Shown piece by piece: positions 1 through 64,000 of a stretch of DNA of 64,000 bases. The stretch is from Candidatus Nitrotoga sp. LAW (GTDB lineage: Bacteria; Pseudomonadota; Gammaproteobacteria; Burkholderiales; Gallionellaceae), in assembly GCA_003402315.1 (NCBI GenBank), contig QFXI01000021.1, positions 124,001 through 188,000 of the forward strand, in the 5' to 3' direction. Positions within the stretch are counted from its first letter, which is position 1. Each line of letters begins with the position of its first letter. Both the position numbers and the translations under genes were made by a program. A model generated the notes under the pieces. It was not told the origin of the DNA, ran no database searches, and was given only the letters and a program-made list of their open reading frames with translations.

Positions 1-319
1 CCCCATAAATGAGGGTAATTATTCGGCCATCCGCTTCAGATAATAAGCTCCGTATTTGCTCCCGCTTCTCTTCGGTATCAAGTTCGCTCCGGTAGCGTTG
101 CTGGAAAGATTCCCATCGCTTCGGATCGTGCCCAAACCATTTGCGCAAATCCGCGCTTGGCGCGAGGCCGCGCGCCCACTGATCAAGTTTAAGCGTCGCT
201 TTGCTGCACCCTCGGGGCCAAATGCGGTCGACGAGGACACGATAACCGTCCTCCGGTATCGCATTTTCGTACGCTCGCTTTATGACTATATCTAATTTCT
301 TGCTATTTACATGCGACAT
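1..319 (-). CDS. DUF488 family protein, 3' end cut off by window edge
   Basis: A reading frame on the minus strand runs from an ATG at 317-319 to the window edge without a stop (106 codons visible). It is preceded by GGAG six bases upstream of the start. The protein has the hallmarks of the DUF488 family: YRVLVDRIWPRG near residues 27-38, LDQWARGLAPS, the RKWFGHDPKRW block, and the final ITLIYG strand. Family members are small cytosolic proteins of about 115-125 residues with no firmly assigned reaction, so only the last few residues are missing. The other two open frames here are shadows of this gene. Confidence 0.9.
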   Translation of the reverse strand, partial: MSHVNSKKLDIVIKRAYENAIPEDGYRVLVDRIWPRGCSKATLKLDQWARGLAPSADLRKWFGHDPKRWESFQQRYRSELDTEEKREQIRSLLSEADGRIITLIYG

Positions 320-562
320 TCTTTGCTCCGTTCGCCAAGACATACCATACCTTTTATTTAACCAGCCTCAGCGCGGCAAAGGCAGGTTTGATAAGAATAT
401 CGTCGCACTGCAAAAACTCAAAGGCACAGGATCAGCTCTGACATCCCAACAAACTCTGTAACGCTTCACAATTGGCCAGACCACACAAACTGGAATTTTC
501 GGGTCTTTCGTGGAACATCACAGGCAGAAAAATCCAGCACAGCTCAAAGGCAAGAAGGTTAA

Positions 563-1471
563 TCACCTTTCGGTGTCTAACCTGTTGATCTCGGGAAAAC
601 GTCGTGAGCACACATTGTTTTTACCGCTTTTCTTTACTTCATACATTAATTCATCAGCAGCTTTAAGCATTGCAGGGAACGAACGATCAGCTTCGCCGAA
701 CCATGCTATACCGATGCTGCCCTTCACAGGCGGGAAGTCTAGAAGTGCAGCGTTCACCGCAATGGAAATCTTCCGCCCTACTTCAATAGATGCTTCGTAT
801 CCAATTTCTAAAAGCAGAACGGCAAATTCGTCGCCGCCCAATCGTGCGACTCGATCGCTAGAGCGCGAGGCGCCTCGCAGAGCTCCGGCTGTCGCCTGCA
901 GTGCCATATCCCCAGCATCATGGCCCTTGGTGTCGTTAAGCTGTTTAAAATCGTCCAAATCCAGAATAATAAGAGCCAAGGGGTGTGCATAGCGCTTCGT
1001 GCGCTCGACTTCATCGGCGCCAGCCTCGAGAAAGGCCCGCCTGTTATGAAGCCCAGTCAGAACATCCCGGGTCGCGCGTTCGTGCTCTCTTTCAAATTGC
1101 AGACGAACCTGAGTGGCAAGGAGAGCTACCAGGCTGTAGGTCATTAAGTGGGTTAATGCGTTTACCCACGGAATCCACTGGGCGCTGTATTGTCGCCCCG
1201 AAGCAATATCGCCCACGAGCCACATCGCAGATGCAAGGAAAGCCATAGACAAACCATTCCTTTTTCCACCTACCCATGTAATCACAAGCACCGACAGCAC
1301 CGCCAAGGATGCAAAATCGAACTCGGCGTTAGTTGCTATCCGAAATGCAAAAATAAGCAGGAATACACCGACGCAGATTGACCATACAACCCAAAGGCGC
1401 CAACCGGTCCAGAAGATACTAAGAAGAAAATTAGGAATCCTTGCCTTTTTCATATTTATTGAATCGGTCAT
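563..1471 (-). CDS. Membrane-bound GGDEF diguanylate cyclase
   Basis: This is predicted to make cyclic di-GMP from two GTP at the inner membrane. The N-terminal half has about four to five hydrophobic segments (starting with FLLSIFWTGWRLWVVWSICV), with no recognisable sensor domain name. The C-terminal GGDEF domain opens with the RDVLTGLHNRRAF block and carries an intact RLGGDEF active site. Five residues before it is RSSD, the RxxD inhibitory site, so product feedback inhibition is likely. The frame is open further upstream to a TTG at 1552, but no ribosome site supports that. The ATG at 1469-1471 is chosen, and a second ATG lies five codons later. It is monocistronic and divergent from the kinase at 2181. 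Confidence 0.88.
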   Translation of the reverse strand: MTDSINMKKARIPNFLLSIFWTGWRLWVVWSICVGVFLLIFAFRIATNAEFDFASLAVLSVLVITWVGGKRNGLSMAFLASAMWLVGDIASGRQYSAQWIPWVNALTHLMTYSLVALLATQVRLQFEREHERATRDVLTGLHNRRAFLEAGADEVERTKRYAHPLALIILDLDDFKQLNDTKGHDAGDMALQATAGALRGASRSSDRVARLGGDEFAVLLLEIGYEASIEVGRKISIAVNAALLDFPPVKGSIGIAWFGEADRSFPAMLKAADELMYEVKKSGKNNVCSRRFPEINRLDTER

Positions 1472-2180
1472 CAAATAGTGAGCGGTTCGCTCTATCCATT
1501 TTAAAAGTTGGATGGATTTGAACAAGCTCAGGCAGGACGGTTCAAGTTTCAAAATGGCCGACTATAGTCCCCTGCATGATGCGATATTATTTATCGCGGC
1601 TTTTCCAAATTTACATTCTATCTCCACTGCAAAATAATCTGGCAGCGCTATTCGTAAGGTATTGAACAGTGTCCGGCATTGTCACATTTAACATCTACTT
1701 TTACTAGACTAGCAATCGCGTAAAATAATTATTAAACAATGTGCTACGGGTTAATTCTTGTAATTTATGACACTGATTACTGGCAAAATTTTGAAATTAA
1801 ATAACAGCTCATTATCCTCAATGCGTTGAGTAAATCATAAATCCTAAGCCGGCCAAGCCGTAATCAAAAATGGCAGATTGACTAAAAATCTTGCACAAAA
1901 TCGATTACGGAAGGCCGAAAGATAAAGAATCACACCTCATATATTAACAAGCGACCACTACGTTTTTGTAATTTCACCAATGTTTATGGACTCAAGAATG
2001 TCCTTGATGAATATATCGTTCATCACAACAAAAATTCCAAGCAGCTTATTCCCACCGTAAAACCTCCACCAATAGATCATTCGAACCAACAGATGCTTAA
2101 GTTTCAAACTTTTTAACAGTGAAAAATTTATGCAAACCTTAGATACCGAACACACACTTTCTTGTTGTATTCTGCGGCGA
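1472..2180. other. Divergent intergenic region, no gene recognised
   Basis: This AT-rich stretch separates the diguanylate cyclase (minus) from the DUF4118 histidine kinase (plus) and must carry both promoters. The open frame at 1958-2197 (minus) overlaps the kinase start and resembles nothing known. A short hairpin (GCGATA/TATCGC arms, near 1579-1595) is present but is not followed by a T run. No relic, tRNA or clear operator was seen. Confidence 0.5.
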
Positions 2181-3692
2181 ATGAATAAACCTCTCAAAGG
2201 AATTGATGTATTCTTGAACTGGTTAACACCTTCCCAACATGGGAGTGCGACCAGTTACTTAATTGCGTCAGGACTAATTGTGGCAGCTTTGCTTGGTAGA
2301 CTGGCAATTGCGCCTTCAGAGTCCGGGATGCCTTTCCTGACTTTTTTCCCTGCGGTAATGCTGGCTGCTATACTTGGTGGAGCAGGATCAGGTTTATTTG
2401 CCATGCTAGTTTGCGTCGTTTTGGCTAACTATATGTTTATCCCTCCCTTCAATTCACTCTCATTGACTTTTAACGCTCACGTCTTCTGGACGAATATCGT
2501 ATTTTGCGCAGAAGAGATGACAGTAATTCTCGTGGTTGAGGCGATGCATCGTCAACACAGCAGGTTTATCACCACAAACCATTTACTTGAGAAAATTAAA
2601 GAGAGCGAGCAAATACTGCAAAATTCTGCGGCGGTCTTGCGCGAAAGCGAGGAGCGCTTTCATGTCATGACCTCAAATGTGCCTGGCATTGTATTCCAGT
2701 GCCACCGGGACGCTAATGAGGATCGATTGAGGTTCACCTACGTCAGCAATGGCGCGGAACCGTTGTTGGGCATAAACGCGATGGCGATCCAAATGGATGA
2801 GAATGAGTTCATCGGCCGCATAGCCGATAAGCATTCGTGCGCCTTTCATGACAGTATGACGCGGTCGCAGGCGAATCTATCGCTGTGGAACTGGGAAGGG
2901 GCCATTCTTACGGCGGAGGGGCAGATGAAATGGATTAATCTGCGTGCCACGCCGCGCCGGTACGGCGAGAATATTTGCATGTGGGATGGTGTCGCGATCA
3001 ATATTACCGACAGCAAAACCAATGAAGAGGAACTTTTACGATCGCAACACATGCTGCGCGATCTTTCCGCACATCTTGAAAATGTGCGCGAGGAGGAGCG
3101 AAAGCATATCGCGCGTGAGATTCACGATGAACTGGGACAGGTTTTAACCGCGCTGAGGATGGATGTTTCGCTGGCGCGCCTCAGCTTTGGCGAATCTAAT
3201 CCGCAGCTTATGGAACGCCTACAATCCATGACCCAACTCGTGGATCGCACAATCGATAGCGCGCGGCACATCACATCAAGCTTGCGGCCAGGGGCTCTGG
3301 ATCTTGGCATCGTCGCTGCGCTGGAATGGCTGGCAGAAGATTTCACCGGGTATGCCCATATTCCCTGTGAACTGGTGATGAATAACGGCGATATTACATT
3401 GAGTGAATTTTCAGCGACCGCTGTATTCCGCATTATCCAGGAGTCGCTAACCAATATTGCACGCCATGCCGCTGCGACGCAGGTCGAAATTATCGTGACC
3501 CGAACCGATGACCACCTTTGCTTCGACATACGGGACAATGGAAAAGGATTCGATCTATATTCCGTTGCAAACCACAAATCATTCGGGCTGATCGGCATTC
3601 GCGAGCGGGTTGCAATTTTGGAAGGTGATCTAGCGATTAACAGCAAACTGGGTCGGGGTACGTCCGTTCGCGTGTGTGTTCCTGTGGCATAA
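2181..3692 (+). CDS. DUF4118-PAS histidine kinase, NarL/DegS type (HisKA_3)
   Basis: This is the sensor kinase of a two-component pair with the regulator at 3722. Residues about 15-125 form the DUF4118 four-helix membrane domain, with the typical FFPAVMLAAILGG and FIPPFNSLSLTF stretches. A PAS domain follows (around ERFHVMTSNVPGIVFQC). The HisKA_3 dimerisation helix carries the phosphoacceptor His in IAREIHDELGQVLTAL, and the HATPase_c domain shows DNGKGFD and GLIGIRERV. An alternative ATG at 2130 would add 17 residues. The ATG at 2181 is placed at the start of homology-like sequence, but neither start has a strong ribosome site. The ligand is unknown. Confidence 0.88.
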   Translation: MNKPLKGIDVFLNWLTPSQHGSATSYLIASGLIVAALLGRLAIAPSESGMPFLTFFPAVMLAAILGGAGSGLFAMLVCVVLANYMFIPPFNSLSLTFNAHVFWTNIVFCAEEMTVILVVEAMHRQHSRFITTNHLLEKIKESEQILQNSAAVLRESEERFHVMTSNVPGIVFQCHRDANEDRLRFTYVSNGAEPLLGINAMAIQMDENEFIGRIADKHSCAFHDSMTRSQANLSLWNWEGAILTAEGQMKWINLRATPRRYGENICMWDGVAINITDSKTNEEELLRSQHMLRDLSAHLENVREEERKHIAREIHDELGQVLTALRMDVSLARLSFGESNPQLMERLQSMTQLVDRTIDSARHITSSLRPGALDLGIVAALEWLAEDFTGYAHIPCELVMNNGDITLSEFSATAVFRIIQESLTNIARHAAATQVEIIVTRTDDHLCFDIRDNGKGFDLYSVANHKSFGLIGIRERVAILEGDLAINSKLGRGTSVRVCVPVA

Positions 3693-3721
3693 TTAACGCT
3701 CCCGAATGTGGTTGTATTCCC

Positions 3722-4354
3722 ATGATTAGACTAATTATTGCCGATGATCATGCCATTGTCCGGCATGGACTCAAACAAATTCTTTCACTCACTCCCGATA
3801 TTTTGGTTGTGGGAGAGTCAGGCTATAGCGATGAACTTCTAGATATACTCGCGCGAATTTCTTGCGATCTCGTTCTACTCGATATGAATATGCCGGGCTT
3901 GGCTGGCGTGGATTTAATTAAATTAATGCGCACGGAGCGCCCTGATCTGCCGATTTTGGTATTGAGTATGCATATCGAGGGGCAGATAGCCAGCCGGGCG
4001 CTTAAAGCTGGCGCCACTGGCTATCTAACTAAGGATAGTGACCCGGAAATTCTCGTTGGAGCCATTCGAAAGGTCGCCTCTGGAGGTAGGTTCGTCGATG
4101 CCGCATTAGTCGATACGCTCGTGTTTGATCGTGATCTGGAAAGCCATGCCCCGCATGAAGGATTGTCGGCGCGCGAACTCCAGGTATTCCTCATGATTGC
4201 CTCAGGCAAGACAGTAAGCAAGATCGCCAGTGAACTGAACTTGAGCATCAAGACCGTCAGCACGCACAAATGCCGCTTCATGTTGAAAATGAACATCCAA
4301 ACAAAAACTGACATAGTTCGCTACGCTATCCGACATCAGCTGATCGACGGTTGA
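3722..4354 (+). CDS. LuxR/NarL-family response regulator
   Basis: This transcription factor is the partner of the kinase ending 29 bases upstream. The N-terminal receiver domain starts MIRLIIADDHAIVRHGL, with acidic residues DD, the phosphoacceptor Asp in LVLLDMNMPG, and the switch Lys in YLTKDSDPE. The C-terminal helix-turn-helix of LuxR type reads GLSARELQVFLMIASGKTV...LNLSIKTVSTHKCRF. The frame is open 16 codons further upstream, but the ATG at 3722 begins exactly at the receiver domain. Length (210 residues) is normal for the family. The regulon is unknown; a palindrome lies 59 bases downstream. Confidence 0.9.
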   Translation: MIRLIIADDHAIVRHGLKQILSLTPDILVVGESGYSDELLDILARISCDLVLLDMNMPGLAGVDLIKLMRTERPDLPILVLSMHIEGQIASRALKAGATGYLTKDSDPEILVGAIRKVASGGRFVDAALVDTLVFDRDLESHAPHEGLSARELQVFLMIASGKTVSKIASELNLSIKTVSTHKCRFMLKMNIQTKTDIVRYAIRHQLIDG

Positions 4355-4412
4355 ACCCCGGAGTATACCTGGCTGATACCTCCCTTCTTGCCTTGCAGTT
4401 CAAACCCATTCG

Positions 4413-4430
4413 TGTAGGAGATTTCTTACA
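4413..4430. promoter_or_regulatory. Imperfect palindrome, possible regulator site
   Basis: TGTAGGAGATTTCTTACA is an 18-base imperfect palindrome (TGTARGA, four bases, TCYTACA). It lies just after the LuxR-type regulator and before the IS relic. Palindromes of this form are bound by some NarL-family regulators, so autoregulation or control of the downstream operon is possible. This is inference from form alone. Confidence 0.3.
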
Positions 4431-4559
4431 TGCGATGTCGGCGAATAAGCTGATTAAAAATCAGACTACGCCTACTTCATTTTATATTATTTTGGTCGAT
4501 AATCAGCTTAATCGAGGTTTAATTTTTAACTATGGTCATTGGTGGCCAAGTAAAACCTA

Positions 4560-4840
4560 ATCAATTTAATTGGTCAGGAAAGTCGATCTATTTCAGAAGT
4601 GTAGCTATATTCGGCGAGCGTTGGCATAGCTGAGTTATCTCAAAAACAGATATCGATAAAATCGGTAACAAAGTATAGAGCGAGGCATCAAGTTGAAGCT
4701 CTTTTTTGACAATGGCAATCAGCGCGTAAGTGGCGACGGCGCTCCCAATTTGCGTCTTCACCGCATGCACGCTGTTACCGGTGATGCGCGGATGTTGTTT
4801 AATTTACTTGAAGAACAATTCGACGCTTCTGCAGCGCAAC
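4560..4840 (-). pseudogene. IS4-type transposase remnant (C-terminal end only)
   Basis: Read on the minus strand, the stretch encodes VELFFK, a stop (TAA where family members have Trp), then IKQHPRITGNSVHAVKTQ and IAIVKKELQLDASLYTLLP. This is the characteristic C-terminal end of IS4-family DDE transposases, where VELFFKWIKQHL...AVKTQIWIA is conserved. Only about 90 codons remain, with an internal stop, altered residues and a degraded end. The rest of the element is missing, so it cannot move. It sits immediately before the hybrid kinase at 4860, so the promoter region of that operon was probably reshaped by the insertion and its later deletion. Confidence 0.8.
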
Positions 4841-4859
4841 CGAAGAGGAGAGAGTCGCA

Positions 4860-7800
4860 ATGAACGCGCGTCTGGCTTTGGCCGTCTTGCTGCCATTCGT
4901 CGCCTGTGCCGTGCAATGGTTACTCTGGGACACCCTCAAGCCTTACGTCTGGTTCCTCTTTTTTCCCACAGCGTTTTTCAGCGCCTGGATCGGCGGTCTC
5001 ATTGGCGGCCTTGCGGCGACAGTCATTGGCACATTGTTGGTCTGGTACATCTTCATACCACCAGCCTTCTCCTTTACGCTCGACAAATCCGCGTCCGCTT
5101 TTTCAATCGTAGTGTTCGTCTTTATGGGCTGCCTCTTTGCTTTCTTTTTCGCACGTCTGCAACACTCGATACGCCGTACCGACGAGGCGTTGGCCACGGC
5201 CGAGGCAGCCAACGAAAAAATCAGCCAGCTTTATCAGAAAACGCTAGAGCTGGACACGCTGAAGAGTCAGTTTTTCGCCAACGTCAGTCACGAGTTGCGC
5301 ACCCCCCTTACCCTCATTCTCGCACCGCTGGAACGGCGCCTGCTCCGTCCTGTCAGCTCAGATTTTTCTGAGGCGGAGCGCCACGAAACCAAGATCATGC
5401 TGCGCAACGCGCGCCTGCTCTACCGCCATGTCACCGACCTGCTCGATGCTGCCAAGCTCGAGGCCGGTCGCATAACGCTGGCTTGGACACGGCTCGATCT
5501 CGCTTACCTCGCGCGGACCATGGCTAGCCACTTCGAGTCGCTGGCCGCGGAACGTTATATCAATTATAGCGTGACCGTCCCAGACGTGATGATAGCCGAG
5601 GCGGATAGCGAAAAATTGCAGCGCGTGCTGATTAACCTGCTCTCCAATGCCTTTAAATTCACGCCCGATGGTGGTGCTATCACCTTGCGCCTGTCCGAAC
5701 AGAACGGTAACGCGTTGATCGAAGTGCAGGATAATGGCCCCGGCGTACCCGTCGCATTGCGTGAGGCGATATTCGAGCGTTTCCGGCAGGGCGAGGCAGG
5801 CGTACAGCGGCGCTACGGCGGCACCGGCCTCGGGTTGGCCATCGTCAAGGATTTCGTTGAATTGCATGGTGGCACGGTGATGCTGTGCGAGCCCCCGGGC
5901 GGTGGCGCGTTGTTTTCGGTGCGGCTGCCGCTCACTGCGCCGGCAGGTACGGTGTTTGGCGATGCAGTGCCGCTCGACGAGGTGATCGGTTGCCAGGCCG
6001 TCGAGGAATTGGAGGTGCGCGCGCCGACTGCGACCCTGGGCGAAGCGCAAGCCGCTGGCGCTGACGCGCCGCTGGTGCTAGTGGTCGAGGATAACGTCGA
6101 TATGAACGAATTTATCGCCGCCACCTTGCGTCCCCATTACCGGGTTGCTTGCGCCTATGACGGCTGCGAGGGTAGGGACAAGGCGTTGGCGCTACATCCC
6201 GATCTGATCCTCTCCGACGTGATGATGCCGGTGATGAGCGGCGACGAGATGGTGCATGCGTTGCGGCGCCAGTCCGACATGGAAAATGTACCCATCGTCA
6301 TGCTCACCGCTAAGGCCGACGACGACCTGTGTGTGCGTTTGCTAAAGCAAGGCGTACAGGACTATCTCAACAAGCCATTTTCTGCAGAGGAACTGCTGGC
6401 TCGGATAGGTGGGCTGGTAGCCTCGCGACGGCGCACTATGGTGGAACTTAGTCGTAGCGCGGAGCGGCTGCGCCGATTGGCCGAAGTCGTCGAGAATATC
6501 GCGGCAGTGCGCGACCTGCCGAGCCTCATGACCATTGTTCGCCGCGCTGTGCGCGAATTGACTGGCGCCGATGGCGTCACCCTGGTACTACGCGAAGATG
6601 GATATTGTCACTACGTCGATGAGGATGCTATCGGCCCACTGTGGAAAGGTCAGCGTTTCCTGCTTGAATCCTGCATTTCTGGCTGGACCATGCTTCACGC
6701 CGAAGCGGCCGTCATCGAAGATATCTATGCCGATTCACGCATCCCTTACGCCGCCTATCGTCCCACTTTCGTCAAAAGCCTTTCCATGGTCCCGATCGGC
6801 CGGGAATCCCCGGTGGGCGCCATCGGTTGCTACTGGGCCAACCGGCACAAGACCAGCACCGAGGAACTTGAGTTGCAGCAGGTACTGGCCGACGCCATGT
6901 CGGTGGGACTTGCTAACCTTGATCTCTATCAGGGCATGGCAAGCGCCCGGCAGGCCGCAGAGCAATCTTTAGCCTCACTAAAAGAAGCGCAACACCTGGC
7001 CGGCATCGGTAACTGGGTGTGGGACATTCAGAATGACATCCACATCTGGTCGGAGGAGGTCTATCACATCTACGGCCGCGACCCGGCCTTGCCTCCGGCC
7101 ATCTATCCGGAGGTTCAGAAGTACTTCACCCAAGAAAGCTGGGCAGCTCTCTCCGCCGCCGTGGAGAAAAGCTTGGCGGAAGGCGTTTCTTACGAATGCG
7201 ATGCTGAGGTGGTGCGCCCCCCCGGCTGCCCACGCTGTTGGATTGCCGCCCGTGGCGATGCTACTCGCGATGTCGACGGAAACATCGTGAACCTGCATGG
7301 CACGGTGCAGGATATTACCGAGCGTAAGCGGGTGGAACAGGCACTACGTGGAAGCGAGGAGCAGTTGGCGGTCATTATCGACTCGACGATGGATGCAGTC
7401 ATATCCGTGGACGAGCAACAACAGATATGTCTATTCAATCCAGCCGCAGTGCAGATGTTCGGCCTGAATGCGGCTGAGGCATTAGGCCAGCCTTTGTCGC
7501 GGCTCATTCCGGAACGTTTCCACCGCGCGCACGAGGGTCATATCCGGAATTTCACGCATACAGGTATGACGGCACGTCACATGGGGGGTTTGGGAGAAAT
7601 CAGCGGCATGCGTACCAATGGCGAGGAGTTTCCCATCGAAGCATCCATTTCCCAGAGTGCCATCGCCGGTGGCAAACGATTCACAGCGATCTTGCGCGAC
7701 ATCACCAAGCGCAAACAGGCCGAGGATGAAATCAGTCGCCTCAATGTCGACCTGGAGCAGCGCGTGGCCGAGCGCACCTCCGAACTGACCGCTGCCAACC

Positions 7801-8501
7801 AAGAACTGGATAGCTTCGCCTATGCTGTCGCGCACGATTTACGCGCTCCGCTGCGGGCCATGAGCGGATTCAGTCAGGCTTTGCGGGAGGATTACGGCGG
7901 CCAGTTGCAGGGCGAAGCAATGGTTTACCTAGAGCAAATTGGCCTCGCCAGCCGCAAGATGAGCGACTTGATCGACGGTCTACTCACGCTCTCGCGCAGC
8001 ACTCGCGGCGGATTGCATTATGACTCAGTGGACATCTCAGCCCTGTCAAAACGCTTGCTGGTCGAACTAGCGCAAAGCGACCCCGATCGGCAAGTGATGG
8101 TAGAGGTGGAAGCCGGATTACAGACGCGCGGCGATGCGCGCATGATCGAAGTAATGATGCGAAATTTGCTGGGTAATGCCTGGAAATACACAGCACATGC
8201 GAGGGAGCCGAACATCCGTGTGTACACCGAGGAACGGAATAACGCGCGCTTCTTCTGCGTCGCCGATAACGGCGCCGGTTTTGACATGGCTCACGCCAAC
8301 CGGTTGTTCAAGCCCTTCCAGCGTTTGCACCGTCAGGAAGAGTTCCCCGGTATCGGCATCGGCTTGGCCACCGTGCAGCGTATCGTGAACCGCCATGCCG
8401 GAGTCATTGAGGCACGGGGGGAACCGGGCAAGGGCGCGATATTTTGTTTTACCTTATCAGACACGTCCGCAGATTCAACATGCAGTGAAAAGGAGACTTA
8501 A
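4860..8501 (+). CDS. Giant hybrid histidine kinase (DUF4118-HisKA-REC-GAF-PAS-PAS-HisKA)
   Basis: At 1,213 residues this protein holds two complete kinase cores. Order: DUF4118 membrane sensor (about 1-105); coiled linker; HisKA with His144 in FFANVSHELRTPLTLIL; HATPase_c with DNGPGVP and GGTGLGLAIVKDF; receiver with Asp453 in LILSDVMMPVMSG and NKPFS; GAF (about 555-690); PAS (GNWVWDIQND); PAS (SVDEQQQICLFNPAA); a second, phytochrome-type HisKA with His992 in AYAVAHDLRAPLRAM; and HATPase_c with DNGAGFD and GIGIGLATVQRIV. The ATG follows GAGGAGAGAG. Its stop overlaps the next ATG by one base, so the three genes at 4860-11550 form an operon. Signals are unknown. Confidence 0.9.
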   Translation: MNARLALAVLLPFVACAVQWLLWDTLKPYVWFLFFPTAFFSAWIGGLIGGLAATVIGTLLVWYIFIPPAFSFTLDKSASAFSIVVFVFMGCLFAFFFARLQHSIRRTDEALATAEAANEKISQLYQKTLELDTLKSQFFANVSHELRTPLTLILAPLERRLLRPVSSDFSEAERHETKIMLRNARLLYRHVTDLLDAAKLEAGRITLAWTRLDLAYLARTMASHFESLAAERYINYSVTVPDVMIAEADSEKLQRVLINLLSNAFKFTPDGGAITLRLSEQNGNALIEVQDNGPGVPVALREAIFERFRQGEAGVQRRYGGTGLGLAIVKDFVELHGGTVMLCEPPGGGALFSVRLPLTAPAGTVFGDAVPLDEVIGCQAVEELEVRAPTATLGEAQAAGADAPLVLVVEDNVDMNEFIAATLRPHYRVACAYDGCEGRDKALALHPDLILSDVMMPVMSGDEMVHALRRQSDMENVPIVMLTAKADDDLCVRLLKQGVQDYLNKPFSAEELLARIGGLVASRRRTMVELSRSAERLRRLAEVVENIAAVRDLPSLMTIVRRAVRELTGADGVTLVLREDGYCHYVDEDAIGPLWKGQRFLLESCISGWTMLHAEAAVIEDIYADSRIPYAAYRPTFVKSLSMVPIGRESPVGAIGCYWANRHKTSTEELELQQVLADAMSVGLANLDLYQGMASARQAAEQSLASLKEAQHLAGIGNWVWDIQNDIHIWSEEVYHIYGRDPALPPAIYPEVQKYFTQESWAALSAAVEKSLAEGVSYECDAEVVRPPGCPRCWIAARGDATRDVDGNIVNLHGTVQDITERKRVEQALRGSEEQLAVIIDSTMDAVISVDEQQQICLFNPAAVQMFGLNAAEALGQPLSRLIPERFHRAHEGHIRNFTHTGMTARHMGGLGEISGMRTNGEEFPIEASISQSAIAGGKRFTAILRDITKRKQAEDEISRLNVDLEQRVAERTSELTAANQELDSFAYAVAHDLRAPLRAMSGFSQALREDYGGQLQGEAMVYLEQIGLASRKMSDLIDGLLTLSRSTRGGLHYDSVDISALSKRLLVELAQSDPDRQVMVEVEAGLQTRGDARMIEVMMRNLLGNAWKYTAHAREPNIRVYTEERNNARFFCVADNGAGFDMAHANRLFKPFQRLHRQEEFPGIGIGLATVQRIVNRHAGVIEARGEPGKGAIFCFTLSDTSADSTCSEKET

Positions 8502-8944
8502 TGATGCAAACAAAATCCATCTTATTGGTGGAAGACAACCCTCAGGACGAAATGCTTACCCTGCGCGCCTTGCGCCGCGCCAATCTGGCCAACCGGATTG
8601 ACGTGGTACGGGACGGTCAGCAGGCGCTGGACTATCTGTTCCGAGAAGGCGAATTTGCCGACAGCGAAGTTCTCGACCTCCCCGCCGTAGTGCTGCTCGA
8701 CATTGGCTTGCCGCGTCTGTCCGGCCTCGAAGTGTTGGAACGGCTGCGCGCCAATATGCGCACAGCGCTGCTGCCGGTGGTCATCCTGACTTCCTCCGAC
8801 GAAGAGCATGACCGCCTGAAGAGCTACGAAAACCATGCCAACAGTTTCGTCAGAAAACCGGTGGATTTCGCCGACTTTGCCGAGACCGTTGTGCGCCTGG
8901 GTGTCTACTGGCTGGCGACCAACGAGCCGCCGCCAGGGAGATGA
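8501..8944 (+). CDS. CheY-like single-domain response regulator (Rcp1-like)
   Basis: A stand-alone receiver of 147 residues begins [22 protein letters not shown]. This form is typical of the Rcp1-type receivers that partner phytochrome-like kinases. Acidic residues ED, phosphoacceptor Asp in [14 protein letters not shown], Thr in VVILTSSD and Lys in SFVRKPVDF are all present. It has no output domain, so it probably shuttles phosphate from the second kinase core of the upstream hybrid kinase. The ribosome site AGGAG lies inside the end of the kinase gene. Two ATGs are adjacent (8501 and 8504); the second has the better spacing. The stop overlaps the next gene by four bases. Confidence 0.9.
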
Positions 8945-11550
8945 AATCTGTGATGGACGGCCCGCTGAAACTCCTCATTATCGAAGACGTTCCTGCCGAC
9001 TTCCTGCTGCTTGAGCGCAACCTGCGCCAGAATGGAATTACGGCCGAGTGGCGGCGTATCGGAAACAATGCGGAACTGAATGACGCGCTGCAAACCGAAT
9101 GGGATATGGTGCTCGCAGATTTCAACGTGCCGGGCATGGATTTCCGTACGACCCTGTTATGTATCCAAGCGCATCATCCTGATCTGCCGGTGATCATGGT
9201 ATCCGGCAGCGTCGGTGAGGAAACAGCGGTGGAGCTATTGCGTTTGGGCATAGTTGACTTCATTCTCAAAGATCATTTGGCCAGGCTGCCGAGCGCCATC
9301 CGACGGGCTTTGGTTGAAGCCAATGAACACCGAGCCCGCCAAGCCGCCGAAACGGCGTTGCACAAGCTTGCTCAGGCTGTAGAACAAAGTCCAGCGAGCA
9401 TCGCCATCACCGACCTTGATGCCAATATCGAATATGTGAATGAATCTTACTTGCGCATCACCGGCTATAGCCGCGAAGAGGTTATCGGCCAAAACCCAAG
9501 CATGCTGCATTCAGGCAAGACCCCGAAGAGCACTTACGATGCGCTATGGAAAAGCATGGCTGAGGGCAGAATATGGCAGGGAGAGTTCTACAATAAACGA
9601 AAGGACGGCAGCGAGTTTATCGCCCAAGCCATCATCAATCCCATCCGCCAGCCGGATGGGCGCATTACGCACTTCGTGGAGATTAAAGAAGATATCACTG
9701 AGCGCAAGAAAGCGGAAGCCAGTATTGTATATCTCAACCGTGTATATGCCATGTTCAGCGGCATCAACACGCTTATCGTGCGCGTGCGTGAACGGGACGA
9801 ACTATTCAGGGAGGCGTGCCGGATAGCGGTCGAGATAGGCGGGTTCCGCATGGCCATGATAGCCATCGTAGATCGGAGCACAATGAAGATTGTCCCGGTC
9901 GCCTCTGTGGGCAAAGACGAGGCGCTCCTGACCGCCATCAGAGGCGTATTGTCATCAAGTAAGACTGCGTCAAATACCATGCTCGCGCGGGCGATAAGGG
10001 AGAAAAAGCCCGTCGTGTCCAACGATTCGAAAAGCGACCCCAGGGTTTTGTTCAACAAGAAATACACCGAATCAGAAGTACGCTCGATGGCTGTTTTGCC
10101 GCTCATTGTTTCGGATGAAGCAATAGGCGTGTTCGCGCTGTATGCTAGCGAGCGCGAATTCTTCCATGAGGAAGAAATGAAGCTGTTGACCGAACTGGCT
10201 GGCGACATCGCATTCGCGATTGATCACATCAAAAAAGAGCAGCAGCTAAATTATCTGGCCTATTACGACGTCGTCACCGGACTGCCCAACCGCACCCTGA
10301 TTCAAGACAGACTGGATCAAGGGGTGATGGCGGCACGGCGCAACAAGTGGCTATTGGCGGTACTGACAGTCAATCTAGATAATTTCAAGGTGGTCATTAA
10401 TACGCTAGGGCACAGCGTCAGCGATGGCCTGTTGCAGGAAGTCGCACGCCGCTTCGCGGCATGCCTGGACGATACCGGCACGGTCGGGTGCATGGGTGGG
10501 GACGAGTTCTGCATCATCCTGCCGGAAATTGGCCGTAGCGAGGACGCGGCGATGGTGGCGCGTAAAGTGATCGATAGTTGCGCCGGGCCGCACCTGATTG
10601 AAGGCTACGAGCTGTTCGTCTCGGCTAGTGTCGGCATTACCTTGTTCCCGGACGATGCCGTTAATAGCGCGGCTCTGATCCATAACGCCCACACAGCGAT
10701 GTACCGGGCCAAGAGCCAGGGGCGCAATACCTACCAGTTCTTCACGATGGAGATGAACCAGAACACGCAAGACAAGATGCGGATGGAAATAGACCTCCGT
10801 CACGCGCTGAGCAATGGCGAGTTTCTGCTCTATTACCAGCCAAAAGTGAGTTGCTCCACCGGAAAAATCACAGGCTTTGAGGCGCTGCTGCGTTGGCAGC
10901 ATCCTACGCGTGGACTGGTGGGGCCGGACGAGTTCATTCCGTTGCTGGAGGAAACCGGGCTGATCGTTCCGGTTGGCGAATGGGTGCTAACCACTGCCTG
11001 CGCACAATTGCGGTGCTGGCACGATGAGGGACTGGGGATGCCCAGCATGGCGGTCAATATCTCCGAGCGGCAGGTTCATGTCGCCGATCTGTGCAAGACG
11101 GTGCAACAGGCGCTGACGGCAAGCGCGCTGGCACCTATTCATCTGGAGCTGGAACTGACCGAGAGCCACTTGATGAAAGATGCGGATGGAGTCATCGGCA
11201 TCCTGGAGCGGATCAAGGCAATCGGCGTGAAGATTACGGTGGACGATTTCGGTACCGGCTATTCTAGTCTGGCCTATCTTAAGCGCTTTCCAATCGACAA
11301 TTTAAAGATAGACCGAGCCTTTGTTCAGAACATCATAGCCGATCCCGACGACATTTCGATAACTCGCGCCATCATCACCATGGCGCACAGCCTGAAGCTC
11401 AAAGTGGTGGCCGAAGGAGTAGAGACCGAGGGGCAGCTGGGTCTTCTGATCGCTAACTATTGTGACGAGGTTCAAGGCTATTATTTCAGCCGGCCGCTGC
11501 CGGCCAAAGAAGTGGCAACTCTACTGCGCGAGGGTCGAACGCTGGAGTGA
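8941..11550 (+). CDS. REC-PAS-GAF-GGDEF-EAL c-di-GMP protein
   Basis: This 869-residue output protein of the phosphorelay acts on cyclic di-GMP. An N-terminal receiver starts [23 protein letters not shown] ([21 protein letters not shown]) with PAC, a GAF domain (about 275-425) and a GGDEF domain with intact GGDEF follow, then an EAL domain. The RxxD inhibitory site is absent (DDTG in its place) and the usual Arg-Leu before GGDEF are Cys-Met, so cyclase output may be weak. The EAL domain has its catalytic set: [31 protein letters not shown], the Lys of LKIDR and AEGVETEGQ. Net phosphodiesterase activity is the likeliest outcome. Confidence 0.9.
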
Positions 11551-11607
11551 GGTAAGTTGAAAAAAGATGATACGAACGTTTTGATAAACTTAAAACGGAG
11601 GTATCAC

Positions 11608-12847
11608 ATGCAAGCCTTGATGTCAACCAAATCTGCGCAGGAATCGGCGCAGTGGACATGGACTGGCCCGAAATTGGCACGGCTGTGGGAGCGCGGAGAC
11701 CTGCTGCGAGACGTGATGACGGGAAACTCACGTTTCCCTTTGTGCTTGTCACTCAAGCCCCCAAGTTCGGCCGACATTACGGATCGTTTTAACGAGGTTC
11801 GCGCTTGAGCTGCTGAATTGGCGGCCACAAATTCAATCCGCGTGGGGTGGCAAGAACTTCAACACCGCGTCCAGGGGGCACAAAAAATGCCGGCCTGCGT
11901 ATAGGTCGAGACGCTTGAAGATGCGTTGATATCGCTGGGCAAGCGCAAAAATTGGGATCGCTTCTCGACTCAAGTTTCCGCCAGCCGGCAAGCGCACCCC
12001 GCCTTGCTGCCTTGGCTGGAAAAACGCCCACTGCAGGCGCTGAAGCTATCCGCCAAATCGCCACGATTGCTAACCGTAGTGGCGTGGCTTGTCGGCCACC
12101 CGCGCCCGGGCATTTACTTGCGGCAGGTGGACTTGCCGGGCGTACACAGCAAATTTATCGAGGCCCATCGCGGCGTGCTTGCCGAGTTGCTCGATATGGC
12201 ATTGCCTGCTGATGCGGTGGACATCAGCAAAACCGGCATCAGCCAGTTTTCTGCCCGATATGGCTTCTTGGAGAAGCCGACACGCATTCGCTCCCGAGTG
12301 CTTGATCCAACAATACGGGCCGTGCCCAACTCAGAGTACCCTGACGTCACATTGAATGCCAATAGTTTTGGTCGCTTGGAGTTCGCCGTACAGCGTATAT
12401 TCATCACCGAAAACGAGACCAACTTCCTGGCATTCCCGCCGATTCGTGATTTTTAGCGCCGGTTACAATTGAGATGCACTGACACGCAGTCATTGGCTGA
12501 AGAACTGCCCACTCCATTACTGGGGCGATATCGACACCCACGGCTTTGGCATCCTGAATCAGTTGCGCAGCTACTTTGATCACGTAACTTCGTTCTTGAT
12601 GTACAGGGCAACTCTCGATGCGCACGCCTCCGTTTGGGGAAACGAGGACAAGCCCCTCCGAATGGACTTACACCGGTTGACGCCCACGGAGAGGACCCTC
12701 TACGACGATCTGCGCGACAATCGCATTCGCGTTGGATTGCGGTTAGAGCAAGAACACATCGGCTTCCACTGGCTGGCTCATCGCCTTGAACAGCTCCTTG
12801 ACGGCAGCACCGCATTCCATTCAGGCACCTTTGCCATAAGTCCATAA
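11608..12847 (+). pseudogene. jetD: Wadjet subunit JetD (DUF3322/DUF2220), inactivated
   Basis: JetD is the topoisomerase-like nuclease of the Wadjet anti-plasmid SMC system. The start has a strong site (CGGAGG, then ATG at 11608). N-terminal blocks match DUF3322 (KLARLWERGDLL, SSADITDRFNEVRA), the middle has DLPGVHSKFIEAHRGVLAEL and FITENETNFLAFPP, and the end has HYWGDIDTHGFGIL and LTPTERTLYDDLRDNR. Four lesions break it. There are in-frame stops at 11806-11808 (TGA, where Trp is expected) and 11902-11904 (TAG). A frameshift falls near 12440-12455, and a TGA stands at 12470-12472 in the new frame. Catalytic Glu and DxD motifs survive. No jetA, jetB or jetC lies nearby, so this is a dead remnant. 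Confidence 0.88.
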
Positions 12848-12880
12848 AAAACTACATTCAGTCTTATTTAAATCTGGAGA

Positions 12881-13143
12881 ATGGCCATGCGCTACTCAAG
12901 CAAGCCAATCAGCTACCCCAAAGCTAACGCTGCCAAAGTCTTGACGCACCTTACTGAACAGCGTGAACCCCTGGTCATCACCCAAAACGGTGGGGCTATG
13001 TCCTGCAGGACATAGCCTCGTACGAAGAAACACTGGCCTTACTGAAAATCCTCGCCTTGGGCAACCGGGATGTGGCCGCTAGCAAGATCAAGCCCGTGGC
13101 CAATGTCGTTGCCCGCCTTCGCGCCAAGCGAGCCACGGTCTGA
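12881..13143 (+). pseudogene. Phd/YefM-type antitoxin, frameshifted; toxin lost
   Basis: The ATG at 12887 follows GGAG and opens MRYSSKPISYPKANAAKVL...REPLVITQNG, the Phd/YefM antitoxin fold. The frame then ends at a TAG at 13013. The second half continues in another frame from about 13000 (VLQDIASYEETLALLKILAL, then LGNRDVAASKIKPV) to the TGA at 13141-13143. A small deletion around 12990-13000 explains this. An ATG at 13142 overlapping the stop, as expected for a coupled toxin gene, opens a frame of only eleven codons (MVDFPPIEVSV) before a stop. The RelE/ParE-like toxin is therefore gone. It lies directly after the jetD relic. Confidence 0.82.
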
Positions 13144-13200
13144 TGGTGGATTTTCCACCTATCGAGGTGTCCGTGTAAATTAGACCACTACACTAATAGA

Positions 13201-14316
13201 CTAACGTTTAAAGGGATTGCTGTCGTTTAGCTCATCCACATACTGGATAATGTTTCCTGTTTCACGCTTTAAGAAATCTTCCACTGCCCGTGAGAATTGC
13301 GGATGCGCCAGCCAATGCGCCGACCATGTTGTGACCGGCAGAAATCCTCTGGCTAGTTTATGTTCTCCTTGGGCGCCACCTTCAAAAGTGGCAATCTTAT
13401 GTTCGATGCAAAATTCAATGGCTTGGTAGTAGCAGGTTTCAAAGTGCAGACCAGGATGATATTCCAGCGCACCCCATGAGCGCCCGTAAAGAACATCACG
13501 ATTGAATAAGTTGAGTGCGCTGGCAATCTGCTTTCCGCTGCGCGATGCGATGATCAACAGAATGTTTTCAGGCATGGCTGCGCCGATGCGTTTGAAAAAA
13601 TTCAGATTCAATGATGGCGGGGAGTTGTACTGACTATGGGTGTGCGTATAGCACTGAAAGAAAAAATCCCACTGGGCTTCAGAGATATTTTCTCCGCGAA
13701 TGCGCTCAAAGCTAATGCCGGCTTCTTTCACCTTGCGCCGCTCATGTTTGATTTTTTTGCGCTTGTCTTGACGCAGACTGGACAGGTAAGCATCAAAATC
13801 AGCGTACCCAGGATTTTGCCAGTGAAACTGCACTCCGCGACGCAACATCATTCCTTCCTGTTGCATTTCCAGTGCCTGATTTTCGTCGGGAAATAGACAA
13901 TGCAAGGAGGATACGCCTGACTCCTGCGCCATTTGCAGAACGGAACGGATGAGCTGTGTCCGCACTTCGGGGGTTATCGCCAGAAGCCTTGCCCCGGTAA
14001 TAGGCGTAAAAGGTATGGCACACAATAATTTTGGGTAATAGTTCAGCCCATGTTGCTGATAAGCCTCGGCCCATGCCCAATCAAAAACGAATTCGCCAAA
14101 GGAGTGGTGTTTGCGATAAATCGGCATGGCGCCGACAAGACGGCTGTCTTGCCAAACCGTGAGAAATTGCGCCTCCCAGCCGGTACGCAGGGTGGTACAG
14201 CCACTTTCTTGTAGTGCCCGTAAAAAAGCATGGGAAAGAAACGGGTTACTTCCCGCGAGAGCATTCCATTGCGTCTCAGAAATATCCGCTATGGATTCGA
14301 TTATTTTTATGCTCAT
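13201..14316 (-). CDS. FemAB/GNAT-like protein (DUF482, COG3146)
   Basis: This 371-residue protein belongs to the DUF482 group, often labelled peptidoglycan biosynthesis protein or GNAT-type acyltransferase. Typical blocks are present: NPFLSHAFLRALQESGC near the start, FDWAWAEAYQQHGLNYYPKL, LSSLRQDKRKKIKHERRKV, and the end FEGGAQGEHKLARGF. The fold resembles FemAB aminoacyl transferases, but no substrate is established. Its last codons overlap the start of nothing else. Its own ATG overlaps the stop of the DUF938 gene by four bases, so the two are cotranscribed and translationally coupled. The gene is intact, right after the decayed defence region. Confidence 0.85.
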   Translation of the reverse strand: MSIKIIESIADISETQWNALAGSNPFLSHAFLRALQESGCTTLRTGWEAQFLTVWQDSRLVGAMPIYRKHHSFGEFVFDWAWAEAYQQHGLNYYPKLLCAIPFTPITGARLLAITPEVRTQLIRSVLQMAQESGVSSLHCLFPDENQALEMQQEGMMLRRGVQFHWQNPGYADFDAYLSSLRQDKRKKIKHERRKVKEAGISFERIRGENISEAQWDFFFQCYTHTHSQYNSPPSLNLNFFKRIGAAMPENILLIIASRSGKQIASALNLFNRDVLYGRSWGALEYHPGLHFETCYYQAIEFCIEHKIATFEGGAQGEHKLARGFLPVTTWSAHWLAHPQFSRAVEDFLKRETGNIIQYVDELNDSNPFKR

Positions 14317-14924
14317 GGTGCTTCAAGGATGTTGAGAGCGCGTTGCCACACCAAGGTTCGATTGTTGCTGGGCATGGCCACATCCCTTAATAGAAAAAAT
14401 CCATACATTTCCGCGAGCCGATTGATAGCTTCAAAATCCCGTACCCCACTGTTTTTATTACGTGATTTTAGCCATACATCGAAACGCGCATTACTTTCTG
14501 AGGTAAACTTGCCCTCATAGTTAAAGGGTCCGTACAGGCACAAAATACCACCCGCGCTTAAAACACGTGCTATGCCCGCAAACATCCGTTCTACTTCTGG
14601 CCAAGAAATAATATGCACCGTGTTGGCATTAAACACTGTGTCTACTATTTCGATAGGCCATTGGCCATCGTTCACATCGATGGCCACAGGTGGAAGCACA
14701 TTGGGTAGTTGGGCCTCGTTCAGCCAGGCCAAGATGCCTTCATGGTTTTGCGCTAATTCGCTGGTCTGCCAGGTCAAGTGCGGCAGCGCACGTCCGAAAT
14801 AGACGGCATGCTGGCCGGTCCCACTGGCTATTTCCAATACACGCTGTTGATTAGGAAGCGTTTCTCGCAGGATTTCAAGTATAGGAGCTTGGTTTTGTTC
14901 GCATGATTCAGAGTAAGGTTTCAT
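14313..14924 (-). CDS. DUF938 family SAM-dependent methyltransferase-like protein
   Basis: The 203-residue protein begins MKPYSESCEQNQAPILEILRE. It shows a class I methyltransferase fold: motif I RVLEIASGTGQHAVYFGRALP, then WQTSELAQNHEGILAWL and the VFNANTVHIISWPEVERMF strand. DUF938 proteins have this length and these exact blocks, but the methyl acceptor is unknown. It is the first gene of a two-gene unit with the DUF482 gene. A 99-base gap separates it from the antiporter upstream, and the AT-rich stretch at about 14930-14990 probably holds the promoter. Confidence 0.88.
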   Translation of the reverse strand: MKPYSESCEQNQAPILEILRETLPNQQRVLEIASGTGQHAVYFGRALPHLTWQTSELAQNHEGILAWLNEAQLPNVLPPVAIDVNDGQWPIEIVDTVFNANTVHIISWPEVERMFAGIARVLSAGGILCLYGPFNYEGKFTSESNARFDVWLKSRNKNSGVRDFEAINRLAEMYGFFLLRDVAMPSNNRTLVWQRALNILEAP

Positions 14925-15023
14925 AGGGCAGCATTTAATATGTGATGCATATTAATTTTTTTATATTTTTTGAGAATATGGCCGCTGATAAGGTGATAAA
15001 TCAGGAAGCCAGCAAAATTTAAG

Positions 15024-16748
15024 TTATTCAGCCAAAGTGTTTTTTTCTGTTTTTTCGGCGATAAGCTCGAATACATAACGTGTCATGCCAAGCGCAAGTT
15101 CGTGTTCACCCATAAATATTTTTCCTGCATGCTCTTTTTGAAGCAAGGCCGCGTCTTCATCACTATGGGTGCGCACGACTGTCTCGACGCCTGGATTGAG
15201 CATACGCGCGATTTCGATTATTCGTCGTACATGAAAGGAATCTGGAGTCGCGATTACTAATATATGCGCCCGCGCAATATGTGCCTGGATGAGTACGGCC
15301 GGGTCAGAAGAGTTTCCGGAGACGGCCAGCATGCCGCGCTTGCGTAATTCCTCGACCAGTTCGCGATTTTGTTCGGCCACAACGAACGGTACTCCGCGCT
15401 TGGTTAGCGCCTCACCGATGCGTCGGCCTACGCGGCCATAGCCTACGAGTACAACATGACCCGTCAAATGGGCTTGATCAACACTCATAGGAAGCTCTGC
15501 CAGCGGATCATCGGGGCGTTCCAGAAGGCGCGCTATTGTTGAACGGGATCGAATCCACGCTTGTACAGGTTCAATAGCGTGGAATAACAGGGGATTAAGT
15601 GCGATTGAGATAATCGCACCCGCCAAAATAAGGCTTTGACCTTCAATTGGCAGAAGTCCTAAAGTAACCCCTAACCCTGCTAGGATAAAAGAAAATTCAC
15701 CGATTTGCGCCAAACTGGCCGATACCGTAATCGCTGTATTAAGAGGGTAGCGGAACGCAAGGACGAGCAAAAAAGCGGCCAATGATTTACCAAAAATAAT
15801 GATTGAGACTACTGTAAATACTTGTAAAGGTTCTTGTAACAAAATGTCTGGATCGAATAGCATTCCAACCGACACAAAGAATAGAACGGAAAAAGCATCC
15901 CTAAGCGGTAGGGATTCTTCAGCTGCCCGATGGCTTAATTGAGATTCCCTCATCGCCATCCCGGCAAAAAAAGCGCCGAGCGCGAAGGAGACACCGAAAA
16001 GTTTGGCGGAACCAAAGGCGATACCGACGGCCACAGCGATGACGCTTAATGTAAAAAGTTCCCTCGAACCGGTTCGGGCAACCTGCCACAGCAACCAAGG
16101 GAAAACGCGACGGCCAACAACAAGCATGAGCACGACAAATATCGACACTTTTCCAATCGTAAGCGCAAGCATTTTCAGGATACCGTCTCCTGATTCCTCG
16201 CCAAACCCATTTACATTGCCCCCTAACCATCCGGCTAGTGGGGGTAGAAACACGAGTACCAAGACCATCACCAGATCCTCGACCACAAGCCAGCCGACGG
16301 CAATGCGCCCATTTACGGATTCGAGGACACCGCGATTTTCTAGCGCTCTAAGGAGTACTACCGTGCTCGCCACTGAAAGAGCAAGACCAAACACAATACC
16401 AGCGCCAAAACTCCAGCCCCAAAATTTAGAGACCGTTATACCTAGCACCGTTGCAACCGTGATCTGGATAATGGCACCTGGCAAAGCGATTCGGCGGACG
16501 GCCCAGAGGTCGTCTAGGGAGAAGTGCAACCCCACGCCAAACATTAGAAGAATTACTCCAATTTCAGCAAGCTGACTGGAAAGCCCAATATCTGCGACAA
16601 ATCCAGGCGTGCCGGGACCAAGAATCATACCGGCAATCATATAGCCAACCAGAACTGGCAATTTCAAGCGCGCAGCGATGAAACCAAAAATCAGTGCAAG
16701 TCCAAAACTGGCGGCAACAGTAGTTATCAGGCTGAGGCTATGAGGCAC
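15024..16748 (-). CDS. KefB/YbaL-type cation:proton antiporter with TrkA-N domain
   Basis: This inner-membrane CPA2 transporter has 574 residues. The first 390 residues hold about twelve hydrophobic segments, with the family signatures FGFIAARLKLPVLVGYMIAG, LLMFGVGLHFSLDDL and LGAFFAGMAMRES. The C-terminal cytosolic part is a TrkA-N Rossmann domain (GHVVLVGYGRVGRRIGEAL), which binds a nucleotide and gates transport. The arrangement matches YbaL rather than KefC, because the short tail has no KefF-binding insert. It probably exchanges potassium or sodium for protons. It stands alone on the minus strand, with its promoter in the region before the exopolysaccharide locus. Confidence 0.88.
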   Translation of the reverse strand: MPHSLSLITTVAASFGLALIFGFIAARLKLPVLVGYMIAGMILGPGTPGFVADIGLSSQLAEIGVILLMFGVGLHFSLDDLWAVRRIALPGAIIQITVATVLGITVSKFWGWSFGAGIVFGLALSVASTVVLLRALENRGVLESVNGRIAVGWLVVEDLVMVLVLVFLPPLAGWLGGNVNGFGEESGDGILKMLALTIGKVSIFVVLMLVVGRRVFPWLLWQVARTGSRELFTLSVIAVAVGIAFGSAKLFGVSFALGAFFAGMAMRESQLSHRAAEESLPLRDAFSVLFFVSVGMLFDPDILLQEPLQVFTVVSIIIFGKSLAAFLLVLAFRYPLNTAITVSASLAQIGEFSFILAGLGVTLGLLPIEGQSLILAGAIISIALNPLLFHAIEPVQAWIRSRSTIARLLERPDDPLAELPMSVDQAHLTGHVVLVGYGRVGRRIGEALTKRGVPFVVAEQNRELVEELRKRGMLAVSGNSSDPAVLIQAHIARAHILVIATPDSFHVRRIIEIARMLNPGVETVVRTHSDEDAALLQKEHAGKIFMGEHELALGMTRYVFELIAEKTEKNTLAE

Positions 16749-17361
16749 GTATCTCTATTCCCTAATTATTTGTTGGTTTTAAATTGAATCTCTGCGGGTT
16801 CAACTCCCCGCCCATCTGGGTGAAAGCTGATTAAAAACAAACAGATTGAAAAGCGCGGTTAATACTGCTGCTTGCGGCAGCACTAAATCGAATGTCATAT
16901 GTCACAAACTCGAATAACTTACCTGCACACCACACTAAAAATTAATCGCATTATCAAACCACTTAAAAAATTATGCTAAAATAAATAAATGTTTATCTTG
17001 ATAATTTGCTGCCCATTCGAATTATAAGCAACATTTGACGAGCCCTTATTTCTTTCGAAGATGAGGCTATTAAATTGAGGACGAATTGCATATAACCCAA
17101 TAGTATTTTGTAACATATCATTCTCCTCATGCCTCCTTTATTAACGTTAAGGAATAAACAACGGCCTAAGATTGGCAAAGATAAAAAATCAGAGCTACAC
17201 TAAAGTATTTAGTGCTTTACCCGATGATCTACCATTAACTTAGTGCAAATTCAGCATACCTATAGAAGCTCAGTAACAAAATACGACTCATAACAAAGTG
17301 ACATATGCGCCTAACACGCCTACTATTATTATCACAATGACCGCAAATTAAGGAAATTCAA
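16749..17361. other. Divergent intergenic region before the exopolysaccharide locus
   Basis: This AT-rich region must hold the antiporter promoter (minus) and the promoter of the exopolysaccharide genes (plus). Two small features were seen. GCGGGTTCAACTCCCCGC at 16794-16811 looks like the T-arm of a tRNA or tmRNA with one extra C. A short hairpin (TGCTGC/GCAGCA) lies at about 16866-16882. The open frame at 16993-17178 (minus) resembles no known protein. No sigma-54 consensus was found upstream of 17362. Confidence 0.5.
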
Positions 17362-17994
17362 ATGAGTACTCCACATACCAATGTCATGAAATGGCTAGCT
17401 CTTTTTGTTATAACATTTTCGATTTTATCCCTTGAAGGTTGTGCTAACACTAAGCGTATAACGCTTTCTCCTTCAGTCGAACCTCCCTCACATGACTATC
17501 TGATTGGCCCAGGTGACAACGTAAACATAATAGTCTGGCACAACCCCGAAGTTTCCATGTCAGTTCCAGTTCGCCCAGATGGAAAAATTACCACCCCTTT
17601 GGTAGAAGATTTGCCCGCCATGGGAAAAACATCAACACATTTGGCTCGTGACATTGAAAAAGCACTTGCCACATTCATTCAAGATCCGGTTGTAACGGTT
17701 ATTGTGACTGGTTTCACTGGACCATATACAGAACAAATTCGTGTGTTAGGGGAAGCCGGTAAACCTCAAGCTCTTCACTATAACAAAGGTATGTCACTCA
17801 TGGATGTCATGATTGCCGTAGGCGGCATCACAAACTTTGCCGCGGGTAACAAGGCCAGCATTATTCGCAACATAGATGGAAAAGCACAACATATTGCCGT
17901 CCGTTTGGATGATCTAGTTAAAGATGGCGATATTTCAGCCAACATACCAGTACGTCCGGGGGATATATTAGTTATTCCTGAAAGCTTTTTTTAA
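17362..17994 (+). CDS. XrtA-type exopolysaccharide export lipoprotein (Wza family)
   Basis: This is the periplasmic or outer-membrane export component at the head of the locus. A lipoprotein signal runs to the lipobox LEGC at about residues 26-29. The Poly_export domain follows (YLIGPGDNVNIIVWHNPEVS, PVRPDGKITTPLVEDL), then a SLBB domain (IRVLGEAGKPQALHYNKGMSLMDV). At 210 residues it is the short form found in exosortase A loci, lacking the long C-terminal helix of E. coli Wza. It starts at an ATG after AAGGAAATTCAA. The chain-length gene follows after 162 bases. Confidence 0.9.
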   Translation: MSTPHTNVMKWLALFVITFSILSLEGCANTKRITLSPSVEPPSHDYLIGPGDNVNIIVWHNPEVSMSVPVRPDGKITTPLVEDLPAMGKTSTHLARDIEKALATFIQDPVVTVIVTGFTGPYTEQIRVLGEAGKPQALHYNKGMSLMDVMIAVGGITNFAAGNKASIIRNIDGKAQHIAVRLDDLVKDGDISANIPVRPGDILVIPESFF

Positions 17995-18156
17995 TTTATA
18001 TTTTCTTTCTAAAAGTTACGGACGTAATTTAACAAATTAAACGACACATCTAATTTCTCAATACATTCCATAACAGCATGGCCACTTTGGTATGTAATGG
18101 CAAAGTGCTGCTAAATAAAAATTGATGTCCACACCATTTATGGAGAATTTAACAAG

Positions 18157-19695
18157 ATGGAGGAATTAATTTCCCTGCTACTTTCCTACTTAAAGGGAAT
18201 ATGGAAATATCGGTGGTATGCGGTAGTTATTGCGTGGATCATTGTCTTAGCCGGAGGGTACAAGATCTATTCCTTACCCAATAATTATGAAGCTTCTGCG
18301 AGAGTTTTCGTAGACACTCGAACTATCTTAAAGCCGTTGCTGGCAGGCATGACAACTGTTCCCAACATGGAACAACAAGTTTCAATCATGAGCCGCACTC
18401 TTCTTAGCCGTCCAAACGTAGAGCGGGTTTTACGCATGGTGGACTTGGATATAAAGGTAACAGATGCCAAGGATCATGAGCGGCTAGTTTCTACTATGAT
18501 GAGCAAAATCAAGATCAGCGGAAGCAATAGTGCTGATCTCTATGTTATTTCCTATAACCATCAAAATCCAAAAATTGCGAAAGACGTGGTCCAGTCTTTT
18601 TTAACCATCTTTGTTGAAGGCAGCTTTGGGAATCAAAAACAAGACTCCGAAAAAGCAATTAAATTTATCGATGAGCAAATCAAAAATTATGAGGACAAAT
18701 TAGTCGTCGCAGAAAAGGCTGTCACAGAGTTCCAAATAAAGAATAGCGGCCTATTACCCCGGGATGGTGATTATGGTTCACAGTTGCAAGCTGTTTCAGA
18801 TAGTCTGAATGAAGCAAAACTGGGGCTGCGTGAAGCAGAACAAGCGCGCAATGCCATCAAAAATCAAATTGAGGATGGCGTTCCTTCTGATGACCTTGCG
18901 ACAGAACAATCGCCATCAAATATTGTTAACCCGGAAATTGATGCTCGGATTCATGCGCTAACCAATGACATGGATGCCTTGCGCCTGCGCTTTACAGAAC
19001 GCCATCCAGATGTTATTTCAATCAAGCGCCTGATTGCAAAACTTGAAGAGCGCAAACTGGAGGAAGCTAAACTTAAAAAACCTGTCACTGACCGAGATCG
19101 GGGTAAAAGTTACAGCCCAATGCTGCAACAGCTTAATGTTTCTTTATCAGAAGCCGAAGCCAGGGTCGCGGCGATGAAGGCTCGAGTGGAAGAATACTCT
19201 TCTCGCAGTGCTCAATTAAAAGCGTTAACTATTGCGAAACCCCAAGTGGCAGAAGAGTTTTCTCAACTCAACCGCGATTACCATATCAACAAATCGAATT
19301 ATGAAAATCTCATAGGACGCCGAGAATCTGCAAAGCTCTCAGGAGAACTGAGTGCAACTCCAGATATGTTGACATTCAAGGTCATAGATCCCCCTACGGT
19401 TCCACTTGTTCCTTCAGGGCCGAATCGGCTAATGTTATTTAGTTTAGTTTTTGTCGGTGCTCTGCTGGGTGGGATAGGGAGCGCTCTCTTAATGAGCCAA
19501 ATCAGACCTACTTTTTTGAGCCAGAATAGTCTACGGGAAGCATTTGGTTTACCGATACTAGGTACCGTAACTATGAATTGGACTATCAATGAAAAAATTA
19601 AGCGAAAAAGAAGCCTTTATGCTTTCGGGTTCTCTATCACCCTACTGGTTGCCCTATATAGCGTAGTAATGGTGTTTTTGTTCCTTAAATTATAA
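18157..19695 (+). CDS. XrtA-system chain-length determinant (Wzz family)
   Basis: This inner-membrane polysaccharide co-polymerase has 512 residues. A transmembrane helix follows the start (WYAVVIAWIIVLAGGYKIY), then the Wzz domain, where DTRTILKPLLAGM is typical of the PEP-CTERM subfamily. A long coiled-coil stretch spans about residues 165-390. The GNVR-like region (LNRDYHINKSNYENLIGRRE) and the second transmembrane helix (LMLFSLVFVGALLGGIGSAL) follow, then a third hydrophobic segment at the end. The kinase domain is in a separate protein (19832). It controls polymer length together with that kinase and the export lipoprotein. A 136-base gap precedes the kinase. Confidence 0.9.
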   Translation: MEELISLLLSYLKGIWKYRWYAVVIAWIIVLAGGYKIYSLPNNYEASARVFVDTRTILKPLLAGMTTVPNMEQQVSIMSRTLLSRPNVERVLRMVDLDIKVTDAKDHERLVSTMMSKIKISGSNSADLYVISYNHQNPKIAKDVVQSFLTIFVEGSFGNQKQDSEKAIKFIDEQIKNYEDKLVVAEKAVTEFQIKNSGLLPRDGDYGSQLQAVSDSLNEAKLGLREAEQARNAIKNQIEDGVPSDDLATEQSPSNIVNPEIDARIHALTNDMDALRLRFTERHPDVISIKRLIAKLEERKLEEAKLKKPVTDRDRGKSYSPMLQQLNVSLSEAEARVAAMKARVEEYSSRSAQLKALTIAKPQVAEEFSQLNRDYHINKSNYENLIGRRESAKLSGELSATPDMLTFKVIDPPTVPLVPSGPNRLMLFSLVFVGALLGGIGSALLMSQIRPTFLSQNSLREAFGLPILGTVTMNWTINEKIKRKRSLYAFGFSITLLVALYSVVMVFLFLKL

Positions 19696-19831
19696 TTTTG
19701 AGGATACCACCTAAAAATCTAAAACAACAATATATGGCAAGGCTCATTCCAAGAGAGAAATTTGCTTAATTAAATAACCAAATCTTAAAGAACAGATAAA
19801 GCAGCCAGACCGAACACTGTTGGGAGATTAT

Positions 19832-20737
19832 GTGAGTATTATTGAAAAAGCAGCAAACAGATTTGAGCAGGCTAAAGGTGAAATAACACGCCCACTAAAA
19901 GTAACGCCGGAACCGAGAAGCTCAGGTGAACAAAGTCCAAAGATTATCTCGGGTGAACAGAGCTCAAAGATTATTAATGAGCACAACACCCGTAATCCCG
20001 ACAGACAGATGATTGCGCAAGCCGACATTAATCTTGCCAGATTACATCAGCTGGGCATGATTACACCGGATCAGGGAAAAACTTTAGCCGCTCAGGAATT
20101 TAGAGGAATAAAGCGCTCATTGATTCAGAATGCTTTCATTAAAGGTGCCGGGGCAATACACCACGGAAATTTAATTATGGTAACCAGTTCGCTACCTAGA
20201 GAGGGGAAAACATTCTGCGCCATTAATTTAGCCATGAGCATCGCGACAGAGATGGATCATACGGTTCTACTAATAGATGCAGATGTAGCTCGTCCATCGG
20301 TTCTACGCACATTAGGATTGAAATCTGCTGTCGGTTTAATGGATATTCTTCTCGACGAAAAACTTGATTTAGCAGATGTCATGATTAAAACTAACGTTGA
20401 CACTCTCAGGATTCTACCTGCTGGAACAAGCCACAGACACGCAACTGAATTGCTGGCAAGCCAAGCCATGAGCAGCTTGTTAAATGAAATTGCAAACCGA
20501 TACCCCGACCGCATTGTCATATTTGATTCTCCACCCTTGCTCCCCACAACGGAGGCGCGTGTTCTGGCAAGCCAGATGGGGCAAATTGTCATGGTTGTAG
20601 AAGCTGAAACCACAACCCAGCATGCAGTCAAAGAAGCGCTCCGTCAGATCGAAACAAATAGCCACATTAATTTAGTCTACAACAAGGCAAAGGCATTCCC
20701 GGGCGGAACCAATTATGGTTACGGCTATTATGACTAA
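19832..20737 (+). CDS. XrtA-associated BY-type tyrosine autokinase
   Basis: This cytosolic kinase works with the Wzz-type protein upstream. It has Walker A SSLPREGKTFCAINLA, Walker A' LLIDADVARPS and Walker B IVIFDSPPLL, and it ends in a short tyrosine-containing tail (YGYGYYD) that would be autophosphorylated. A GTG start at 19832 is chosen because GGGAG at 19822-19826 lies five bases before it. The frame also opens at a TTG at 19820, which overlaps that site. The first 80 residues contain two imperfect repeats (GEQSPKIIS / GEQSSKIIN). The end overlaps the next gene by eight bases. Confidence 0.9.
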   Translation: MSIIEKAANRFEQAKGEITRPLKVTPEPRSSGEQSPKIISGEQSSKIINEHNTRNPDRQMIAQADINLARLHQLGMITPDQGKTLAAQEFRGIKRSLIQNAFIKGAGAIHHGNLIMVTSSLPREGKTFCAINLAMSIATEMDHTVLLIDADVARPSVLRTLGLKSAVGLMDILLDEKLDLADVMIKTNVDTLRILPAGTSHRHATELLASQAMSSLLNEIANRYPDRIVIFDSPPLLPTTEARVLASQMGQIVMVVEAETTTQHAVKEALRQIETNSHINLVYNKAKAFPGGTNYGYGYYD

Positions 20738-22286
20738 AGTGGCAAAGAATAATGGATTTTGCAAGCTTTCCTATACGATAATCTGGACAGCCACCATTAT
20801 CATATTGACATGCCCTGTCTATTCCGTTGCTGCTGACTGGAAAATCGTACCTAGGTTAAATTTAATAGAAACTTATACTGACAACGTCACTTTGGCTGTT
20901 CGAGGAAGTGAAAAAAGCGATTTCATCACCCAAATTAACCCTGGAATATCATTGATCGGAACCGGCGCACGCTTGAAAGTCAATGCCAACTATACAATGC
21001 AAAATCTGTTTTATGCCAATGAGAGCGATTCAAATAGAACCGTGCATCAGCTACGTGCAGGTGAAAATGCGGAGCTAATTAAAAATTTTCTTTTTCTGGA
21101 TAGTAACGCTAACATCAGTCAACAAAACATTTCTCTTCTTGGCCCACTAGCGACCACTAATGAAAACATCACGAACAATCGCACCACTATCAAAACTTAT
21201 AGCATTAGCCCCTATATACGCCACAATTTCTCCAATTTTGCCTCAACTCAAGCACGCTACACACACAATGCCGTCTACACGGGCGTAGGAGGGCTATCTA
21301 GCAGCCAATCGGATAGCATTCTGTTAAGCCTCACCAGCGGCACTGCTTTCCGCACGCTCGGCTGGGGCTTAAATTATAATAAACAAAGGATAGGCGGTTT
21401 AGGCACCTCTGGAGAAAATGAACGATATGCAGGTAATCTTCGTTACCGGATCTCATCAAAATTCAGCCTAACTGGAACAGGTGGATACCAAAAATTTAGC
21501 TATACATCAATAACCGGAAATTCGGCTGGTTCTTTCTGGACAACTGGTTTTGTCTGGACACCATCCGATAGAACTAATATCGCTGCCAATACTGGTAAAG
21601 CTTTCTTTGGTACTACCTACATGCTTAGAGCCAGCCATCGCACTCGCAGATCGGCTTGGAACCTAAATTACAACCAGAACATCACCACTACCCGCGACCA
21701 ATTTGTTATTCCTGCCACGGTTGATACGGCAAACTTCCTGGACCAGCTTTGGACATCCAACATTCCCGACCCCGTAATGCGCCAGCAAACAATAGATGCC
21801 TTCATTAGAGATAATGGACTTTCAGCTTCCATTTTTGACCCAATCAACGTCCTCACAAATCAATTTTTTCTGCAAAAACGCTTGCAGGCGAGTGTTGCGT
21901 TAAGTGGCGCTAGAAGCACACTCGTGTTTAGCATGTTCCATATGTTGCGTGAAGCACAAACACAAGGAGATGCGAATAGCGCTTTGTTTGGGGCAAACAA
22001 CTTTACGTTGAACAACGATACAAAACAAATTGGCGGCAATGCTCTTTGGAGCTGGAAAATTTCTCCACGAACTAATGCTAATATCGGCGCCATATACATT
22101 AAGTCCAACATACTCGCCACGGGCCAAGAAGACGAAACTAAGACTTTCAGGGTCGGCCTAACACGGCAGATACGGCCCAAACTTAATGGCGCAGTTAATT
22201 TTCGGCATACTGAGCGAACCTCTAACCAAATTGGCAGTGAATATCGCGAGAATGCAATCGTCGCATCTCTGTTAATGAGTTTCTAG
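20730..22286 (+). CDS. PEP-CTERM system outer-membrane beta-barrel protein
   Basis: The protein (518 residues) belongs to the uncharacterised family found in exosortase A loci between the tyrosine kinase and the ATPase. A signal peptide (TIIWTATIIILTCPVYSVAA) is followed by repeated amphipathic strands such as RLNLIETYTDNVTLAV and LNYNQNITTTRDQFVIP, ending in ENAIVASLLMSF, with a terminal Phe typical of outer-membrane barrels. The role is probably as the outer-membrane channel for the polymer, by analogy with other loci. The ATG at 20730 overlaps the kinase stop. An in-frame ATG at 20715 is also possible. Confidence 0.85.
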   Translation: MTKVAKNNGFCKLSYTIIWTATIIILTCPVYSVAADWKIVPRLNLIETYTDNVTLAVRGSEKSDFITQINPGISLIGTGARLKVNANYTMQNLFYANESDSNRTVHQLRAGENAELIKNFLFLDSNANISQQNISLLGPLATTNENITNNRTTIKTYSISPYIRHNFSNFASTQARYTHNAVYTGVGGLSSSQSDSILLSLTSGTAFRTLGWGLNYNKQRIGGLGTSGENERYAGNLRYRISSKFSLTGTGGYQKFSYTSITGNSAGSFWTTGFVWTPSDRTNIAANTGKAFFGTTYMLRASHRTRRSAWNLNYNQNITTTRDQFVIPATVDTANFLDQLWTSNIPDPVMRQQTIDAFIRDNGLSASIFDPINVLTNQFFLQKRLQASVALSGARSTLVFSMFHMLREAQTQGDANSALFGANNFTLNNDTKQIGGNALWSWKISPRTNANIGAIYIKSNILATGQEDETKTFRVGLTRQIRPKLNGAVNFRHTERTSNQIGSEYRENAIVASLLMSF

Positions 22287-22303
22287 CTGGAGCAACCACA
22301 TAA

Positions 22304-23311
22304 ATGTATGAATCTTACTACGGATTAAGTGCTAAACCGTTCCAATTACATCCTGATCCACAGTTCATTTTTGGCAGCAAAGGTCATAAGCGCGCCATGG
22401 CCTACCTGGAATATGGCCTGTCTCAAGGAGAGGGCTTCATAGTTATCACCGGCGACGTTGGCGCAGGCAAAACCACCTTAGTACGCAGCCTTTTTTGTAA
22501 ACTTGAATCGGACAAAATTCAAGCAGCGCAAATCGTCAACACCAACCTTGATGCAGATGACACATTAAGAATGGTAGTCGCTGCGTTCGGGCTCCCGTAT
22601 GAAAATGACTCCAAAGCTTCCTTACTGACCAGACTTGAGCAGTTTCTTCGGCAGTGTGACCAAAAAGGGAAACGCGCACTACTCATAGTGGATGAAGCAC
22701 AAAATCTTTCACTCCAAGCAGTTGAAGAATTAAGGATGCTGTCAAATTTTCAAACTGCTGACAAATCGTTGCTGCAAATTTTTTTGCTAGGACAACCTGA
22801 ATTCAGAAAAACCCTTCTTAGTCATGACATGCAACAATTGCAGCAGAGGGTAATCGCAACCTACCACTTAGGACCATTAGACGCGATAGAAACAAGAGAA
22901 TACATTGAACATCGATTACACACCGTTGGCTGGAATGGAGACCCTTCCTTAAGCGAAGACGCTTTCTTTAAAATTTACAATTTTACTGGGGGCGTTCCAC
23001 GCAAAATAAATACACTTTGTGACCGCCTATTTTTAATGGGTTACCTCGAAGAACGCCACACTTTCGGAAGCTCTGATCTGGATGAAGTTTTAGGAGATAT
23101 TCAACAAGAACTTGCTCTTCCCATATCGGATACTGCAACACAGAATTCAACCCACATCCCGCAAATCGCGCAGGAAGAGGGGGCTCATGGGAGCTTAGAA
23201 AATATGGACGAAAGACTTTTCAAGATGGAAAACTCGGTTATTTCTGTACTGGATCTGCTTAAGCGAATTCTTTCCCGCTCCAATTCAAGCATCAATAACC
23301 TTACGAAGTAA
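22304..23311 (+). CDS. XrtA-associated ATPase (ExeA/GspA-like AAA)
   Basis: This cytosolic ATPase has 335 residues. It begins MYESYYGLSAKPFQLHPDPQ, the start shared by ExeA-type AAA proteins. Walker A is ITGDVGAGKTTLVRSL, Walker B is ALLIVDEAQNLS, and the sensor region is FLLGQPEFRKTL. The C-terminal 70 residues are low in conservation and end in a helix. The family occurs in nearly all exosortase A loci next to the beta-barrel protein and may energise secretion or assembly. The start follows GGAGCAACCACATAA, 17 bases after the previous stop, so it is in the same operon. Confidence 0.9.
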   Translation: MYESYYGLSAKPFQLHPDPQFIFGSKGHKRAMAYLEYGLSQGEGFIVITGDVGAGKTTLVRSLFCKLESDKIQAAQIVNTNLDADDTLRMVVAAFGLPYENDSKASLLTRLEQFLRQCDQKGKRALLIVDEAQNLSLQAVEELRMLSNFQTADKSLLQIFLLGQPEFRKTLLSHDMQQLQQRVIATYHLGPLDAIETREYIEHRLHTVGWNGDPSLSEDAFFKIYNFTGGVPRKINTLCDRLFLMGYLEERHTFGSSDLDEVLGDIQQELALPISDTATQNSTHIPQIAQEEGAHGSLENMDERLFKMENSVISVLDLLKRILSRSNSSINNLTK

Positions 23312-23951
23312 ACAACTATATTAATATTATGATTACTGAAAAAAAGCAAACTCACCTTAATGTGCAATTTTTGTAAGATTGTTTACGATACAAATTGCCA
23401 GTGAGATTGAATAGATTAATCAACTCGCACGAGAGTAGATAGAACAGAGCCAACGTGAATTGAGTTCAAAGCAGTGCCGGGCATTACAGAAAAAACGATA
23501 CCGAGTAAACGATACCGAGTATATGTCAGCGTCCTGCGCTTCACGCAGGAAGATTGGAATAGCACGTAAAATTAATACAACAAGCCATGCGTCCCAAACA
23601 AATGATGGATGCTTGTCCTGTAGAAAGCTTGCCGATCAGTCATCAAACCATCTCTCAGCGCATTTAGCCGACAAGTATCATGTAGCGATTTATGGCAGAA
23701 GCACTTGCGATACCAGAAACCACACTTAAGTATGTAAGTTGGAAAGGGTGAAAAAATGCAACCAAGAACCAGGGCAACCTTGACGAATTTTCAGATTTAG
23801 TGAGTCACAAGGCTTGCATAGTCGTCAAGACTAACTAACAGTGCACGATAATCTGCTGCGGCCTCACCAAAGTAAATGTAATAACGGATTGTTAGGGGCA
23901 TTTTCACGAGCCATTTTAAAAAATTCATATCATCAATAACAATTAATACCA
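23312..23951. other. Intergenic region, 640 bases, no gene recognised
   Basis: The gap breaks the otherwise tight exopolysaccharide operon, so a new promoter for the WecB operon is likely here. It contains a perfect 14-base tandem repeat (23493-23520) and a hairpin with seven-base arms TCCTGCG/CGCAGGA at 23532-23550. The hairpin has no T run. The open frame at 23460-23729 has an unusual composition rich in Ser, Arg and Cys, and no family resemblance, so it is left out as a gene. Confidence 0.5.
23493..23520. repeat. Perfect tandem repeat, 2 x 14 bases
   Basis: AAACGATACCGAGT is present twice without a spacer, in the gap between the ATPase and wecB. It is followed 11 bases later by a seven-base-arm hairpin. 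The function is unknown. It may be slippage or a direct-repeat binding site. Confidence 0.85.
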
Positions 23952-25109
23952 ATGATTAAACTACCCTCCCCTGCACCTTATAGCATTCTATGTGTCGTAG
24001 GCGCGCGCCCTAATTTCATGAAAATGGCTCCTATCATGGCAGCCTTTGCCGCTGTTGGAGCAGAACTCGATGTATCCCTGGTCCACACCGGCCAACATTA
24101 TGATGTCACCATGAACCATCAATATTTCGAAGCGCTCGGCATACCGCAGCCCGATATTAATTTGGAGGTTGGCTCGGGAAGCCATACAGCACAAACCGCC
24201 AATGTGATGCTCCGTTTCGAATCAGTTCTTCACACAAAACGTCCTTCCGCAATGCTGGTAGTTGGTGATGTAAATTCCACACTAGCCTGCGCGCTTGTGG
24301 CAGTAAAAAATGGGGTTCCCGTAATTCACGTTGAAGCCGGTCTACGCAGTTTCGACCGCGCTATGCCAGAAGAAATCAACCGGGTTTTGACCGATCAAAT
24401 ATCTGAACTCCTATTCATCACTGAGCGCAGTGGCCACGAAAACCTGTTGCGCGAGGGAATAGCAGAACATCGTATTCGATTTGTCGGCAATGTCATGATC
24501 GACACCTTGCATCACAACCTGAAGAAAGCGATCCCGGTATCTAAAATCCTGCAGAATGCCGGCAGAAAAGAGTTTCTGATTGGCCATGATGGATATGCCA
24601 TCCTCACCGCACACCGCCCTTCCAATGTGGACGATCCCGATATCCTGCGCTCATTGCTTGAAACAATCCTCAAGATTAGTGCCAAATTGCCAATTATTTT
24701 TCCGATACATCCACGCACTCGTGACATGATCCAAAAATTTGGATTGGGCAAAATGCTGGATGTTCCTACCGTATTGCAACTGCCCCCAATGGGTTATCTG
24801 GAAATGCTGGGACTCATGAAGGATGCGCGAGTTGTATTGACCGACTCAGGCGGTATCCAGGAAGAAACTACGGCTCTTGGCGTACCCTGCATTACGCTCA
24901 GAAACAATACGGAAAGACCGATCACAGTGGATGAGGGAACCAACACGATCGCCGGACTGGATTCAGCAAAAATACTAGCGATATTTGACGAAATCATGCT
25001 TACCGGCGGAAAAGCGGGAAGAATTCCTGAACTCTGGGATGGGCAAGCCTCAACACGCATTGCAGCAGAAATTCTCGGTTGGCTGAAAAATGGTTTACAA
25101 AGCAAATAA
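23952..25109 (+). CDS. wecB: UDP-N-acetylglucosamine 2-epimerase (non-hydrolysing)
   Basis: This cytosolic enzyme converts UDP-GlcNAc to UDP-ManNAc for the exopolysaccharide. The 385-residue protein shows the family signatures: GARPNFMKMAPIMAAF, VHTGQHYDVTMN, VIHVEAGLRSFDRAMPEEIN, ILTAHRPSNVD and VVLTDSGGIQEETTALGVP. This length and order match WecB/MnaA. It opens a run of genes whose ends overlap or nearly touch (23952 to 31088). The following deacetylase ORF begins inside its end, though its likely start is after the stop. Confidence 0.92.
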   Translation: MIKLPSPAPYSILCVVGARPNFMKMAPIMAAFAAVGAELDVSLVHTGQHYDVTMNHQYFEALGIPQPDINLEVGSGSHTAQTANVMLRFESVLHTKRPSAMLVVGDVNSTLACALVAVKNGVPVIHVEAGLRSFDRAMPEEINRVLTDQISELLFITERSGHENLLREGIAEHRIRFVGNVMIDTLHHNLKKAIPVSKILQNAGRKEFLIGHDGYAILTAHRPSNVDDPDILRSLLETILKISAKLPIIFPIHPRTRDMIQKFGLGKMLDVPTVLQLPPMGYLEMLGLMKDARVVLTDSGGIQEETTALGVPCITLRNNTERPITVDEGTNTIAGLDSAKILAIFDEIMLTGGKAGRIPELWDGQASTRIAAEILGWLKNGLQSK

Positions 25110-25153
25110 TTCCAAAAAAATATTCACAAATATGTACGCTTACTGGAAAAAAT

Positions 25154-26008
25154 ATGATGACCACATCGCTAATACGTAATGCGATGACTATCGACGTAGA
25201 AGATTATTTCCAAGTTTCGGCCTTCGCCTCCACTATCCCGCGCGAGCGTTGGGAGAGCTTACCTTGTCGGGTAGAACGCAATATTGATATCGCACTCGCT
25301 TTACTGGATGAAGGTAAGGCGCACGCAACTTTTTTCACTTTAGGCTGGATTGCTGAACGCTACCCTACCATTGTGCGCCGCATCGTAGACAATGGACATG
25401 AGCTTGCCAGTCATGGTTATGGCCACCAACGCGTTAGCGAGCTGAGCCGCAATGAATTCAACGAGGACATCTCCCACGCCAAAAAAATACTGGAAGACCT
25501 CTCCGGTAGCCCGGTAATTGGCTATCGCGCCCCGAGCTTTTCCATCGGCGCTAACAATCTGTGGGCGCTTGATTTACTACAGGAAGCTGGCTATCAATAT
25601 AGCTCCAGTATTTATCCGATTCGGCACGACCATTACGGCATGCCTGAGGCACCTCGCTTTGCCCACTACCCGCGCGGCAAAGGCGGCATGCTGGAAATCC
25701 CCCCCACCACTGCAATGTTGTTGGGCCGTAACTTGCCAGCGGCGGGTGGAGGCTATTTCAGACTACTACCCTATCAAGCATCACGTTGGCTCATACGCCG
25801 CGTCAATCGGCAGGACAGCGAACCCTGCATTTTTTATTTCCACCCGTGGGAGCTTGATCCAGACCAACCACGTCAAGTTAACATCTCGACGAAAACACGC
25901 TTTCGCCATTACATCAACCTAAAACATATGGAGTCCCGTATACAATCGTTGTTGCAGGATTTTCACTGGGATCGTATGGACCGCATATTCATGGAAACAA
26001 GCACATGA
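25154..26008 (+). CDS. XrtA-system polysaccharide deacetylase (NodB/DUF3473)
   Basis: This predicted deacetylase removes N-acetyl groups from the polymer. The NodB-type domain begins TIDVEDYFQVSAF with the metal and catalytic Asp pair, and has the metal-binding GHELASHGYGHQRVSEL block and the GYRAPSFSIG block. The C-terminal DUF3473 part has FYFHPWELDPDQPR. Tandem ATGs at 25154 and 25157 precede the domain. The frame extends upstream into wecB but without a ribosome site. The stop overlaps the FemAB gene by four bases. This form is specific to exosortase A loci. Confidence 0.9.
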   Translation: MMTTSLIRNAMTIDVEDYFQVSAFASTIPRERWESLPCRVERNIDIALALLDEGKAHATFFTLGWIAERYPTIVRRIVDNGHELASHGYGHQRVSELSRNEFNEDISHAKKILEDLSGSPVIGYRAPSFSIGANNLWALDLLQEAGYQYSSSIYPIRHDHYGMPEAPRFAHYPRGKGGMLEIPPTTAMLLGRNLPAAGGGYFRLLPYQASRWLIRRVNRQDSEPCIFYFHPWELDPDQPRQVNISTKTRFRHYINLKHMESRIQSLLQDFHWDRMDRIFMETST

Positions 26009-27057
26009 ATGACATCTCAGCGATCGCATCCGCACTACAAGTACGCGTAATGACATCAAATGATACCGCACGCTGGGACGAATTCGTTTACGCCTGTCCT
26101 GCCGCCACATTTTTTCATCGTGCTGGCTGGAAAGAAGTAATAGAACGCGCCTTCGGGCACCATACCCACTTCCTGCTGGCCGAAGAAAATGGGACCATCC
26201 AGGGCATCCTACCGCTGGCAGAGATTAACAGCAGATTGTTTGGACATTCATTATCTTCATTACCGTTTTGCGTTTACGGCGGTATCGTCGCAAGTACAGA
26301 GCCCGCGCGGATGGCACTGGATAATGCGGCTCAGATGCTGGCTGCGAAACTATCCGTGGACTTCCTAGAATATCGCAATATTACGCCCTTCCACACTGAC
26401 TGGCCAAGCAAGAATCTCTATGTCTCTTTTCGCAAAGTCATCGAGCCGGACGTGGAAGCAAACATGCTCGCCATTCCCCGTAAACAGCGGGCGATGGTTA
26501 GAAAGGGCATTAAAAACGGTCTCGTTAGCGAAATTGACGAAAACGTAGAACGATTTTTTTCCGTGTTCGCGGATAATGTACACCGCCATGGCACCCCCGC
26601 ATTGCCAAAACGCTATTTCGCACTACTTAAAGAAATATTCGGCAGCGACTGCGAAGTACTGTCAGTAATTAAAGATGGACTCATTTTAAGCAGCGTACTG
26701 AGCTTTTATTTCCGCGATGAAGTGTTACCTTACTACGCGGGCGACACCGTAGAAGCTCGCGATTTTGCGGCAAATGATTTTAAATACTGGGAGCTGATGC
26801 GGCGCGCGTGCGAACGCGGTATTAAGGTCTTCGACTATGGGCGCAGCAAGCGCGGCACTGGTCCATTCGATTTCAAAAAAAATTGGGGGTTCGAACCGCA
26901 GCCGTTGCATTACGAATATCAATTACTCCAGGCGAAAACCGTGCCTGATACCAATCCATTGAATCCAAAATACCAGTTATTCATCAAGCTGTGGCAAAAA
27001 TTACCCCTGCCAGTGGCCAACTGGCTCGGGCCGCACATCGTAAAAAACTTGGGATAA
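26005..27057 (+). CDS. FemAB-family XrtA-associated protein
   Basis: This protein of 350 residues has a double GNAT-like (FemAB) fold. Blocks seen are ATFFHRAGWKEVIERAFGH, LPFCVYGGIVAS, IPRKQRAMVRKGIKNGL, YYAGDTVEARDFAANDFKYW and FDYGRSKRGTGPFDFKKNWG. The family is a constant member of exosortase A loci. By fold it may transfer an acyl or aminoacyl group, but no reaction is known. Its start overlaps the deacetylase stop (ATGA), and the next gene begins six bases after its stop. Confidence 0.9.
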   Translation: MNDISAIASALQVRVMTSNDTARWDEFVYACPAATFFHRAGWKEVIERAFGHHTHFLLAEENGTIQGILPLAEINSRLFGHSLSSLPFCVYGGIVASTEPARMALDNAAQMLAAKLSVDFLEYRNITPFHTDWPSKNLYVSFRKVIEPDVEANMLAIPRKQRAMVRKGIKNGLVSEIDENVERFFSVFADNVHRHGTPALPKRYFALLKEIFGSDCEVLSVIKDGLILSSVLSFYFRDEVLPYYAGDTVEARDFAANDFKYWELMRRACERGIKVFDYGRSKRGTGPFDFKKNWGFEPQPLHYEYQLLQAKTVPDTNPLNPKYQLFIKLWQKLPLPVANWLGPHIVKNLG

Positions 27058-27062
27058 GGCCA

Positions 27063-28352
27063 ATGGATCATTTGCTTTATCTTACCCACCGCATCCCCTA
27101 CCCACCCAACAAGGGTGACAAAATACGTTCATACCATTTATTAAAATATTTAGCGCAACACTACCATGTTCATCTCGGCACTTTTATCGATGATCCAGAC
27201 GATTGGCAATACATAGATACCGTAAAGCAATTGTGCGGAGACACCCATTTTGCATCTTTAAATCCCCGCACGGCGCGTCTGCGAAGTTTGGGCGCGCTCA
27301 TGATGAATCATCCTTTAACTATTGATTATTATCGAAATAACGATTTACAGGAGTGGGTAAAAAAAGTAATAAAAACACAGGCAATTAAACGCGTTCTAAT
27401 ATTTTCTTCCGCCATGGCACAATATGTAACAGACATCCAACAAGCGCGTTGCATCATCGATTTCGTCGACATAGACTCCGACAAATGGCGTCAATACGCA
27501 AAAAGAAAACCATGGCCGATGCGTTGGCTATATCAACGCGAAGCTCGCTTGCTACTCCGCTACGAACGGCAAATGGCGCACACATATAATGCATCGCTGT
27601 TCGTTTCGGAAGCTGAGGCCAATCTTTTTAAACAGTTGGCACCGGAGAGTGCCGCAAAAATTGGATTCTTCAATAATGGTGTGGATAGTGATTATTTTTC
27701 GCCTAGCCGAAAATATCCTGATCCATATCATACAAACATAACGGCCATTGTGTTTACCGGTGCCATGGACTATTGGCCGAATGTGGACGCCGTGCGCTGG
27801 TTCGCTCAGGAAATTTTTCCCGCTGTACTAGCTAAGCATCCCAATATACGCTTTTATATCGTAGGATCTCGCCCAACCGCCGCAGTGCAGGAACTAACCC
27901 AGCTACCCGGAATCGTGGTAACAGGCGCAGTAGCGGATGTCAGGCCCTATCTCGCCCATGCCCAACTAGCAGTGGCACCCTTACGCATCGCCAGAGGCCT
28001 ACAAAACAAAGTCCTGGAAGCCATGTCCATGGCTAAGACTGTTATTGCATCTCCCCAAGCAGCAGAAGGCATTCTGGCGACATCAGGTAAAGAGCTGCAT
28101 ATTGCCAGCGACAGCCAAGAATTTAGCCGCATTATTATATCGATACTCGCCAATAAAGCCGAAGAACATATTGGCGAGACCGCGCGCGCCCGGATTCTGG
28201 AGGATTACAATTGGGAACGCAGCCTTATGCATGTCAAAGCATTGCTTACTGACACTCCAACAACTGCATCTGAATTTTGCAAGCCAGACAAAAGTACTTG
28301 GGCAGTGCCAGAAATACCACGCTTGACCACTTACAAGGGAAAGCAACAATGA
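27063..28352 (+). CDS. GT4 sugar transferase, PEP-CTERM/EpsH1 type 1
   Basis: This GT-B glycosyltransferase (429 residues) begins MDHLLYLTHRIPYPPNKGDKIRSYHLLKYL, the diagnostic opening of the first exosortase-associated sugar transferase family. The C-terminal donor-binding half has AIVFTGAMDYWPNVDAVRWF, IRFYIVGSRPTAAVQEL and the VAPLRIARGLQNKVLEAM loop. The start at 27063 follows GGGATAAGGCCA. The frame is open upstream within the FemAB gene, but that part has no domain. The stop overlaps the exosortase start (ATGA). The sugar donor is unknown. Confidence 0.9.
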   Translation: MDHLLYLTHRIPYPPNKGDKIRSYHLLKYLAQHYHVHLGTFIDDPDDWQYIDTVKQLCGDTHFASLNPRTARLRSLGALMMNHPLTIDYYRNNDLQEWVKKVIKTQAIKRVLIFSSAMAQYVTDIQQARCIIDFVDIDSDKWRQYAKRKPWPMRWLYQREARLLLRYERQMAHTYNASLFVSEAEANLFKQLAPESAAKIGFFNNGVDSDYFSPSRKYPDPYHTNITAIVFTGAMDYWPNVDAVRWFAQEIFPAVLAKHPNIRFYIVGSRPTAAVQELTQLPGIVVTGAVADVRPYLAHAQLAVAPLRIARGLQNKVLEAMSMAKTVIASPQAAEGILATSGKELHIASDSQEFSRIIISILANKAEEHIGETARARILEDYNWERSLMHVKALLTDTPTTASEFCKPDKSTWAVPEIPRLTTYKGKQQ

Positions 28353-29950
28353 CTGGCACAGCACCCCAAGTATTAACGACACCCAGCATTATCGATAGCC
28401 AAACCGGGCAGCCAGTATTGCAATGGCGCTTTATGGCTACCCTCACGCTTGCGGTTATTGTCACAATTCTCGCCATTTACCAGCAAACCGTGTTATCCAC
28501 CGTCGCTATCTGGCTGCGATCCGAGACTTTTACCCACGGTTTTTTTATTTTTCCGATTAGTGCCTATCTCATATGGATAAAGCGCAGATCGCTTGCCGAG
28601 ATAGCCCCATGCCCGGATTATCGCGGCTTGTTGGCCATGGCAGGGCTAGGCCTTGGCTGGCTGCTTGCTGATGCCGGGAGTGCGCAGGTTGTCGCTCAGC
28701 TGTGTTTGGTAGCAATGATCCCGGTGACGGTCTGGACTATACTGGGGCTGCGGGTGGCCCGCGCGATTACTTTCCCCCTCGGATTTCTGTTTTTTGCCGT
28801 TCCTTTCGGGGAATTTCTGATCCCCCCGCTGATGGATTTCACTGCCGATTTTGTAGTGACCGCACTGCAAATAACAGGCATTCCGGTTTACCGCGAAGGA
28901 ACATTTTTCACCATACCCAGTGGCCAATGGTCCGTCGTGGAAGGTTGTAGCGGTTTACGCTACCTGATCGCATCTTTCACTCTGGGCACCTTGTATGGCT
29001 ACCTCACCTATCGTAGCAATAAACGCAGGCTCATTTTTGCAGCACTGTCATTGATCGTCCCCATTTTTGCAAATGGGATGCGCGCTTATATGATCGTGAT
29101 GATCGCCCACTTAAGCAATATGCAATTGGCATTGGGAGTTGATCATTACATCTACGGTTGGGTCTTTTTCGGAATCGTTATGACGTTGCTATTCTGGATT
29201 GGCGCTTTTTGGCGGGAAGATCAATCAGATCAACAACAGCAAGAAAACAGGATTGCGGCTAATACGGCTCTCGGAACAATAACGGGCCGAGGCTTTGCCA
29301 TGGCGGGTGTTATCACCATTCTGGTTGCAGCATTGTGGCCTGCCTACGCTGCTTATTTGGACAACCGCCCAATCAAAACCGATGGGCTAGTGATAAAACT
29401 ACCTGAATCAATTCAAGGCTGGAATTTACAAGCTACGCCATTTACGGAATGGCAGCCACACTACGTTGGCACCCATGCACAAACCATACACACCTACCGT
29501 AAGGGAGATAAAACCGTCAGCGTTTACCTCGGTTATTATCGGACTCAGCGCCAAGATGCGGAATTAATCAATTCCCAAAACTATATGATCCAGCAAAAAC
29601 ATCCGGTATGGAACAATGTGGGCGAAAGACAGCGCACAATTTCTCTCCATGGCAAGAATGAAACGATCCAACAAACATTATTGCGTGCCCCCAATAACCG
29701 ATTATTAATCTGGAGTTGGAATAGTTTAAGAGGTACCTATACTACCAACCCGTATCTAGCGAAGTTGCTTTTGGCAAAGGCCAAATTATTGTGGCAGCGT
29801 GACGATGGAGCAGTGATCATTATTACTGCCCCCTATGAAGGCACGCCGGAATCAGCGGCATCGTCACTGCAATCTTTTGCCAACGATATGCTGCCGGCAA
29901 TCGATGCCAGTCTTAATAAAGTAGCAGAGCGCGAAACACATGCAAACTAA
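28349..29950 (+). CDS. xrtA: Exosortase A fused to EpsI domain
   Basis: This integral membrane cysteine protease-transpeptidase sorts PEP-CTERM proteins. The N-terminal 300 residues have about eight hydrophobic segments and the exosortase catalytic triad: Cys in VVEGCSGLRYLIAS, Arg in FANGMRAYMIVM and His in LGVDHYIYGWVFFG. The C-terminal 200 residues are the periplasmic EpsI domain (LPESIQGWNL, VSVYLGYYRTQRQDAELI, RLLIWSWNSLRG). Fusion with EpsI is the normal form for exosortase A. The ATG overlaps the previous stop, and the stop overlaps the next start. A target protein is encoded at 48729-49229. Confidence 0.95.
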   Translation: MTGTAPQVLTTPSIIDSQTGQPVLQWRFMATLTLAVIVTILAIYQQTVLSTVAIWLRSETFTHGFFIFPISAYLIWIKRRSLAEIAPCPDYRGLLAMAGLGLGWLLADAGSAQVVAQLCLVAMIPVTVWTILGLRVARAITFPLGFLFFAVPFGEFLIPPLMDFTADFVVTALQITGIPVYREGTFFTIPSGQWSVVEGCSGLRYLIASFTLGTLYGYLTYRSNKRRLIFAALSLIVPIFANGMRAYMIVMIAHLSNMQLALGVDHYIYGWVFFGIVMTLLFWIGAFWREDQSDQQQQENRIAANTALGTITGRGFAMAGVITILVAALWPAYAAYLDNRPIKTDGLVIKLPESIQGWNLQATPFTEWQPHYVGTHAQTIHTYRKGDKTVSVYLGYYRTQRQDAELINSQNYMIQQKHPVWNNVGERQRTISLHGKNETIQQTLLRAPNNRLLIWSWNSLRGTYTTNPYLAKLLLAKAKLLWQRDDGAVIIITAPYEGTPESAASSLQSFANDMLPAIDASLNKVAERETHAN

Positions 29951-31088
29951 CAGTCCACCACTAATTGTGCATGTCATTCATCATTTTGGCGTGGGTGGCA
30001 TGGAAAATGGCATCGTGAATTTGATCAACCATATGCCCCCAGGACGCTATCGCCACGCCATCGTATGCCTGACCGGATATAGCGAATTTCGTCAGCGCCT
30101 GCACCAGCCTGTCGAATTGGTGGCACTCAACAAACGCGATGGCAACGATGTCGGCCTATATGGCCGATTGTTTCGTGAACTGCGGCGGCTCAAGCCAGAC
30201 ATTGTACATACACGTAATCTCGCGGCTTTGGAAGGGCAGGTTGTTGCCGCTGCCGCTGGCATCAGCAACAGAGTGCATGGCGAACATGGACGTGATATGT
30301 TCGACTTGCAGGGCAAGAATCGTAAATACAATTTACTGCGGCAAGCAATCCGGCCGCTGGTAAAGCATTACATTCCAGTGAGCAAAGATCTAGAGCGCTG
30401 GTTAATCGATACCGTACATGTAAATCCGGCACGCGCTACCCAAATTTACAACGGCGTCGATAGTGTAAAATTCACACCGTTCACTGCCCATAGAATTAAC
30501 TTCGGCCCGCCGGGATTCTGCCCGCCGGAAGGATTTGTGTTTGGCGCCGTGGGACGCATGGCGGAAGTGAAAGACTATCCAAATTTGGTGCGTGCTTTTC
30601 TGCGCATGCTCGAACTTAAACCTGAGATCGGTGCCCGCGCGCGGCTGGTAATTCTAGGCGAAGGCGTGGCGCGCACAACCTGCCTGGCCTTGCTCAAGCA
30701 ATCCAATGCCGAGCATTTAGCCTGGCTGCCGGGCAACCGTGACGACATAGCGGATTTGATGCGCCAATTCGACGTCTTCTGCTTATCGTCGTTGGGCGAA
30801 GGCGTATCCAACACTATTTTAGAAGCGATGGCATGCGGTTTGCCGGTGATTGCAACCGCCGTTGGCGGCAACAGCGAACTGGTAGAGGCGGGCATCACGG
30901 GCACATTGGTGCCCTCTGCCGACCCGAAAGCGATGGCACATGCCTTGCTAATGTATTATCAAGATAGTGCACTTACCCGCACACATGGCGCGGCGGGGCG
31001 AGCCAAAATCGAAGCACACTTTTCGATGTCGGCCATGGTACGCGGATACCTAGGCGTATATGACACGGTGCTAGGTAACTTAAAATAA
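29940..31088 (+). CDS. GT4 sugar transferase, PEP-CTERM/EpsH1 type 2
   Basis: The 382-residue GT-B transferase begins PPLIVHVIHHFGVGGMENGIVNLINHMP, the opening of the second exosortase-associated transferase family. The donor-binding half contains FGAVGRMAEVKDYPNLVRAF, ARLVILGEGVAR and the E-x7-E region SSLGEGVSNTILEAMACGLPV. Its start lies 11 bases inside the end of the exosortase gene. It likely adds a sugar at the cytosolic side during repeat-unit assembly. The next gene follows after 34 bases. Confidence 0.9.
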   Translation: MQTNSPPLIVHVIHHFGVGGMENGIVNLINHMPPGRYRHAIVCLTGYSEFRQRLHQPVELVALNKRDGNDVGLYGRLFRELRRLKPDIVHTRNLAALEGQVVAAAAGISNRVHGEHGRDMFDLQGKNRKYNLLRQAIRPLVKHYIPVSKDLERWLIDTVHVNPARATQIYNGVDSVKFTPFTAHRINFGPPGFCPPEGFVFGAVGRMAEVKDYPNLVRAFLRMLELKPEIGARARLVILGEGVARTTCLALLKQSNAEHLAWLPGNRDDIADLMRQFDVFCLSSLGEGVSNTILEAMACGLPVIATAVGGNSELVEAGITGTLVPSADPKAMAHALLMYYQDSALTRTHGAAGRAKIEAHFSMSAMVRGYLGVYDTVLGNLK

Positions 31089-31122
31089 AGACGAATAACA
31101 TAATAAAAATGGAAACAAAACC

Positions 31123-33018
31123 ATGTGTGGCATAGCCGGCATATTTGATACGCAAGCCAAGCGCCCCATTGATCAGGCGCTACTTGCGCGCATGAACCAA
31201 GCCCAGCATCATCGCGGCCCAGACGAAAGCGGCATGCACGCGGAGCCAGGAATGGCAATAGCGCACAAGCGGCTCTCGATCATAGACCTCTCCTCAGGCC
31301 ACCAGCCCCTATTCAACGAAGATGGCAGCGTTGTGGTGGTATTTAACGGCGAAATTTACAACTTCGTCGATTTGATTCCCGAACTGCAAGCGCTAGGCCA
31401 TACCTTCCGCACCCGCTGCGATACTGAGGTCATCGTGCATGCCTGGGAGCAATGGGGTGAAGCGTGTGTCGAACGCTTCCGCGGCATGTTCGCGTTTGGG
31501 TTATGGGACCGCAATAAAGAGACGTTTTTTCTGGCGCGCGATCGCCTCGGTGTGAAGCCGCTCTACTATGCACTGCTCGATGACGGCCAACTTATCTTCG
31601 GATCTGAGCTCAAGGTCTTGACTGCCCATCCAGCATTGCGGCGTGACATTAATCCACGCGCGATTGAAGAATATTTCGCCTACGGCTATGTTCCCGAACC
31701 GCGCACCATTTACCAACAAGCCTTCAAACTATCACCCGCGCATACCCTCACCGTGAAGCGTGGCCAGCCAATTCCGCAACCGCGAGAATACTGGGATGTA
31801 CCATTCCAACCCCTTGTTCCAATGACGCAAGCCGAAGCACAAGAAGAACTCATACCCCTGCTGCGCGAATCTGTAAAAATCCGCTTGGTCTCAGAGGTAC
31901 CGCTAGGGGCATTTCTCTCCGGTGGCGTAGATTCCAGCGCCGTGGTAGCCATGATGGCTGAATTGTCCAGCGAACCGGTGAACACCTGTTCTATCTCATT
32001 CGGCGATCCGGCATTCAATGAATCCGAATACGCCGCACAAGTCGCCACACGCTATCACACTAATCATCGGGTGGAACAGGTCGATGCCGATGATTTCGAT
32101 CTCATCGATAAATTGGCTGCGCTCTACGATGAACCTTACGCGGATAGTTCCGCTATCCCCACTTACCGCGTGTGCCAACTGGCACGAAAAAACGTGACTG
32201 TCGCGCTTTCCGGTGATGGTGGTGACGAAAACTTCGCTGGTTATCGACGTTATCGCTGGCATCTGAACGAAGAACGCATGCGCAGCTTGATTCCATCAGC
32301 TGTGCGTCGCCCTGCATTCGGCCTGCTAGGCAAGCTCTATCCAAAAGCAGATTGGGCACCTAAAATTTTTCGTGCCAAATCCACATTTGAGGGCATGGCG
32401 CGCGATTCGGTAGAAGGTTATTTTCATAGCGTTTCACTCTTGAGCGATGCAATGCGCGCGCGTCTCTTCAGCCCAGATTTTAGTCGGGCACTGGAGGGCT
32501 ACCGCGCGGTGGAAGTAATGTACCGGCACGATGCGCGCTCGCCTGCACAAGAACCCTTGGCACGAGTGCAATACCTCGACATCAAGACCTATCTCGTAGG
32601 CGACATTCTTACCAAGGTTGACCGTGCCAGCATGGCGCACGCCCTCGAAGTACGTGAACCTCTGCTTGACCACAAATTGGTGGAATGGGCCTCGCGCTTA
32701 CCCGCATCGCTAAAACTTCAGGGAGGGGAAGGCAAATATATATTCAAGAAAGCAATGGAATCACACCTGCCAAATGAAATTTTATACCGTAAAAAAATGG
32801 GTTTCGCGGTACCACTTGCAAGCTGGTTTCGTGGCCCCCTAAAAGAAAAAGTTCGACAGGCAGTTCTAGGACCAACGCTAAAAAACACGGGCTTCTTTAA
32901 TACGGATTACCTCCACGAACTGGTCGACCATCATCAAGCTGGGCTGCGCGATTACAGTACCCCGCTGTGGACGCTGCTGATGTTCGAAGCGTTCCTGCGT
33001 CAAAATCAAAGCACATAA
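31123..33018 (+). CDS. XrtA-system amidotransferase (asparagine synthase-like)
   Basis: This glutamine-dependent amidotransferase has 631 residues. The mature N-terminal Cys2 of the glutaminase domain is in MCGIAGIFD. RGPDESG and FNGEIYNF follow, then the synthase domain with the PP-loop LSGGVDSSAVVAMM and the second ATP block LSGDGGDENFAGYRRY. It matches the exosortase-associated subfamily by length and position. It probably amidates a carboxyl group on a sugar such as a uronic acid, rather than making asparagine. It is 34 bases after the previous gene and 148 before the next. Confidence 0.9.
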   Translation: MCGIAGIFDTQAKRPIDQALLARMNQAQHHRGPDESGMHAEPGMAIAHKRLSIIDLSSGHQPLFNEDGSVVVVFNGEIYNFVDLIPELQALGHTFRTRCDTEVIVHAWEQWGEACVERFRGMFAFGLWDRNKETFFLARDRLGVKPLYYALLDDGQLIFGSELKVLTAHPALRRDINPRAIEEYFAYGYVPEPRTIYQQAFKLSPAHTLTVKRGQPIPQPREYWDVPFQPLVPMTQAEAQEELIPLLRESVKIRLVSEVPLGAFLSGGVDSSAVVAMMAELSSEPVNTCSISFGDPAFNESEYAAQVATRYHTNHRVEQVDADDFDLIDKLAALYDEPYADSSAIPTYRVCQLARKNVTVALSGDGGDENFAGYRRYRWHLNEERMRSLIPSAVRRPAFGLLGKLYPKADWAPKIFRAKSTFEGMARDSVEGYFHSVSLLSDAMRARLFSPDFSRALEGYRAVEVMYRHDARSPAQEPLARVQYLDIKTYLVGDILTKVDRASMAHALEVREPLLDHKLVEWASRLPASLKLQGGEGKYIFKKAMESHLPNEILYRKKMGFAVPLASWFRGPLKEKVRQAVLGPTLKNTGFFNTDYLHELVDHHQAGLRDYSTPLWTLLMFEAFLRQNQST

Positions 33019-33166
33019 AGTACAGCCAGAGCAAAAAATCAATGAAGCAACGGATGCCATACTCTAGTTATTTATCATTTAACAAATAACATAGCCGACC
33101 ACGACGGCCATGAAAATATTATTCACGTTCTAAAAATTTAAACGTGTTATTACTAAGGAAATTGCA

Positions 33167-34210
33167 ATGAAAAAAGTTTTAATCCTTGGCGTAAACGGCT
33201 TCATCGGACACCACTTATCCAACCGCATCCTTGCTACAACTAACTGGGATGTCTACGGCATGGATATGAACACTGACCGCATCACTGATCTACTCGGTCA
33301 GCCCCGCTTTCACTTTTTTGAAGGTGACATTACCATTAATAAAGATTGGGTGGAGTACCATGTCAAAAAATGCGACGTGGTTTTGCCGTTGGTGGCAATT
33401 GCTACGCCCTCCACTTATGTTAAAGAACCATTGCGTGTATTTGAGCTGGATTTCGAAGCTAATTTGCCCATCGTGCGCACAGCCGTCAAGTACAACAAAC
33501 ACCTAATATTTCCGTCTACTTCTGAAGTATATGGTATGTGCCACGATGAAGAATTTGACCCCGAAAGTTCTGAACTTATCTGCGGCCCAATTAATAAACC
33601 ACGATGGATTTATTCCTGCGCCAAACAATTGATGGATCGCGTCATCTGGGGCTATGGAATGGAACAAGGATTGAACTTTACCCTCTTCCGGCCATTCAAC
33701 TGGATCGGCGCTGGGCTGGACTCCATCCACACACTGAAAGAAGGAAGCTCACGCGTACTGACACAATTCTTCGGCCACATCGTGCGCGGCGAAAATATAA
33801 ATCTGGTAGACGGTGGACAGCAAAAACGCGCATTCACTTATATCGACGACGGTATAGCCGCACTGATGAAGATCATTGCAAATAAAGATGGTATCGCTTC
33901 CGGCAAAATTTACAACATCGGCAATCCGGTCAACAATTATTCCATCCGGGACTTGGCTACCATGATGCTGAAACTGGCCGAGGAATACCCGGAGTACCGC
34001 AATTCTGCAAGCAAGGTGCAACTGGTAACAACCACTGCGGCAGCCTATTACGGCAATGGCTACCAGGACGTACAAAATCGCGTTCCCAAGATCACCAATA
34101 CCTGCGAAGAACTGGGATGGGAACCCGTCATTTCGATGGCCGATGCCCTGCGCAAAATTTTTAATGCTTACCGCGAACAAATCAATGACGCGCGCAACCT
34201 GATGGAATGA
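33167..34210 (+). CDS. ArnA-like UDP-glucuronate decarboxylase/dehydrogenase, stand-alone
   Basis: This 347-residue short-chain dehydrogenase matches the C-terminal half of ArnA, which oxidises and decarboxylates UDP-glucuronate to the 4-keto pentose. Evidence is the Rossmann motif GVNGFIGHHL, FPSTSEVYG with the catalytic Ser/Glu region, YSCAKQLMDRVIWGYG with Tyr-x3-Lys, LFRPFNWIGAGLD and DGGQQKRAFTYIDDG. The formyltransferase half of ArnA is absent; a separate formyltransferase is encoded at 37297. It could supply a pentose or an amino-pentose precursor for the polymer. The ATG follows AAGGAAATTGCA. Confidence 0.88.
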   Translation: MKKVLILGVNGFIGHHLSNRILATTNWDVYGMDMNTDRITDLLGQPRFHFFEGDITINKDWVEYHVKKCDVVLPLVAIATPSTYVKEPLRVFELDFEANLPIVRTAVKYNKHLIFPSTSEVYGMCHDEEFDPESSELICGPINKPRWIYSCAKQLMDRVIWGYGMEQGLNFTLFRPFNWIGAGLDSIHTLKEGSSRVLTQFFGHIVRGENINLVDGGQQKRAFTYIDDGIAALMKIIANKDGIASGKIYNIGNPVNNYSIRDLATMMLKLAEEYPEYRNSASKVQLVTTTAAAYYGNGYQDVQNRVPKITNTCEELGWEPVISMADALRKIFNAYREQINDARNLME

Positions 34211-34337
34211 TATACAAGATGCTGAGATTAGGAATCTGGATAGACGCTCTTCAAAAAACGGTACGTTATACCAAGCCGCTATCCATTACTGCATTTTAAA
34301 TTTACGATTTAAGAACACGCAAACAATTTAAAAAACA

Positions 34338-35552
34338 ATGCGCATCCTACATATCCTCGATCACTCCATTCCACTGCATAGTGGCTATACTTTTCGCACT
34401 CTTTCTATTCTTAAAGAACAGCGTGCTTTAGGATGGGAAACCACTCACTTAACTAGCCCAAAGCAGGGTATCTGTAGCACAAGCGAAGAAACTATTGATG
34501 GCTGGCATTTTTTCCGCACACACCATGTGATTGCCAAAATGACGAAAGTACCTTTATTAAACCAAATTTCCGTCATTAACAGTCTTACTCATCGTCTTAA
34601 AAAAGTAGCCAAAATTGTTAAACCGGATATTTTGCATGCTCACTCCCCTGCCCTGAATGCCATAGCTGCTTTACGCGTTGGCCGTAGCCTAGGCATTCCA
34701 GTAGTTTATGAAGTTCGTGCATTCTGGGAAGATGCGGCAGCTGATCACGGCACAACCACAGAAGGGAGCATACGTTACCGCTTAACCCGTGCAATGGAAA
34801 CTTACGCCTTCAAACATGTCGATGCCATCATCACAATTTGCGAAGGCCTGCGCAGTGATATCGTTGCGCGTGGCATTCCTTCGACTAAAGTGACCCTAGT
34901 TCCCAACGCAGTTGACATCAAAAAATTTTCTATCGGTGGCGCGCCAGATGACATATTAAAAGCTCAGCTCGGTTTGGCCGGTGCACGCATATTGGGCTTT
35001 ATCGGCTCGTTCTATGCTTATGAGGGTTTGGATTTACTGCTCACTGCACTACCACGTATTCTTGATCAAGCCCCCGATGTACGTGTTTTGTTGGTGGGCG
35101 GTGGGCCACAAGAAAACGCACTGAAACAACAATCTCGCCAACTCGGCATTGCAGATAAAGTTGTGTTCACCGGTCGGGTACCTCACAGTGAAGTGAACCG
35201 CTATTACGACCTGATGGACATGCTCGTTTATCCACGCCACTCAATGCGTCTCACTGAATTGGTTACGCCATTGAAACCGCTGGAAGCGATGGCACAAGGC
35301 CGTTTGTTTGTAGCTTCCAACGTAGGTGGTCACAAGGAATTAATTCGTGACGGCGAAACGGGCGTGCTATTCAAAGCCGAGTCTCCGCAAGATCTAGCGA
35401 ACAAGGTGCTTGATTTGCTTAACACGCCCGAGCGCTGGCCAACGATAAAAGCTGCCGGGCGGCGCTTTGTCGAGACAGAACGTAATTGGAAAGTATCAGT
35501 AGCATGTTATCGCGATGTTTATAGCCACTTAACCGACAAAGCGGCCGGGTAG
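34338..35552 (+). CDS. XrtA-associated glycosyltransferase (Daro_2409 family, GT4)
   Basis: This GT-B transferase of 404 residues begins MRILHILDHSIPLHSGYTFR, the signature of the Daro_2409 family tied to exosortase A loci. Further blocks are ILHAHSPALNAIAALRVG, YEVRAFWEDAAADHGTT, VTLVPNAVDIKKF, ILGFIGSFYAYEGLDLL and the donor-site TELVTPLKPLEAMAQGRLFV. It starts at an ATG 127 bases after the dehydrogenase. The next ORF follows after five bases, so it is cotranscribed with the chimeric fragment. Confidence 0.92.
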   Translation: MRILHILDHSIPLHSGYTFRTLSILKEQRALGWETTHLTSPKQGICSTSEETIDGWHFFRTHHVIAKMTKVPLLNQISVINSLTHRLKKVAKIVKPDILHAHSPALNAIAALRVGRSLGIPVVYEVRAFWEDAAADHGTTTEGSIRYRLTRAMETYAFKHVDAIITICEGLRSDIVARGIPSTKVTLVPNAVDIKKFSIGGAPDDILKAQLGLAGARILGFIGSFYAYEGLDLLLTALPRILDQAPDVRVLLVGGGPQENALKQQSRQLGIADKVVFTGRVPHSEVNRYYDLMDMLVYPRHSMRLTELVTPLKPLEAMAQGRLFVASNVGGHKELIRDGETGVLFKAESPQDLANKVLDLLNTPERWPTIKAAGRRFVETERNWKVSVACYRDVYSHLTDKAAG

Positions 35553-35557
35553 TCAAG

Positions 35558-36049
35558 ATGCAAATTCAAGATTTAAAAATCGCCCTCGTTGGGCCACTGC
35601 CGCCACCTTCGGGCGGCATGGCCAACCAAACGCGGCAACTGGCTACGTTGCTAAAGCAAGAAGGAGTCAACGTAGAGCTTGTCCCAGTGAATGCCCCCTA
35701 CCGGCCACGCTTTGTCGGTCACATCAAAGGACTACGTGCCGTGTTTCGCTTGCTGCCGTATTTGTTCCATTTATGGCACGCCGCAGGTAGGGTCGATTTA
35801 TTTCACATCATGGCCAACTCTGGCTGGTCCTGGCACTTATTTGCTGCACCGGCGGTGTGGACCGCAAAATTACGTGGCAAGACCGTGAGCGGAATTCAAG
35901 CTCGACTGGGCAACAATGTGCGAGTCGAACTACGGCTTGTGGACTCGATTCCGCCAGAAGTTTCGGGCAAGTACCGATACGTGGTGAGCCACGTACCACT
36001 ACAATCAGGTCTCGATAGCGCACTCCAAGAATCACCACCCACCATATAA
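35558..36049 (+). pseudogene. Chimeric ORF: GT4 N-terminus joined to PaaK-like ligase C-terminus
   Basis: The first about 110 residues (IALVGPLPPPSGGMANQTRQ, LFHIMANSGWSWHLFAAPAV) are the N-terminal acceptor domain of a GT4 glycosyltransferase common in exosortase A loci. The whole donor-binding half is missing. After LRGKTV the sequence changes to QARLGNNVRVELRLVD and PPEVSGKYRYVVSHVPL. This matches the C-terminal lid of phenylacetate-CoA-ligase-type (PaaK/CapK) AMP-forming enzymes, which often sit next to such transferases. An in-frame deletion near 35880-35895 that removed about 2 kb from both genes explains it. Neither activity should remain. Confidence 0.72.
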
Positions 36050-36080
36050 CTGGAAAAAATTTAACAGGAAAACGAGTAAT

Positions 36081-37304
36081 ATGAGCCTTACCAATTTACT
36101 TGCACTGCCTTTCCGTTACCGTCCTTGGCGGCCACGGCATATACGTCTGATCCTCAATGACATTGCTGCGCCTGCCCAACCCGAATTTGACCATACAACC
36201 CATCTCGTGGGCGTAATCGACTGGCTCTGCCGTGCCCAGGACATCAGGGACGGCCAGCCTGACGCAGGTGGTGTTTCAGCAGGATGGAGCTTCGAAGACG
36301 GCTGGCTGCCAAGCTACCCGGAAACCACCGGCTACATCATCGAAACCTTCCTTGCGGCGAACAAGGTATTGGAACGCCCTGATCTGGAGAAACGTGCTCG
36401 ACGCATGATCGATTGGGAACTCTCCATACAACAAAACGATGGCGCATTCCCCGGCCACTTTGGCGAAGCAGGCAGCCGCCCGGTGATCTTCAATACCGGT
36501 CAAATCATGCATGGCATGCTCGCTGGATATCTGCAACTAGGTCGCCAGGAATGCTTGACGGCAGCAGTCAAAGCCGGTTTGTGGCTAGTCCGTCAGCAAG
36601 ATGCCGATGGCTGCTGGCATCGCTTCGAACACAATGATGTACCGCACGTGTACAACACCCGTGGCACTTGGGCGCTAGCGGCCACGGGTCTGATCGCAAA
36701 CGAACCAGAACTAACCCAAGCGGCGCGACGTAATCTCGATTGGGCACTCACCCAGCAAACGACTTCCGGTTGGTTTTGCACCAACGCCTTTACTCCGGAC
36801 AAAGCACCGTTTACTCATACCATCGCCTATGCGATTCGTGGTTTTTTGGAGAGCGGAATACTACTGGACGATGCGCGTTATCTTTCAGCTGCGCTTACCG
36901 CTGCTCGCGGCATGGCGCAGGTACAACGCGCCGACGGCTGGCTTGCCGGCACTTATACGGATAATTGGATGCCATGTGCGAACTACAGCTGCCTCACTGG
37001 CGTAGCGCAGATGAGCCTCAATTGGACACGTCTGGCGCAAGATGGCAGCGCACCGGAATTTCGCGAAAACGCACGCCGTGCAATCGGCTACGTGAAACGT
37101 ACGCAGCGTCTTAATGATACTGACGAGGCGGCGCAAGGGGGTATCGCTGGCTCCTCGCCGATTTGGGGCGATTATTCCCGTTTCGAATATCCAAATTGGG
37201 CAGCAAAATTTTTTGCCGATGCGCTGATGATGGATATGCAAGACTGTGTAATTCCTCCTGTCGCTACGCGAATCGCTAAGCCAGGGGAGTATTCACATGG
37301 CTGA
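36081..37304 (+). CDS. VpsJ-like (alpha/alpha)6 toroid protein
   Basis: This 407-residue protein has repeated helical hairpins, with the motifs GWLPSYPETTGYIIETFLAA, RMIDWELSIQQNDGAFPGHF, RGTWALAATGLI and THTIAYAIRGFLESGI. The pattern is like six-hairpin or terpenoid-cyclase toroids, and matches the VpsJ-like polysaccharide proteins found in exosortase A loci. It may trim or epimerise the polymer; no reaction is shown. Conserved acidic residues (PDAGG, DGAFPG) could be catalytic. The C-terminal codons overlap the formyltransferase gene by eight bases. No signal peptide is visible. Confidence 0.78.
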   Translation: MSLTNLLALPFRYRPWRPRHIRLILNDIAAPAQPEFDHTTHLVGVIDWLCRAQDIRDGQPDAGGVSAGWSFEDGWLPSYPETTGYIIETFLAANKVLERPDLEKRARRMIDWELSIQQNDGAFPGHFGEAGSRPVIFNTGQIMHGMLAGYLQLGRQECLTAAVKAGLWLVRQQDADGCWHRFEHNDVPHVYNTRGTWALAATGLIANEPELTQAARRNLDWALTQQTTSGWFCTNAFTPDKAPFTHTIAYAIRGFLESGILLDDARYLSAALTAARGMAQVQRADGWLAGTYTDNWMPCANYSCLTGVAQMSLNWTRLAQDGSAPEFRENARRAIGYVKRTQRLNDTDEAAQGGIAGSSPIWGDYSRFEYPNWAAKFFADALMMDMQDCVIPPVATRIAKPGEYSHG

Positions 37305-38127
37305 GCTTTCAGTCATGGTGCTATGCGGGCGGGCACCGCGGCATCTTTATGTCGCGAACCGGCTGTGTGATGCCGCACGGGTAGTAGCTATCGTGCAAGA
37401 GGCAGGCAGCCACTGGACGTACAAAAAAATACTCAAACTACTACGTCCAGATAATCTATGGCGCAAAGTGTGGCGCTGGTTACGCGACCGCAAGCGTTAC
37501 ACTGGCGGGGGTGAAGGCAAGTTTTTCTTTGGCGATGCCGAACCGCGACTCAATAAGCCCGAATTGGTCACCGAAGTGCCACACATTAACCATCCAGATG
37601 TAATTGAGCTTGCCGATCGGCTTCGGCCCGACGTAATTGCCGTGTTCGGCACCTCGCTCATCAAAGGAGCGCTGCTTACGCGCAGCTCTTGGAGTATTGT
37701 CAATCTGCATGGTGGCCTATCGCCCGAATACCGTGGCGCAGATTGCACATTCTGGGCACTCTATAACGGCGAACCAGAAAAAATCGGCTGTACGCTACAT
37801 TTCATCGACGCTGGCATCGATACCGGCAAGTTGCTTGCCCATATTTGCCCCGAAGTACATGAAGGAGACGACGAGCTCACCCTGTTTTGGCGCGCTGTGC
37901 GTGATAGCGCCGAAGTTTACGCCGAAGCGGTCGGACGCCTCACGCGAAAAGAAGCGCTAGGTACATCGCAATCAGGCAAGGGCAAGTTGTACCAAGTCAA
38001 GGATCGCGGCTGGCGTCATGAAAAGCAACTCACACAAAGTTTGCAAAATGGCTTGCTCAAGAATATGCATTTAAAAAAGCGCGTGACATGGTTTACTGGC
38101 GCTTCCTCCGAGAAAAAACGGGAGTAA
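37297..38127 (+). CDS. Formyltransferase-fold protein (methionyl-tRNA formyltransferase-like)
   Basis: The 276-residue protein has the formyl_trans_N fold. The central motif NLHGGLSPEYRGADCTFWAL contains the family Asn-x-His followed by the SxxP-x-YRG block. IGCTLHFIDAGIDTGKLL carries the catalytic Asp region. It is too short to be full methionyl-tRNA formyltransferase and lacks the usual C-terminal domain. With the ArnA-like dehydrogenase at 33167 it could formylate a 4-amino sugar, as the two halves of ArnA do. No aminotransferase for this was found. The gene overlaps its upstream neighbour and sits four bases before the ligase gene. Confidence 0.8.
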   Translation: MAELSVMVLCGRAPRHLYVANRLCDAARVVAIVQEAGSHWTYKKILKLLRPDNLWRKVWRWLRDRKRYTGGGEGKFFFGDAEPRLNKPELVTEVPHINHPDVIELADRLRPDVIAVFGTSLIKGALLTRSSWSIVNLHGGLSPEYRGADCTFWALYNGEPEKIGCTLHFIDAGIDTGKLLAHICPEVHEGDDELTLFWRAVRDSAEVYAEAVGRLTRKEALGTSQSGKGKLYQVKDRGWRHEKQLTQSLQNGLLKNMHLKKRVTWFTGASSEKKRE

Positions 38128-38131
38128 GCCA

Positions 38132-39397
38132 GTGCGTGATTTGATCGTCACTGCCATCGTGTTTGGGGTTCTGCCCATGGCCTTATCGCGTCCACATGTT
38201 GGCATTTACCTCTATTCCTGGTTGAGCTACATGAATCCCCATAAGCTGGCTTGGGGTTTCGCGACGACCATGCCATTTGCATATATCGTGGCAATAACGA
38301 CATTAATTAGCATATTCACATCAAAAGAGCCGAAGCACATGCCGTGGACACGCGAAATGACAGTGCTACTTATATATGTTCTATGGATGTCTATAACCAC
38401 CTATTTTGCATTTTTCTACAATCTTGCCTGGGAGCAATTACAGAAAGTCCTTAAAATCCAACTCATGATTTTTCTTACACCGTTGGTAATAAATAACCGC
38501 CAACGATTACATGGTTTGGTTTGGATAATAGCCCTGTCACTTGGTTTCTATGGTGTGAAAGGTGGAATTTTCACGATACTGAAAGGGGGGGCACACCGTG
38601 TTATGGGGCCACCAGGAACATTCATCGACGGCAACAATGAAATCGCTTTGGCTTTACTAATGACTATTCCTCTAATGCGTTATTTACAGCTAACTGAAAC
38701 ACGCAAGTGGCTACATCAAGGGTTAGGGGCGGCCATGGTACTTACCGCAGTATCGGCCATCGGCTCACAATCACGCGGTGCGCTAGTGGGCGCGGCGGTA
38801 ATGGGCTCAATCTTCTGGATGAAAAGTCGAAATAAATTCTTCACCGGCATTATGCTTGTCGTCGCTATCGGTATGGTAGCCCTCGTTATGCCACCAGAGT
38901 GGTATGCCCGCATGACAACCATTAAAACATACGAGCAAGATGCATCCGCGCTAGGCCGAATTAACGCTTGGTGGACAGCATGGAATGTGGCTAAGGCCCG
39001 TCTCACAGGTGGTGGGTTTGAAATGTTCCAGTATCAAACATTTCACGCGTATGCACCCGACCCAGTCAATGTCCATGATGTGCATAGTGTATATTTTGAA
39101 GTGCTGGGTGAGCACGGATTTATCGGACTTGGGCTGTGGTTGTTACTTGCCATCTTGACGTGGCAAACTGGCTCTTGGGTAATCAAACAAGCAAAACGTG
39201 ATCCTGACAAAAAATGGGCAGCGGATTTAGCCGCAATGGGACAAGTAAGCATGATTGGCTATGCAACGGCCGGAGCCTTTCTTGGATTGTCCAATTTCGA
39301 TCTCTATTACCACCTACTAATGATTATCATACTAACTAAAATAATTTTATTGAAGGAACAAGCACAAACAACCAGTGTAATTACAGCAACACGTTAA
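38132..39397 (+). CDS. XrtA-associated O-antigen ligase/polymerase-like protein
   Basis: This multi-pass membrane protein of 421 residues has about ten hydrophobic segments. The opening (MRDLIVTAIVFGVLPMALSR, then PHVGIYLYSWLSYMNPHKLA) and the central GTFIDGNNEIALALLMTIPL are diagnostic of the exosortase A ligase family. The Wzy_C block with SQSRGALVG and the periplasmic loop ending HDVHSVYFEVLGEHG carries the conserved His. It probably polymerises or ligates repeat units. A GTG start at 38132 is supported by GGGAG eight bases upstream. It closes the exopolysaccharide locus. Confidence 0.9.
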   Translation: MRDLIVTAIVFGVLPMALSRPHVGIYLYSWLSYMNPHKLAWGFATTMPFAYIVAITTLISIFTSKEPKHMPWTREMTVLLIYVLWMSITTYFAFFYNLAWEQLQKVLKIQLMIFLTPLVINNRQRLHGLVWIIALSLGFYGVKGGIFTILKGGAHRVMGPPGTFIDGNNEIALALLMTIPLMRYLQLTETRKWLHQGLGAAMVLTAVSAIGSQSRGALVGAAVMGSIFWMKSRNKFFTGIMLVVAIGMVALVMPPEWYARMTTIKTYEQDASALGRINAWWTAWNVAKARLTGGGFEMFQYQTFHAYAPDPVNVHDVHSVYFEVLGEHGFIGLGLWLLLAILTWQTGSWVIKQAKRDPDKKWAADLAAMGQVSMIGYATAGAFLGLSNFDLYYHLLMIIILTKIILLKEQAQTTSVITATR

Positions 39398-39596
39398 CCA
39401 GGAACCTACAGTTATACCAAGCTTAAAAAACCGGCATGACACATTTATTGATAATTAATCAAATTATTATCACTATAAAAAATTTACAAATGATTGTTTT
39501 CATGACTTGCCCAGCAAGCTAAACGATTATTGACAGCACCGCAAGACCATATTTCACGCAAAAAATTGTTCAACATTCCTTAATCTAATAAAACAT

Positions 39597-40145
39597 ATGA
39601 CAAATACACTTAAAATTGGCCTCATTTCAATTAGCGACCGAGCCAGTAGCGGCGTTTATCAGGATGCTGGCTTGCCAGCGTTACAAGAATGGTTTACACA
39701 AACGCTGACTAGCCCGTGGCAATGTGTCACACGTTTGATACCGGATGAACAGACGATGATTGAGGCTACCTTAATCGAATTAGCAGACCAGGAAAAGTGC
39801 CACCTGATCTTGACTACTGGAGGAACCGGTCCAGCGTTACGCGATGTTACGCCGGAGGCTACATTGGCTGTGGCACACAAGGTATTACCGGGTTTCGGAG
39901 AACAAATGCGCGCAGTCAGCTTGCGTTATGTTCCTACGGCAATTTTGTCACGTCAACTTGGTGTGACACGCGGACAGTCCCTGATTTTAAACCTGCCCGG
40001 ACAACCAAAGGCAATCAAGGAAACACTGGATGGAATTTTTGCCGCCGTGCCTTACTGCATAGATTTAATTGGTGGGCCCTACATAGAAACAAATCCAGAC
40101 GTACTAACGTCATTTCGCCCCAAGTCAGCGCAGCGACAAAAATAA
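39597..40145 (+). CDS. mogA: Molybdopterin adenylyltransferase MogA
   Basis: MogA adenylates molybdopterin so that MoeA can insert molybdate. The 182-residue protein shows LISISDRASSGVYQDAGLPAL, the MPT-binding LILTTGGTGPALRDVTPEAT and LILNLPGQPKAIKETLDGIF blocks. The stop at 40145 faces the moaC stop at 40147 with one base between them, so the two genes converge. No clear ribosome site precedes the ATG (AATAAAACAT), so translation may be modest. The other molybdopterin genes lie on the opposite strand. Confidence 0.92.
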   Translation: MTNTLKIGLISISDRASSGVYQDAGLPALQEWFTQTLTSPWQCVTRLIPDEQTMIEATLIELADQEKCHLILTTGGTGPALRDVTPEATLAVAHKVLPGFGEQMRAVSLRYVPTAILSRQLGVTRGQSLILNLPGQPKAIKETLDGIFAAVPYCIDLIGGPYIETNPDVLTSFRPKSAQRQK

Positions 40146-40146
40146 G

Positions 40147-40629
40147 TTATGCAGCTTGCCAATGCCCAGAACGCCCACCCTTTTTTTCCAGTAAGCGTAG
40201 CCGGTTAATTTCCATGCCACGATCAACCGCCTTGCACATATCATAGATAGTAAGCAGGGCGATACTTACTGCGATCATGGCTTCTATTTCGACACCGGTA
40301 CGGCCAAACGTTTCTGCGGTGGCGATGCACTCCACCGTGCTATTCTCATGATCGAGATGAAACTCTACCGCAACACGGGTCAGATACAATGGGTGGCATA
40401 ATGGAATCAATTCAGCGGTACGTTTGCTCGCCTGTATTGCAGCAATACGCGCTATACCCAGCACATCGCCCTTCTTGGCGGTACCGGAAGCAATCAACTC
40501 CAACGTACTGGGACTCATTTTGATACTACCGGACGCTTTTGCGATACGCTGGGTCTCGCCCTTGCCAGCAACATCCACCATATGTGCCTGTCCGTCTTGA
40601 TCGAAGTGGGTCATGCCATTTGTTGTCAT
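40147..40629 (-). CDS. moaC: Cyclic pyranopterin monophosphate synthase MoaC
   Basis: MoaC converts the MoaA product to cyclic pyranopterin monophosphate. The 160-residue protein begins [20 protein letters not shown] and has [17 protein letters not shown] with the conserved Lys and His-Pro, plus [20 protein letters not shown] and the KAVDRGMEI end with the active-site Asp/Lys. Its ATG overlaps the moaE stop by four bases. It is the last gene of the minus-strand mobB-moaD-moaE-moaC run. No moaA or moaB was seen here. Confidence 0.95.
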
Positions 40630-41105
40630 GCTGATTTCCTGACCGTATCGTTATGCCAATGTTCCATGCGTTTCACGTCTGTCTCACGTGTTTCCAGCCA
40701 CTGTGACCCTTCCCTGGTCTGTTCTTTTTTCCAGAATGGGGCAGCAGTTTTCAGGTAGTCAATAATAAATTCGCAACCCGCAAATGCCTCACCACGATGT
40801 AATGCCGTTGTCGCCACCAGCACAATCTGATCATTTGCAAACAATTGGCCAATACGGTGAATTACACGTACATTTATTAAACTCCACCGTTCAGTCGCCT
40901 CAGCAATGATTTTATTCAACGCCTTTTCAGTCATGCCGGGATAGTATTCAAGATAAATACTTTCTATCGTTTCATTATGACTAAAGTCGCGCACTAAACC
41001 GACAAAGCTAACCATGGCGCCCACTTTTGAGTTTCCAGAACGCAGGGTTGTCAATTCGGCGGCAAGGTCAAAATCGCCTTCCTGTATTAATACGCTCATT
41101 ATCAA
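40626..41105 (-). CDS. moaE: Molybdopterin synthase catalytic subunit MoaE
   Basis: MoaE inserts sulfur from MoaD into the precursor. The 159-residue protein has [47 protein letters not shown] and a C-terminal catalytic block with [16 protein letters not shown], where the two lysines bind the substrate. Its start overlaps moaD by four bases, so the two synthase subunits are translationally coupled. All conserved residues are present. Confidence 0.95.
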
Positions 41106-41356
41106 CCTCCGGAGATAGGTGAGAAAATGGCGATCTCATCATGCTCGTTAATGGCAGCAGGCAAACCAGCAAACTCTTGATTAATCGCACAACGCACGCG
41201 GCTGTCTGCCAGCTCCTGCGCCCATATATCTCCACGCAAACGCAGCCATGCCAGAAGACCGGCTAGCGTAGATGCTTCTGCTGGCACATCTGCAGTTTCG
41301 CGTGATATCTTCAAATGCTCTCTCGGTCGACCGAAATACACCAATTCAATTTTCAT
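41102..41356 (-). CDS. moaD: Molybdopterin synthase sulfur carrier subunit MoaD
   Basis: MoaD is a ubiquitin-fold carrier of 84 residues ending in the required Gly-Gly (FSPISGG), whose C-terminal glycine becomes a thiocarboxylate. The core blocks are ELVYFGRPREHLKI and VRCAINQEFAG. It is the intact copy: a second moaD 276 bases upstream has lost this tail. The region just upstream (41357 to about 41455) is a degraded copy of the mobB 3' end, showing that the pair arose by tandem duplication. Confidence 0.93.
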   Translation of the reverse strand: MKIELVYFGRPREHLKISRETADVPAEASTLAGLLAWLRLRGDIWAQELADSRVRCAINQEFAGLPAAINEHDEIAIFSPISGG

Positions 41357-41455
41357 GGTTGTTCCTGGAAAAGTAATTCAAAATAAATACGGCTAATTCC
41401 TTTAAGCATGTTCATATCAAGTATAGATCATGAGAATTTCTTGGCTCTATGTGAA
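41357..41455 (-). pseudogene. Degraded copy of the mobB 3' end (duplication scar)
   Basis: The sequence directly upstream of moaD aligns, with scattered mismatches, to the 3' end of mobB directly upstream of the second moaD. Shared stretches include CCTGGAAAA, AATTCA, TTCCTTT and ATATCAAG in the same order. The offset is about 599 bases. It has no open frame of its own and marks a tandem duplication of the mobB tail plus moaD. Confidence 0.78.
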
Positions 41456-41508
41456 ATAAAGTGTGTAATCAACTTTCAACCTCCCACAAAAAAATCCCAC
41501 AAAAAATT

Positions 41509-41553
41509 AAATCCGTTCGTCCTTGGCCAGTCGAAGGATGAGCGGATTTTTTT
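41509..41553. terminator. Long hairpin with T run; terminator or REP-like element
   Basis: Arms at 41509-41524 (AAATCCGTTCGTCCTT) and 41534-41549 pair over 16 bases with two G-T wobbles and a nine-base loop. Seven T residues follow on the plus strand. The core also resembles the common bacterial palindrome family containing CCGTTCGTCC...GGATGAACGG, so it may be a REP-like element rather than a true terminator. It lies between the two moaD copies. Confidence 0.6.
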
Positions 41554-41631
41554 CACCAAGCGAGAAACATCCGTGCGGCGTGCAGCGGTGGGCGAACGTT
41601 TTGTGTAGTAACTTATAAAATTACTGCAAAA

Positions 41632-41955
41632 TCAAGAGCATATATTCTGTTTAAAGCGTGGCTCAATTGGCCTTAAACGTGGATCATCAATCCAAAATTC
41701 TGAACAGCCATGGTAATGGGCGGTGATGGCAACTTCGTCATTTTTATTCAATACTCTTGCCAGACCGGCAAACTCCTGATTAACCGCGCAGCGCACACGA
41801 TCTTCGTTCATTTCTTGTGCCCATACTTCTCCACGTAAACTTAGCCACGCAAGCAGACCAGAAAGCGTCAACGACTCACCCGGAACATCTACAGTTTCCT
41901 GTGATATTTTCAAATTTTCTCTAGGCTTACCAAAATACACTATCTCAATTTTCAT
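41632..41955 (-). CDS. Second moaD copy, C-terminal Gly-Gly lost
   Basis: The first 75 residues match the intact moaD downstream (EIVYFGKPRENLKI, VRCAVNQEFAGLARV). The frame then runs into ITAHYHGCSEFWIDD and 30 further residues to ICS, with no Gly-Gly. Reading another frame from about 41730 gives PPITM, the expected FPPITGG end with changes, so a small deletion shifted the frame. Without the terminal glycine it cannot be thiocarboxylated, so it is probably a pseudogene that is still open. It overlaps mobB by 11 bases. Confidence 0.8.
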   Translation of the reverse strand: MKIEIVYFGKPRENLKISQETVDVPGESLTLSGLLAWLSLRGEVWAQEMNEDRVRCAVNQEFAGLARVLNKNDEVAITAHYHGCSEFWIDDPRLRPIEPRFKQNICS

Positions 41956-42460
41956 GACTTTCCCTGGAAAAATAATTCAGAATAAACTCAGCCACTTCCT
42001 TTGGCGCATCAATATCAAGCACAGGAAGCGGGAATTTGTCTTTGCTATTTGTCACAACTGCAATAATTCCCGGCTCAGTTGGATATAGACTTTCAGTCCC
42101 GGTTTCTTTGCGATGCACTTCCAGTTTTGGTATGGCTGCATGCTTGTAACCTTCCGCCAATATAAGGTCATAGGCTGAGAACCGTGAACAGAGATATTCC
42201 AGGCTAGGCTCCGGTTCATCGTTCAGTTCATGCATTAAAGCCCATCTTTGCGCAGAAACAATCAATACTTCGCTTGCACCTGCCTTGCGATGGCGATAGG
42301 TATCTTTACCCGGCTTGTCGATGTCGAAATCATGGTGGGCATGCTTAATAACGGCAATACGCAAGCCTTGTGCCGTCAGAAAAGGAATAACTTTTTCCAA
42401 CAACGTCGTTTTGCCGCTACCGGAATAACCCGCGAAACCCATTATTTTTTTATCAGACAT
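41945..42460 (-). CDS. mobB: Molybdopterin-guanine dinucleotide biosynthesis protein MobB
   Basis: MobB is a P-loop GTP-binding protein that assists MobA in making the guanine dinucleotide cofactor. The 171-residue protein has Walker A GFAGYSGSGKTTLLEKVI, then RIAVIKHAHHDFDIDKPGKD, TYRHRKAGASEVLI and DLILAEGYKHAAIPKLEVHR, all typical. It is the first gene of the minus-strand molybdopterin run. Only its final codons overlap the second moaD. The promoter should lie in the gap at 42461-42990. Confidence 0.95.
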   Translation of the reverse strand: MSDKKIMGFAGYSGSGKTTLLEKVIPFLTAQGLRIAVIKHAHHDFDIDKPGKDTYRHRKAGASEVLIVSAQRWALMHELNDEPEPSLEYLCSRFSAYDLILAEGYKHAAIPKLEVHRKETGTESLYPTEPGIIAVVTNSKDKFPLPVLDIDAPKEVAEFILNYFSRESHEN

Positions 42461-42990
42461 AAAGTTTTTTAATTATTGCTCGTGACCAAATTATAGTATC
42501 AGCGTAGCGTACAGTGAACCCATCCGTCAAGACAGAAGTCAATCTGACTTGAGCTGTTCTGTATACCTCAGCGCAACTGTATTACGCTACCTCATTCTTG
42601 CTAACCACCCTGCCCCGATTTCATACCGAAATGTGAATTTCACATTTCGGTAATAGCAACTCAAAGAGCGCATCATCCGCTACCCTCCCGATACCGTGGT
42701 TATTCAGCCTGCTAGTGAAATCATATTTCCCTGCTGTACCGGTTGATCTTAATGCACCCAAAAAACTGCATCTGCTGCTCTAGACTCTAACAACCTACAA
42801 ATTGTCCTGTAAAATGTTAAGTAGGTTCTGAGAAACTGGACATGCACATTATCCGAATAAAACAATCTCGCTACTTTAAAAATAATCTTACTGCAGGTTT
42901 TCAAAGGGGATAAAAACCCTTATGCAAACTTGCCTCCCATTTTATGAGCAACTACCACGCAACCCACTTTTGCTTGTGTGAGACAATTTC
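42461..42990. other. Divergent intergenic region with a perfect palindrome
   Basis: This gap separates mobB (minus) from nth (plus). The main feature is the 29-base palindrome at 42624-42652. Short open stretches on both sides (for example FTSRLNNHGIGRVADDALFE on the minus strand) look like degraded coding sequence, but no family was recognised. No tRNA or terminator was seen. Confidence 0.5.
42624..42652. promoter_or_regulatory. Perfect 14-base inverted repeat, possible orphan operator
   Basis: The arms are TACCGAAATGTGAA and its exact reverse complement, separated by one T. An odd-length perfect palindrome of this size suits a dimeric regulator of helix-turn-helix type. No regulator gene is adjacent, and the neighbours are housekeeping genes, so it may be left over from a lost toxin-antitoxin or mobile element. 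Confidence 0.5.
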
Positions 42991-43623
42991 GTGAATCCTG
43001 CAAAACGCCAAGAAATTTTTCTGCGCCTGCAAGCAGCCAATCCGCACCCTACCACTGAGTTGGAATACCACTCGGCATTTGAGCTCCTTGTGGCGGTGAT
43101 CCTCTCGGCACAAGCTACCGATGTCAGCGTAAATGCTGCCACCCGGCAATTATTCCCGATAGCTAACACGCCGCAGAGCATGCTCGATCTGGGCGAAGAA
43201 AAATTGCGCGGCTATGTTCAACGCATCGGCCTTTACAAAACCAAGGCAAAACACATTATTCAAACCTGTCAGCTATTATTGAAAAATAATGACGGCAAAG
43301 TGCCGCAAACACGCGAGGCACTGGAAGCTCTTCCGGGCGTAGGACGCAAGACCGCAAACGTAGTGCTCAACACTGCCTTCGGCCAACCCACCATCGCAGT
43401 GGATACCCACATATTTCGCGTATCCAACCGCACCGGCCTTGCTCCCGGCAAGACCGTGCTGGAAGTGGAACAAAAACTGCTCAAGTTCGTACCGGACAAA
43501 TTCAAACATGATGCACACCATTGGCTGATCCTGCATGGACGCTATGTATGTCAAGCACGCAAACCAAAATGTGGCATTTGCAGCATCGTTAATCTGTGCG
43601 AATACCACTACAAGGAAATATAA
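42991..43623 (+). CDS. nth: Endonuclease III (DNA glycosylase/AP lyase)
   Basis: Nth removes oxidised pyrimidines from DNA. The 210-residue protein has the helix-hairpin-helix ALPGVGRKTANVVLN with catalytic Lys, the catalytic Asp in IAVDTHIFRV, and the [4Fe-4S] cluster motif Cys-x6-Cys-x2-Cys-x5-Cys at the end (CQARKPKCGICSIVNLC). It starts at GTG. The DUF1841 gene follows three bases after the stop, so they share a transcript. Confidence 0.95.
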   Translation: MNPAKRQEIFLRLQAANPHPTTELEYHSAFELLVAVILSAQATDVSVNAATRQLFPIANTPQSMLDLGEEKLRGYVQRIGLYKTKAKHIIQTCQLLLKNNDGKVPQTREALEALPGVGRKTANVVLNTAFGQPTIAVDTHIFRVSNRTGLAPGKTVLEVEQKLLKFVPDKFKHDAHHWLILHGRYVCQARKPKCGICSIVNLCEYHYKEI

Positions 43624-43626
43624 AAA

Positions 43627-44049
43627 ATGTTCAATCCCAGCAGAGATGAAGCACGGCTATTCCTCATCGATACTTGGCGCAAGCGTCGCGCAGGCACGCT
43701 GCTCTCCCCACTGGAAGACCTCACTGCGCAACTAATCGAAAAGCACCCAGAATATTACGCCATGCTGGAAAATCCGGAACGCTATCAGGATAAAGACTAC
43801 ACACCAGAGCAAGGCACGACCAACCCCTTCCTGCACCTGATGATGCACCTCACCATTGAAGAACAGATTTCCATCGACCAGCCGCATGGCATCCGCATGC
43901 ACTTTCAGCGGCTTGTCGCAAAACATGAATCAGAACACAACGCTCAACATCGCATGATGGAATGCCTGGGTGAAATGATCTGGCAGGCACAACGTAACGG
44001 CACGGCCCCAGATGCAAACGTATATTTGAATTGTCTGGAGAAACAATAG
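43627..44049 (+). CDS. DUF1841 family protein
   Basis: The 140-residue protein begins MFNPSRDEARLFLIDTWRKRRAGTLLSPLE and has EKHPEYYAMLENPERY, NPFLHLMMHLTIEEQISIDQP and a C-terminal helix with conserved His and Glu (EHNAQHRMMECLGEMIWQAQ). These are the features of DUF1841, which is common beside nth in proteobacteria. His/Glu spacing suggests a helical metal-binding fold, but the function is unknown. Its stop overlaps the next start by one base. Confidence 0.92.
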   Translation: MFNPSRDEARLFLIDTWRKRRAGTLLSPLEDLTAQLIEKHPEYYAMLENPERYQDKDYTPEQGTTNPFLHLMMHLTIEEQISIDQPHGIRMHFQRLVAKHESEHNAQHRMMECLGEMIWQAQRNGTAPDANVYLNCLEKQ

Positions 44050-44585
44050 TGGCAAATCGTTTAAGCAAAATCGTCACCCGCACGGGCGATAAAGGAAGCA
44101 CTGGACTAGCCGACGGCACGCGCGTGGAAAAATATTGCGCACGCATTCACGCTATCGGCAGCGTAGATGAACTCAACAGCCACCTCGGCGTACTGCTCGC
44201 TGAAACCGTACCGGACGACGTGCGCAACTTGTTGTTACATGTACAGCATGACCTGTTTGATCTCGGTGGCGCATTGGCATACCCTGCTGCGCAATTTACC
44301 GAAGACAAGCTTCTGCACATGGATGTCGCCATTGCTCACTACAACGCCGACCTGCCACCGCTTAAGGAATTCATCCTGCCGGGTGGAACCCGTGCAGCGG
44401 CACAATGCCATGTGGCGCGTACCGTGGCACGCCGGGCTGAACGAGACTTCGCCGCACTCGCCCACCTCGAAGCCGTGCCACAACATGGCCTACCCTACCT
44501 AAACCGTCTTTCTGACTTATTGTTCATACTGTGTCGTGTACTAAATCGTACAATGGGGCAAGAAGAAACTTTATGGCAAAGATAA
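44049..44585 (+). CDS. Cob(I)yrinic acid a,c-diamide adenosyltransferase (PduO type)
   Basis: This enzyme transfers adenosyl from ATP to cobalamin. The N-terminal ATP motif is TRTGDKGSTGLADGTRVEK, followed by SVDELNSHLG, FILPGGTRAAAQCHVARTVARRAER and the C-terminal YLNRLSDLLFILCRVLN, all typical of the PduO/MMAB family. The GTG at 44049 is chosen because GGAGAAACAATA precedes it. An in-frame TTG 18 bases upstream lies before that ribosome site. Length (178 residues) is normal. Confidence 0.92.
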   Translation: MANRLSKIVTRTGDKGSTGLADGTRVEKYCARIHAIGSVDELNSHLGVLLAETVPDDVRNLLLHVQHDLFDLGGALAYPAAQFTEDKLLHMDVAIAHYNADLPPLKEFILPGGTRAAAQCHVARTVARRAERDFAALAHLEAVPQHGLPYLNRLSDLLFILCRVLNRTMGQEETLWQR

Positions 44586-44633
44586 TTTAGTAAAGCTGTA
44601 AAGAGACATAACTGTCAACCTTGACAGCTCCAT

Positions 44634-44869
44634 TTGATCCCAACTTTCCGAGGTATCGCTATTTCAATTCACAATGTCAGTCAGAGCTACCGGTTTTACA
44701 AGAACCAGCGGGTTGCCATTGCTGCGCTGGCGCCCTCTTACTTTCGAAAGATATGGCCTGAGTCCAAGCCTTGCGGGGGTCCATTTCTCAGTTATTCAAG
44801 GCAACGAACAACAGCTGCGACGTTAACCGGTTTACCATTCAATTCGAGAATGGAATGCCTTTGCATTAA
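44634..44869 (+). pseudogene. wzt relic: both ends joined by an internal deletion
   Basis: The 5' part reads GIAISIHNVSQSYRFY (44650-44700), matching the start of the intact Wzt at 51772 (EIVIDVQNLSKRYEIY). The 3' part, in the same direction from about 44795, reads TNNSCDVNRFTIQFENGMPLH and a stop at 44867-44869. This matches the end of the intact Wzt (SNNSCDVKQFVIQLEDGMPLH). About 1.2 kb of the ABC domain between them is gone and the two ends are in different frames. It directly precedes a sulfotransferase, as the intact wzt directly precedes a sulfotransferase relic. Confidence 0.82.
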
Positions 44870-44908
44870 ATCGAAAATTTCTACACAAAAAATTCAGGAT
44901 ACGCCCAT

Positions 44909-45589
44909 ATGTTAATTAGCTTCAAAAAGCAATTTATTTATACAAAAACAATGAAGACTGCCGGTACATCGGTGGAATCTTATTTCGAAAAATACTGCAT
45001 GCCTGATGACAAATGGGAATTTGCTCATGCGAGAGAACAGCATGTTAGTGAATATGGAATCGTTGGATACCGCGGCATAAACCCGGAAGGTAAAGACTGG
45101 TTCAACCACATGTCAGCCGAAGCAATCAGGACAAACATAGGAAATTCCATATGGGAAAACTATTTTAAGTTTTGTGTCATACGCAACCCTTTTGACAAGG
45201 TGATCTCAGGCTTTCATTTCCTGGAGTTATCAGATAGCGATACAAACCAAAAAAGCTATCGCTTGGAAAATCACAGCCTAATCGAAAGATTCAGAAAGTG
45301 GATAGCTTCAGGAGGTGCAGAACGCGTTGTTGATAGAGGGACATATATGATAGATGGCAAGGTCTGCATCGACTATTTTGTGAGGTACGAAGAGCTTGAA
45401 TCCGGCTTGAATCATATATGCCAGCAATTAGATATTCCCTTTGAACTTAACAAATTACCCCGACTAAAGATAAGCGCCAGAGATCGTGATTTGAATATCG
45501 CTTCTTATTATGACCAATCGAGCATCGACGTGGTAATGAAGTTATTCGAATTTGAATTAGATTATTTTGGTTACCTGGCTCCGAAATAA
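44909..45589 (+). CDS. Sulfotransferase family 2 protein
   Basis: This predicted PAPS-dependent sulfotransferase has 226 residues. The 5'-phosphosulfate loop is FIYTKTMKTAGTSVESYF and the 3'-phosphate motif is FCVIRNPFDKVISGFHF, in the right order and spacing for the PF03567-like family. There is no signal peptide, so it acts in the cytosol, probably on a sugar or lipid-linked glycan. It has two decayed partial copies at 53297 and 54785. Lower GC content than its neighbours suggests transfer. Confidence 0.82.
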   Translation: MLISFKKQFIYTKTMKTAGTSVESYFEKYCMPDDKWEFAHAREQHVSEYGIVGYRGINPEGKDWFNHMSAEAIRTNIGNSIWENYFKFCVIRNPFDKVISGFHFLELSDSDTNQKSYRLENHSLIERFRKWIASGGAERVVDRGTYMIDGKVCIDYFVRYEELESGLNHICQQLDIPFELNKLPRLKISARDRDLNIASYYDQSSIDVVMKLFEFELDYFGYLAPK

Positions 45590-46051
45590 CAATGATCATT
45601 TTTATGGGTTCCGTGACTTTGCAATTTGCGGGGTCCCATTGCATTGCCTGACCAGCGCTCGCTTGAATACCTTGATAGCAAAAAGATACGCCACTTTACA
45701 GGTTATTCAGGTAAGACTACGTAGTTAAGGCTTCAGGATGTCGGTTATTTTTACACATTCATTTGAACTTATGCTTCTAATATTTATGAGCTCAACATTT
45801 TATAAATTAAGCCGTTGTAGATACTAACGTACTTGTTTTTAACATACGTTTGGCATGGTTTATGCTTATTCTTTAAATTAAAAGCAGGCAGCAAACATTT
45901 TGCTCTGCTTAATCTGAGATCATGGGATTTCAAAGAAAAATGTTAGATATTTGGCACTATTACCAGCGTATACTTCCATCTGAATTTGCAGAATCTGGAT
46001 GCCTTAAAATACCGAACAAGCTCAATTTAACCAACAACCTAGGAGATTAAC
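45590..46051. other. Intergenic region with sigma-54 promoter and long leader
   Basis: Nothing coding was recognised. It carries the sigma-54 site at 45850-45867. The transcript start is expected near 45877, giving a leader of roughly 175 bases before the TTG at 46052. Upstream activator sites for the enhancer-binding protein would be expected between about 45650 and 45800. Confidence 0.55.
45850..45867 (+). promoter_or_regulatory. Sigma-54 promoter of the beta-helix genes
   Basis: TTGGCATGGTTTATGCTT has GG at 45852-45853 and GC at 45864-45865, spaced by exactly ten bases as sigma-54 RNA polymerase requires. It matches TGGCACG and TTGC at nine of eleven key positions. It is nearly identical in form to the site before the PEP-CTERM gene (49307-49324). 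Confidence 0.78.
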
Positions 46052-46963
46052 TTGTTTAATAAGTCCTCACCCGTATATTTGTTTACTATTTTATGTGCCT
46101 TGATAATTACCCCTGCACAGGCTGGCCAGCGGGCCTTTGTCGCTTCTTACGGGAATGATGCCAATAGCTGCATTCCCCTCTCCCCATGCCGCTCGTTTGC
46201 CAAGGCGGTAACCGTGGTCGATCCCAACGGTGAAGTTTTGGCGCTCGATTCCGCCGGCTATGGTATCGTCACGCTCACCCAGCCGATCTCCCTGACGGCA
46301 GCCCCGGGTATCTATGCCGGCATTACCGTCTTTCCAGGTGAAAGCGGAGTGACGATTGCCGCAAGCGTGGATGTAGTACTACGTGGACTGACCATTAATA
46401 GCCAGGGCGGTAATAACGGGATTCTGATGAGCGGCAGCAGCAGTCTTTCGATTGAAAATTGTGTCATTTCTAATTTTTCAGGTGTTGGCCAGCGTGGCGT
46501 TTTCGTCGACTCGGCAGCATCGGTGCGGATGGTTGACACTCTAGTTCGCGACAATGACACAGGCATTCAGCTTCAGGGGGGAGCAATCACCGACATATCG
46601 GGCTCGAATTTTCTCGGAAATAATACTGCCATCCTCGCAACAAGCACGTCCAGTCCGTTCACGAGTGTCACCATCAGCGATACTATCGTGACTGCAGGAG
46701 GTACTGGCATTGAAGCGAGTTCAAGCGGCACTGGAAGCGCCCAGATAAACATGATTCGTTCATCAGTCACAAATAATCTAAAAGGCATTGCATCATCCGC
46801 CTCTGGCGGAACTGCCCCGGTCACTTTTAGCGATAGCATGGTAACAGGAAACGTGATTGGATATTTTAAGGGCACCGGTGGAACGCTGACGTCGCTGCAG
46901 AATAACACCATAACGGATAACGGCGGCAATACTGGCCCGCTTACTCCGCTATTACTCCAGTAA
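46052..46963 (+). CDS. Secreted right-handed beta-helix protein, copy 1
   Basis: The 303-residue protein has a signal peptide ending AQAGQRAF (cleavage after AQA). A Cys pair (SCIPLSPC) and a long parallel beta-helix follow, with repeating strands such as VVLRGLTINSQGGNNGI, SIENCVISNFSG and MVDTLVRDNDTGIQL. The fold is typical of pectate-lyase-like or surface proteins, but no catalytic motif is visible and the substrate is unknown. The start is TTG, supported by AGGAG seven bases upstream. It has no PEP-CTERM tail. A sigma-54 promoter lies at 45850. Confidence 0.82.
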   Translation: MFNKSSPVYLFTILCALIITPAQAGQRAFVASYGNDANSCIPLSPCRSFAKAVTVVDPNGEVLALDSAGYGIVTLTQPISLTAAPGIYAGITVFPGESGVTIAASVDVVLRGLTINSQGGNNGILMSGSSSLSIENCVISNFSGVGQRGVFVDSAASVRMVDTLVRDNDTGIQLQGGAITDISGSNFLGNNTAILATSTSSPFTSVTISDTIVTAGGTGIEASSSGTGSAQINMIRSSVTNNLKGIASSASGGTAPVTFSDSMVTGNVIGYFKGTGGTLTSLQNNTITDNGGNTGPLTPLLLQ

Positions 46964-47032
46964 AAACCAGCCTAACCGGGCGTATCCAAGGTTCCAGCAC
47001 AATCCCGCGACCTTAAACAACCAGGAGATCAG

Positions 47033-47989
47033 ATGTTTAAATTCCCAGTCGTATATTTGATTGCTGTTCTGTGCACCATTTTAGTAAACACTGCGCAGGC
47101 CGGCCAGCGGGCCTTTGTCGCTTCTAACGGGAATGATGCCAATAGCTGCATTCCCCTCTCCCCATGCCGCTCGTTTGCCAAGGCGGTAACCGTGGTCGAT
47201 CCCAACGGCGAAGTCGTAGTACTCGATTCCGCCGGCTATGGTTCTGTCACGCTCACCCAGTCGATCTCCCTGACGGCAGCCCCAGGTGTCTATGCCGGCA
47301 TTACAGTCTTTCCAGGTACAAACGGAGTGACGATTGCCACTCCCGGCGTGAGTGTGGTGCTGCGCGGCCTGACTATCAATAGCCAGGACGGTGATGCCGG
47401 GATTTTAATGACTGCTGGCGCCAATGGCGCCAAGCTTTCAATCGAGAATTGTGTCATTTCTAATTTTTCGATTATTACTAGCAGTGTTAACCAATACGGT
47501 GTTTTAATCCAAGCAGCAGCAACGGTGCGAATGGTTAACACCCTTATTCGCGACAATGATATAGGTATTCAACTTCAAGCAGGTGCTACGGCCGACATCT
47601 CTAAATCGAAGTTTTTTGGTAATTCCACTTATGGCATCGTTGCGTACAATTACATAAACGGCACGACCACGACCGCCGCTGTCAGCGATACTATCGTGTC
47701 ACAAGGTGGCGGCGTCGGCATTTTTGCGATTGTGGACTCAGCCTCCTCCGCCATCGCTAGGGCAGAGATAGTCCGTTCGGTAGTTTCAAATTACAACGAA
47801 GGCATTCGCACTGAAAGCCAGAATGGAAGCGCTTCGGTTAGTATTCGCAAAAGTATGGTGACGGGAAGCAGCAATTACGGGCTTGGACAGTTCGGTATTG
47901 GTGCAACGATGACATCTTACGGAAATAATACCCTGTCGAATAACTCTAGCAACCTTCTCGGCATATTAACTACCGCATCTCCCCTATGA
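47033..47989 (+). CDS. Secreted right-handed beta-helix protein, copy 2
   Basis: This is the tandem paralogue of the upstream gene (318 residues), 69 bases downstream with AGGAG before its ATG. The signal peptide and first about 80 mature residues are nearly identical to copy 1 at DNA level (over 90 percent by eye), while the rest has diverged and shows longer helix turns (NGAKLSIENCVISNFSII, TADISKSKFFGNSTYGIVAY). This pattern suggests recent gene conversion of the 5' end, or a duplicated start joined to a variable repeat region. It probably shares the sigma-54 promoter. Confidence 0.82.
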   Translation: MFKFPVVYLIAVLCTILVNTAQAGQRAFVASNGNDANSCIPLSPCRSFAKAVTVVDPNGEVVVLDSAGYGSVTLTQSISLTAAPGVYAGITVFPGTNGVTIATPGVSVVLRGLTINSQDGDAGILMTAGANGAKLSIENCVISNFSIITSSVNQYGVLIQAAATVRMVNTLIRDNDIGIQLQAGATADISKSKFFGNSTYGIVAYNYINGTTTTAAVSDTIVSQGGGVGIFAIVDSASSAIARAEIVRSVVSNYNEGIRTESQNGSASVSIRKSMVTGSSNYGLGQFGIGATMTSYGNNTLSNNSSNLLGILTTASPL

Positions 47990-48728
47990 ACCGGCTGATC
48001 CCGGGTCACCTTCAAGATGCCTCTGGAAAAGCAAGAGGGTTATTGAGGTAAGCCCTCAAATAAAGACTATAAACCATGAACCATCCAAAGCGGTTACAGC
48101 TTTTTTATCCAGCTGTATCCGCTCACCCTCTTGGCTCCATGCTCTATTCGTTTACTATACTTTTGAAATAAATACTCTGCGGTAGTTATAGCCCATCTCG
48201 CTTAAATTCGGGCATTCTTTCATCCCTGAACCTTTATTTCTTAGTTGAAATACAGATTCACTCTCACCAAAAAATAAAACAAACCTTTATGAGCCCCGGC
48301 AAAACAGCGGGTTAAATTATTGTAAAATATAAGAAACTATCACAATTTCGCCGCCAATCGTTCCATGAGACATCGATTATGACCATCATTTTGAAAAAAC
48401 ACATCTGTCAAATATCCTTCTATCCAACTTTTCCATGCCCACACAATAACTAAGTTCATTTTTGCAAAAGCAAAACCCAGCTTCTCGCCTTCTGCGCAAC
48501 GTTGGACTTTAGCCAAATAACCTTAATTAAGTTCATCATCTTCATGACGAATAAAAGGCTAATTACGTACCACTATCCTGCTTTCAGAAGATCGGATGAC
48601 ATCGCCCCAAATGCATTCACTAAAAAATCAAGTCCGAAATAGTCAATTGCGATGCCGTGAACAAATACGTGCATCGCCTCCATGCCGGACTTATATTCCT
48701 ATACACCTCTACCATAAAAAACTGTTAA
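47990..48728. other. Convergent intergenic region, no gene recognised
   Basis: The stretch lies between the second beta-helix gene (plus) and the PEP-CTERM gene (minus). Both genes end here, so it should hold their terminators. It has the hairpin at 48089-48123. The open frame at 48596-48829 overlaps the PEP-CTERM gene antisense and is a shadow. Confidence 0.5.
48089..48123. terminator. Hairpin, possible terminator of the beta-helix genes
   Basis: AGCGGTTACAGCT at 48089-48101 pairs with AGCTGTATCCGCT at 48111-48123 except for one T-T mismatch, with a nine-base loop. There is no T run directly after it, so a rho-independent terminator is only possible, not shown. Confidence 0.45.
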
Positions 48729-49229
48729 TCAACTGTGGCGACGGCGAGCAAATCCAAGTCCCGCAAATCCAAGTCCCAGCAGCGCCAAAGTTGCAGGTTC
48801 TGGGATGGCTGCTACCGATTGAATATTGACAGCTTGGTCAATCCTACCAATGCTTTCGAACCCAGTGGCCGGCAAGATCGGGGCAGTGAAGTTCGAACCA
48901 ACATCGACAATAGGTCCAACAAAGTTGTAGTCCGTTGGGTATGAGGGGAACAAGATGTGCACCGAGCTGACTGTTCCAGAGGTGTATTCCTCGCTAACAA
49001 AGATATTTTTGACGGGACTTAAATTTCCATTGATCTTATTTTTGGGAACATTGGTTACCCCTGTTTTACTTGGGACTGCTAAACTGGCCAAAGCTGAACC
49101 CAACAATGGCGCAGCCGATACCGAGAATGAACCGCAAAATAAATTGATCACTACCAATGCTAGTGTCGGCAACGAATTAAGTGAGCTACCGTTACGCACA
49201 CGTCCAGTATAACTGGGTGGGATTTTCAT
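48729..49229 (-). CDS. Small PEP-CTERM sorting-domain protein
   Basis: This is a substrate for the exosortase at 28349. It has 166 residues, with a signal-like hydrophobic stretch (LALVVINLFCGSFSVSAAP) after a basic start. The canonical C-terminal PEP-CTERM domain follows: the PEP motif in VAAIPEPATLALLGLGFA, the hydrophobic stretch and the Arg cluster RRRHS. The ATG at 49227-49229 follows AAGGA at good spacing; the longer frame to 49268 has no ribosome site. The mature region is about 120 residues with no recognised domain. It probably ends up outside the cell in the exopolysaccharide. A sigma-54 promoter lies 78 bases upstream. Confidence 0.88.
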   Translation of the reverse strand: MKIPPSYTGRVRNGSSLNSLPTLALVVINLFCGSFSVSAAPLLGSALASLAVPSKTGVTNVPKNKINGNLSPVKNIFVSEEYTSGTVSSVHILFPSYPTDYNFVGPIVDVGSNFTAPILPATGFESIGRIDQAVNIQSVAAIPEPATLALLGLGFAGLGFARRRHS

Positions 49230-49306
49230 GCTGAGTTCCTTAGTGGAAGTTAAATAAAAAACAATCAAGCTTAATATAACAATCGAGAATATCTATAGTG
49301 TATATC

Positions 49307-49324
49307 CAGCATTATTCATGCCAA
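49307..49324 (-). promoter_or_regulatory. Sigma-54 promoter of the PEP-CTERM gene
   Basis: On the minus strand the sequence is TTGGCATGAATAATGCTG, with GG and GC ten bases apart. It matches the consensus at TGGCAxG and xTGC. The site starts about 78 bases before the ATG. PEP-CTERM genes in other betaproteobacteria are known to depend on RpoN and the PrsK/PrsR pair, which supports the call. Confidence 0.82.
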
Positions 49325-50061
49325 AAAATTTATGTAATACTAAACAATTAGTTATAAATAAATTTATGACAACATAATAAGCCATGTAAAAATTTTCGAC
49401 ATAATTTAAAATCAGCCAGCAATGTCCTTAAGAATTCAGTTTAAGCAAACAGCTTTTTTGCTTCTTTCAACCGGCATTGACTTCCACACTCTGACGCACT
49501 ATAGCTTCAAGGGCTTGCTGTTCTTCACGCTCCAACGTTGCGGCACTTTTTAGCTTACTATTGGCAAGTTCATCTATGCCATGGATTTTCGCGCCATAAC
49601 ATTGCCCAAAAAAAATCATAAAACACGCCCATCCTATTACAAAATGGAACAAAAAATATCAATTCAAACCATTTATCCCTCTTGGAAACAGTAGCATAGG
49701 AGTCTTTTCGTTTAGTCATGGTTTAACTCAGAGTCCGCGCGATTTACATTTCATCATAAAAAATTCTCCCCTCCACCTTATGGGAGGTAAAATAACAGAA
49801 GGTTTCATAAAGCATTGCTCCATCACAGCTAACTAAAGCTTAATCTAGCCGAAGAGTGAATAAGCATGAGCGCAGTAAAACAAAAAATACACAAGGGAAA
49901 TTCGTGCGATTGATTCCAGCAATTCTATGCGATGCTGCAGTATCTCTTTTGATTCCGTTCTCTTTTGAAGTATCACCCAAACCATTCATACGTTTAAATG
50001 CTGAGCAAAGTCTTTATGTCAAAGAGCGTTAAATTTAAAGATCATTATAGCCGGGTTTGCA
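49325..50061. other. Intergenic region before the second polysaccharide locus
   Basis: AT-rich sequence between the PEP-CTERM promoter (minus) and the first GT2 gene (plus). Enhancer sites for the sigma-54 promoter are expected in its left part. A possible 50-residue ORF on the minus strand (49467 to about 49619, ending EAIVRQSVEVNAG) has AGGATGG upstream of its ATG but no known relatives. It is not called as a gene. Confidence 0.45.
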
Positions 50062-50964
50062 GTGAACATTAAGCGCATGCTTAGGCCGGGAGTTGGCCAG
50101 CTGGGTACCTACTCGCCACGACCTGTCTCTTTGCGCCACTTACAACCAAACGACCTACTGCGAGGACAAACTCTGCCCAAAATTTCCATCGTCGTGCCTT
50201 CATTTAATCAAGGCAAATTCATTGAGGCAACTTTGCAGTCAATCATTAATCAGCGGTATTCAAATTTAGAGCTGATTGTTGTTGACGGTGGATCGACAGA
50301 CAACACGCTCTCCATCATCAAACAATACGAAGCTCACATCGCCTGGTGGGTTAGTGAGCCAGATACCGGCCAAACGGAAGCGATCAACAAGGGATTCATG
50401 CAATCAACAGGAGAAATCATGGCCTGGATTAACTCAGATGATCTCGCAGCCCCAAGAGCGATTCACCAAGTTGCCGACTACTTTGTTCAACACCCTGAAA
50501 CTCAAGTTGTGTACGGGAATAGAATTCTGATCAACGAAGACAACTTGGAGATTGGCCGCTGGATTCTTCCGCGTCATTCCAACCGGGTGCTCAAATGGGC
50601 TGATTTCGTACCCCAAGAAACACTCTACTGGACGCGCAAAGCTTGGAATCTAATTGGTGCCCGATTAGATGAATCTTTCCATTTTGCAATGGATTGGGAT
50701 TTTCTGCTACGGCTCTCTGCAAAGCAAATAGATATTCACCATTTGCCTGTATTCCTGGGACTATTTCGCATCCATGATCAACAAAAAACATCGAACAAAA
50801 TGCTTTCAATCGGTCAACAAGAAATTCGGAGGATTCGTCGTCGCGAATTAGGGTTTCAGCCATCACGCTGGCAATTAATTCTTAACACCGTGCCATTTTT
50901 GCTGGCCGCAAAATTCCTTGAACTCAGCTTCAAGCTGGGATTGAATCGAAAAGCCAACACATGA
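50062..50964 (+). CDS. GT2 family glycosyltransferase
   Basis: The 300-residue GT-A transferase opens the second polysaccharide locus. The fold is shown by ISIVVPSFNQGKFIEATLQS, LELIVVDGGSTDNTLSIIK, the acceptor or metal block WINSDDLAAP (DxD-like) and the later FHFAMDWDFLLRLSA. It is soluble except for a short hydrophobic stretch near the end. The start is GTG at 50062; an ATG at 50074 is equally good, as neither has a strong ribosome site. The stop overlaps the permease start by four bases. The sugar is unknown. Confidence 0.85.
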   Translation: MNIKRMLRPGVGQLGTYSPRPVSLRHLQPNDLLRGQTLPKISIVVPSFNQGKFIEATLQSIINQRYSNLELIVVDGGSTDNTLSIIKQYEAHIAWWVSEPDTGQTEAINKGFMQSTGEIMAWINSDDLAAPRAIHQVADYFVQHPETQVVYGNRILINEDNLEIGRWILPRHSNRVLKWADFVPQETLYWTRKAWNLIGARLDESFHFAMDWDFLLRLSAKQIDIHHLPVFLGLFRIHDQQKTSNKMLSIGQQEIRRIRRRELGFQPSRWQLILNTVPFLLAAKFLELSFKLGLNRKANT

Positions 50965-51782
50965 GTCTGCACCACAATACCTCGCCCACGGCCATCATAG
51001 GCTCACTACTTGCCCATCGTGAATTGGTATGGGAGCTGGTCAAGCGCGACTTTATCGGCCGTTATAAAGGCTCGATCATTGGCGTGGCCTGGTCACTGCT
51101 CCATCCCTTGCTCATGCTGTTAATTTATACACTTGTATTCAGCATCGCATTCAAGGCGCGCTGGGGGACAGGCGAAGAAAGCAAAATCGCATTCGCCCTT
51201 ATCCTGTTTTCCGGCATGATTGTGCACAGCTTGTTTGCTGAATGCTTGAACCGTGCGCCGGGGCTTATTGTTAGCCAGCCAAACTATGTCAAGAAGATTG
51301 TTTTCCCGCTTGAAATATTTCCATGGGTGGCGCTTTTCTCGGCTTTGCTGCATTTCCTGGTGAGTTTGGTGCTGCTGTTGGTTTTTTGCATCTTTTCCGG
51401 GGTCTCACTCAACGTAACAGTCATTCTTGTTCCAATAGTAATGCTGCCGCTACTATTAACTACCCTTGGTTTGACATGGCTGTTCGCCTCGCTGGGAGTA
51501 TATCTGCGTGATATCAACCAAGGCATGGGCGTCGTTACCACAGTGCTTTTGTTCCTGAGTCCTGTTTTTTACAAGACCAGCGCATTTCCGGAAAATTATC
51601 AAATTCTGTTCGCGTTCAATCCTCTAACCCTGCCTATAGAACAACTCCGGGATGTGATGCTCTGGGGGAATGCAATCAATTGGGGAAGTTGGACCGTCAG
51701 CTTGTTTGCAGGAAGCGCAATCTGTTACTTCGGATTTTGGTGGTTTCAAAAATCGAGAAGGGGATTCGCCGATGTCCTCTGA
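50961..51782 (+). CDS. wzm: Polysaccharide ABC transporter permease (Wzm type)
   Basis: The inner-membrane half of an O-antigen or capsule exporter, 273 residues with six hydrophobic segments. The start has LVWELVKRDFIGRYKGSIIGV and WSLLHPLLMLLIYTLVFSIAF, typical of the ABC2 permease family. The later VYLRDINQGMGVVTTVLLFL and SPVFYKTSAFP are also characteristic. It overlaps the Wzt gene by 11 bases. With Wzt it would carry a complete polymer, which contrasts with the Wzx/Wzy-type XrtA locus at 17362-39397. Confidence 0.92.
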   Translation: MSLHHNTSPTAIIGSLLAHRELVWELVKRDFIGRYKGSIIGVAWSLLHPLLMLLIYTLVFSIAFKARWGTGEESKIAFALILFSGMIVHSLFAECLNRAPGLIVSQPNYVKKIVFPLEIFPWVALFSALLHFLVSLVLLLVFCIFSGVSLNVTVILVPIVMLPLLLTTLGLTWLFASLGVYLRDINQGMGVVTTVLLFLSPVFYKTSAFPENYQILFAFNPLTLPIEQLRDVMLWGNAINWGSWTVSLFAGSAICYFGFWWFQKSRRGFADVL

Positions 51783-53259
51783 AGAAATCGTTATTGATGT
51801 TCAAAACTTGAGTAAGCGTTACGAGATTTATGCGACACCTCGGGACAGACTAAAACAGTTGGTGCTGCCCAATGTATACCGGGCTGCAACTCGCTTGGGG
51901 TGGATGTTTGGCAGCAAATCTGATGCCCCCCTCCCCATATACTTTCGAGAATTCTGGGCGTTGCAGGATGTATCGTTCCAAGTGCGGAAAGGTGAAACCC
52001 TGGGAATTGTCGGTCGCAATGGATCCGGAAAATCCACCTTGCTTCAGCTGATCTGCAGCACGCTCGCACCAACAAGTGGAGATGTTGCCGTCAAAGGAAG
52101 AGTCTCCGCACTACTAGAGTTGGGATCTGGCTTCAATCCAGAATACACCGGACGAGAAAATGTTTTTTTAAATGGCCAGATTCTTGGGCTTTCCAAAAAA
52201 GAACTCGAAATCCGTTACGACGCAATCGTTGAGTTCGCAGATATTGGAGATTTTATCGATCAGCCCGTGAAAACTTACTCCAGCGGCATGGTTGTTCGCC
52301 TTGCTTTCGCTGTTGCAATCAACGTTGATCCGGAAATTCTGGTTATTGATGAAGCCCTCGCCGTTGGTGATGTCGGATTTCAGGCGCGTTGCTTCGCTAA
52401 GATAAGCGAGTTAAAGCAGCATGGCGTTACGCTTCTGTTTGTTTCGCATTCCCCTGATGCTGTAACGCAGTTTTGCGACCGTGCGATCTTGCTCGATAGG
52501 GGCAAGCTGCTCCTCCTTGGCACACCGTATCAAACTATCCGTGCATACAACTATTTGTCGAATGCGGGACCAACAAGTCTCAAGGATATACGCAAGGAAG
52601 TCATTGAATTAACCGAAACAGAGAATTTAACATTAGCTAACGCCGCTGCCCATGGGACTGTTCTGAAAAACCAATCAACTGAGCCAGTGAAAAATTCAAA
52701 TTCGCCAATTGAGGCGTACTTTGATCAGCAATTACACGATAGCATCAAACCTATGCCGTTTGATCAGCGTGGCGGAGAAATCAACAACATCTCTGTCACC
52801 GACCTTGCTGGTCAGGCTGTCAATGTTTTGACTATTCATCAAGAGTTTATCCTCAAATTCAATGTCCGATTCGATGCTGCCTTCGAGCGTGTACGTTTTG
52901 CTTGGGTACTCAAGACCACGACAGGTTTAATCATTGGAGGCGGATCGACACACCAGCCAGGCTCCGGGATCAGCGTAAATCCATCTTCTTCCCTCCAAGT
53001 GATTAGTCATTTTGTAAATTTTTTCACACCGGGAAACTACCTGATTGACATCAATGTAAGAGGGGAAATAGAACAAGATAACGAGTTTATTCACGGCGTA
53101 ACAAATGCAATCGGTATCAGGTCTGCTTCCTACAGTTTGAATTTTCGCAATGGGATCGTTGATTGTCTTGTTGCCCCAACATTCAAGATAACGAGCAACA
53201 ACAGTTGCGATGTTAAACAGTTTGTCATTCAACTCGAGGACGGAATGCCCCTGCATTAA
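51772..53259 (+). CDS. wzt: Polysaccharide ABC transporter ATPase with Wzt C-terminal domain
   Basis: The 495-residue ATPase has Walker A IVGRNGSGKSTLLQLI, the signature YSSGMVVRLAFAVAI and Walker B EILVIDEALAVGD, and a long C-terminal extension (about residues 290-490) of the Wzt_C immunoglobulin-like type, which in relatives recognises the modified non-reducing end of the polymer. The ATG at 51772 is chosen because AAGGGGA lies just before it; the frame is open further upstream inside the permease gene. A decayed sulfotransferase copy begins 38 bases after the stop. A deleted copy of this gene lies at 44634. Confidence 0.92.
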   Translation: MSSEEIVIDVQNLSKRYEIYATPRDRLKQLVLPNVYRAATRLGWMFGSKSDAPLPIYFREFWALQDVSFQVRKGETLGIVGRNGSGKSTLLQLICSTLAPTSGDVAVKGRVSALLELGSGFNPEYTGRENVFLNGQILGLSKKELEIRYDAIVEFADIGDFIDQPVKTYSSGMVVRLAFAVAINVDPEILVIDEALAVGDVGFQARCFAKISELKQHGVTLLFVSHSPDAVTQFCDRAILLDRGKLLLLGTPYQTIRAYNYLSNAGPTSLKDIRKEVIELTETENLTLANAAAHGTVLKNQSTEPVKNSNSPIEAYFDQQLHDSIKPMPFDQRGGEINNISVTDLAGQAVNVLTIHQEFILKFNVRFDAAFERVRFAWVLKTTTGLIIGGGSTHQPGSGISVNPSSSLQVISHFVNFFTPGNYLIDINVRGEIEQDNEFIHGVTNAIGIRSASYSLNFRNGIVDCLVAPTFKITSNNSCDVKQFVIQLEDGMPLH

Positions 53260-53296
53260 ATCGAAACCCATATGCAAAAATTTAGAGCGTAACTAC

Positions 53297-53425
53297 ATGT
53301 TAGTAAACTTAAAGAAACTATTTATATACAAAAACAGTCAAGACTGCCGACACATCTGTGGATGTCTAATTTTGAATAAATACAGCATATCTGATGGGAA
53401 GTAGGAATTTCCTCATGCGAGAGAA
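53297..53425 (+). pseudogene. Sulfotransferase relic, copy 2 (5' end, frameshifted)
   Basis: The ATG at 53297 opens MLVNLKKLFIY, matching MLISFKKQFIY of the intact gene at 44909. A two-base deletion near 53320 breaks the frame. Further matching bases (AAGACTGCC, ACATCTGTGGA, CATGCGAGAG) continue to about 53420. The sequence from the wzt stop to this ATG also matches the stretch before the intact sulfotransferase. The rest of the gene is absent. Confidence 0.85.
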
Positions 53426-53643
53426 ACCAAACGGCTTGCCCACTCATTTGCATCATGGCACAAGTCTCTCGCTTCTATCCTTATGACTGTGCAACGCGAT
53501 CTATCACTCAAGTTCACATGGGGTCTTGATAATGACTTTGGAAAGTTCTTTGTATCAGGAAGGATGGGAGATCGACACACCGTGCTTCTTACCAACTTCT
53601 GCTTTTTTTTACAACGGCATTAACACTTGCGGAGGTGATTTGT
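53426..53643. other. Region before the GSCFA gene, unidentified remnant
   Basis: About 210 bases with short open stretches (for example LSLKFTWGLDNDFGKFFVSG in one plus frame) that look like eroded coding sequence. No family was recognised. The strong ribosome site GGAGGT at 53631-53636 belongs to the next gene. Confidence 0.4.
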
Positions 53644-54684
53644 ATGGCCAGTGAAATAGGCAGCATAGCAGCACAAAGGAAGGGCAGTGGCGCAGCATCT
53701 TGGGCGGAAAATTCGTGGCATCAAAGTGTTGCCCACGCCTATCCGACTCGTTTCGAGGAGCTAGGCGATCTGTCTCGACTGATTACTGATCATGTGGTTC
53801 GAGGCCACACGCCAGATAAGCCACCACTCGCTCGTGGAGACAATGTTGTTACCCTGGGCTCTTGTTTCGCAGCCGAGTTACGATATTTCCTTAACGAGGC
53901 CGGGCTTGCGTCAGATAGTTTCTGGGTACCTTCGGGCCTCAATAATACCTACGCATTGCTGGATTTCATCTCTTGGTGCGCTACTGGAAAACAGACTGAA
54001 AAGGGATTTCGATATGAGCGAACCCCCGACGGAACACTCAAAGATTGGACACCTACACACGAACGGGAGGAATACCTGGATAAACTGCGCACGGCTGGCG
54101 CCATTGTCTTCACCATCGGGTTGGCTGAGGTGTGGGAAGATTCGCATACTGGCCAAGTATTTTGGCGCGGGATACCTGAATTAATATTCGACGAAGGGCG
54201 TCATCGATTTCGGATAACCACAGTCGATGAAAATCGAAAAAATATCCGTCAGATTATTGATCTAATTAGAAAAATCAATGGAACTGTGCCTATTGTCCTG
54301 ACACTTTCACCGGTACCATTAAAGGCGACTTTTCAAAACGTCTCATGCATGACCGCAGATTGCGTATCGAAATCCATCCTGCGAGTTGCAATAGCCGAAA
54401 TCATGCAGGAGAACCGGCCGGATATTTTCTATTGGCCGTCGTTTGAGATCGTGAAATGGGGCGGATGCCACTTACCGTACCCAGTATATGGTACGGATGA
54501 TGCCGTAGTTCGGCACGTGTCACGCTACGTCGTGATGCACATCCTTTTCGAGTTCGTGCGCTACTTCTACGGTGAGAACACGCTTACTCAAGTAAAGGCA
54601 ACTTTCGACACAAACATTCAAAAAGACCCTGGCGGCCCAGGACAACCACCAATTCTAATACGCGGCACGATTGTGGATGCATGA
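53644..54684 (+). CDS. GSCFA domain protein (SGNH-like)
   Basis: The 346-residue protein carries the GSCFA motif VVTLGSCFAAELRYFLNE, where the Ser is the likely nucleophile, followed by VPSGLNNTYALLDFI and TAGAIVFTIGLAEVWEDS, and a later FYWPSFEIVKWGGCHLPYPV block with the expected His. The family resembles SGNH hydrolases or acyltransferases and is often found in glycan loci, so it may acetylate or deacetylate the polymer; no reaction is proved. The ATG at 53644 has GGAGGT seven bases upstream, a better start than the GTG at 53635 which lies within that site. It stands between two sulfotransferase relics. Confidence 0.85.
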   Translation: MASEIGSIAAQRKGSGAASWAENSWHQSVAHAYPTRFEELGDLSRLITDHVVRGHTPDKPPLARGDNVVTLGSCFAAELRYFLNEAGLASDSFWVPSGLNNTYALLDFISWCATGKQTEKGFRYERTPDGTLKDWTPTHEREEYLDKLRTAGAIVFTIGLAEVWEDSHTGQVFWRGIPELIFDEGRHRFRITTVDENRKNIRQIIDLIRKINGTVPIVLTLSPVPLKATFQNVSCMTADCVSKSILRVAIAEIMQENRPDIFYWPSFEIVKWGGCHLPYPVYGTDDAVVRHVSRYVVMHILFEFVRYFYGENTLTQVKATFDTNIQKDPGGPGQPPILIRGTIVDA

Positions 54685-54997
54685 TCCTCTTCAGAATAGT
54701 TGACGCTCCGAGACTCAGCCGCGTGTGCTTTCAAAAAAATTCAATCGCCGATCCTGAAAAAAAGGCCAGTAAACCATCGCCATTATTTTGTATATGCAAA
54801 AACAGTCAAGACTACCAGAACGACCTTCTGATTTATTCGAAAAATATTGCATGCCTATAGCAACGTCGCGGGCTTCCTTTAATCAGAAGGTTATAATATA
54901 GCGTGCCTGTCGCACGCGACCTCCTCTTTTGTGATGGGCTGATCTTTTATTAAATTGCAACTAATTTGACACGGCTAGCTACTTAACAAGAATTATT
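54685..54997. other. Intergenic region containing a third sulfotransferase fragment
   Basis: About 310 bases between the GSCFA gene and the large sulfotransferase. It holds the sulfotransferase relic at 54785-54870 and AT-rich sequence that may contain a promoter. No other gene was seen. Confidence 0.5.
54785..54870 (+). pseudogene. Sulfotransferase relic, copy 3 (short 5' fragment)
   Basis: The bases TATATGCAAAAACAGTCAAG and the following GACTAC, then TTATTCGAAAAATATTGCAT, align with the first about 35 codons of the sulfotransferase at 44909 and with the relic at 53297. A frameshift and stop interrupt it, and the sequence diverges after about 54865. It is the third copy of this module within 10 kb. 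Confidence 0.75.
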
Positions 54998-55000
54998 GTG

Positions 55001-56434
55001 ATGATTAGTAATCACGGCGATCACCTCGTCTTCCTCCTCTCCATGCCCCGCTCAGGCTCAACACTGTTAAGTCTGATGCTGGGCAGCCATCCGGAAATTT
55101 GTTGCCCACCAGAGCCTTGGATAGTTCTCGCACTTGCAGAATACTTAAGGTTAGGAGATGTCAGGAGTACTCCCTATGGCCGGGAATGGGCTGAGATTGC
55201 TGCAATAGAATTCGTACTGAAACCGGAGAGAATACAAAGGGGCGCACTCGGTAAAGCGCTTCGCATGATCGCTGAAACGTCCCGCTTGGACGCCATCACA
55301 GCGGCAAGACAAATTTTGCAGACAGTCTACCAGTTGCATCTTGACGTATCAGGAAGGAGCATTTTTGTCGATAAGACCCCTCGCTATTACGCTGTGCTGG
55401 GAATGATCGACAAAATTTTCCCCCAGGCAAAAAAGATCGTATTGTTGCGTAACCCGCTGGATGTTTTTGCATCGTACAAAGCCACTTGGGAAATTCCTCG
55501 AACCATTTTCACCCCTGAGGGTGTTTCTGTTCACGCAAGGGATTTTTGCGAAGGCTTGTTTACACTTGCCGACTACATAGCCACCTCCAGGAATGACCTC
55601 CTGGTTCTACGTTATGAAGATTTGGCAAATGACCCCGAGAGCGTGCTCCGGTCTGCTTGCGAGTTTGCTGATATCAACTTTTCACCCACGATGCTGGCTT
55701 ATTACGAGAATGCAGCACTGATAGAAGAGTACAAGCGATCTCCGGTCGGAGATCCAGTTTCATCCTGTCGCCCCAAACCGACGAATAATCGGACGGTAAA
55801 CGCCTGGGAGATGCGCCTTGATGAGGCTGATATTCAAGTCTTGATCGACGTCTTAGGCATCAAAATTTTTGAGCGTCTCGGCTATGGTAATACGGTAGCC
55901 AGGTTGCGCGATATAAGTGTGAACATCCCAACTGAAGAACAAGCATTCGGACGCCGAAACTTGCTAATGCGATCCTTGATTGACCATGTACATGAGCAGC
56001 CCTTCTCGATTTGGAACAATTTTGTTTCACCGTTGAAGGGGTGTCAGGCTGACCGGGCGGCAAGACTGGAGGTGATCCAACAGCAGCAGGCTGTGCTGCA
56101 AGGGGTACGCCAGAGTTTGGAGATTTCAGAAGCAGACCGCGCTGCGCGGTTGGAGGCGATTCACCGGCAACAGCAGGAACTGGAACAGCTGCGGCATAGT
56201 CTGGTGGTGTCGGAAGCAGACCGAGCGGCGCGATTGGACGCAATTCACCGGCAACAGCAGGAACTGGACAGACTGCGGCAGAATCTGGAGGTGTCGGAAG
56301 CAGACCGAGCAGCGCGATTGGACGCAATTCACCGGCAACAGAAAGAGCTGGATCAATTGCACTCTACTTACGGTTTCCTGTGCTATCGCTTCAGTCAGCT
56401 TAAAAAATGGATTTATGAATGTAGAAAAAGGTAA
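55001..56434 (+). CDS. Sulfotransferase with C-terminal 28-residue repeats
   Basis: The first about 320 residues form a PAPS-dependent sulfotransferase of the PF13469 type. The 5' loop is FLLSMPRSGSTLLSLML, the 3' motif is IVLLRNPLDVFASYKATW, and VLRYEDLANDPESVL is present. The last 130 residues hold four repeats of 28 residues starting EADRAARL, predicted as a coiled coil. Tandem GTG (54998) and ATG (55001) starts occur; the ATG is chosen. The tail may anchor it to a partner, such as a glycosyltransferase, but that is inference. The methyltransferase gene follows 158 bases later. Confidence 0.85.
   Translation: MISNHGDHLVFLLSMPRSGSTLLSLMLGSHPEICCPPEPWIVLALAEYLRLGDVRSTPYGREWAEIAAIEFVLKPERIQRGALGKALRMIAETSRLDAITAARQILQTVYQLHLDVSGRSIFVDKTPRYYAVLGMIDKIFPQAKKIVLLRNPLDVFASYKATWEIPRTIFTPEGVSVHARDFCEGLFTLADYIATSRNDLLVLRYEDLANDPESVLRSACEFADINFSPTMLAYYENAALIEEYKRSPVGDPVSSCRPKPTNNRTVNAWEMRLDEADIQVLIDVLGIKIFERLGYGNTVARLRDISVNIPTEEQAFGRRNLLMRSLIDHVHEQPFSIWNNFVSPLKGCQADRAARLEVIQQQQAVLQGVRQSLEISEADRAARLEAIHRQQQELEQLRHSLVVSEADRAARLDAIHRQQQELDRLRQNLEVSEADRAARLDAIHRQQKELDQLHSTYGFLCYRFSQLKKWIYECRKR
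56045..56380 (+). repeat. Four tandem 84-base coding repeats (28 residues each)
   Basis: Units start at 56045, 56129, 56213 and 56297. Each encodes xADRAARLxxIxxQQ and a Gln/Leu-rich tail. Units two to four are nearly identical (EADRAARL[ED]AIHRQQ). The unit sequence is in phase with the coiled-coil heptads (28 = 4 x 7), so unit gain or loss changes tail length without breaking the frame or the coil. Confidence 0.92.
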
Positions 56435-56592
56435 TGAATAAGCCACGATCAAGGGAGTGTCCGTATTTTGTGTACACGGAGTTTCGATTAACTCAGCCGC
56501 TTTATAATAAATGAACAAAATATTTAGCCTTAACTCACAATGGGCGGTTTTAATGATCAAATATATAAATTTATGAAGGCATTTTAAATTAA

Positions 56593-57534
56593 ATGAACTA
56601 CAAATTATTTCTGCAAAATACGCCTCGTGATAAAGACAATTATTTGTTGATTTCCCCACACCGTAAATATCAGCATGACGAACAGTCTTACGATAATCAA
56701 TATCAGATATCTTCTTATGATTACGTTGCGGGCGAAGGTTTGCAACGTCTAGCAGAGAGTTTAAACCTAGATCTCAATAACCCAATTCTTGAGTTGGGTT
56801 GTGGTACTGGTCGATTATCAGTCGGCCTACTAAAGGCGTTTGACCCGGCCAAGGTTTTGGTAACAGATGCGTCATCCATTTTTCTCGACATTTCACGACA
56901 AAAATTTCTGGAGAATGGGCTTGCTCTTCCGCATCTTGGGTTGTTGCAATTTGAGGATATCGGTGCCCTCCCTGATGATACATTTTCTCTGATTGTGATT
57001 CGATCCGCGTTGCACCATGTTGATAAATATGACGAGTTTCTGGTAGCAGCATCCAAAAAACTAGTACGCGGGGGTAGTCTGGTTTTTCAGGAGCCGCTTT
57101 ATGAAGGGTTATTTGTTCTAGGCCTGATCGCGAAATACTTGCAGAAATCAACGAGCGATAAAGAGTTACTCAAGGATCTGAGGCTCCTGTCTGACACGAT
57201 GCGCTTCTATTGCAGAACCGATGTAGATAAGTCGCTGGCTGAGGATAAGTACGTATTTCGCCTCAATGACATTCTTAGTGCAGCGAATAAGGCTGAACTG
57301 GGCCTCAAATTTTTTCCAAACCGTTCATTTGAGGATTTTGCCGGTGAGCCGTCGCAGTTTGACTATTCGAAATTTGCTCAAAACTATTTGAAGTATTGCA
57401 TGAGTTTTAGCGACAAGACCGTAACTTTTTTTATGAGTAATGCCAGCGATGTGCTGGAATATATAGCGGAAATATCCGGAACCGACCATGCACCAGAATC
57501 CTCGGGTGTTTTCGTGCTGACGCGAACAATTTAA
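56593..57534 (+). CDS. SAM-dependent class I methyltransferase
   Basis: The 313-residue protein has motif I ILELGCGTGRLSVGLLKAF, a later ALPDDTFSLIVIRSALHHV, and the motif GGSLVFQEPLYEG, all typical of class I methyltransferases. It lies between sulfotransferase and glycosyltransferase genes, so it probably methylates a sugar of the ABC-exported polymer, perhaps capping it for Wzt recognition. The acceptor is unknown. The ATG is preceded by AT-rich sequence without a clear ribosome site. Confidence 0.82.
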   Translation: MNYKLFLQNTPRDKDNYLLISPHRKYQHDEQSYDNQYQISSYDYVAGEGLQRLAESLNLDLNNPILELGCGTGRLSVGLLKAFDPAKVLVTDASSIFLDISRQKFLENGLALPHLGLLQFEDIGALPDDTFSLIVIRSALHHVDKYDEFLVAASKKLVRGGSLVFQEPLYEGLFVLGLIAKYLQKSTSDKELLKDLRLLSDTMRFYCRTDVDKSLAEDKYVFRLNDILSAANKAELGLKFFPNRSFEDFAGEPSQFDYSKFAQNYLKYCMSFSDKTVTFFMSNASDVLEYIAEISGTDHAPESSGVFVLTRTI

Positions 57535-57584
57535 GTAGTGCCGCTGAATTGTAACATCCGCTGGAATTGAGGGCTACAAATTTA

Positions 57585-60116
57585 ATGATAAGCTGGCTTA
57601 AGAGTATTATTCAACGAGTTGAGAGTAGGCTGCGCCTTAAAAAGCAAATCGCGCGTCAATCGCGACATATATTTGAGCATGGCGTATCAATTGCCGAGGC
57701 CCAATTGAGTCTCCCTAGAACTATGCCTGGGGGACTCGCATGGCCAAAAATAAGTGTGATCACACCGTCTTTCAATCAAGGGCGTTACATTGCAGAGACG
57801 ATAGAATCGGTTCTTCAGCAGGACTACCCGAATGTCGAGCACATCATTATTGACGGCGGTTCGAACGATGACACCATGCAGGTTGTCGAGCGTTATCGCT
57901 CGCAGCTTTCCCATGTCGTTAGCGAGCCTGACCGTGGGCAAAGCGACGCCCTCAATAAGGGTTTTCGCCTGGCCACGGGCGACATATTGTGCTGGCTGAA
58001 TAGTGATGATCAGTTTGCGCCCGGGGCGCTTGCAGCAGTGGCAATGGCCTTCGCTACCCGGGACGTTGATCTGTTGTCGGGTATCTGCGAAATATATAAA
58101 GACGGCAATCTCATTCACCGTCATATGACATCATGCGCTAATGGCCCCCTGCCTTTGCAAGACCTTCTTGATCTGGACAATGGCTGGAACGCAGGCCAGT
58201 TTTTTTATCAACCGGAGGTGTTTTTCTCCCGTGCGTTGTGGGAGCGTGCGGGCGCTCATGTCCGTGAGGATTGCTACTACAGCATGGATTACGAGTTGTG
58301 GTGCAGATTTGCGCATGTAGGTGCAGAACTGCATGTAATCGGTGCGCCGCTAGCACGCTTCAGGATGCATCCGGAGCAAAAGACCGCTGATCCTGCGAAG
58401 TTCAAAAAAGAACTTATTGAGGTGCGTGACCGTTTCGCAGCTACGCATTCAATCAAGCTGCAACCAAGCTTGAGGCCTCCCGTTCGGTTTGAACGTGCCT
58501 TACGCGTTGCGATGGTGAACGACGTAGGGATGCAGTATGGTGCCGGCATCGCGCATGGCCGACTGGCGGCTGGGTTAGATATGGCGGGCCATGATGTGAA
58601 GTTATTTCTTCTCCGTTTTTTAGCCGGATCGGACGGCAAGCCCGATGAGGCAGACTTAGTTGAAAATGTGGTTCGATTTGATCCCGATGTGGTGGTGTTT
58701 GGAAATTTGCATGCCGTAACGCGTGATTCGGTGGGGGTTGTTGAGAAATTAAGCGCACGTTTCCCATCATTCTGGGTGACCCATGATTTCTGGTTGTTTA
58801 CCGGGCGTTGCGCATATACCGGGGAGTGCAGAAGATACCTTTCAGGTTGTGACGCCAGTTGCCCCACAGCAAAACACTACCCGGATCTTGCTCCAAAAAA
58901 AATTTCAGATGCCTGGAAAAGAAAACAATCGTTGCTGGGTGGTCCGCATTCGCCTTTTATTCTGGCCAACTCGGTCTGGAGTGAAGACCGTGCTCACGAA
59001 TCACTGTCCGCAATTCGTAGTGACGCGGGATCTCGCATTCGGAATCTCCAACTTGGCGCGCCAATTCATTTGTTCAAGCCTTTGAAAAAAATGGCGGCGC
59101 GGAGTGCCTTGGGCATCAAGACCGATCACTTTGTTATCGCATTCAGCGTGTCGTCATTGGCAGAAAGTCGTAAGGGAGGGCATTATTTGGTCGAGGCACT
59201 TCGGGACCTCAACCTTCCGAATCTGTCTGTAATTCTGATTGGAAATCAGGACGTTCCACTTGAAATTAGCGGAGCAGAGCTTGTGCCGTTGGGGTATGTC
59301 ACAGAAACAACCACGCTGACGGCTGCGCTGAGTGCAGCCGATATATATGTCGGCCCAAGTACAGAGGAAACCTTCGGGCAGGTTTTCATTGAAGCTGCGC
59401 TTGTTGGTACTCCATCGATCGGGTTTGATCAGACCGGGGTGCGCGACGCGATTGTGGAAGGTGTCACGGGTTTGCGTGTTTCACCCTCTACGCAGGCGCT
59501 ACGTGAAGCAATTGTTCGTTTGTATCGTGATCGTGATATGTGTAAAAACCTCGGATCTTGGGCACGCATATACGCGCTTAACGAATTTTCCTTGGAGTCT
59601 GCTTATCACAGCTTATTCACTACATGGCGTCACCTTGGGTTGATTGACCAATGGGGGGCGCCGCACAAGATCGGTTTCATCCGCCCTTCTGCTTTTGTTG
59701 ATGAGTCATTACGGCCGGTTACGTCTTGGCGTGCTGTACATGGCGTTTCGGCTATTGAGGGTCCGTACCCTCAGTTTGACTTGCCAACGGCCTTTCAGTG
59801 GTGCCATGGTGCACAGTCACGTGTAGTCGTGCATTGTCCAGAAGAGGGGCGTTATTTAATCAGGCTAACCTATTACAGTAATTTGTTCGAGTCTATGGAA
59901 GTCAAACTGCACGCCAATGGCGGATATTTGGATTCAATCGCCATAAAGCGAACGAAGCCAGGGATATCAGCGCATGCCGAGTTCCAAATCAATGGGTTGG
60001 CTGGCGCTAACCTTATAGACGTTTTTCCCGGCCAAGCGAGAGAACCGACGCATGATGAGCCTCGTGCGTTAACGTTTATGCTGAGAGACATTAAATTGCA
60101 GCGAATTGATAACTGA
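57585..60116 (+). CDS. GT2-GT4 fusion glycosyltransferase
   Basis: This protein of 843 residues joins two transferases. Residues about 55-290 form a GT-A fold (KISVITPSFNQGRYIAETIE, HIIIDGGSNDDTMQVVE, CWLNSDDQFAPG). Residues about 305-690 form a GT-B fold with RVAMVNDVGMQYGAGIAHGR, FWVTHDFWLFTGRCAYTG and the donor site GPSTEETFGQVFIEAALVGT. The last about 145 residues form an all-beta tail with unknown function. An ATG at 57585 is preferred; a TTG at 57567 is possible. It should add two sugars in succession. It is followed nine bases later by gmd. Confidence 0.88.
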   Translation: MISWLKSIIQRVESRLRLKKQIARQSRHIFEHGVSIAEAQLSLPRTMPGGLAWPKISVITPSFNQGRYIAETIESVLQQDYPNVEHIIIDGGSNDDTMQVVERYRSQLSHVVSEPDRGQSDALNKGFRLATGDILCWLNSDDQFAPGALAAVAMAFATRDVDLLSGICEIYKDGNLIHRHMTSCANGPLPLQDLLDLDNGWNAGQFFYQPEVFFSRALWERAGAHVREDCYYSMDYELWCRFAHVGAELHVIGAPLARFRMHPEQKTADPAKFKKELIEVRDRFAATHSIKLQPSLRPPVRFERALRVAMVNDVGMQYGAGIAHGRLAAGLDMAGHDVKLFLLRFLAGSDGKPDEADLVENVVRFDPDVVVFGNLHAVTRDSVGVVEKLSARFPSFWVTHDFWLFTGRCAYTGECRRYLSGCDASCPTAKHYPDLAPKKISDAWKRKQSLLGGPHSPFILANSVWSEDRAHESLSAIRSDAGSRIRNLQLGAPIHLFKPLKKMAARSALGIKTDHFVIAFSVSSLAESRKGGHYLVEALRDLNLPNLSVILIGNQDVPLEISGAELVPLGYVTETTTLTAALSAADIYVGPSTEETFGQVFIEAALVGTPSIGFDQTGVRDAIVEGVTGLRVSPSTQALREAIVRLYRDRDMCKNLGSWARIYALNEFSLESAYHSLFTTWRHLGLIDQWGAPHKIGFIRPSAFVDESLRPVTSWRAVHGVSAIEGPYPQFDLPTAFQWCHGAQSRVVVHCPEEGRYLIRLTYYSNLFESMEVKLHANGGYLDSIAIKRTKPGISAHAEFQINGLAGANLIDVFPGQAREPTHDEPRALTFMLRDIKLQRIDN

Positions 60117-60125
60117 GGGAATTTT

Positions 60126-61211
60126 ATGTCCAAAAAAGCACTTATAACCGGCGTGACTGGCCAAGATGGCGCCTATTTGGCCGAGTTGCTGTTAAGAAAA
60201 GGGTATGAGGTTCATGGCATTAAACGACGTGCGTCGTTGTTCAATACCGATCGTATCGACCATCTTTACCAAGATCCACATGAAACCGGCCGACGTTTTG
60301 TTTTGCATTATGGTGACATGACAGACTCTTCCAGTCTGGTTCGCATAATTCAGCAGGTGCAGCCGGACGAAATTTACAACCTTGCTGCCCAGTCGCATGT
60401 GGCGGTTTCGTTTGAAGAGCCGGAGTACACGGCCAATTCGGACGCACTAGGTGCTCTGCGTATTTTGGAGGCCATTCGTATTCTTGAGCTTGAAAAGAAA
60501 ACGCGATTCTATCAAGCTTCAACTTCCGAGCTTTACGGTTTGGTGCAGGAAACGCCGCAAAAGGAAACCACGCCATTCTACCCGCGCAGTCCTTACGCAG
60601 TGGCCAAGCTCTACGCCTATTGGATCACTGTCAACTACCGTGAGGCCTACGGCATGTATGCCTGCAACGGAATTTTGTTTAACCACGAGAGTCCAGTCCG
60701 TGGTGAAACCTTTGTAACGCGCAAGATAACGCGCGCCCTGGCCCGCATCAAACTTGGGCTCCAGGAGTGTTTGTATCTGGGCAACCTGGATGCCAAGCGC
60801 GACTGGGGACATGCCAAAGATTACGTTGAGATGCAATGGCTGATGCTGCAGCAGGATCAGCCGGAAGATTTCGTGATTGCCACTGGTGTGCAGTACAGTG
60901 TGCGTGAGTTTGTCGTCGCGGCAGCACAAGAAATTGGAATGACAATCACTTGGAAGGGTGAAGGCATAGAGGAAAAGGGATACGACGCCAACGGCAAGTG
61001 CATCGTGGTGGTTGACCCGCGCTATTTTCGTCCCACCGAAGTTGAAACTTTGTTAGGTGATGCAAGCAAGGCCAAGCAAAAGCTGGGTTGGACGCCAAAG
61101 ATCAGCTTCAAAGAACTTGTATCAGAAATGATGCGGGAAGATCTGAAGGCTGCAGAGCGAGACGAGCTGATTAAGAAACACGGCTACAAGGCCATGGACT
61201 ACCATGAATGA
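60126..61211 (+). CDS. gmd: GDP-mannose 4,6-dehydratase
   Basis: Gmd makes GDP-4-keto-6-deoxymannose, the first step to GDP-fucose. The 361-residue protein begins [21 protein letters not shown] and has [37 protein letters not shown], the active-site [15 protein letters not shown] and [20 protein letters not shown] with Tyr-x3-Lys. The [18 protein letters not shown] and [13 protein letters not shown] blocks complete the family. Its stop overlaps the ORF6N gene by four bases, so it is cotranscribed with that gene and fcl. Confidence 0.96.
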
Positions 61212-61552
61212 CACCCGTATCCACCCTTATCGCGCCGGAATCGATCTCTCGACAAACCCTCTTGATTCAAGGGCACAAAGTCATGCTAGACGCCGATTTT
61301 GCATATCTGTATGGTGTACCCACAAAGGCATTGAATCAGGATGTACGCTGGAACCTTGAGTCCTTCCCATCGGACTTCATGTATCAACTGACTGCTGAGG
61401 AAAAACAGGAAGCGTTGGAACGCAAGATATCCAGCCATGGCCAAGCTATCACGGGCCTGATCGACGTCATGCGGCAACTGATGCAAGCGCCCGCCGGCTC
61501 CCTTTGTCCGATTGGATTTATGACTGATATCAGCAAACTTCGAAGCAAATGA
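61208..61552 (+). CDS. ORF6N domain protein, shortened by an internal deletion
   Basis: The 114-residue protein begins with an ORF6N DNA-binding domain: [55 protein letters not shown]. Full-length relatives are about 170-190 residues with a middle block containing the HGAIMLASVL stretch. Here [20 protein letters not shown] follows directly, so about 60 residues are missing in frame. The tail [14 protein letters not shown] is the normal end of the family. It sits between gmd and fcl, overlapping both by four bases. ORF6N domains are phage-derived, so it may be a regulator or a domesticated passenger. Confidence 0.78.
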
Positions 61553-62544
61553 ACAAGAACTCAAAAATTTACATTGCAGGACACCGCGGCCTTGTTGGCT
61601 CGGCTCTCATGCGAAACCTACAGGGCAAGGGCTTCAGTCGCCTTATTATCCGCACTCACACCGAGCTGAATCTCACCAACCAGGCTGCCACTGAAACTTT
61701 CTTCGCACAGGAAAAACCCGATTACGTCTTTCTGGCTGCCGCTAGGGTGGGCGGAATCCTGGCTAATAATACCTATCCAGCGGAATTCATTCGTGACAAT
61801 TTGGCCATTCAGACCAATATTCTCCACGCAGCTTACCAGAGTGGCGTTGAGCGCCTGATGTTTCTCGGTTCGAGCTGCATTTATCCAAAATTAGCACCGC
61901 AGCCGATGCGTGAGGACTGCCTTCTTACGGGCTCTTTGGAACCGACCAACCGGCCTTATGCCTTGGCCAAGATTGCTGGTATCGAGATGTGCTGGAGCTA
62001 TAACCGTCAGTATGGAACACGCTATCTGGCGGTGATGCCGACTAACCTTTATGGTCCGGGGGACAACTACGATTTGAGCAATAGTCATGTCATTCCGGCC
62101 CTGATCCGCAAATTTCACGAAGCCAAAGTGCGCAATGAGCAGCAAGTGGTGGTTTGGGGTACCGGGTCGCCCAAGCGGGAGTTTCTTTACAGTGAAGACA
62201 TGGCCGATGCCTGTGTTTATCTGATGAATTTACCGGACGACTCTTATTACAGGTTACTGGGCAGCGATGAAACAGTGAGTGGTAAATTTGAGCCACCTTT
62301 GGTAAACATTGGTGTTGGTGAAGATGTGACCATCGGTGAATTGGCAGCATTGGTAAAGGAGACGGTAGGGTTTGATGGCAAGATCATTTTTGATATCTCC
62401 AAACAGGATGGACCTCCGCGAAAATTACTGGATGTTTCCCGCCTGAATGCGATAGGTTGGCATGCGCCCACTTCACTGCAGGCTGGATTGGTAAAAGCCT
62501 ATGTGGATTTTCTCAACAATTATGCATCTATCGGGACTCATTGA
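61549..62544 (+). CDS. fcl: GDP-L-fucose synthase
   Basis: Fcl converts the Gmd product to GDP-L-fucose. The 331-residue protein has [77 protein letters not shown] with the Tyr-x3-Lys pair, and [20 protein letters not shown]. This matches the epimerase-reductase family over its full length. It shares a TGATG overlap with the GT2 gene downstream. With Gmd it shows that the polymer contains fucose or a related deoxy sugar. Confidence 0.96.
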
Positions 62545-63308
62545 TGGTTTTGCCTGTTGCACCCCTGATCACTGTTGCGATTCCGTCTTTCAATCAGGGC
62601 CGTTATCTTGCCGATGCACTGGAGTCGATTTTCAACCAAGGTCTACCTGTAGAAGTTTTCGTTGCGGATGGAGGCTCCACCGACAATACCCTGTCCATCA
62701 TCGAAAAATGGCAAGATAAACTAGCTTGGTGGCGTAGTGGCTCGGATGACGGGCAAGCCGCCGCGGTCAATGAAGCAATATCGTATGGAACAGCTCCTTT
62801 TGTATGCTGGTTGAACTCTGACGACACTTATCTTGAGAATGGGTTGACAATTCTGCTGTCTTTCCTCCAATCTCATCCGGAAGTACCCTTTGCCTATGGT
62901 CGAACCTGGAATACGGATGAGCATGGGAAACCCACCAAGCCCTACTGGACAGGAAAATTTTCGGAATGGCACTTGGCGCAGAGGTGCCTAATCTCACAAC
63001 CAGCGACTCTGATTCGGCGCGAGGTATGGGAAGCGGTAGGCGGCCTTGATGAAAGCCTCAAGTTTTCTATGGATTACGATCTGTGGTGGAAGATTCTACG
63101 CCGTTCTGGCCCCCCCGTTTTCGTTCCCGAATTTGTGGCTACCAACCGAATTCACGTGCAAACCAAAACCTCCAGCCAAAGATACCAGCACCATGCCGAG
63201 TCCGTGGCCGTAGTTAAAAAATATGCTGGCGGGGTGCCACTCAAATGGCATCTGGCCTGGCCATGGTCAGTATGGTTCAGGTCAAAAATAAACAAGCAAC
63301 AGGCATGA
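62544..63308 (+). CDS. GT2 family glycosyltransferase
   Basis: The GT-A transferase (254 residues from the ATG at 62544, which overlaps the fcl stop) has LITVAIPSFNQGRYLADALE, VEVFVADGGSTDNTLSIIE, CWLNSDDTYLEN and FSMDYDLWWKILRRS. It is close in form to the GT2 at 50062, which shares the SFNQG start and the DGGSTDNTLSIIx stretch, so both may be paralogues within the locus. The frame is open further upstream but lies inside fcl. The stop overlaps a 31-codon ORF by four bases. Confidence 0.86.
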   Translation: MVLPVAPLITVAIPSFNQGRYLADALESIFNQGLPVEVFVADGGSTDNTLSIIEKWQDKLAWWRSGSDDGQAAAVNEAISYGTAPFVCWLNSDDTYLENGLTILLSFLQSHPEVPFAYGRTWNTDEHGKPTKPYWTGKFSEWHLAQRCLISQPATLIRREVWEAVGGLDESLKFSMDYDLWWKILRRSGPPVFVPEFVATNRIHVQTKTSSQRYQHHAESVAVVKKYAGGVPLKWHLAWPWSVWFRSKINKQQA

Positions 63309-63400
63309 ACTTGTTCGTACCTACTATTGACGGACAACTTCAGTTCTTCGGCACCTTGGAGAAGGTAGCCAAGACTCGGAGTAATGGGGGGTTGTCTTGA
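63305..63400 (+). CDS. Micro-ORF of 31 residues bridging two glycosyltransferases
   Basis: An ATG overlaps the GT2 stop (ATGA), and the frame runs 31 codons to a TGA that overlaps the next ATG (TGATG). The peptide is MNLFVPTIDGQLQFFGTLEK then VAKTRSNGGLS. It resembles no known protein. Overlap on both sides suggests it is translated and couples translation of the GT2 to the GT4. It could also be the tail of a lost gene. Confidence 0.4.
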   Translation: MNLFVPTIDGQLQFFGTLEKVAKTRSNGGLS

Positions 63401-64000
63401 TGAAAATAGCTGTAATTCATGATTGGCTAACAGTCTATGCGGGAGCCGAGCGGGTTCTGGAACAAATATTATTATGCTATCCAAATGCTGAGTTATATGG
63501 CGTAGTAGATTTTATTCCATCTAAAAAACGAGGCTTTCTACTGGGGAAAACAGTAACCACTTCGTTTGTGCAAAACTTGCCTTTCGCCAGAACTAAATAC
63601 AGACAGTATTTATCCTTAATGCCTTTAGCTATCGAGCAATTCGACCTGTCCGGCTATGACTTAGTACTTTCCAGTAGCCATGCAGTCGCAAAAGGCGTTA
63701 TTACAGGGCCAGACCAGCTTCATATCAGCTATGTTAATTCACCTATGCGCTATGCATGGGATTTACAACATCAATATTTGAAAGATTCGGGTTTGGATAG
63801 GGGCGTAAAGGGGTGGGTCGCCAAATGGCTACTGCACAAAATGCGAATATGGGATGTAAGAACGGCGAATGGCGTTGATTGCTTTATAGCAAACTCACAA
63901 TTTATTAGACGGCGGATTTTAAAAACCTATCGCCGCGATGCGGCGGTAATTCACCCGCCAGTAGAAATTTCGAGGTTTTCCTTACGTGAAAACAAGGAAA
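63400..64000 (+). CDS. GT4 family glycosyltransferase, 3' end cut off by window edge
   Basis: An ATG at 63400 after AATGGGGGGTTG opens MKIAVIHDWLTVYAGAERVL, followed by AELYGVVDFIPSKKRGFLLG, DLVLSSSHAVAKGVITGPDQ, HISYVNSPMRYAWDLQHQYL and FIANSQFIRRRILKTYRRDA. This is the N-terminal domain of a WbaZ-like GT4 mannosyl- or related transferase. The window ends after 200 codons, before the donor-binding half. It continues the second polysaccharide locus. Confidence 0.88.
   Translation, partial: MKIAVIHDWLTVYAGAERVLEQILLCYPNAELYGVVDFIPSKKRGFLLGKTVTTSFVQNLPFARTKYRQYLSLMPLAIEQFDLSGYDLVLSSSHAVAKGVITGPDQLHISYVNSPMRYAWDLQHQYLKDSGLDRGVKGWVAKWLLHKMRIWDVRTANGVDCFIANSQFIRRRILKTYRRDAAVIHPPVEISRFSLRENKE

Follow-up and report, generated by a model that had tools for sequence, protein, structure and literature searches.

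The window, the whole 64,000-nucleotide stretch of Candidatus Nitrotoga sp. LAW DNA that was analysed, carries an XrtA-associated EPS locus, a tandem pair of beta-helix genes and a PEP-CTERM gene on the opposite strand (Table 1). In the EPS locus, the profiles TIGR03027, TIGR03007, TIGR03018, TIGR03016, TIGR03015, TIGR03087, TIGR03109, TIGR03088, TIGR03108, and TIGR03097 all scored over cut-off. The tail of the PEP-CTERM gene was recognized by PF07589 over cut-off and by TIGR02595 (25.1 bits; cut-off, 16).

Table 1. Coordinates of the features in the window
Feature	Position	Strand	Description
XrtA-associated EPS locus	17362..39397	+	exosortase A at 28277-29950
PrsR-type box (motif 1, putative)	45739..45755	+	TGTCGGTTATTTTTACA; exact TGTCG-N6-TTTACA, 94 bp before TTGG
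IHF-like core between box and beta-helix promoter (speculative)	45808..45817	+	TAAGCCGTTG; YAAN4TTR match
Sigma-54 -24/-12 promoter (predicted), beta-helix pair	45850..45867	+	TTGGCATGGTTTATGCTT; GG-N10-GC
Beta-helix gene 1	46052..46963	+	303 aa; PF13229 E 1.4e-12; probable Sec signal peptide; TTG start
Beta-helix gene 2	47033..47989	+	318 aa; tandem paralogue of gene 1, 61-63% identical
PEP-CTERM gene	48729..49229	-	166 aa from ATG at 49229; alternative upstream TTG start at 49268
Sigma-54 promoter (predicted), PEP-CTERM gene	49307..49324	-	TTGGCATGAATAATGCTG; GG-N10-GC
IHF-like core in PEP-CTERM gene spacer (speculative)	49345..49354	-	TAACTAATTG; YAAN4TTR match
PrsR-type box (putative)	49385..49401	-	TGTCGAAAATTTTTACA; exact TGTCG-N6-TTTACA, 60 bp before TTGG

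Both beta-helix genes exceeded the PF13229 cut-off of 25.9 bits (48 and 35.9 bits, respectively), and the TTG start of gene 1 aligns with ATG in most of its relatives. The structure model of the gene 1 product (mean pLDDT 73.5) exhibited a right-handed beta-helix core, which is confident from about residue 100. The N-termini, judged by eye, look like Sec signal peptides. As the first-pass annotation had stated, neither protein has a PEP-CTERM tail: PF07589 and TIGR02595 gave no match, and the C-terminal ends (...TGPLTPLLLQ and ...LTTASPL) lack the PEP motif, the hydrophobic stretch and the basic end. The leader before the beta-helix genes is long (186-291 nt) compared to that of PEP-CTERM genes (mostly 34-135 nt). 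A 42-codon ORF seen by eye in the 187-nt leader was dismissed, because in genome G047, also read by eye, the region contains no ATG and is interrupted by an early stop, and an Rfam search of 44500-50000 matched no RNA element.

The two sigma-54 sites proposed in the first-pass annotation proved exact in both position and layout, and each has the GG-N10-GC arrangement in the TGGCA / TGC context that defines a sigma-54 promoter. They were the only matches to TTGGCAYG-N4-WTGC without mismatches in the window, in which no enrichment was observed when up to two mismatches were allowed (39 found; 31.2 +/- 5.9 expected). The other matches to TGGCA-N7-TGC in the window (3305, 11513, 30829, 30934, and 60781) are all inside ORFs, and the absence of such a site before the EPS genes, also claimed previously, holds within the window. 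Genome-wide, 12 exact matches to TTGGCAYG-N4-WTGC were found, compared to 2 for the reversed control. Five of the 12 have a TTTACA box upstream and the other seven lack it; of these seven, five overlap ORFs, and two are intergenic (C16:94455 and C28:163856). Taken by itself, the sigma-54 half therefore carries little weight and was rejected as sufficient evidence; it is the upstream box that makes the sites convincing. The C16:94455 site aligns with the boxed PEP-CTERM promoter of two other genomes (G008 and G033), and its box is absent in the host.

The exact upstream boxes, which the earlier annotation had missed, are stronger evidence than the sigma-54 sites. In the window, TGTC[GA]-N6-TTTACA occurs only twice, upstream of the two sigma-54 sites; both have the 17-nt motif ending in TTTACA that marks the PrsR regulon. 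According to the accessible text of Haft et al. 2006 (PMC1569441), the PEP-CTERM cis-regulatory region of Proteobacteria consists of motif 1, a 17-nt sequence ending in TTTACA and thought to bind PrsR, and motif 2, the sigma-54 GG/GC motif that follows; they occur mostly before PEP-CTERM genes, and their presence tracks PrsK, PrsR, and PrsT. That text gives only the TTTACA end, and the TGTCG part of the box is derived from the sites found here. Relative to the spacer reported there (range 32-92 nt, mean 62.8, SD 10.6), that of the PEP-CTERM gene (60) is inside the range and that of the beta-helix pair (94) just outside, where the motif borders may differ. The IHF-like pattern YAAN4TTR was present in 14 of 21 spacer clusters, compared to 5.96 +/- 2.02 in shuffles; the clustering was by single linkage, which merged 25 promoters belonging to various PEP-CTERM genes in a single cluster.

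Throughout the host genome, ten exact boxes were found, five of which have a strong sigma-54 site 60-95 bp downstream, each preceding a gene. These five promoters lie before all three PEP-CTERM genes (those over the Pfam PF07589 cut-off), the beta-helix pair, and one tail-less gene of the SGLAVSG family. A fourth PEP-CTERM match (C23:22880, 17.9 bits) is below the cut-off, and its locus (L046) has no box. All 54 one-mismatch host boxes (20 + 34) were inspected, and no further sigma-54 partner was found outside coding DNA; one (L033) has a sigma-54 site scoring 6 of 8 and was rejected as lying inside ORFs, and all others scored 4 or less. The host encodes rpoN (PF04552, E 9.7e-61, at C23:91532-91999), as well as PrsK, PrsR, and PrsT (locus L214; TIGR02916, TIGR02915, and TIGR02917, respectively, all over cut-off).

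Among 19 Candidatus Nitrotoga genomes, the beta-helix pair was found in 11, all XrtA-positive; it is thus present in 11 of the 12 XrtA-positive genomes versus 0 of the 7 others (Fisher p 1.6e-4, ignoring relatedness). G073 encodes XrtA and PrsR and lacks the pair; G070, counted as XrtA-negative, has an exosortase match (136.6 bits) below the XrtA cut-off; and G076, which is 85% complete, has no PrsR over cut-off. In all 10 genomes where a single contig holds both, the pair lies 16.5-27.3 kb from XrtA. Nine of the 11 orthologous pairs retain the box and the sigma-54 site upstream; in two of these nine, the box has 1 and 2 mismatches, respectively. In G055, the GG, the GC and any recognizable box have all been lost, so this regulation of the pair is not universal. 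Neither box nor sigma-54 site was found for the distant homologues within the genus (L071-L075, including the third host copy at C3:28758), nor the combination for the homologues outside it (nine copies in G230 and G298; for L084, within 237 bp upstream). Control by box and sigma-54 site therefore appears confined to the pair and to this genus.

A relaxed pattern of box and sigma-54 site gave 127 matches in the 19 genomes, compared to 19 in reversed controls. With a box score of at least 4 of 5, a threshold chosen after the list was seen, 63 sites were obtained in the 12 XrtA-positive genomes (104 matches scored) and 0 in the 7 others (22 of 23 scored, G058:C73 being left out). After one coding hit (G073, L133) was removed, the genes downstream of the remaining 62 sites, whose orthologous promoters are not independent, comprised 46 PEP-CTERM-like genes, 7 beta-helix genes, 6 genes of the SGLAVSG family, and 3 others; a regular expression had given 47 PEP-CTERM-like genes, and a 435 aa protein of G008 without a hydrophobic tail was moved to the others by eye. 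The spacing between box and promoter falls into four groups, 51-54, 61-65, 84-86, and 93-98, the last holding 25 of the 62 sites, counted to TGGCA.

The shared PrsR-type box, its conservation in the genus and the link to XrtA strongly support, at the sequence level, the first-pass proposal that the beta-helix pair and the PEP-CTERM gene belong to the same regulon. It is highly likely that the pair is driven by an RpoN promoter under PrsK/PrsR, as are the three PEP-CTERM genes of the host. Because they would share this two-part switch, the beta-helix genes are, though tail-less, very probably members of one surface-matrix gene set with the PEP-CTERM genes. Activated PrsR would bind at the TGTCG-N6-TTTACA box, some 60 or 94 bp before the promoter, and, with the DNA in between bent, perhaps by IHF, would open the RpoN polymerase complex at GG-N10-GC. 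The pair would be transcribed, probably as one unit. Its products would be exported to the periplasm or surface by their probable Sec signal peptides and function there, together with the XrtA-type polysaccharide, as matrix-associated beta-helix proteins; lacking a PEP-CTERM tail, they would not be sorted by XrtA.

The chances of a structural or EPS-binding role for these proteins are about even. A less probable alternative accepts the promoters and takes the products as periplasmic or secreted enzymes (a lyase, epimerase or hydrolase) that trim or modify the XrtA-type polysaccharide, rather than structural matrix proteins. The location of the pair in an EPS locus fits this, and the solved folds nearest to the model include beta-helices that act on polysaccharides: the tailspike TSP2 (E 8.8e-4), the AlgE4 epimerase, the pectate lyase Pel9A, and AlgG. 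However, NosD, pertactin and adhesin-like beta-helices are likewise among the fold matches, the TM-scores by query length are low (at most 0.54 among the 50 matches listed), and the fold alone predicts little. In addition, no solved structure is related by sequence at E 0.1, and among 11 aligned sequences no His or Lys is invariant, although invariant Asp and Arg do exist.

It is unlikely that the promoter is shared by descent only, as a PEP-CTERM promoter region copied or captured beside the pair and unimportant for its function. PEP-CTERM genes whose promoters are of this type do adjoin the pair, both in the window and in G026, where one that has a box and a sigma-54 site of its own is directly upstream on the same strand, and G055 lacks the site; however, the 7 scored beta-helix promoters form their own cluster (94-97 bp from TTTACA to TGGCA, versus 61 for the neighbouring PEP-CTERM promoter), and box and GG/GC persist in the 9 genomes despite much divergence of the DNA between them. 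That the sites are chance matches in AT-rich intergenic DNA is very improbable: the two-mismatch sigma-54 pattern is no commoner than in shuffles and the host box, when one mismatch is allowed, is hardly more frequent than its reversed control (64 versus 56), but the exact combination at a fitting distance precedes a gene in all five host places, the relaxed pattern far exceeds its reversed controls, and conservation across nine genomes already contradicts chance.

Returning to the shared regulon, we tentatively propose, as a joint reading somewhat short of an even chance, that the PrsK/PrsR/RpoN switch of Nitrotoga is a matrix-building rather than a PEP-CTERM programme, including tail-less families, with spacing locked to whole helical turns. 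At least two such families, the beta-helix pair and SGLAVSG, would then function alongside the XrtA-type polysaccharide without being processed by an exosortase, and the two main spacings, about 63 and 95 bp and three turns apart, may reflect two activation strengths. The regulon, known but little tested, is here extended to secreted-looking proteins without a sorting tail, and therefore offers a way to identify matrix components that are missed by searches for PEP-CTERM. These results suggest that two unnamed families of proteins in a nitrite oxidizer are involved in EPS biology, and, thanks to the stepped spacing, it can be tested directly whether PrsR activation depends on helical phasing.

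Among the papers listed in the literature searches, none was on this regulon in Nitrotoga, the match for Nitrotoga and exosortase concerning Nitrosospira in the text retrieved. The earlier statement that PEP-CTERM genes of betaproteobacteria depend on RpoN and PrsK/PrsR was slightly too strong: in the portion of PMC9850573 available, dependence on RpoN and a start mapped to a -24/-12 promoter are established for one such gene, pepA of Aquincola tertiaricarbonis, whose promoter has TGGCAC / CTGCTT elements and a predicted upstream enhancer. The Nitrotoga promoters resemble it in the RpoN-type TGGCA elements and the upstream enhancer-like element, whereas pepA is a PEP-CTERM gene and the Nitrotoga target is a beta-helix pair without the tail. 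DVUA0057 of Desulfovibrio vulgaris belongs to a distant lineage, with no beta-helix target in the accessible part of the source (PMC3333781). The type of regulon is thus already known, and the beta-helix and SGLAVSG members and the stepped spacing are absent from the accessible text of PMC1569441 and PMC9850573. The Nitrotoga boxes fit motif 1 of Haft et al., with the sigma-54 GG/GC downstream and PrsK, PrsR, and PrsT encoded. Whereas the accessible text of that study (PMC1569441) gives a few sites before other, unnamed genes and one spacing range, Nitrotoga has two conserved tail-less families and four spacing groups.

Both sigma-54 18-mers with the GG-N10-GC layout, which the first-pass annotation had placed before the beta-helix pair and the PEP-CTERM gene, are present at the coordinates claimed, and they are the only exact matches in the window (C21:124001-188000 of the host genome) to its pattern, TTGGCAYG-N4-WTGC. 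An exact copy of the TGTCG-N6-TTTACA box, taken as PrsR-type, lies upstream of each site and had been overlooked in that annotation; with up to one mismatch allowed, no further box was found in the window. Haft et al. report that 99 of 167 proteobacterial PEP-CTERM genes are preceded by a 17-nt motif, with TTTACA at its end, and then by a sigma-54 motif; they suggest that PrsR binds the 17-nt motif (PMC1569441). RpoN is encoded in the host genome, as are PrsT, a TIGR03013 glycosyltransferase, PrsK and PrsR, whose genes form a cluster, and the XrtA-associated EPS locus is located in the window.

Coordinates of promoter elements and neighboring features (plain numbers, window positions; G000, host genome; other G, relatives; C, contigs; L, extracted loci)
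Feature	Location	Strand	Remarks
Sigma-54 site, beta-helix pair	45850-45867	+	
Exact box, beta-helix pair	45739-45755	+	94 bp before TTGG
Sigma-54 site, PEP-CTERM gene	49307-49324	-	
Exact box, PEP-CTERM gene	49385-49401	-	60 bp before TTGG
SGLAVSG-family promoter, host	G000:C26:69995-70110 (L020)		orthologues L192, L195, L150, L186, L177
Acyltransferase sigma-54-like site	G000:C26:87031-87138 (L189; L214:3046 minus)		counterpart in G033 (L196)
Exact box, no good sigma-54 site	G000:C9:72438-72454 (L014)		
Sigma-54 site, no box	G000:C16:94455-94470 (L004)		aligned promoters L127, L144
Sulfotransferase-family genes	44909-45589; 54998-56434		
Related beta-helix domain	G055:C1:529328-530176 (L059)		
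Related beta-helix domain	G064:C1:1329271-1330113 (L069)		
Repeats CTAAGCTGCCTGTGCGGCAGCAAAC	G000:C3 about 21500-24500 (L026)		

The genome-wide scan for the same pattern that had been proposed gave 12 exact matches in the host genome (2.81 Mb in 33 contigs), versus 2 for the reversed control, with a TTTACA box upstream of 5 of the 12. Conversely, the host genome contains 10 exact boxes, and 5 of these have a high-scoring sigma-54 site downstream, with box-to-TTGG distances of 60, 62, 94, 94 and 95 bp. The genes behind these five promoters are three PEP-CTERM genes (PF07589), the beta-helix pair, and one gene for a 264-aa product that matches nothing in Pfam at E 1 or in NCBIfam at E 1e-10; three host genes reach the PF07589 cut-off, and all three are preceded by such a promoter. 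The remaining five exact boxes lack a good sigma-54 site; four of them overlap with long ORFs, and the fifth is flanked by a protease gene and an insertion sequence. Among the 54 one-mismatch boxes, a sigma-54 site scoring >4 of 8 was found at only one (L033), inside ORFs. The box on C9, between the end of a subtilase-like gene and an insertion sequence adjoining a PEP-CTERM gene (gene labels by eye), is possibly a promoter remnant. In two relatives (G008 and G033), a 282-aa PEP-CTERM gene has a boxed promoter that aligns with the sigma-54 site on C16. The C16 site has no box, so the host's copy of such a promoter has apparently decayed; the search gave no PEP-CTERM match on this contig.

A relaxed pattern (TTTACA, 50-111 bp, TGGCA-N7-TGC) gave 63 + 64 matches in 19 genus genomes, versus 12 + 7 in reversed controls. 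When 126 of the 127 matches were scored for TGTCG, at least four of its five letters were seen at 63 sites, all in the 12 XrtA-positive genomes and none in the 7 other genus genomes. With one coding site left out, 62 promoters remain. Sorted by regular expression, one assignment being changed on inspection by eye, the genes behind them comprise 46 PEP-CTERM-like genes, 7 beta-helix pairs, 6 members of an SGLAVSG family and 3 others. The SGLAVSG family (ESRR..SGLAVSG..., about 216-265 aa) also lacks a PEP-CTERM tail and carries the box and sigma-54 promoter in 6 genomes; its host member has no Pfam match at E 1. In addition, a conserved sigma-54-like site, GTGGCATGATTAATGCTT, lies at the 5' end of the exosortase-associated acyltransferase gene (TIGR03694), overlapping the initial codons of the listed ORF, and its counterpart in G033 is similar. 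This site lacks the standard box and has a palindrome, TGTCG-N8-CGACA, after its TTTACA; the gene may be another member of the regulon, with a variant form of the box.

The beta-helix pair (E 1e-10) occurs in 11 of the 19 genus genomes and in none of the family's 131 other genomes. XrtA is over the cut-off in all 11 genomes with the pair and in one of the 8 without it (G073), and the two lie 16.5-27.3 kb apart in 10/10 genomes having both on one contig. The box and sigma-54 site precede the first beta-helix gene in 9 of the 11 genomes. In 7 of these, TTTACA is exact and four or more TGTCG letters agree; G047 has one box mismatch and G061 two. In G055, the aligned sigma-54 site is TTTGCGTAGTTTATACTT, which has neither GG nor GC, and the box is not recognisable. 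In G026, the pair is directly preceded, on the same strand, by a PEP-CTERM gene that has a box and sigma-54 site of its own, so that a single promoter could drive all three. Box plus sigma-54 site is absent upstream of distant homologues, both the nine copies from two further genomes in the order and the genus's own copies with 30-37% identity, among them the host's at C3:28758. The CTAAGCTGCCTGTGCGGCAGCAAAC repeats on that contig have differing spacers and resemble a type I-F CRISPR array.

In the 62 promoters, the TTTACA-to-TGGCA distance (the distance to TTGG + 1) falls at 51-54, 61-65, 84-86 or 93-98, with none at 66-83. These spacings are phased at about 10.5-11 bp over 21 sequence clusters (R 0.75-0.77; as strong in 0 of 5000 uniform simulations), a signal that shared ancestry between clusters could have inflated. 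The phase fits an activator and polymerase confined to a set face of the DNA helix. The spacers are also enriched in YAA-N4-TTR (14 of 21 clusters versus 5.96 +/- 2.02 in dinucleotide shuffles), which we take to be the core of the IHF consensus. Both window promoters contain this IHF-like core, and a common binding place for IHF is the DNA separating an enhancer from its RpoN promoter (PMC7962754). In several relatives, the spacer of the beta-helix promoter keeps TGTAAAT, which contains the reverse complement of TTTACA; the window (45808-45820) has TGTAGAT there. This element may serve as an inverted second half-site for the activator or belong to the IHF-like core.

The two beta-helix proteins are 61-63% identical, both match PF13229, and, judged by eye from their translations, both probably start with a Sec signal peptide; as claimed, neither has a PEP-CTERM tail. 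The AlphaFold2 model (11 sequences; mean pLDDT 73.5) has a confident beta-helix core and unconfident first 70-90 residues. Among the solved folds nearest to it are polysaccharide-acting beta-helices, with low TM-scores; these matches agree with the fold class and leave the function unfixed. Related domains occur in 450-486 aa open frames of two relatives, whose N-terminal part resembles YD-repeat and fibronectin-type sequence by eye.

Overall, it is well supported at the sequence level that the beta-helix pair belongs to the PrsR/RpoN regulon. The first-pass annotation had proposed both this shared regulon and a matrix function: the former stands on sequence and conservation, and the latter we infer from the regulon. 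The chances of a structural or EPS-binding role are about even. That the proteins are instead enzymes acting on EPS is a more tentative reading; no His or Lys is invariant in their alignment. The sulfotransferase-family genes near the beta-helix and PEP-CTERM genes suggest sulfated surface glycans. The part of the published account of the regulon consulted contains neither the tail-less members by name nor the stepped spacing; the regulon type itself is already known.
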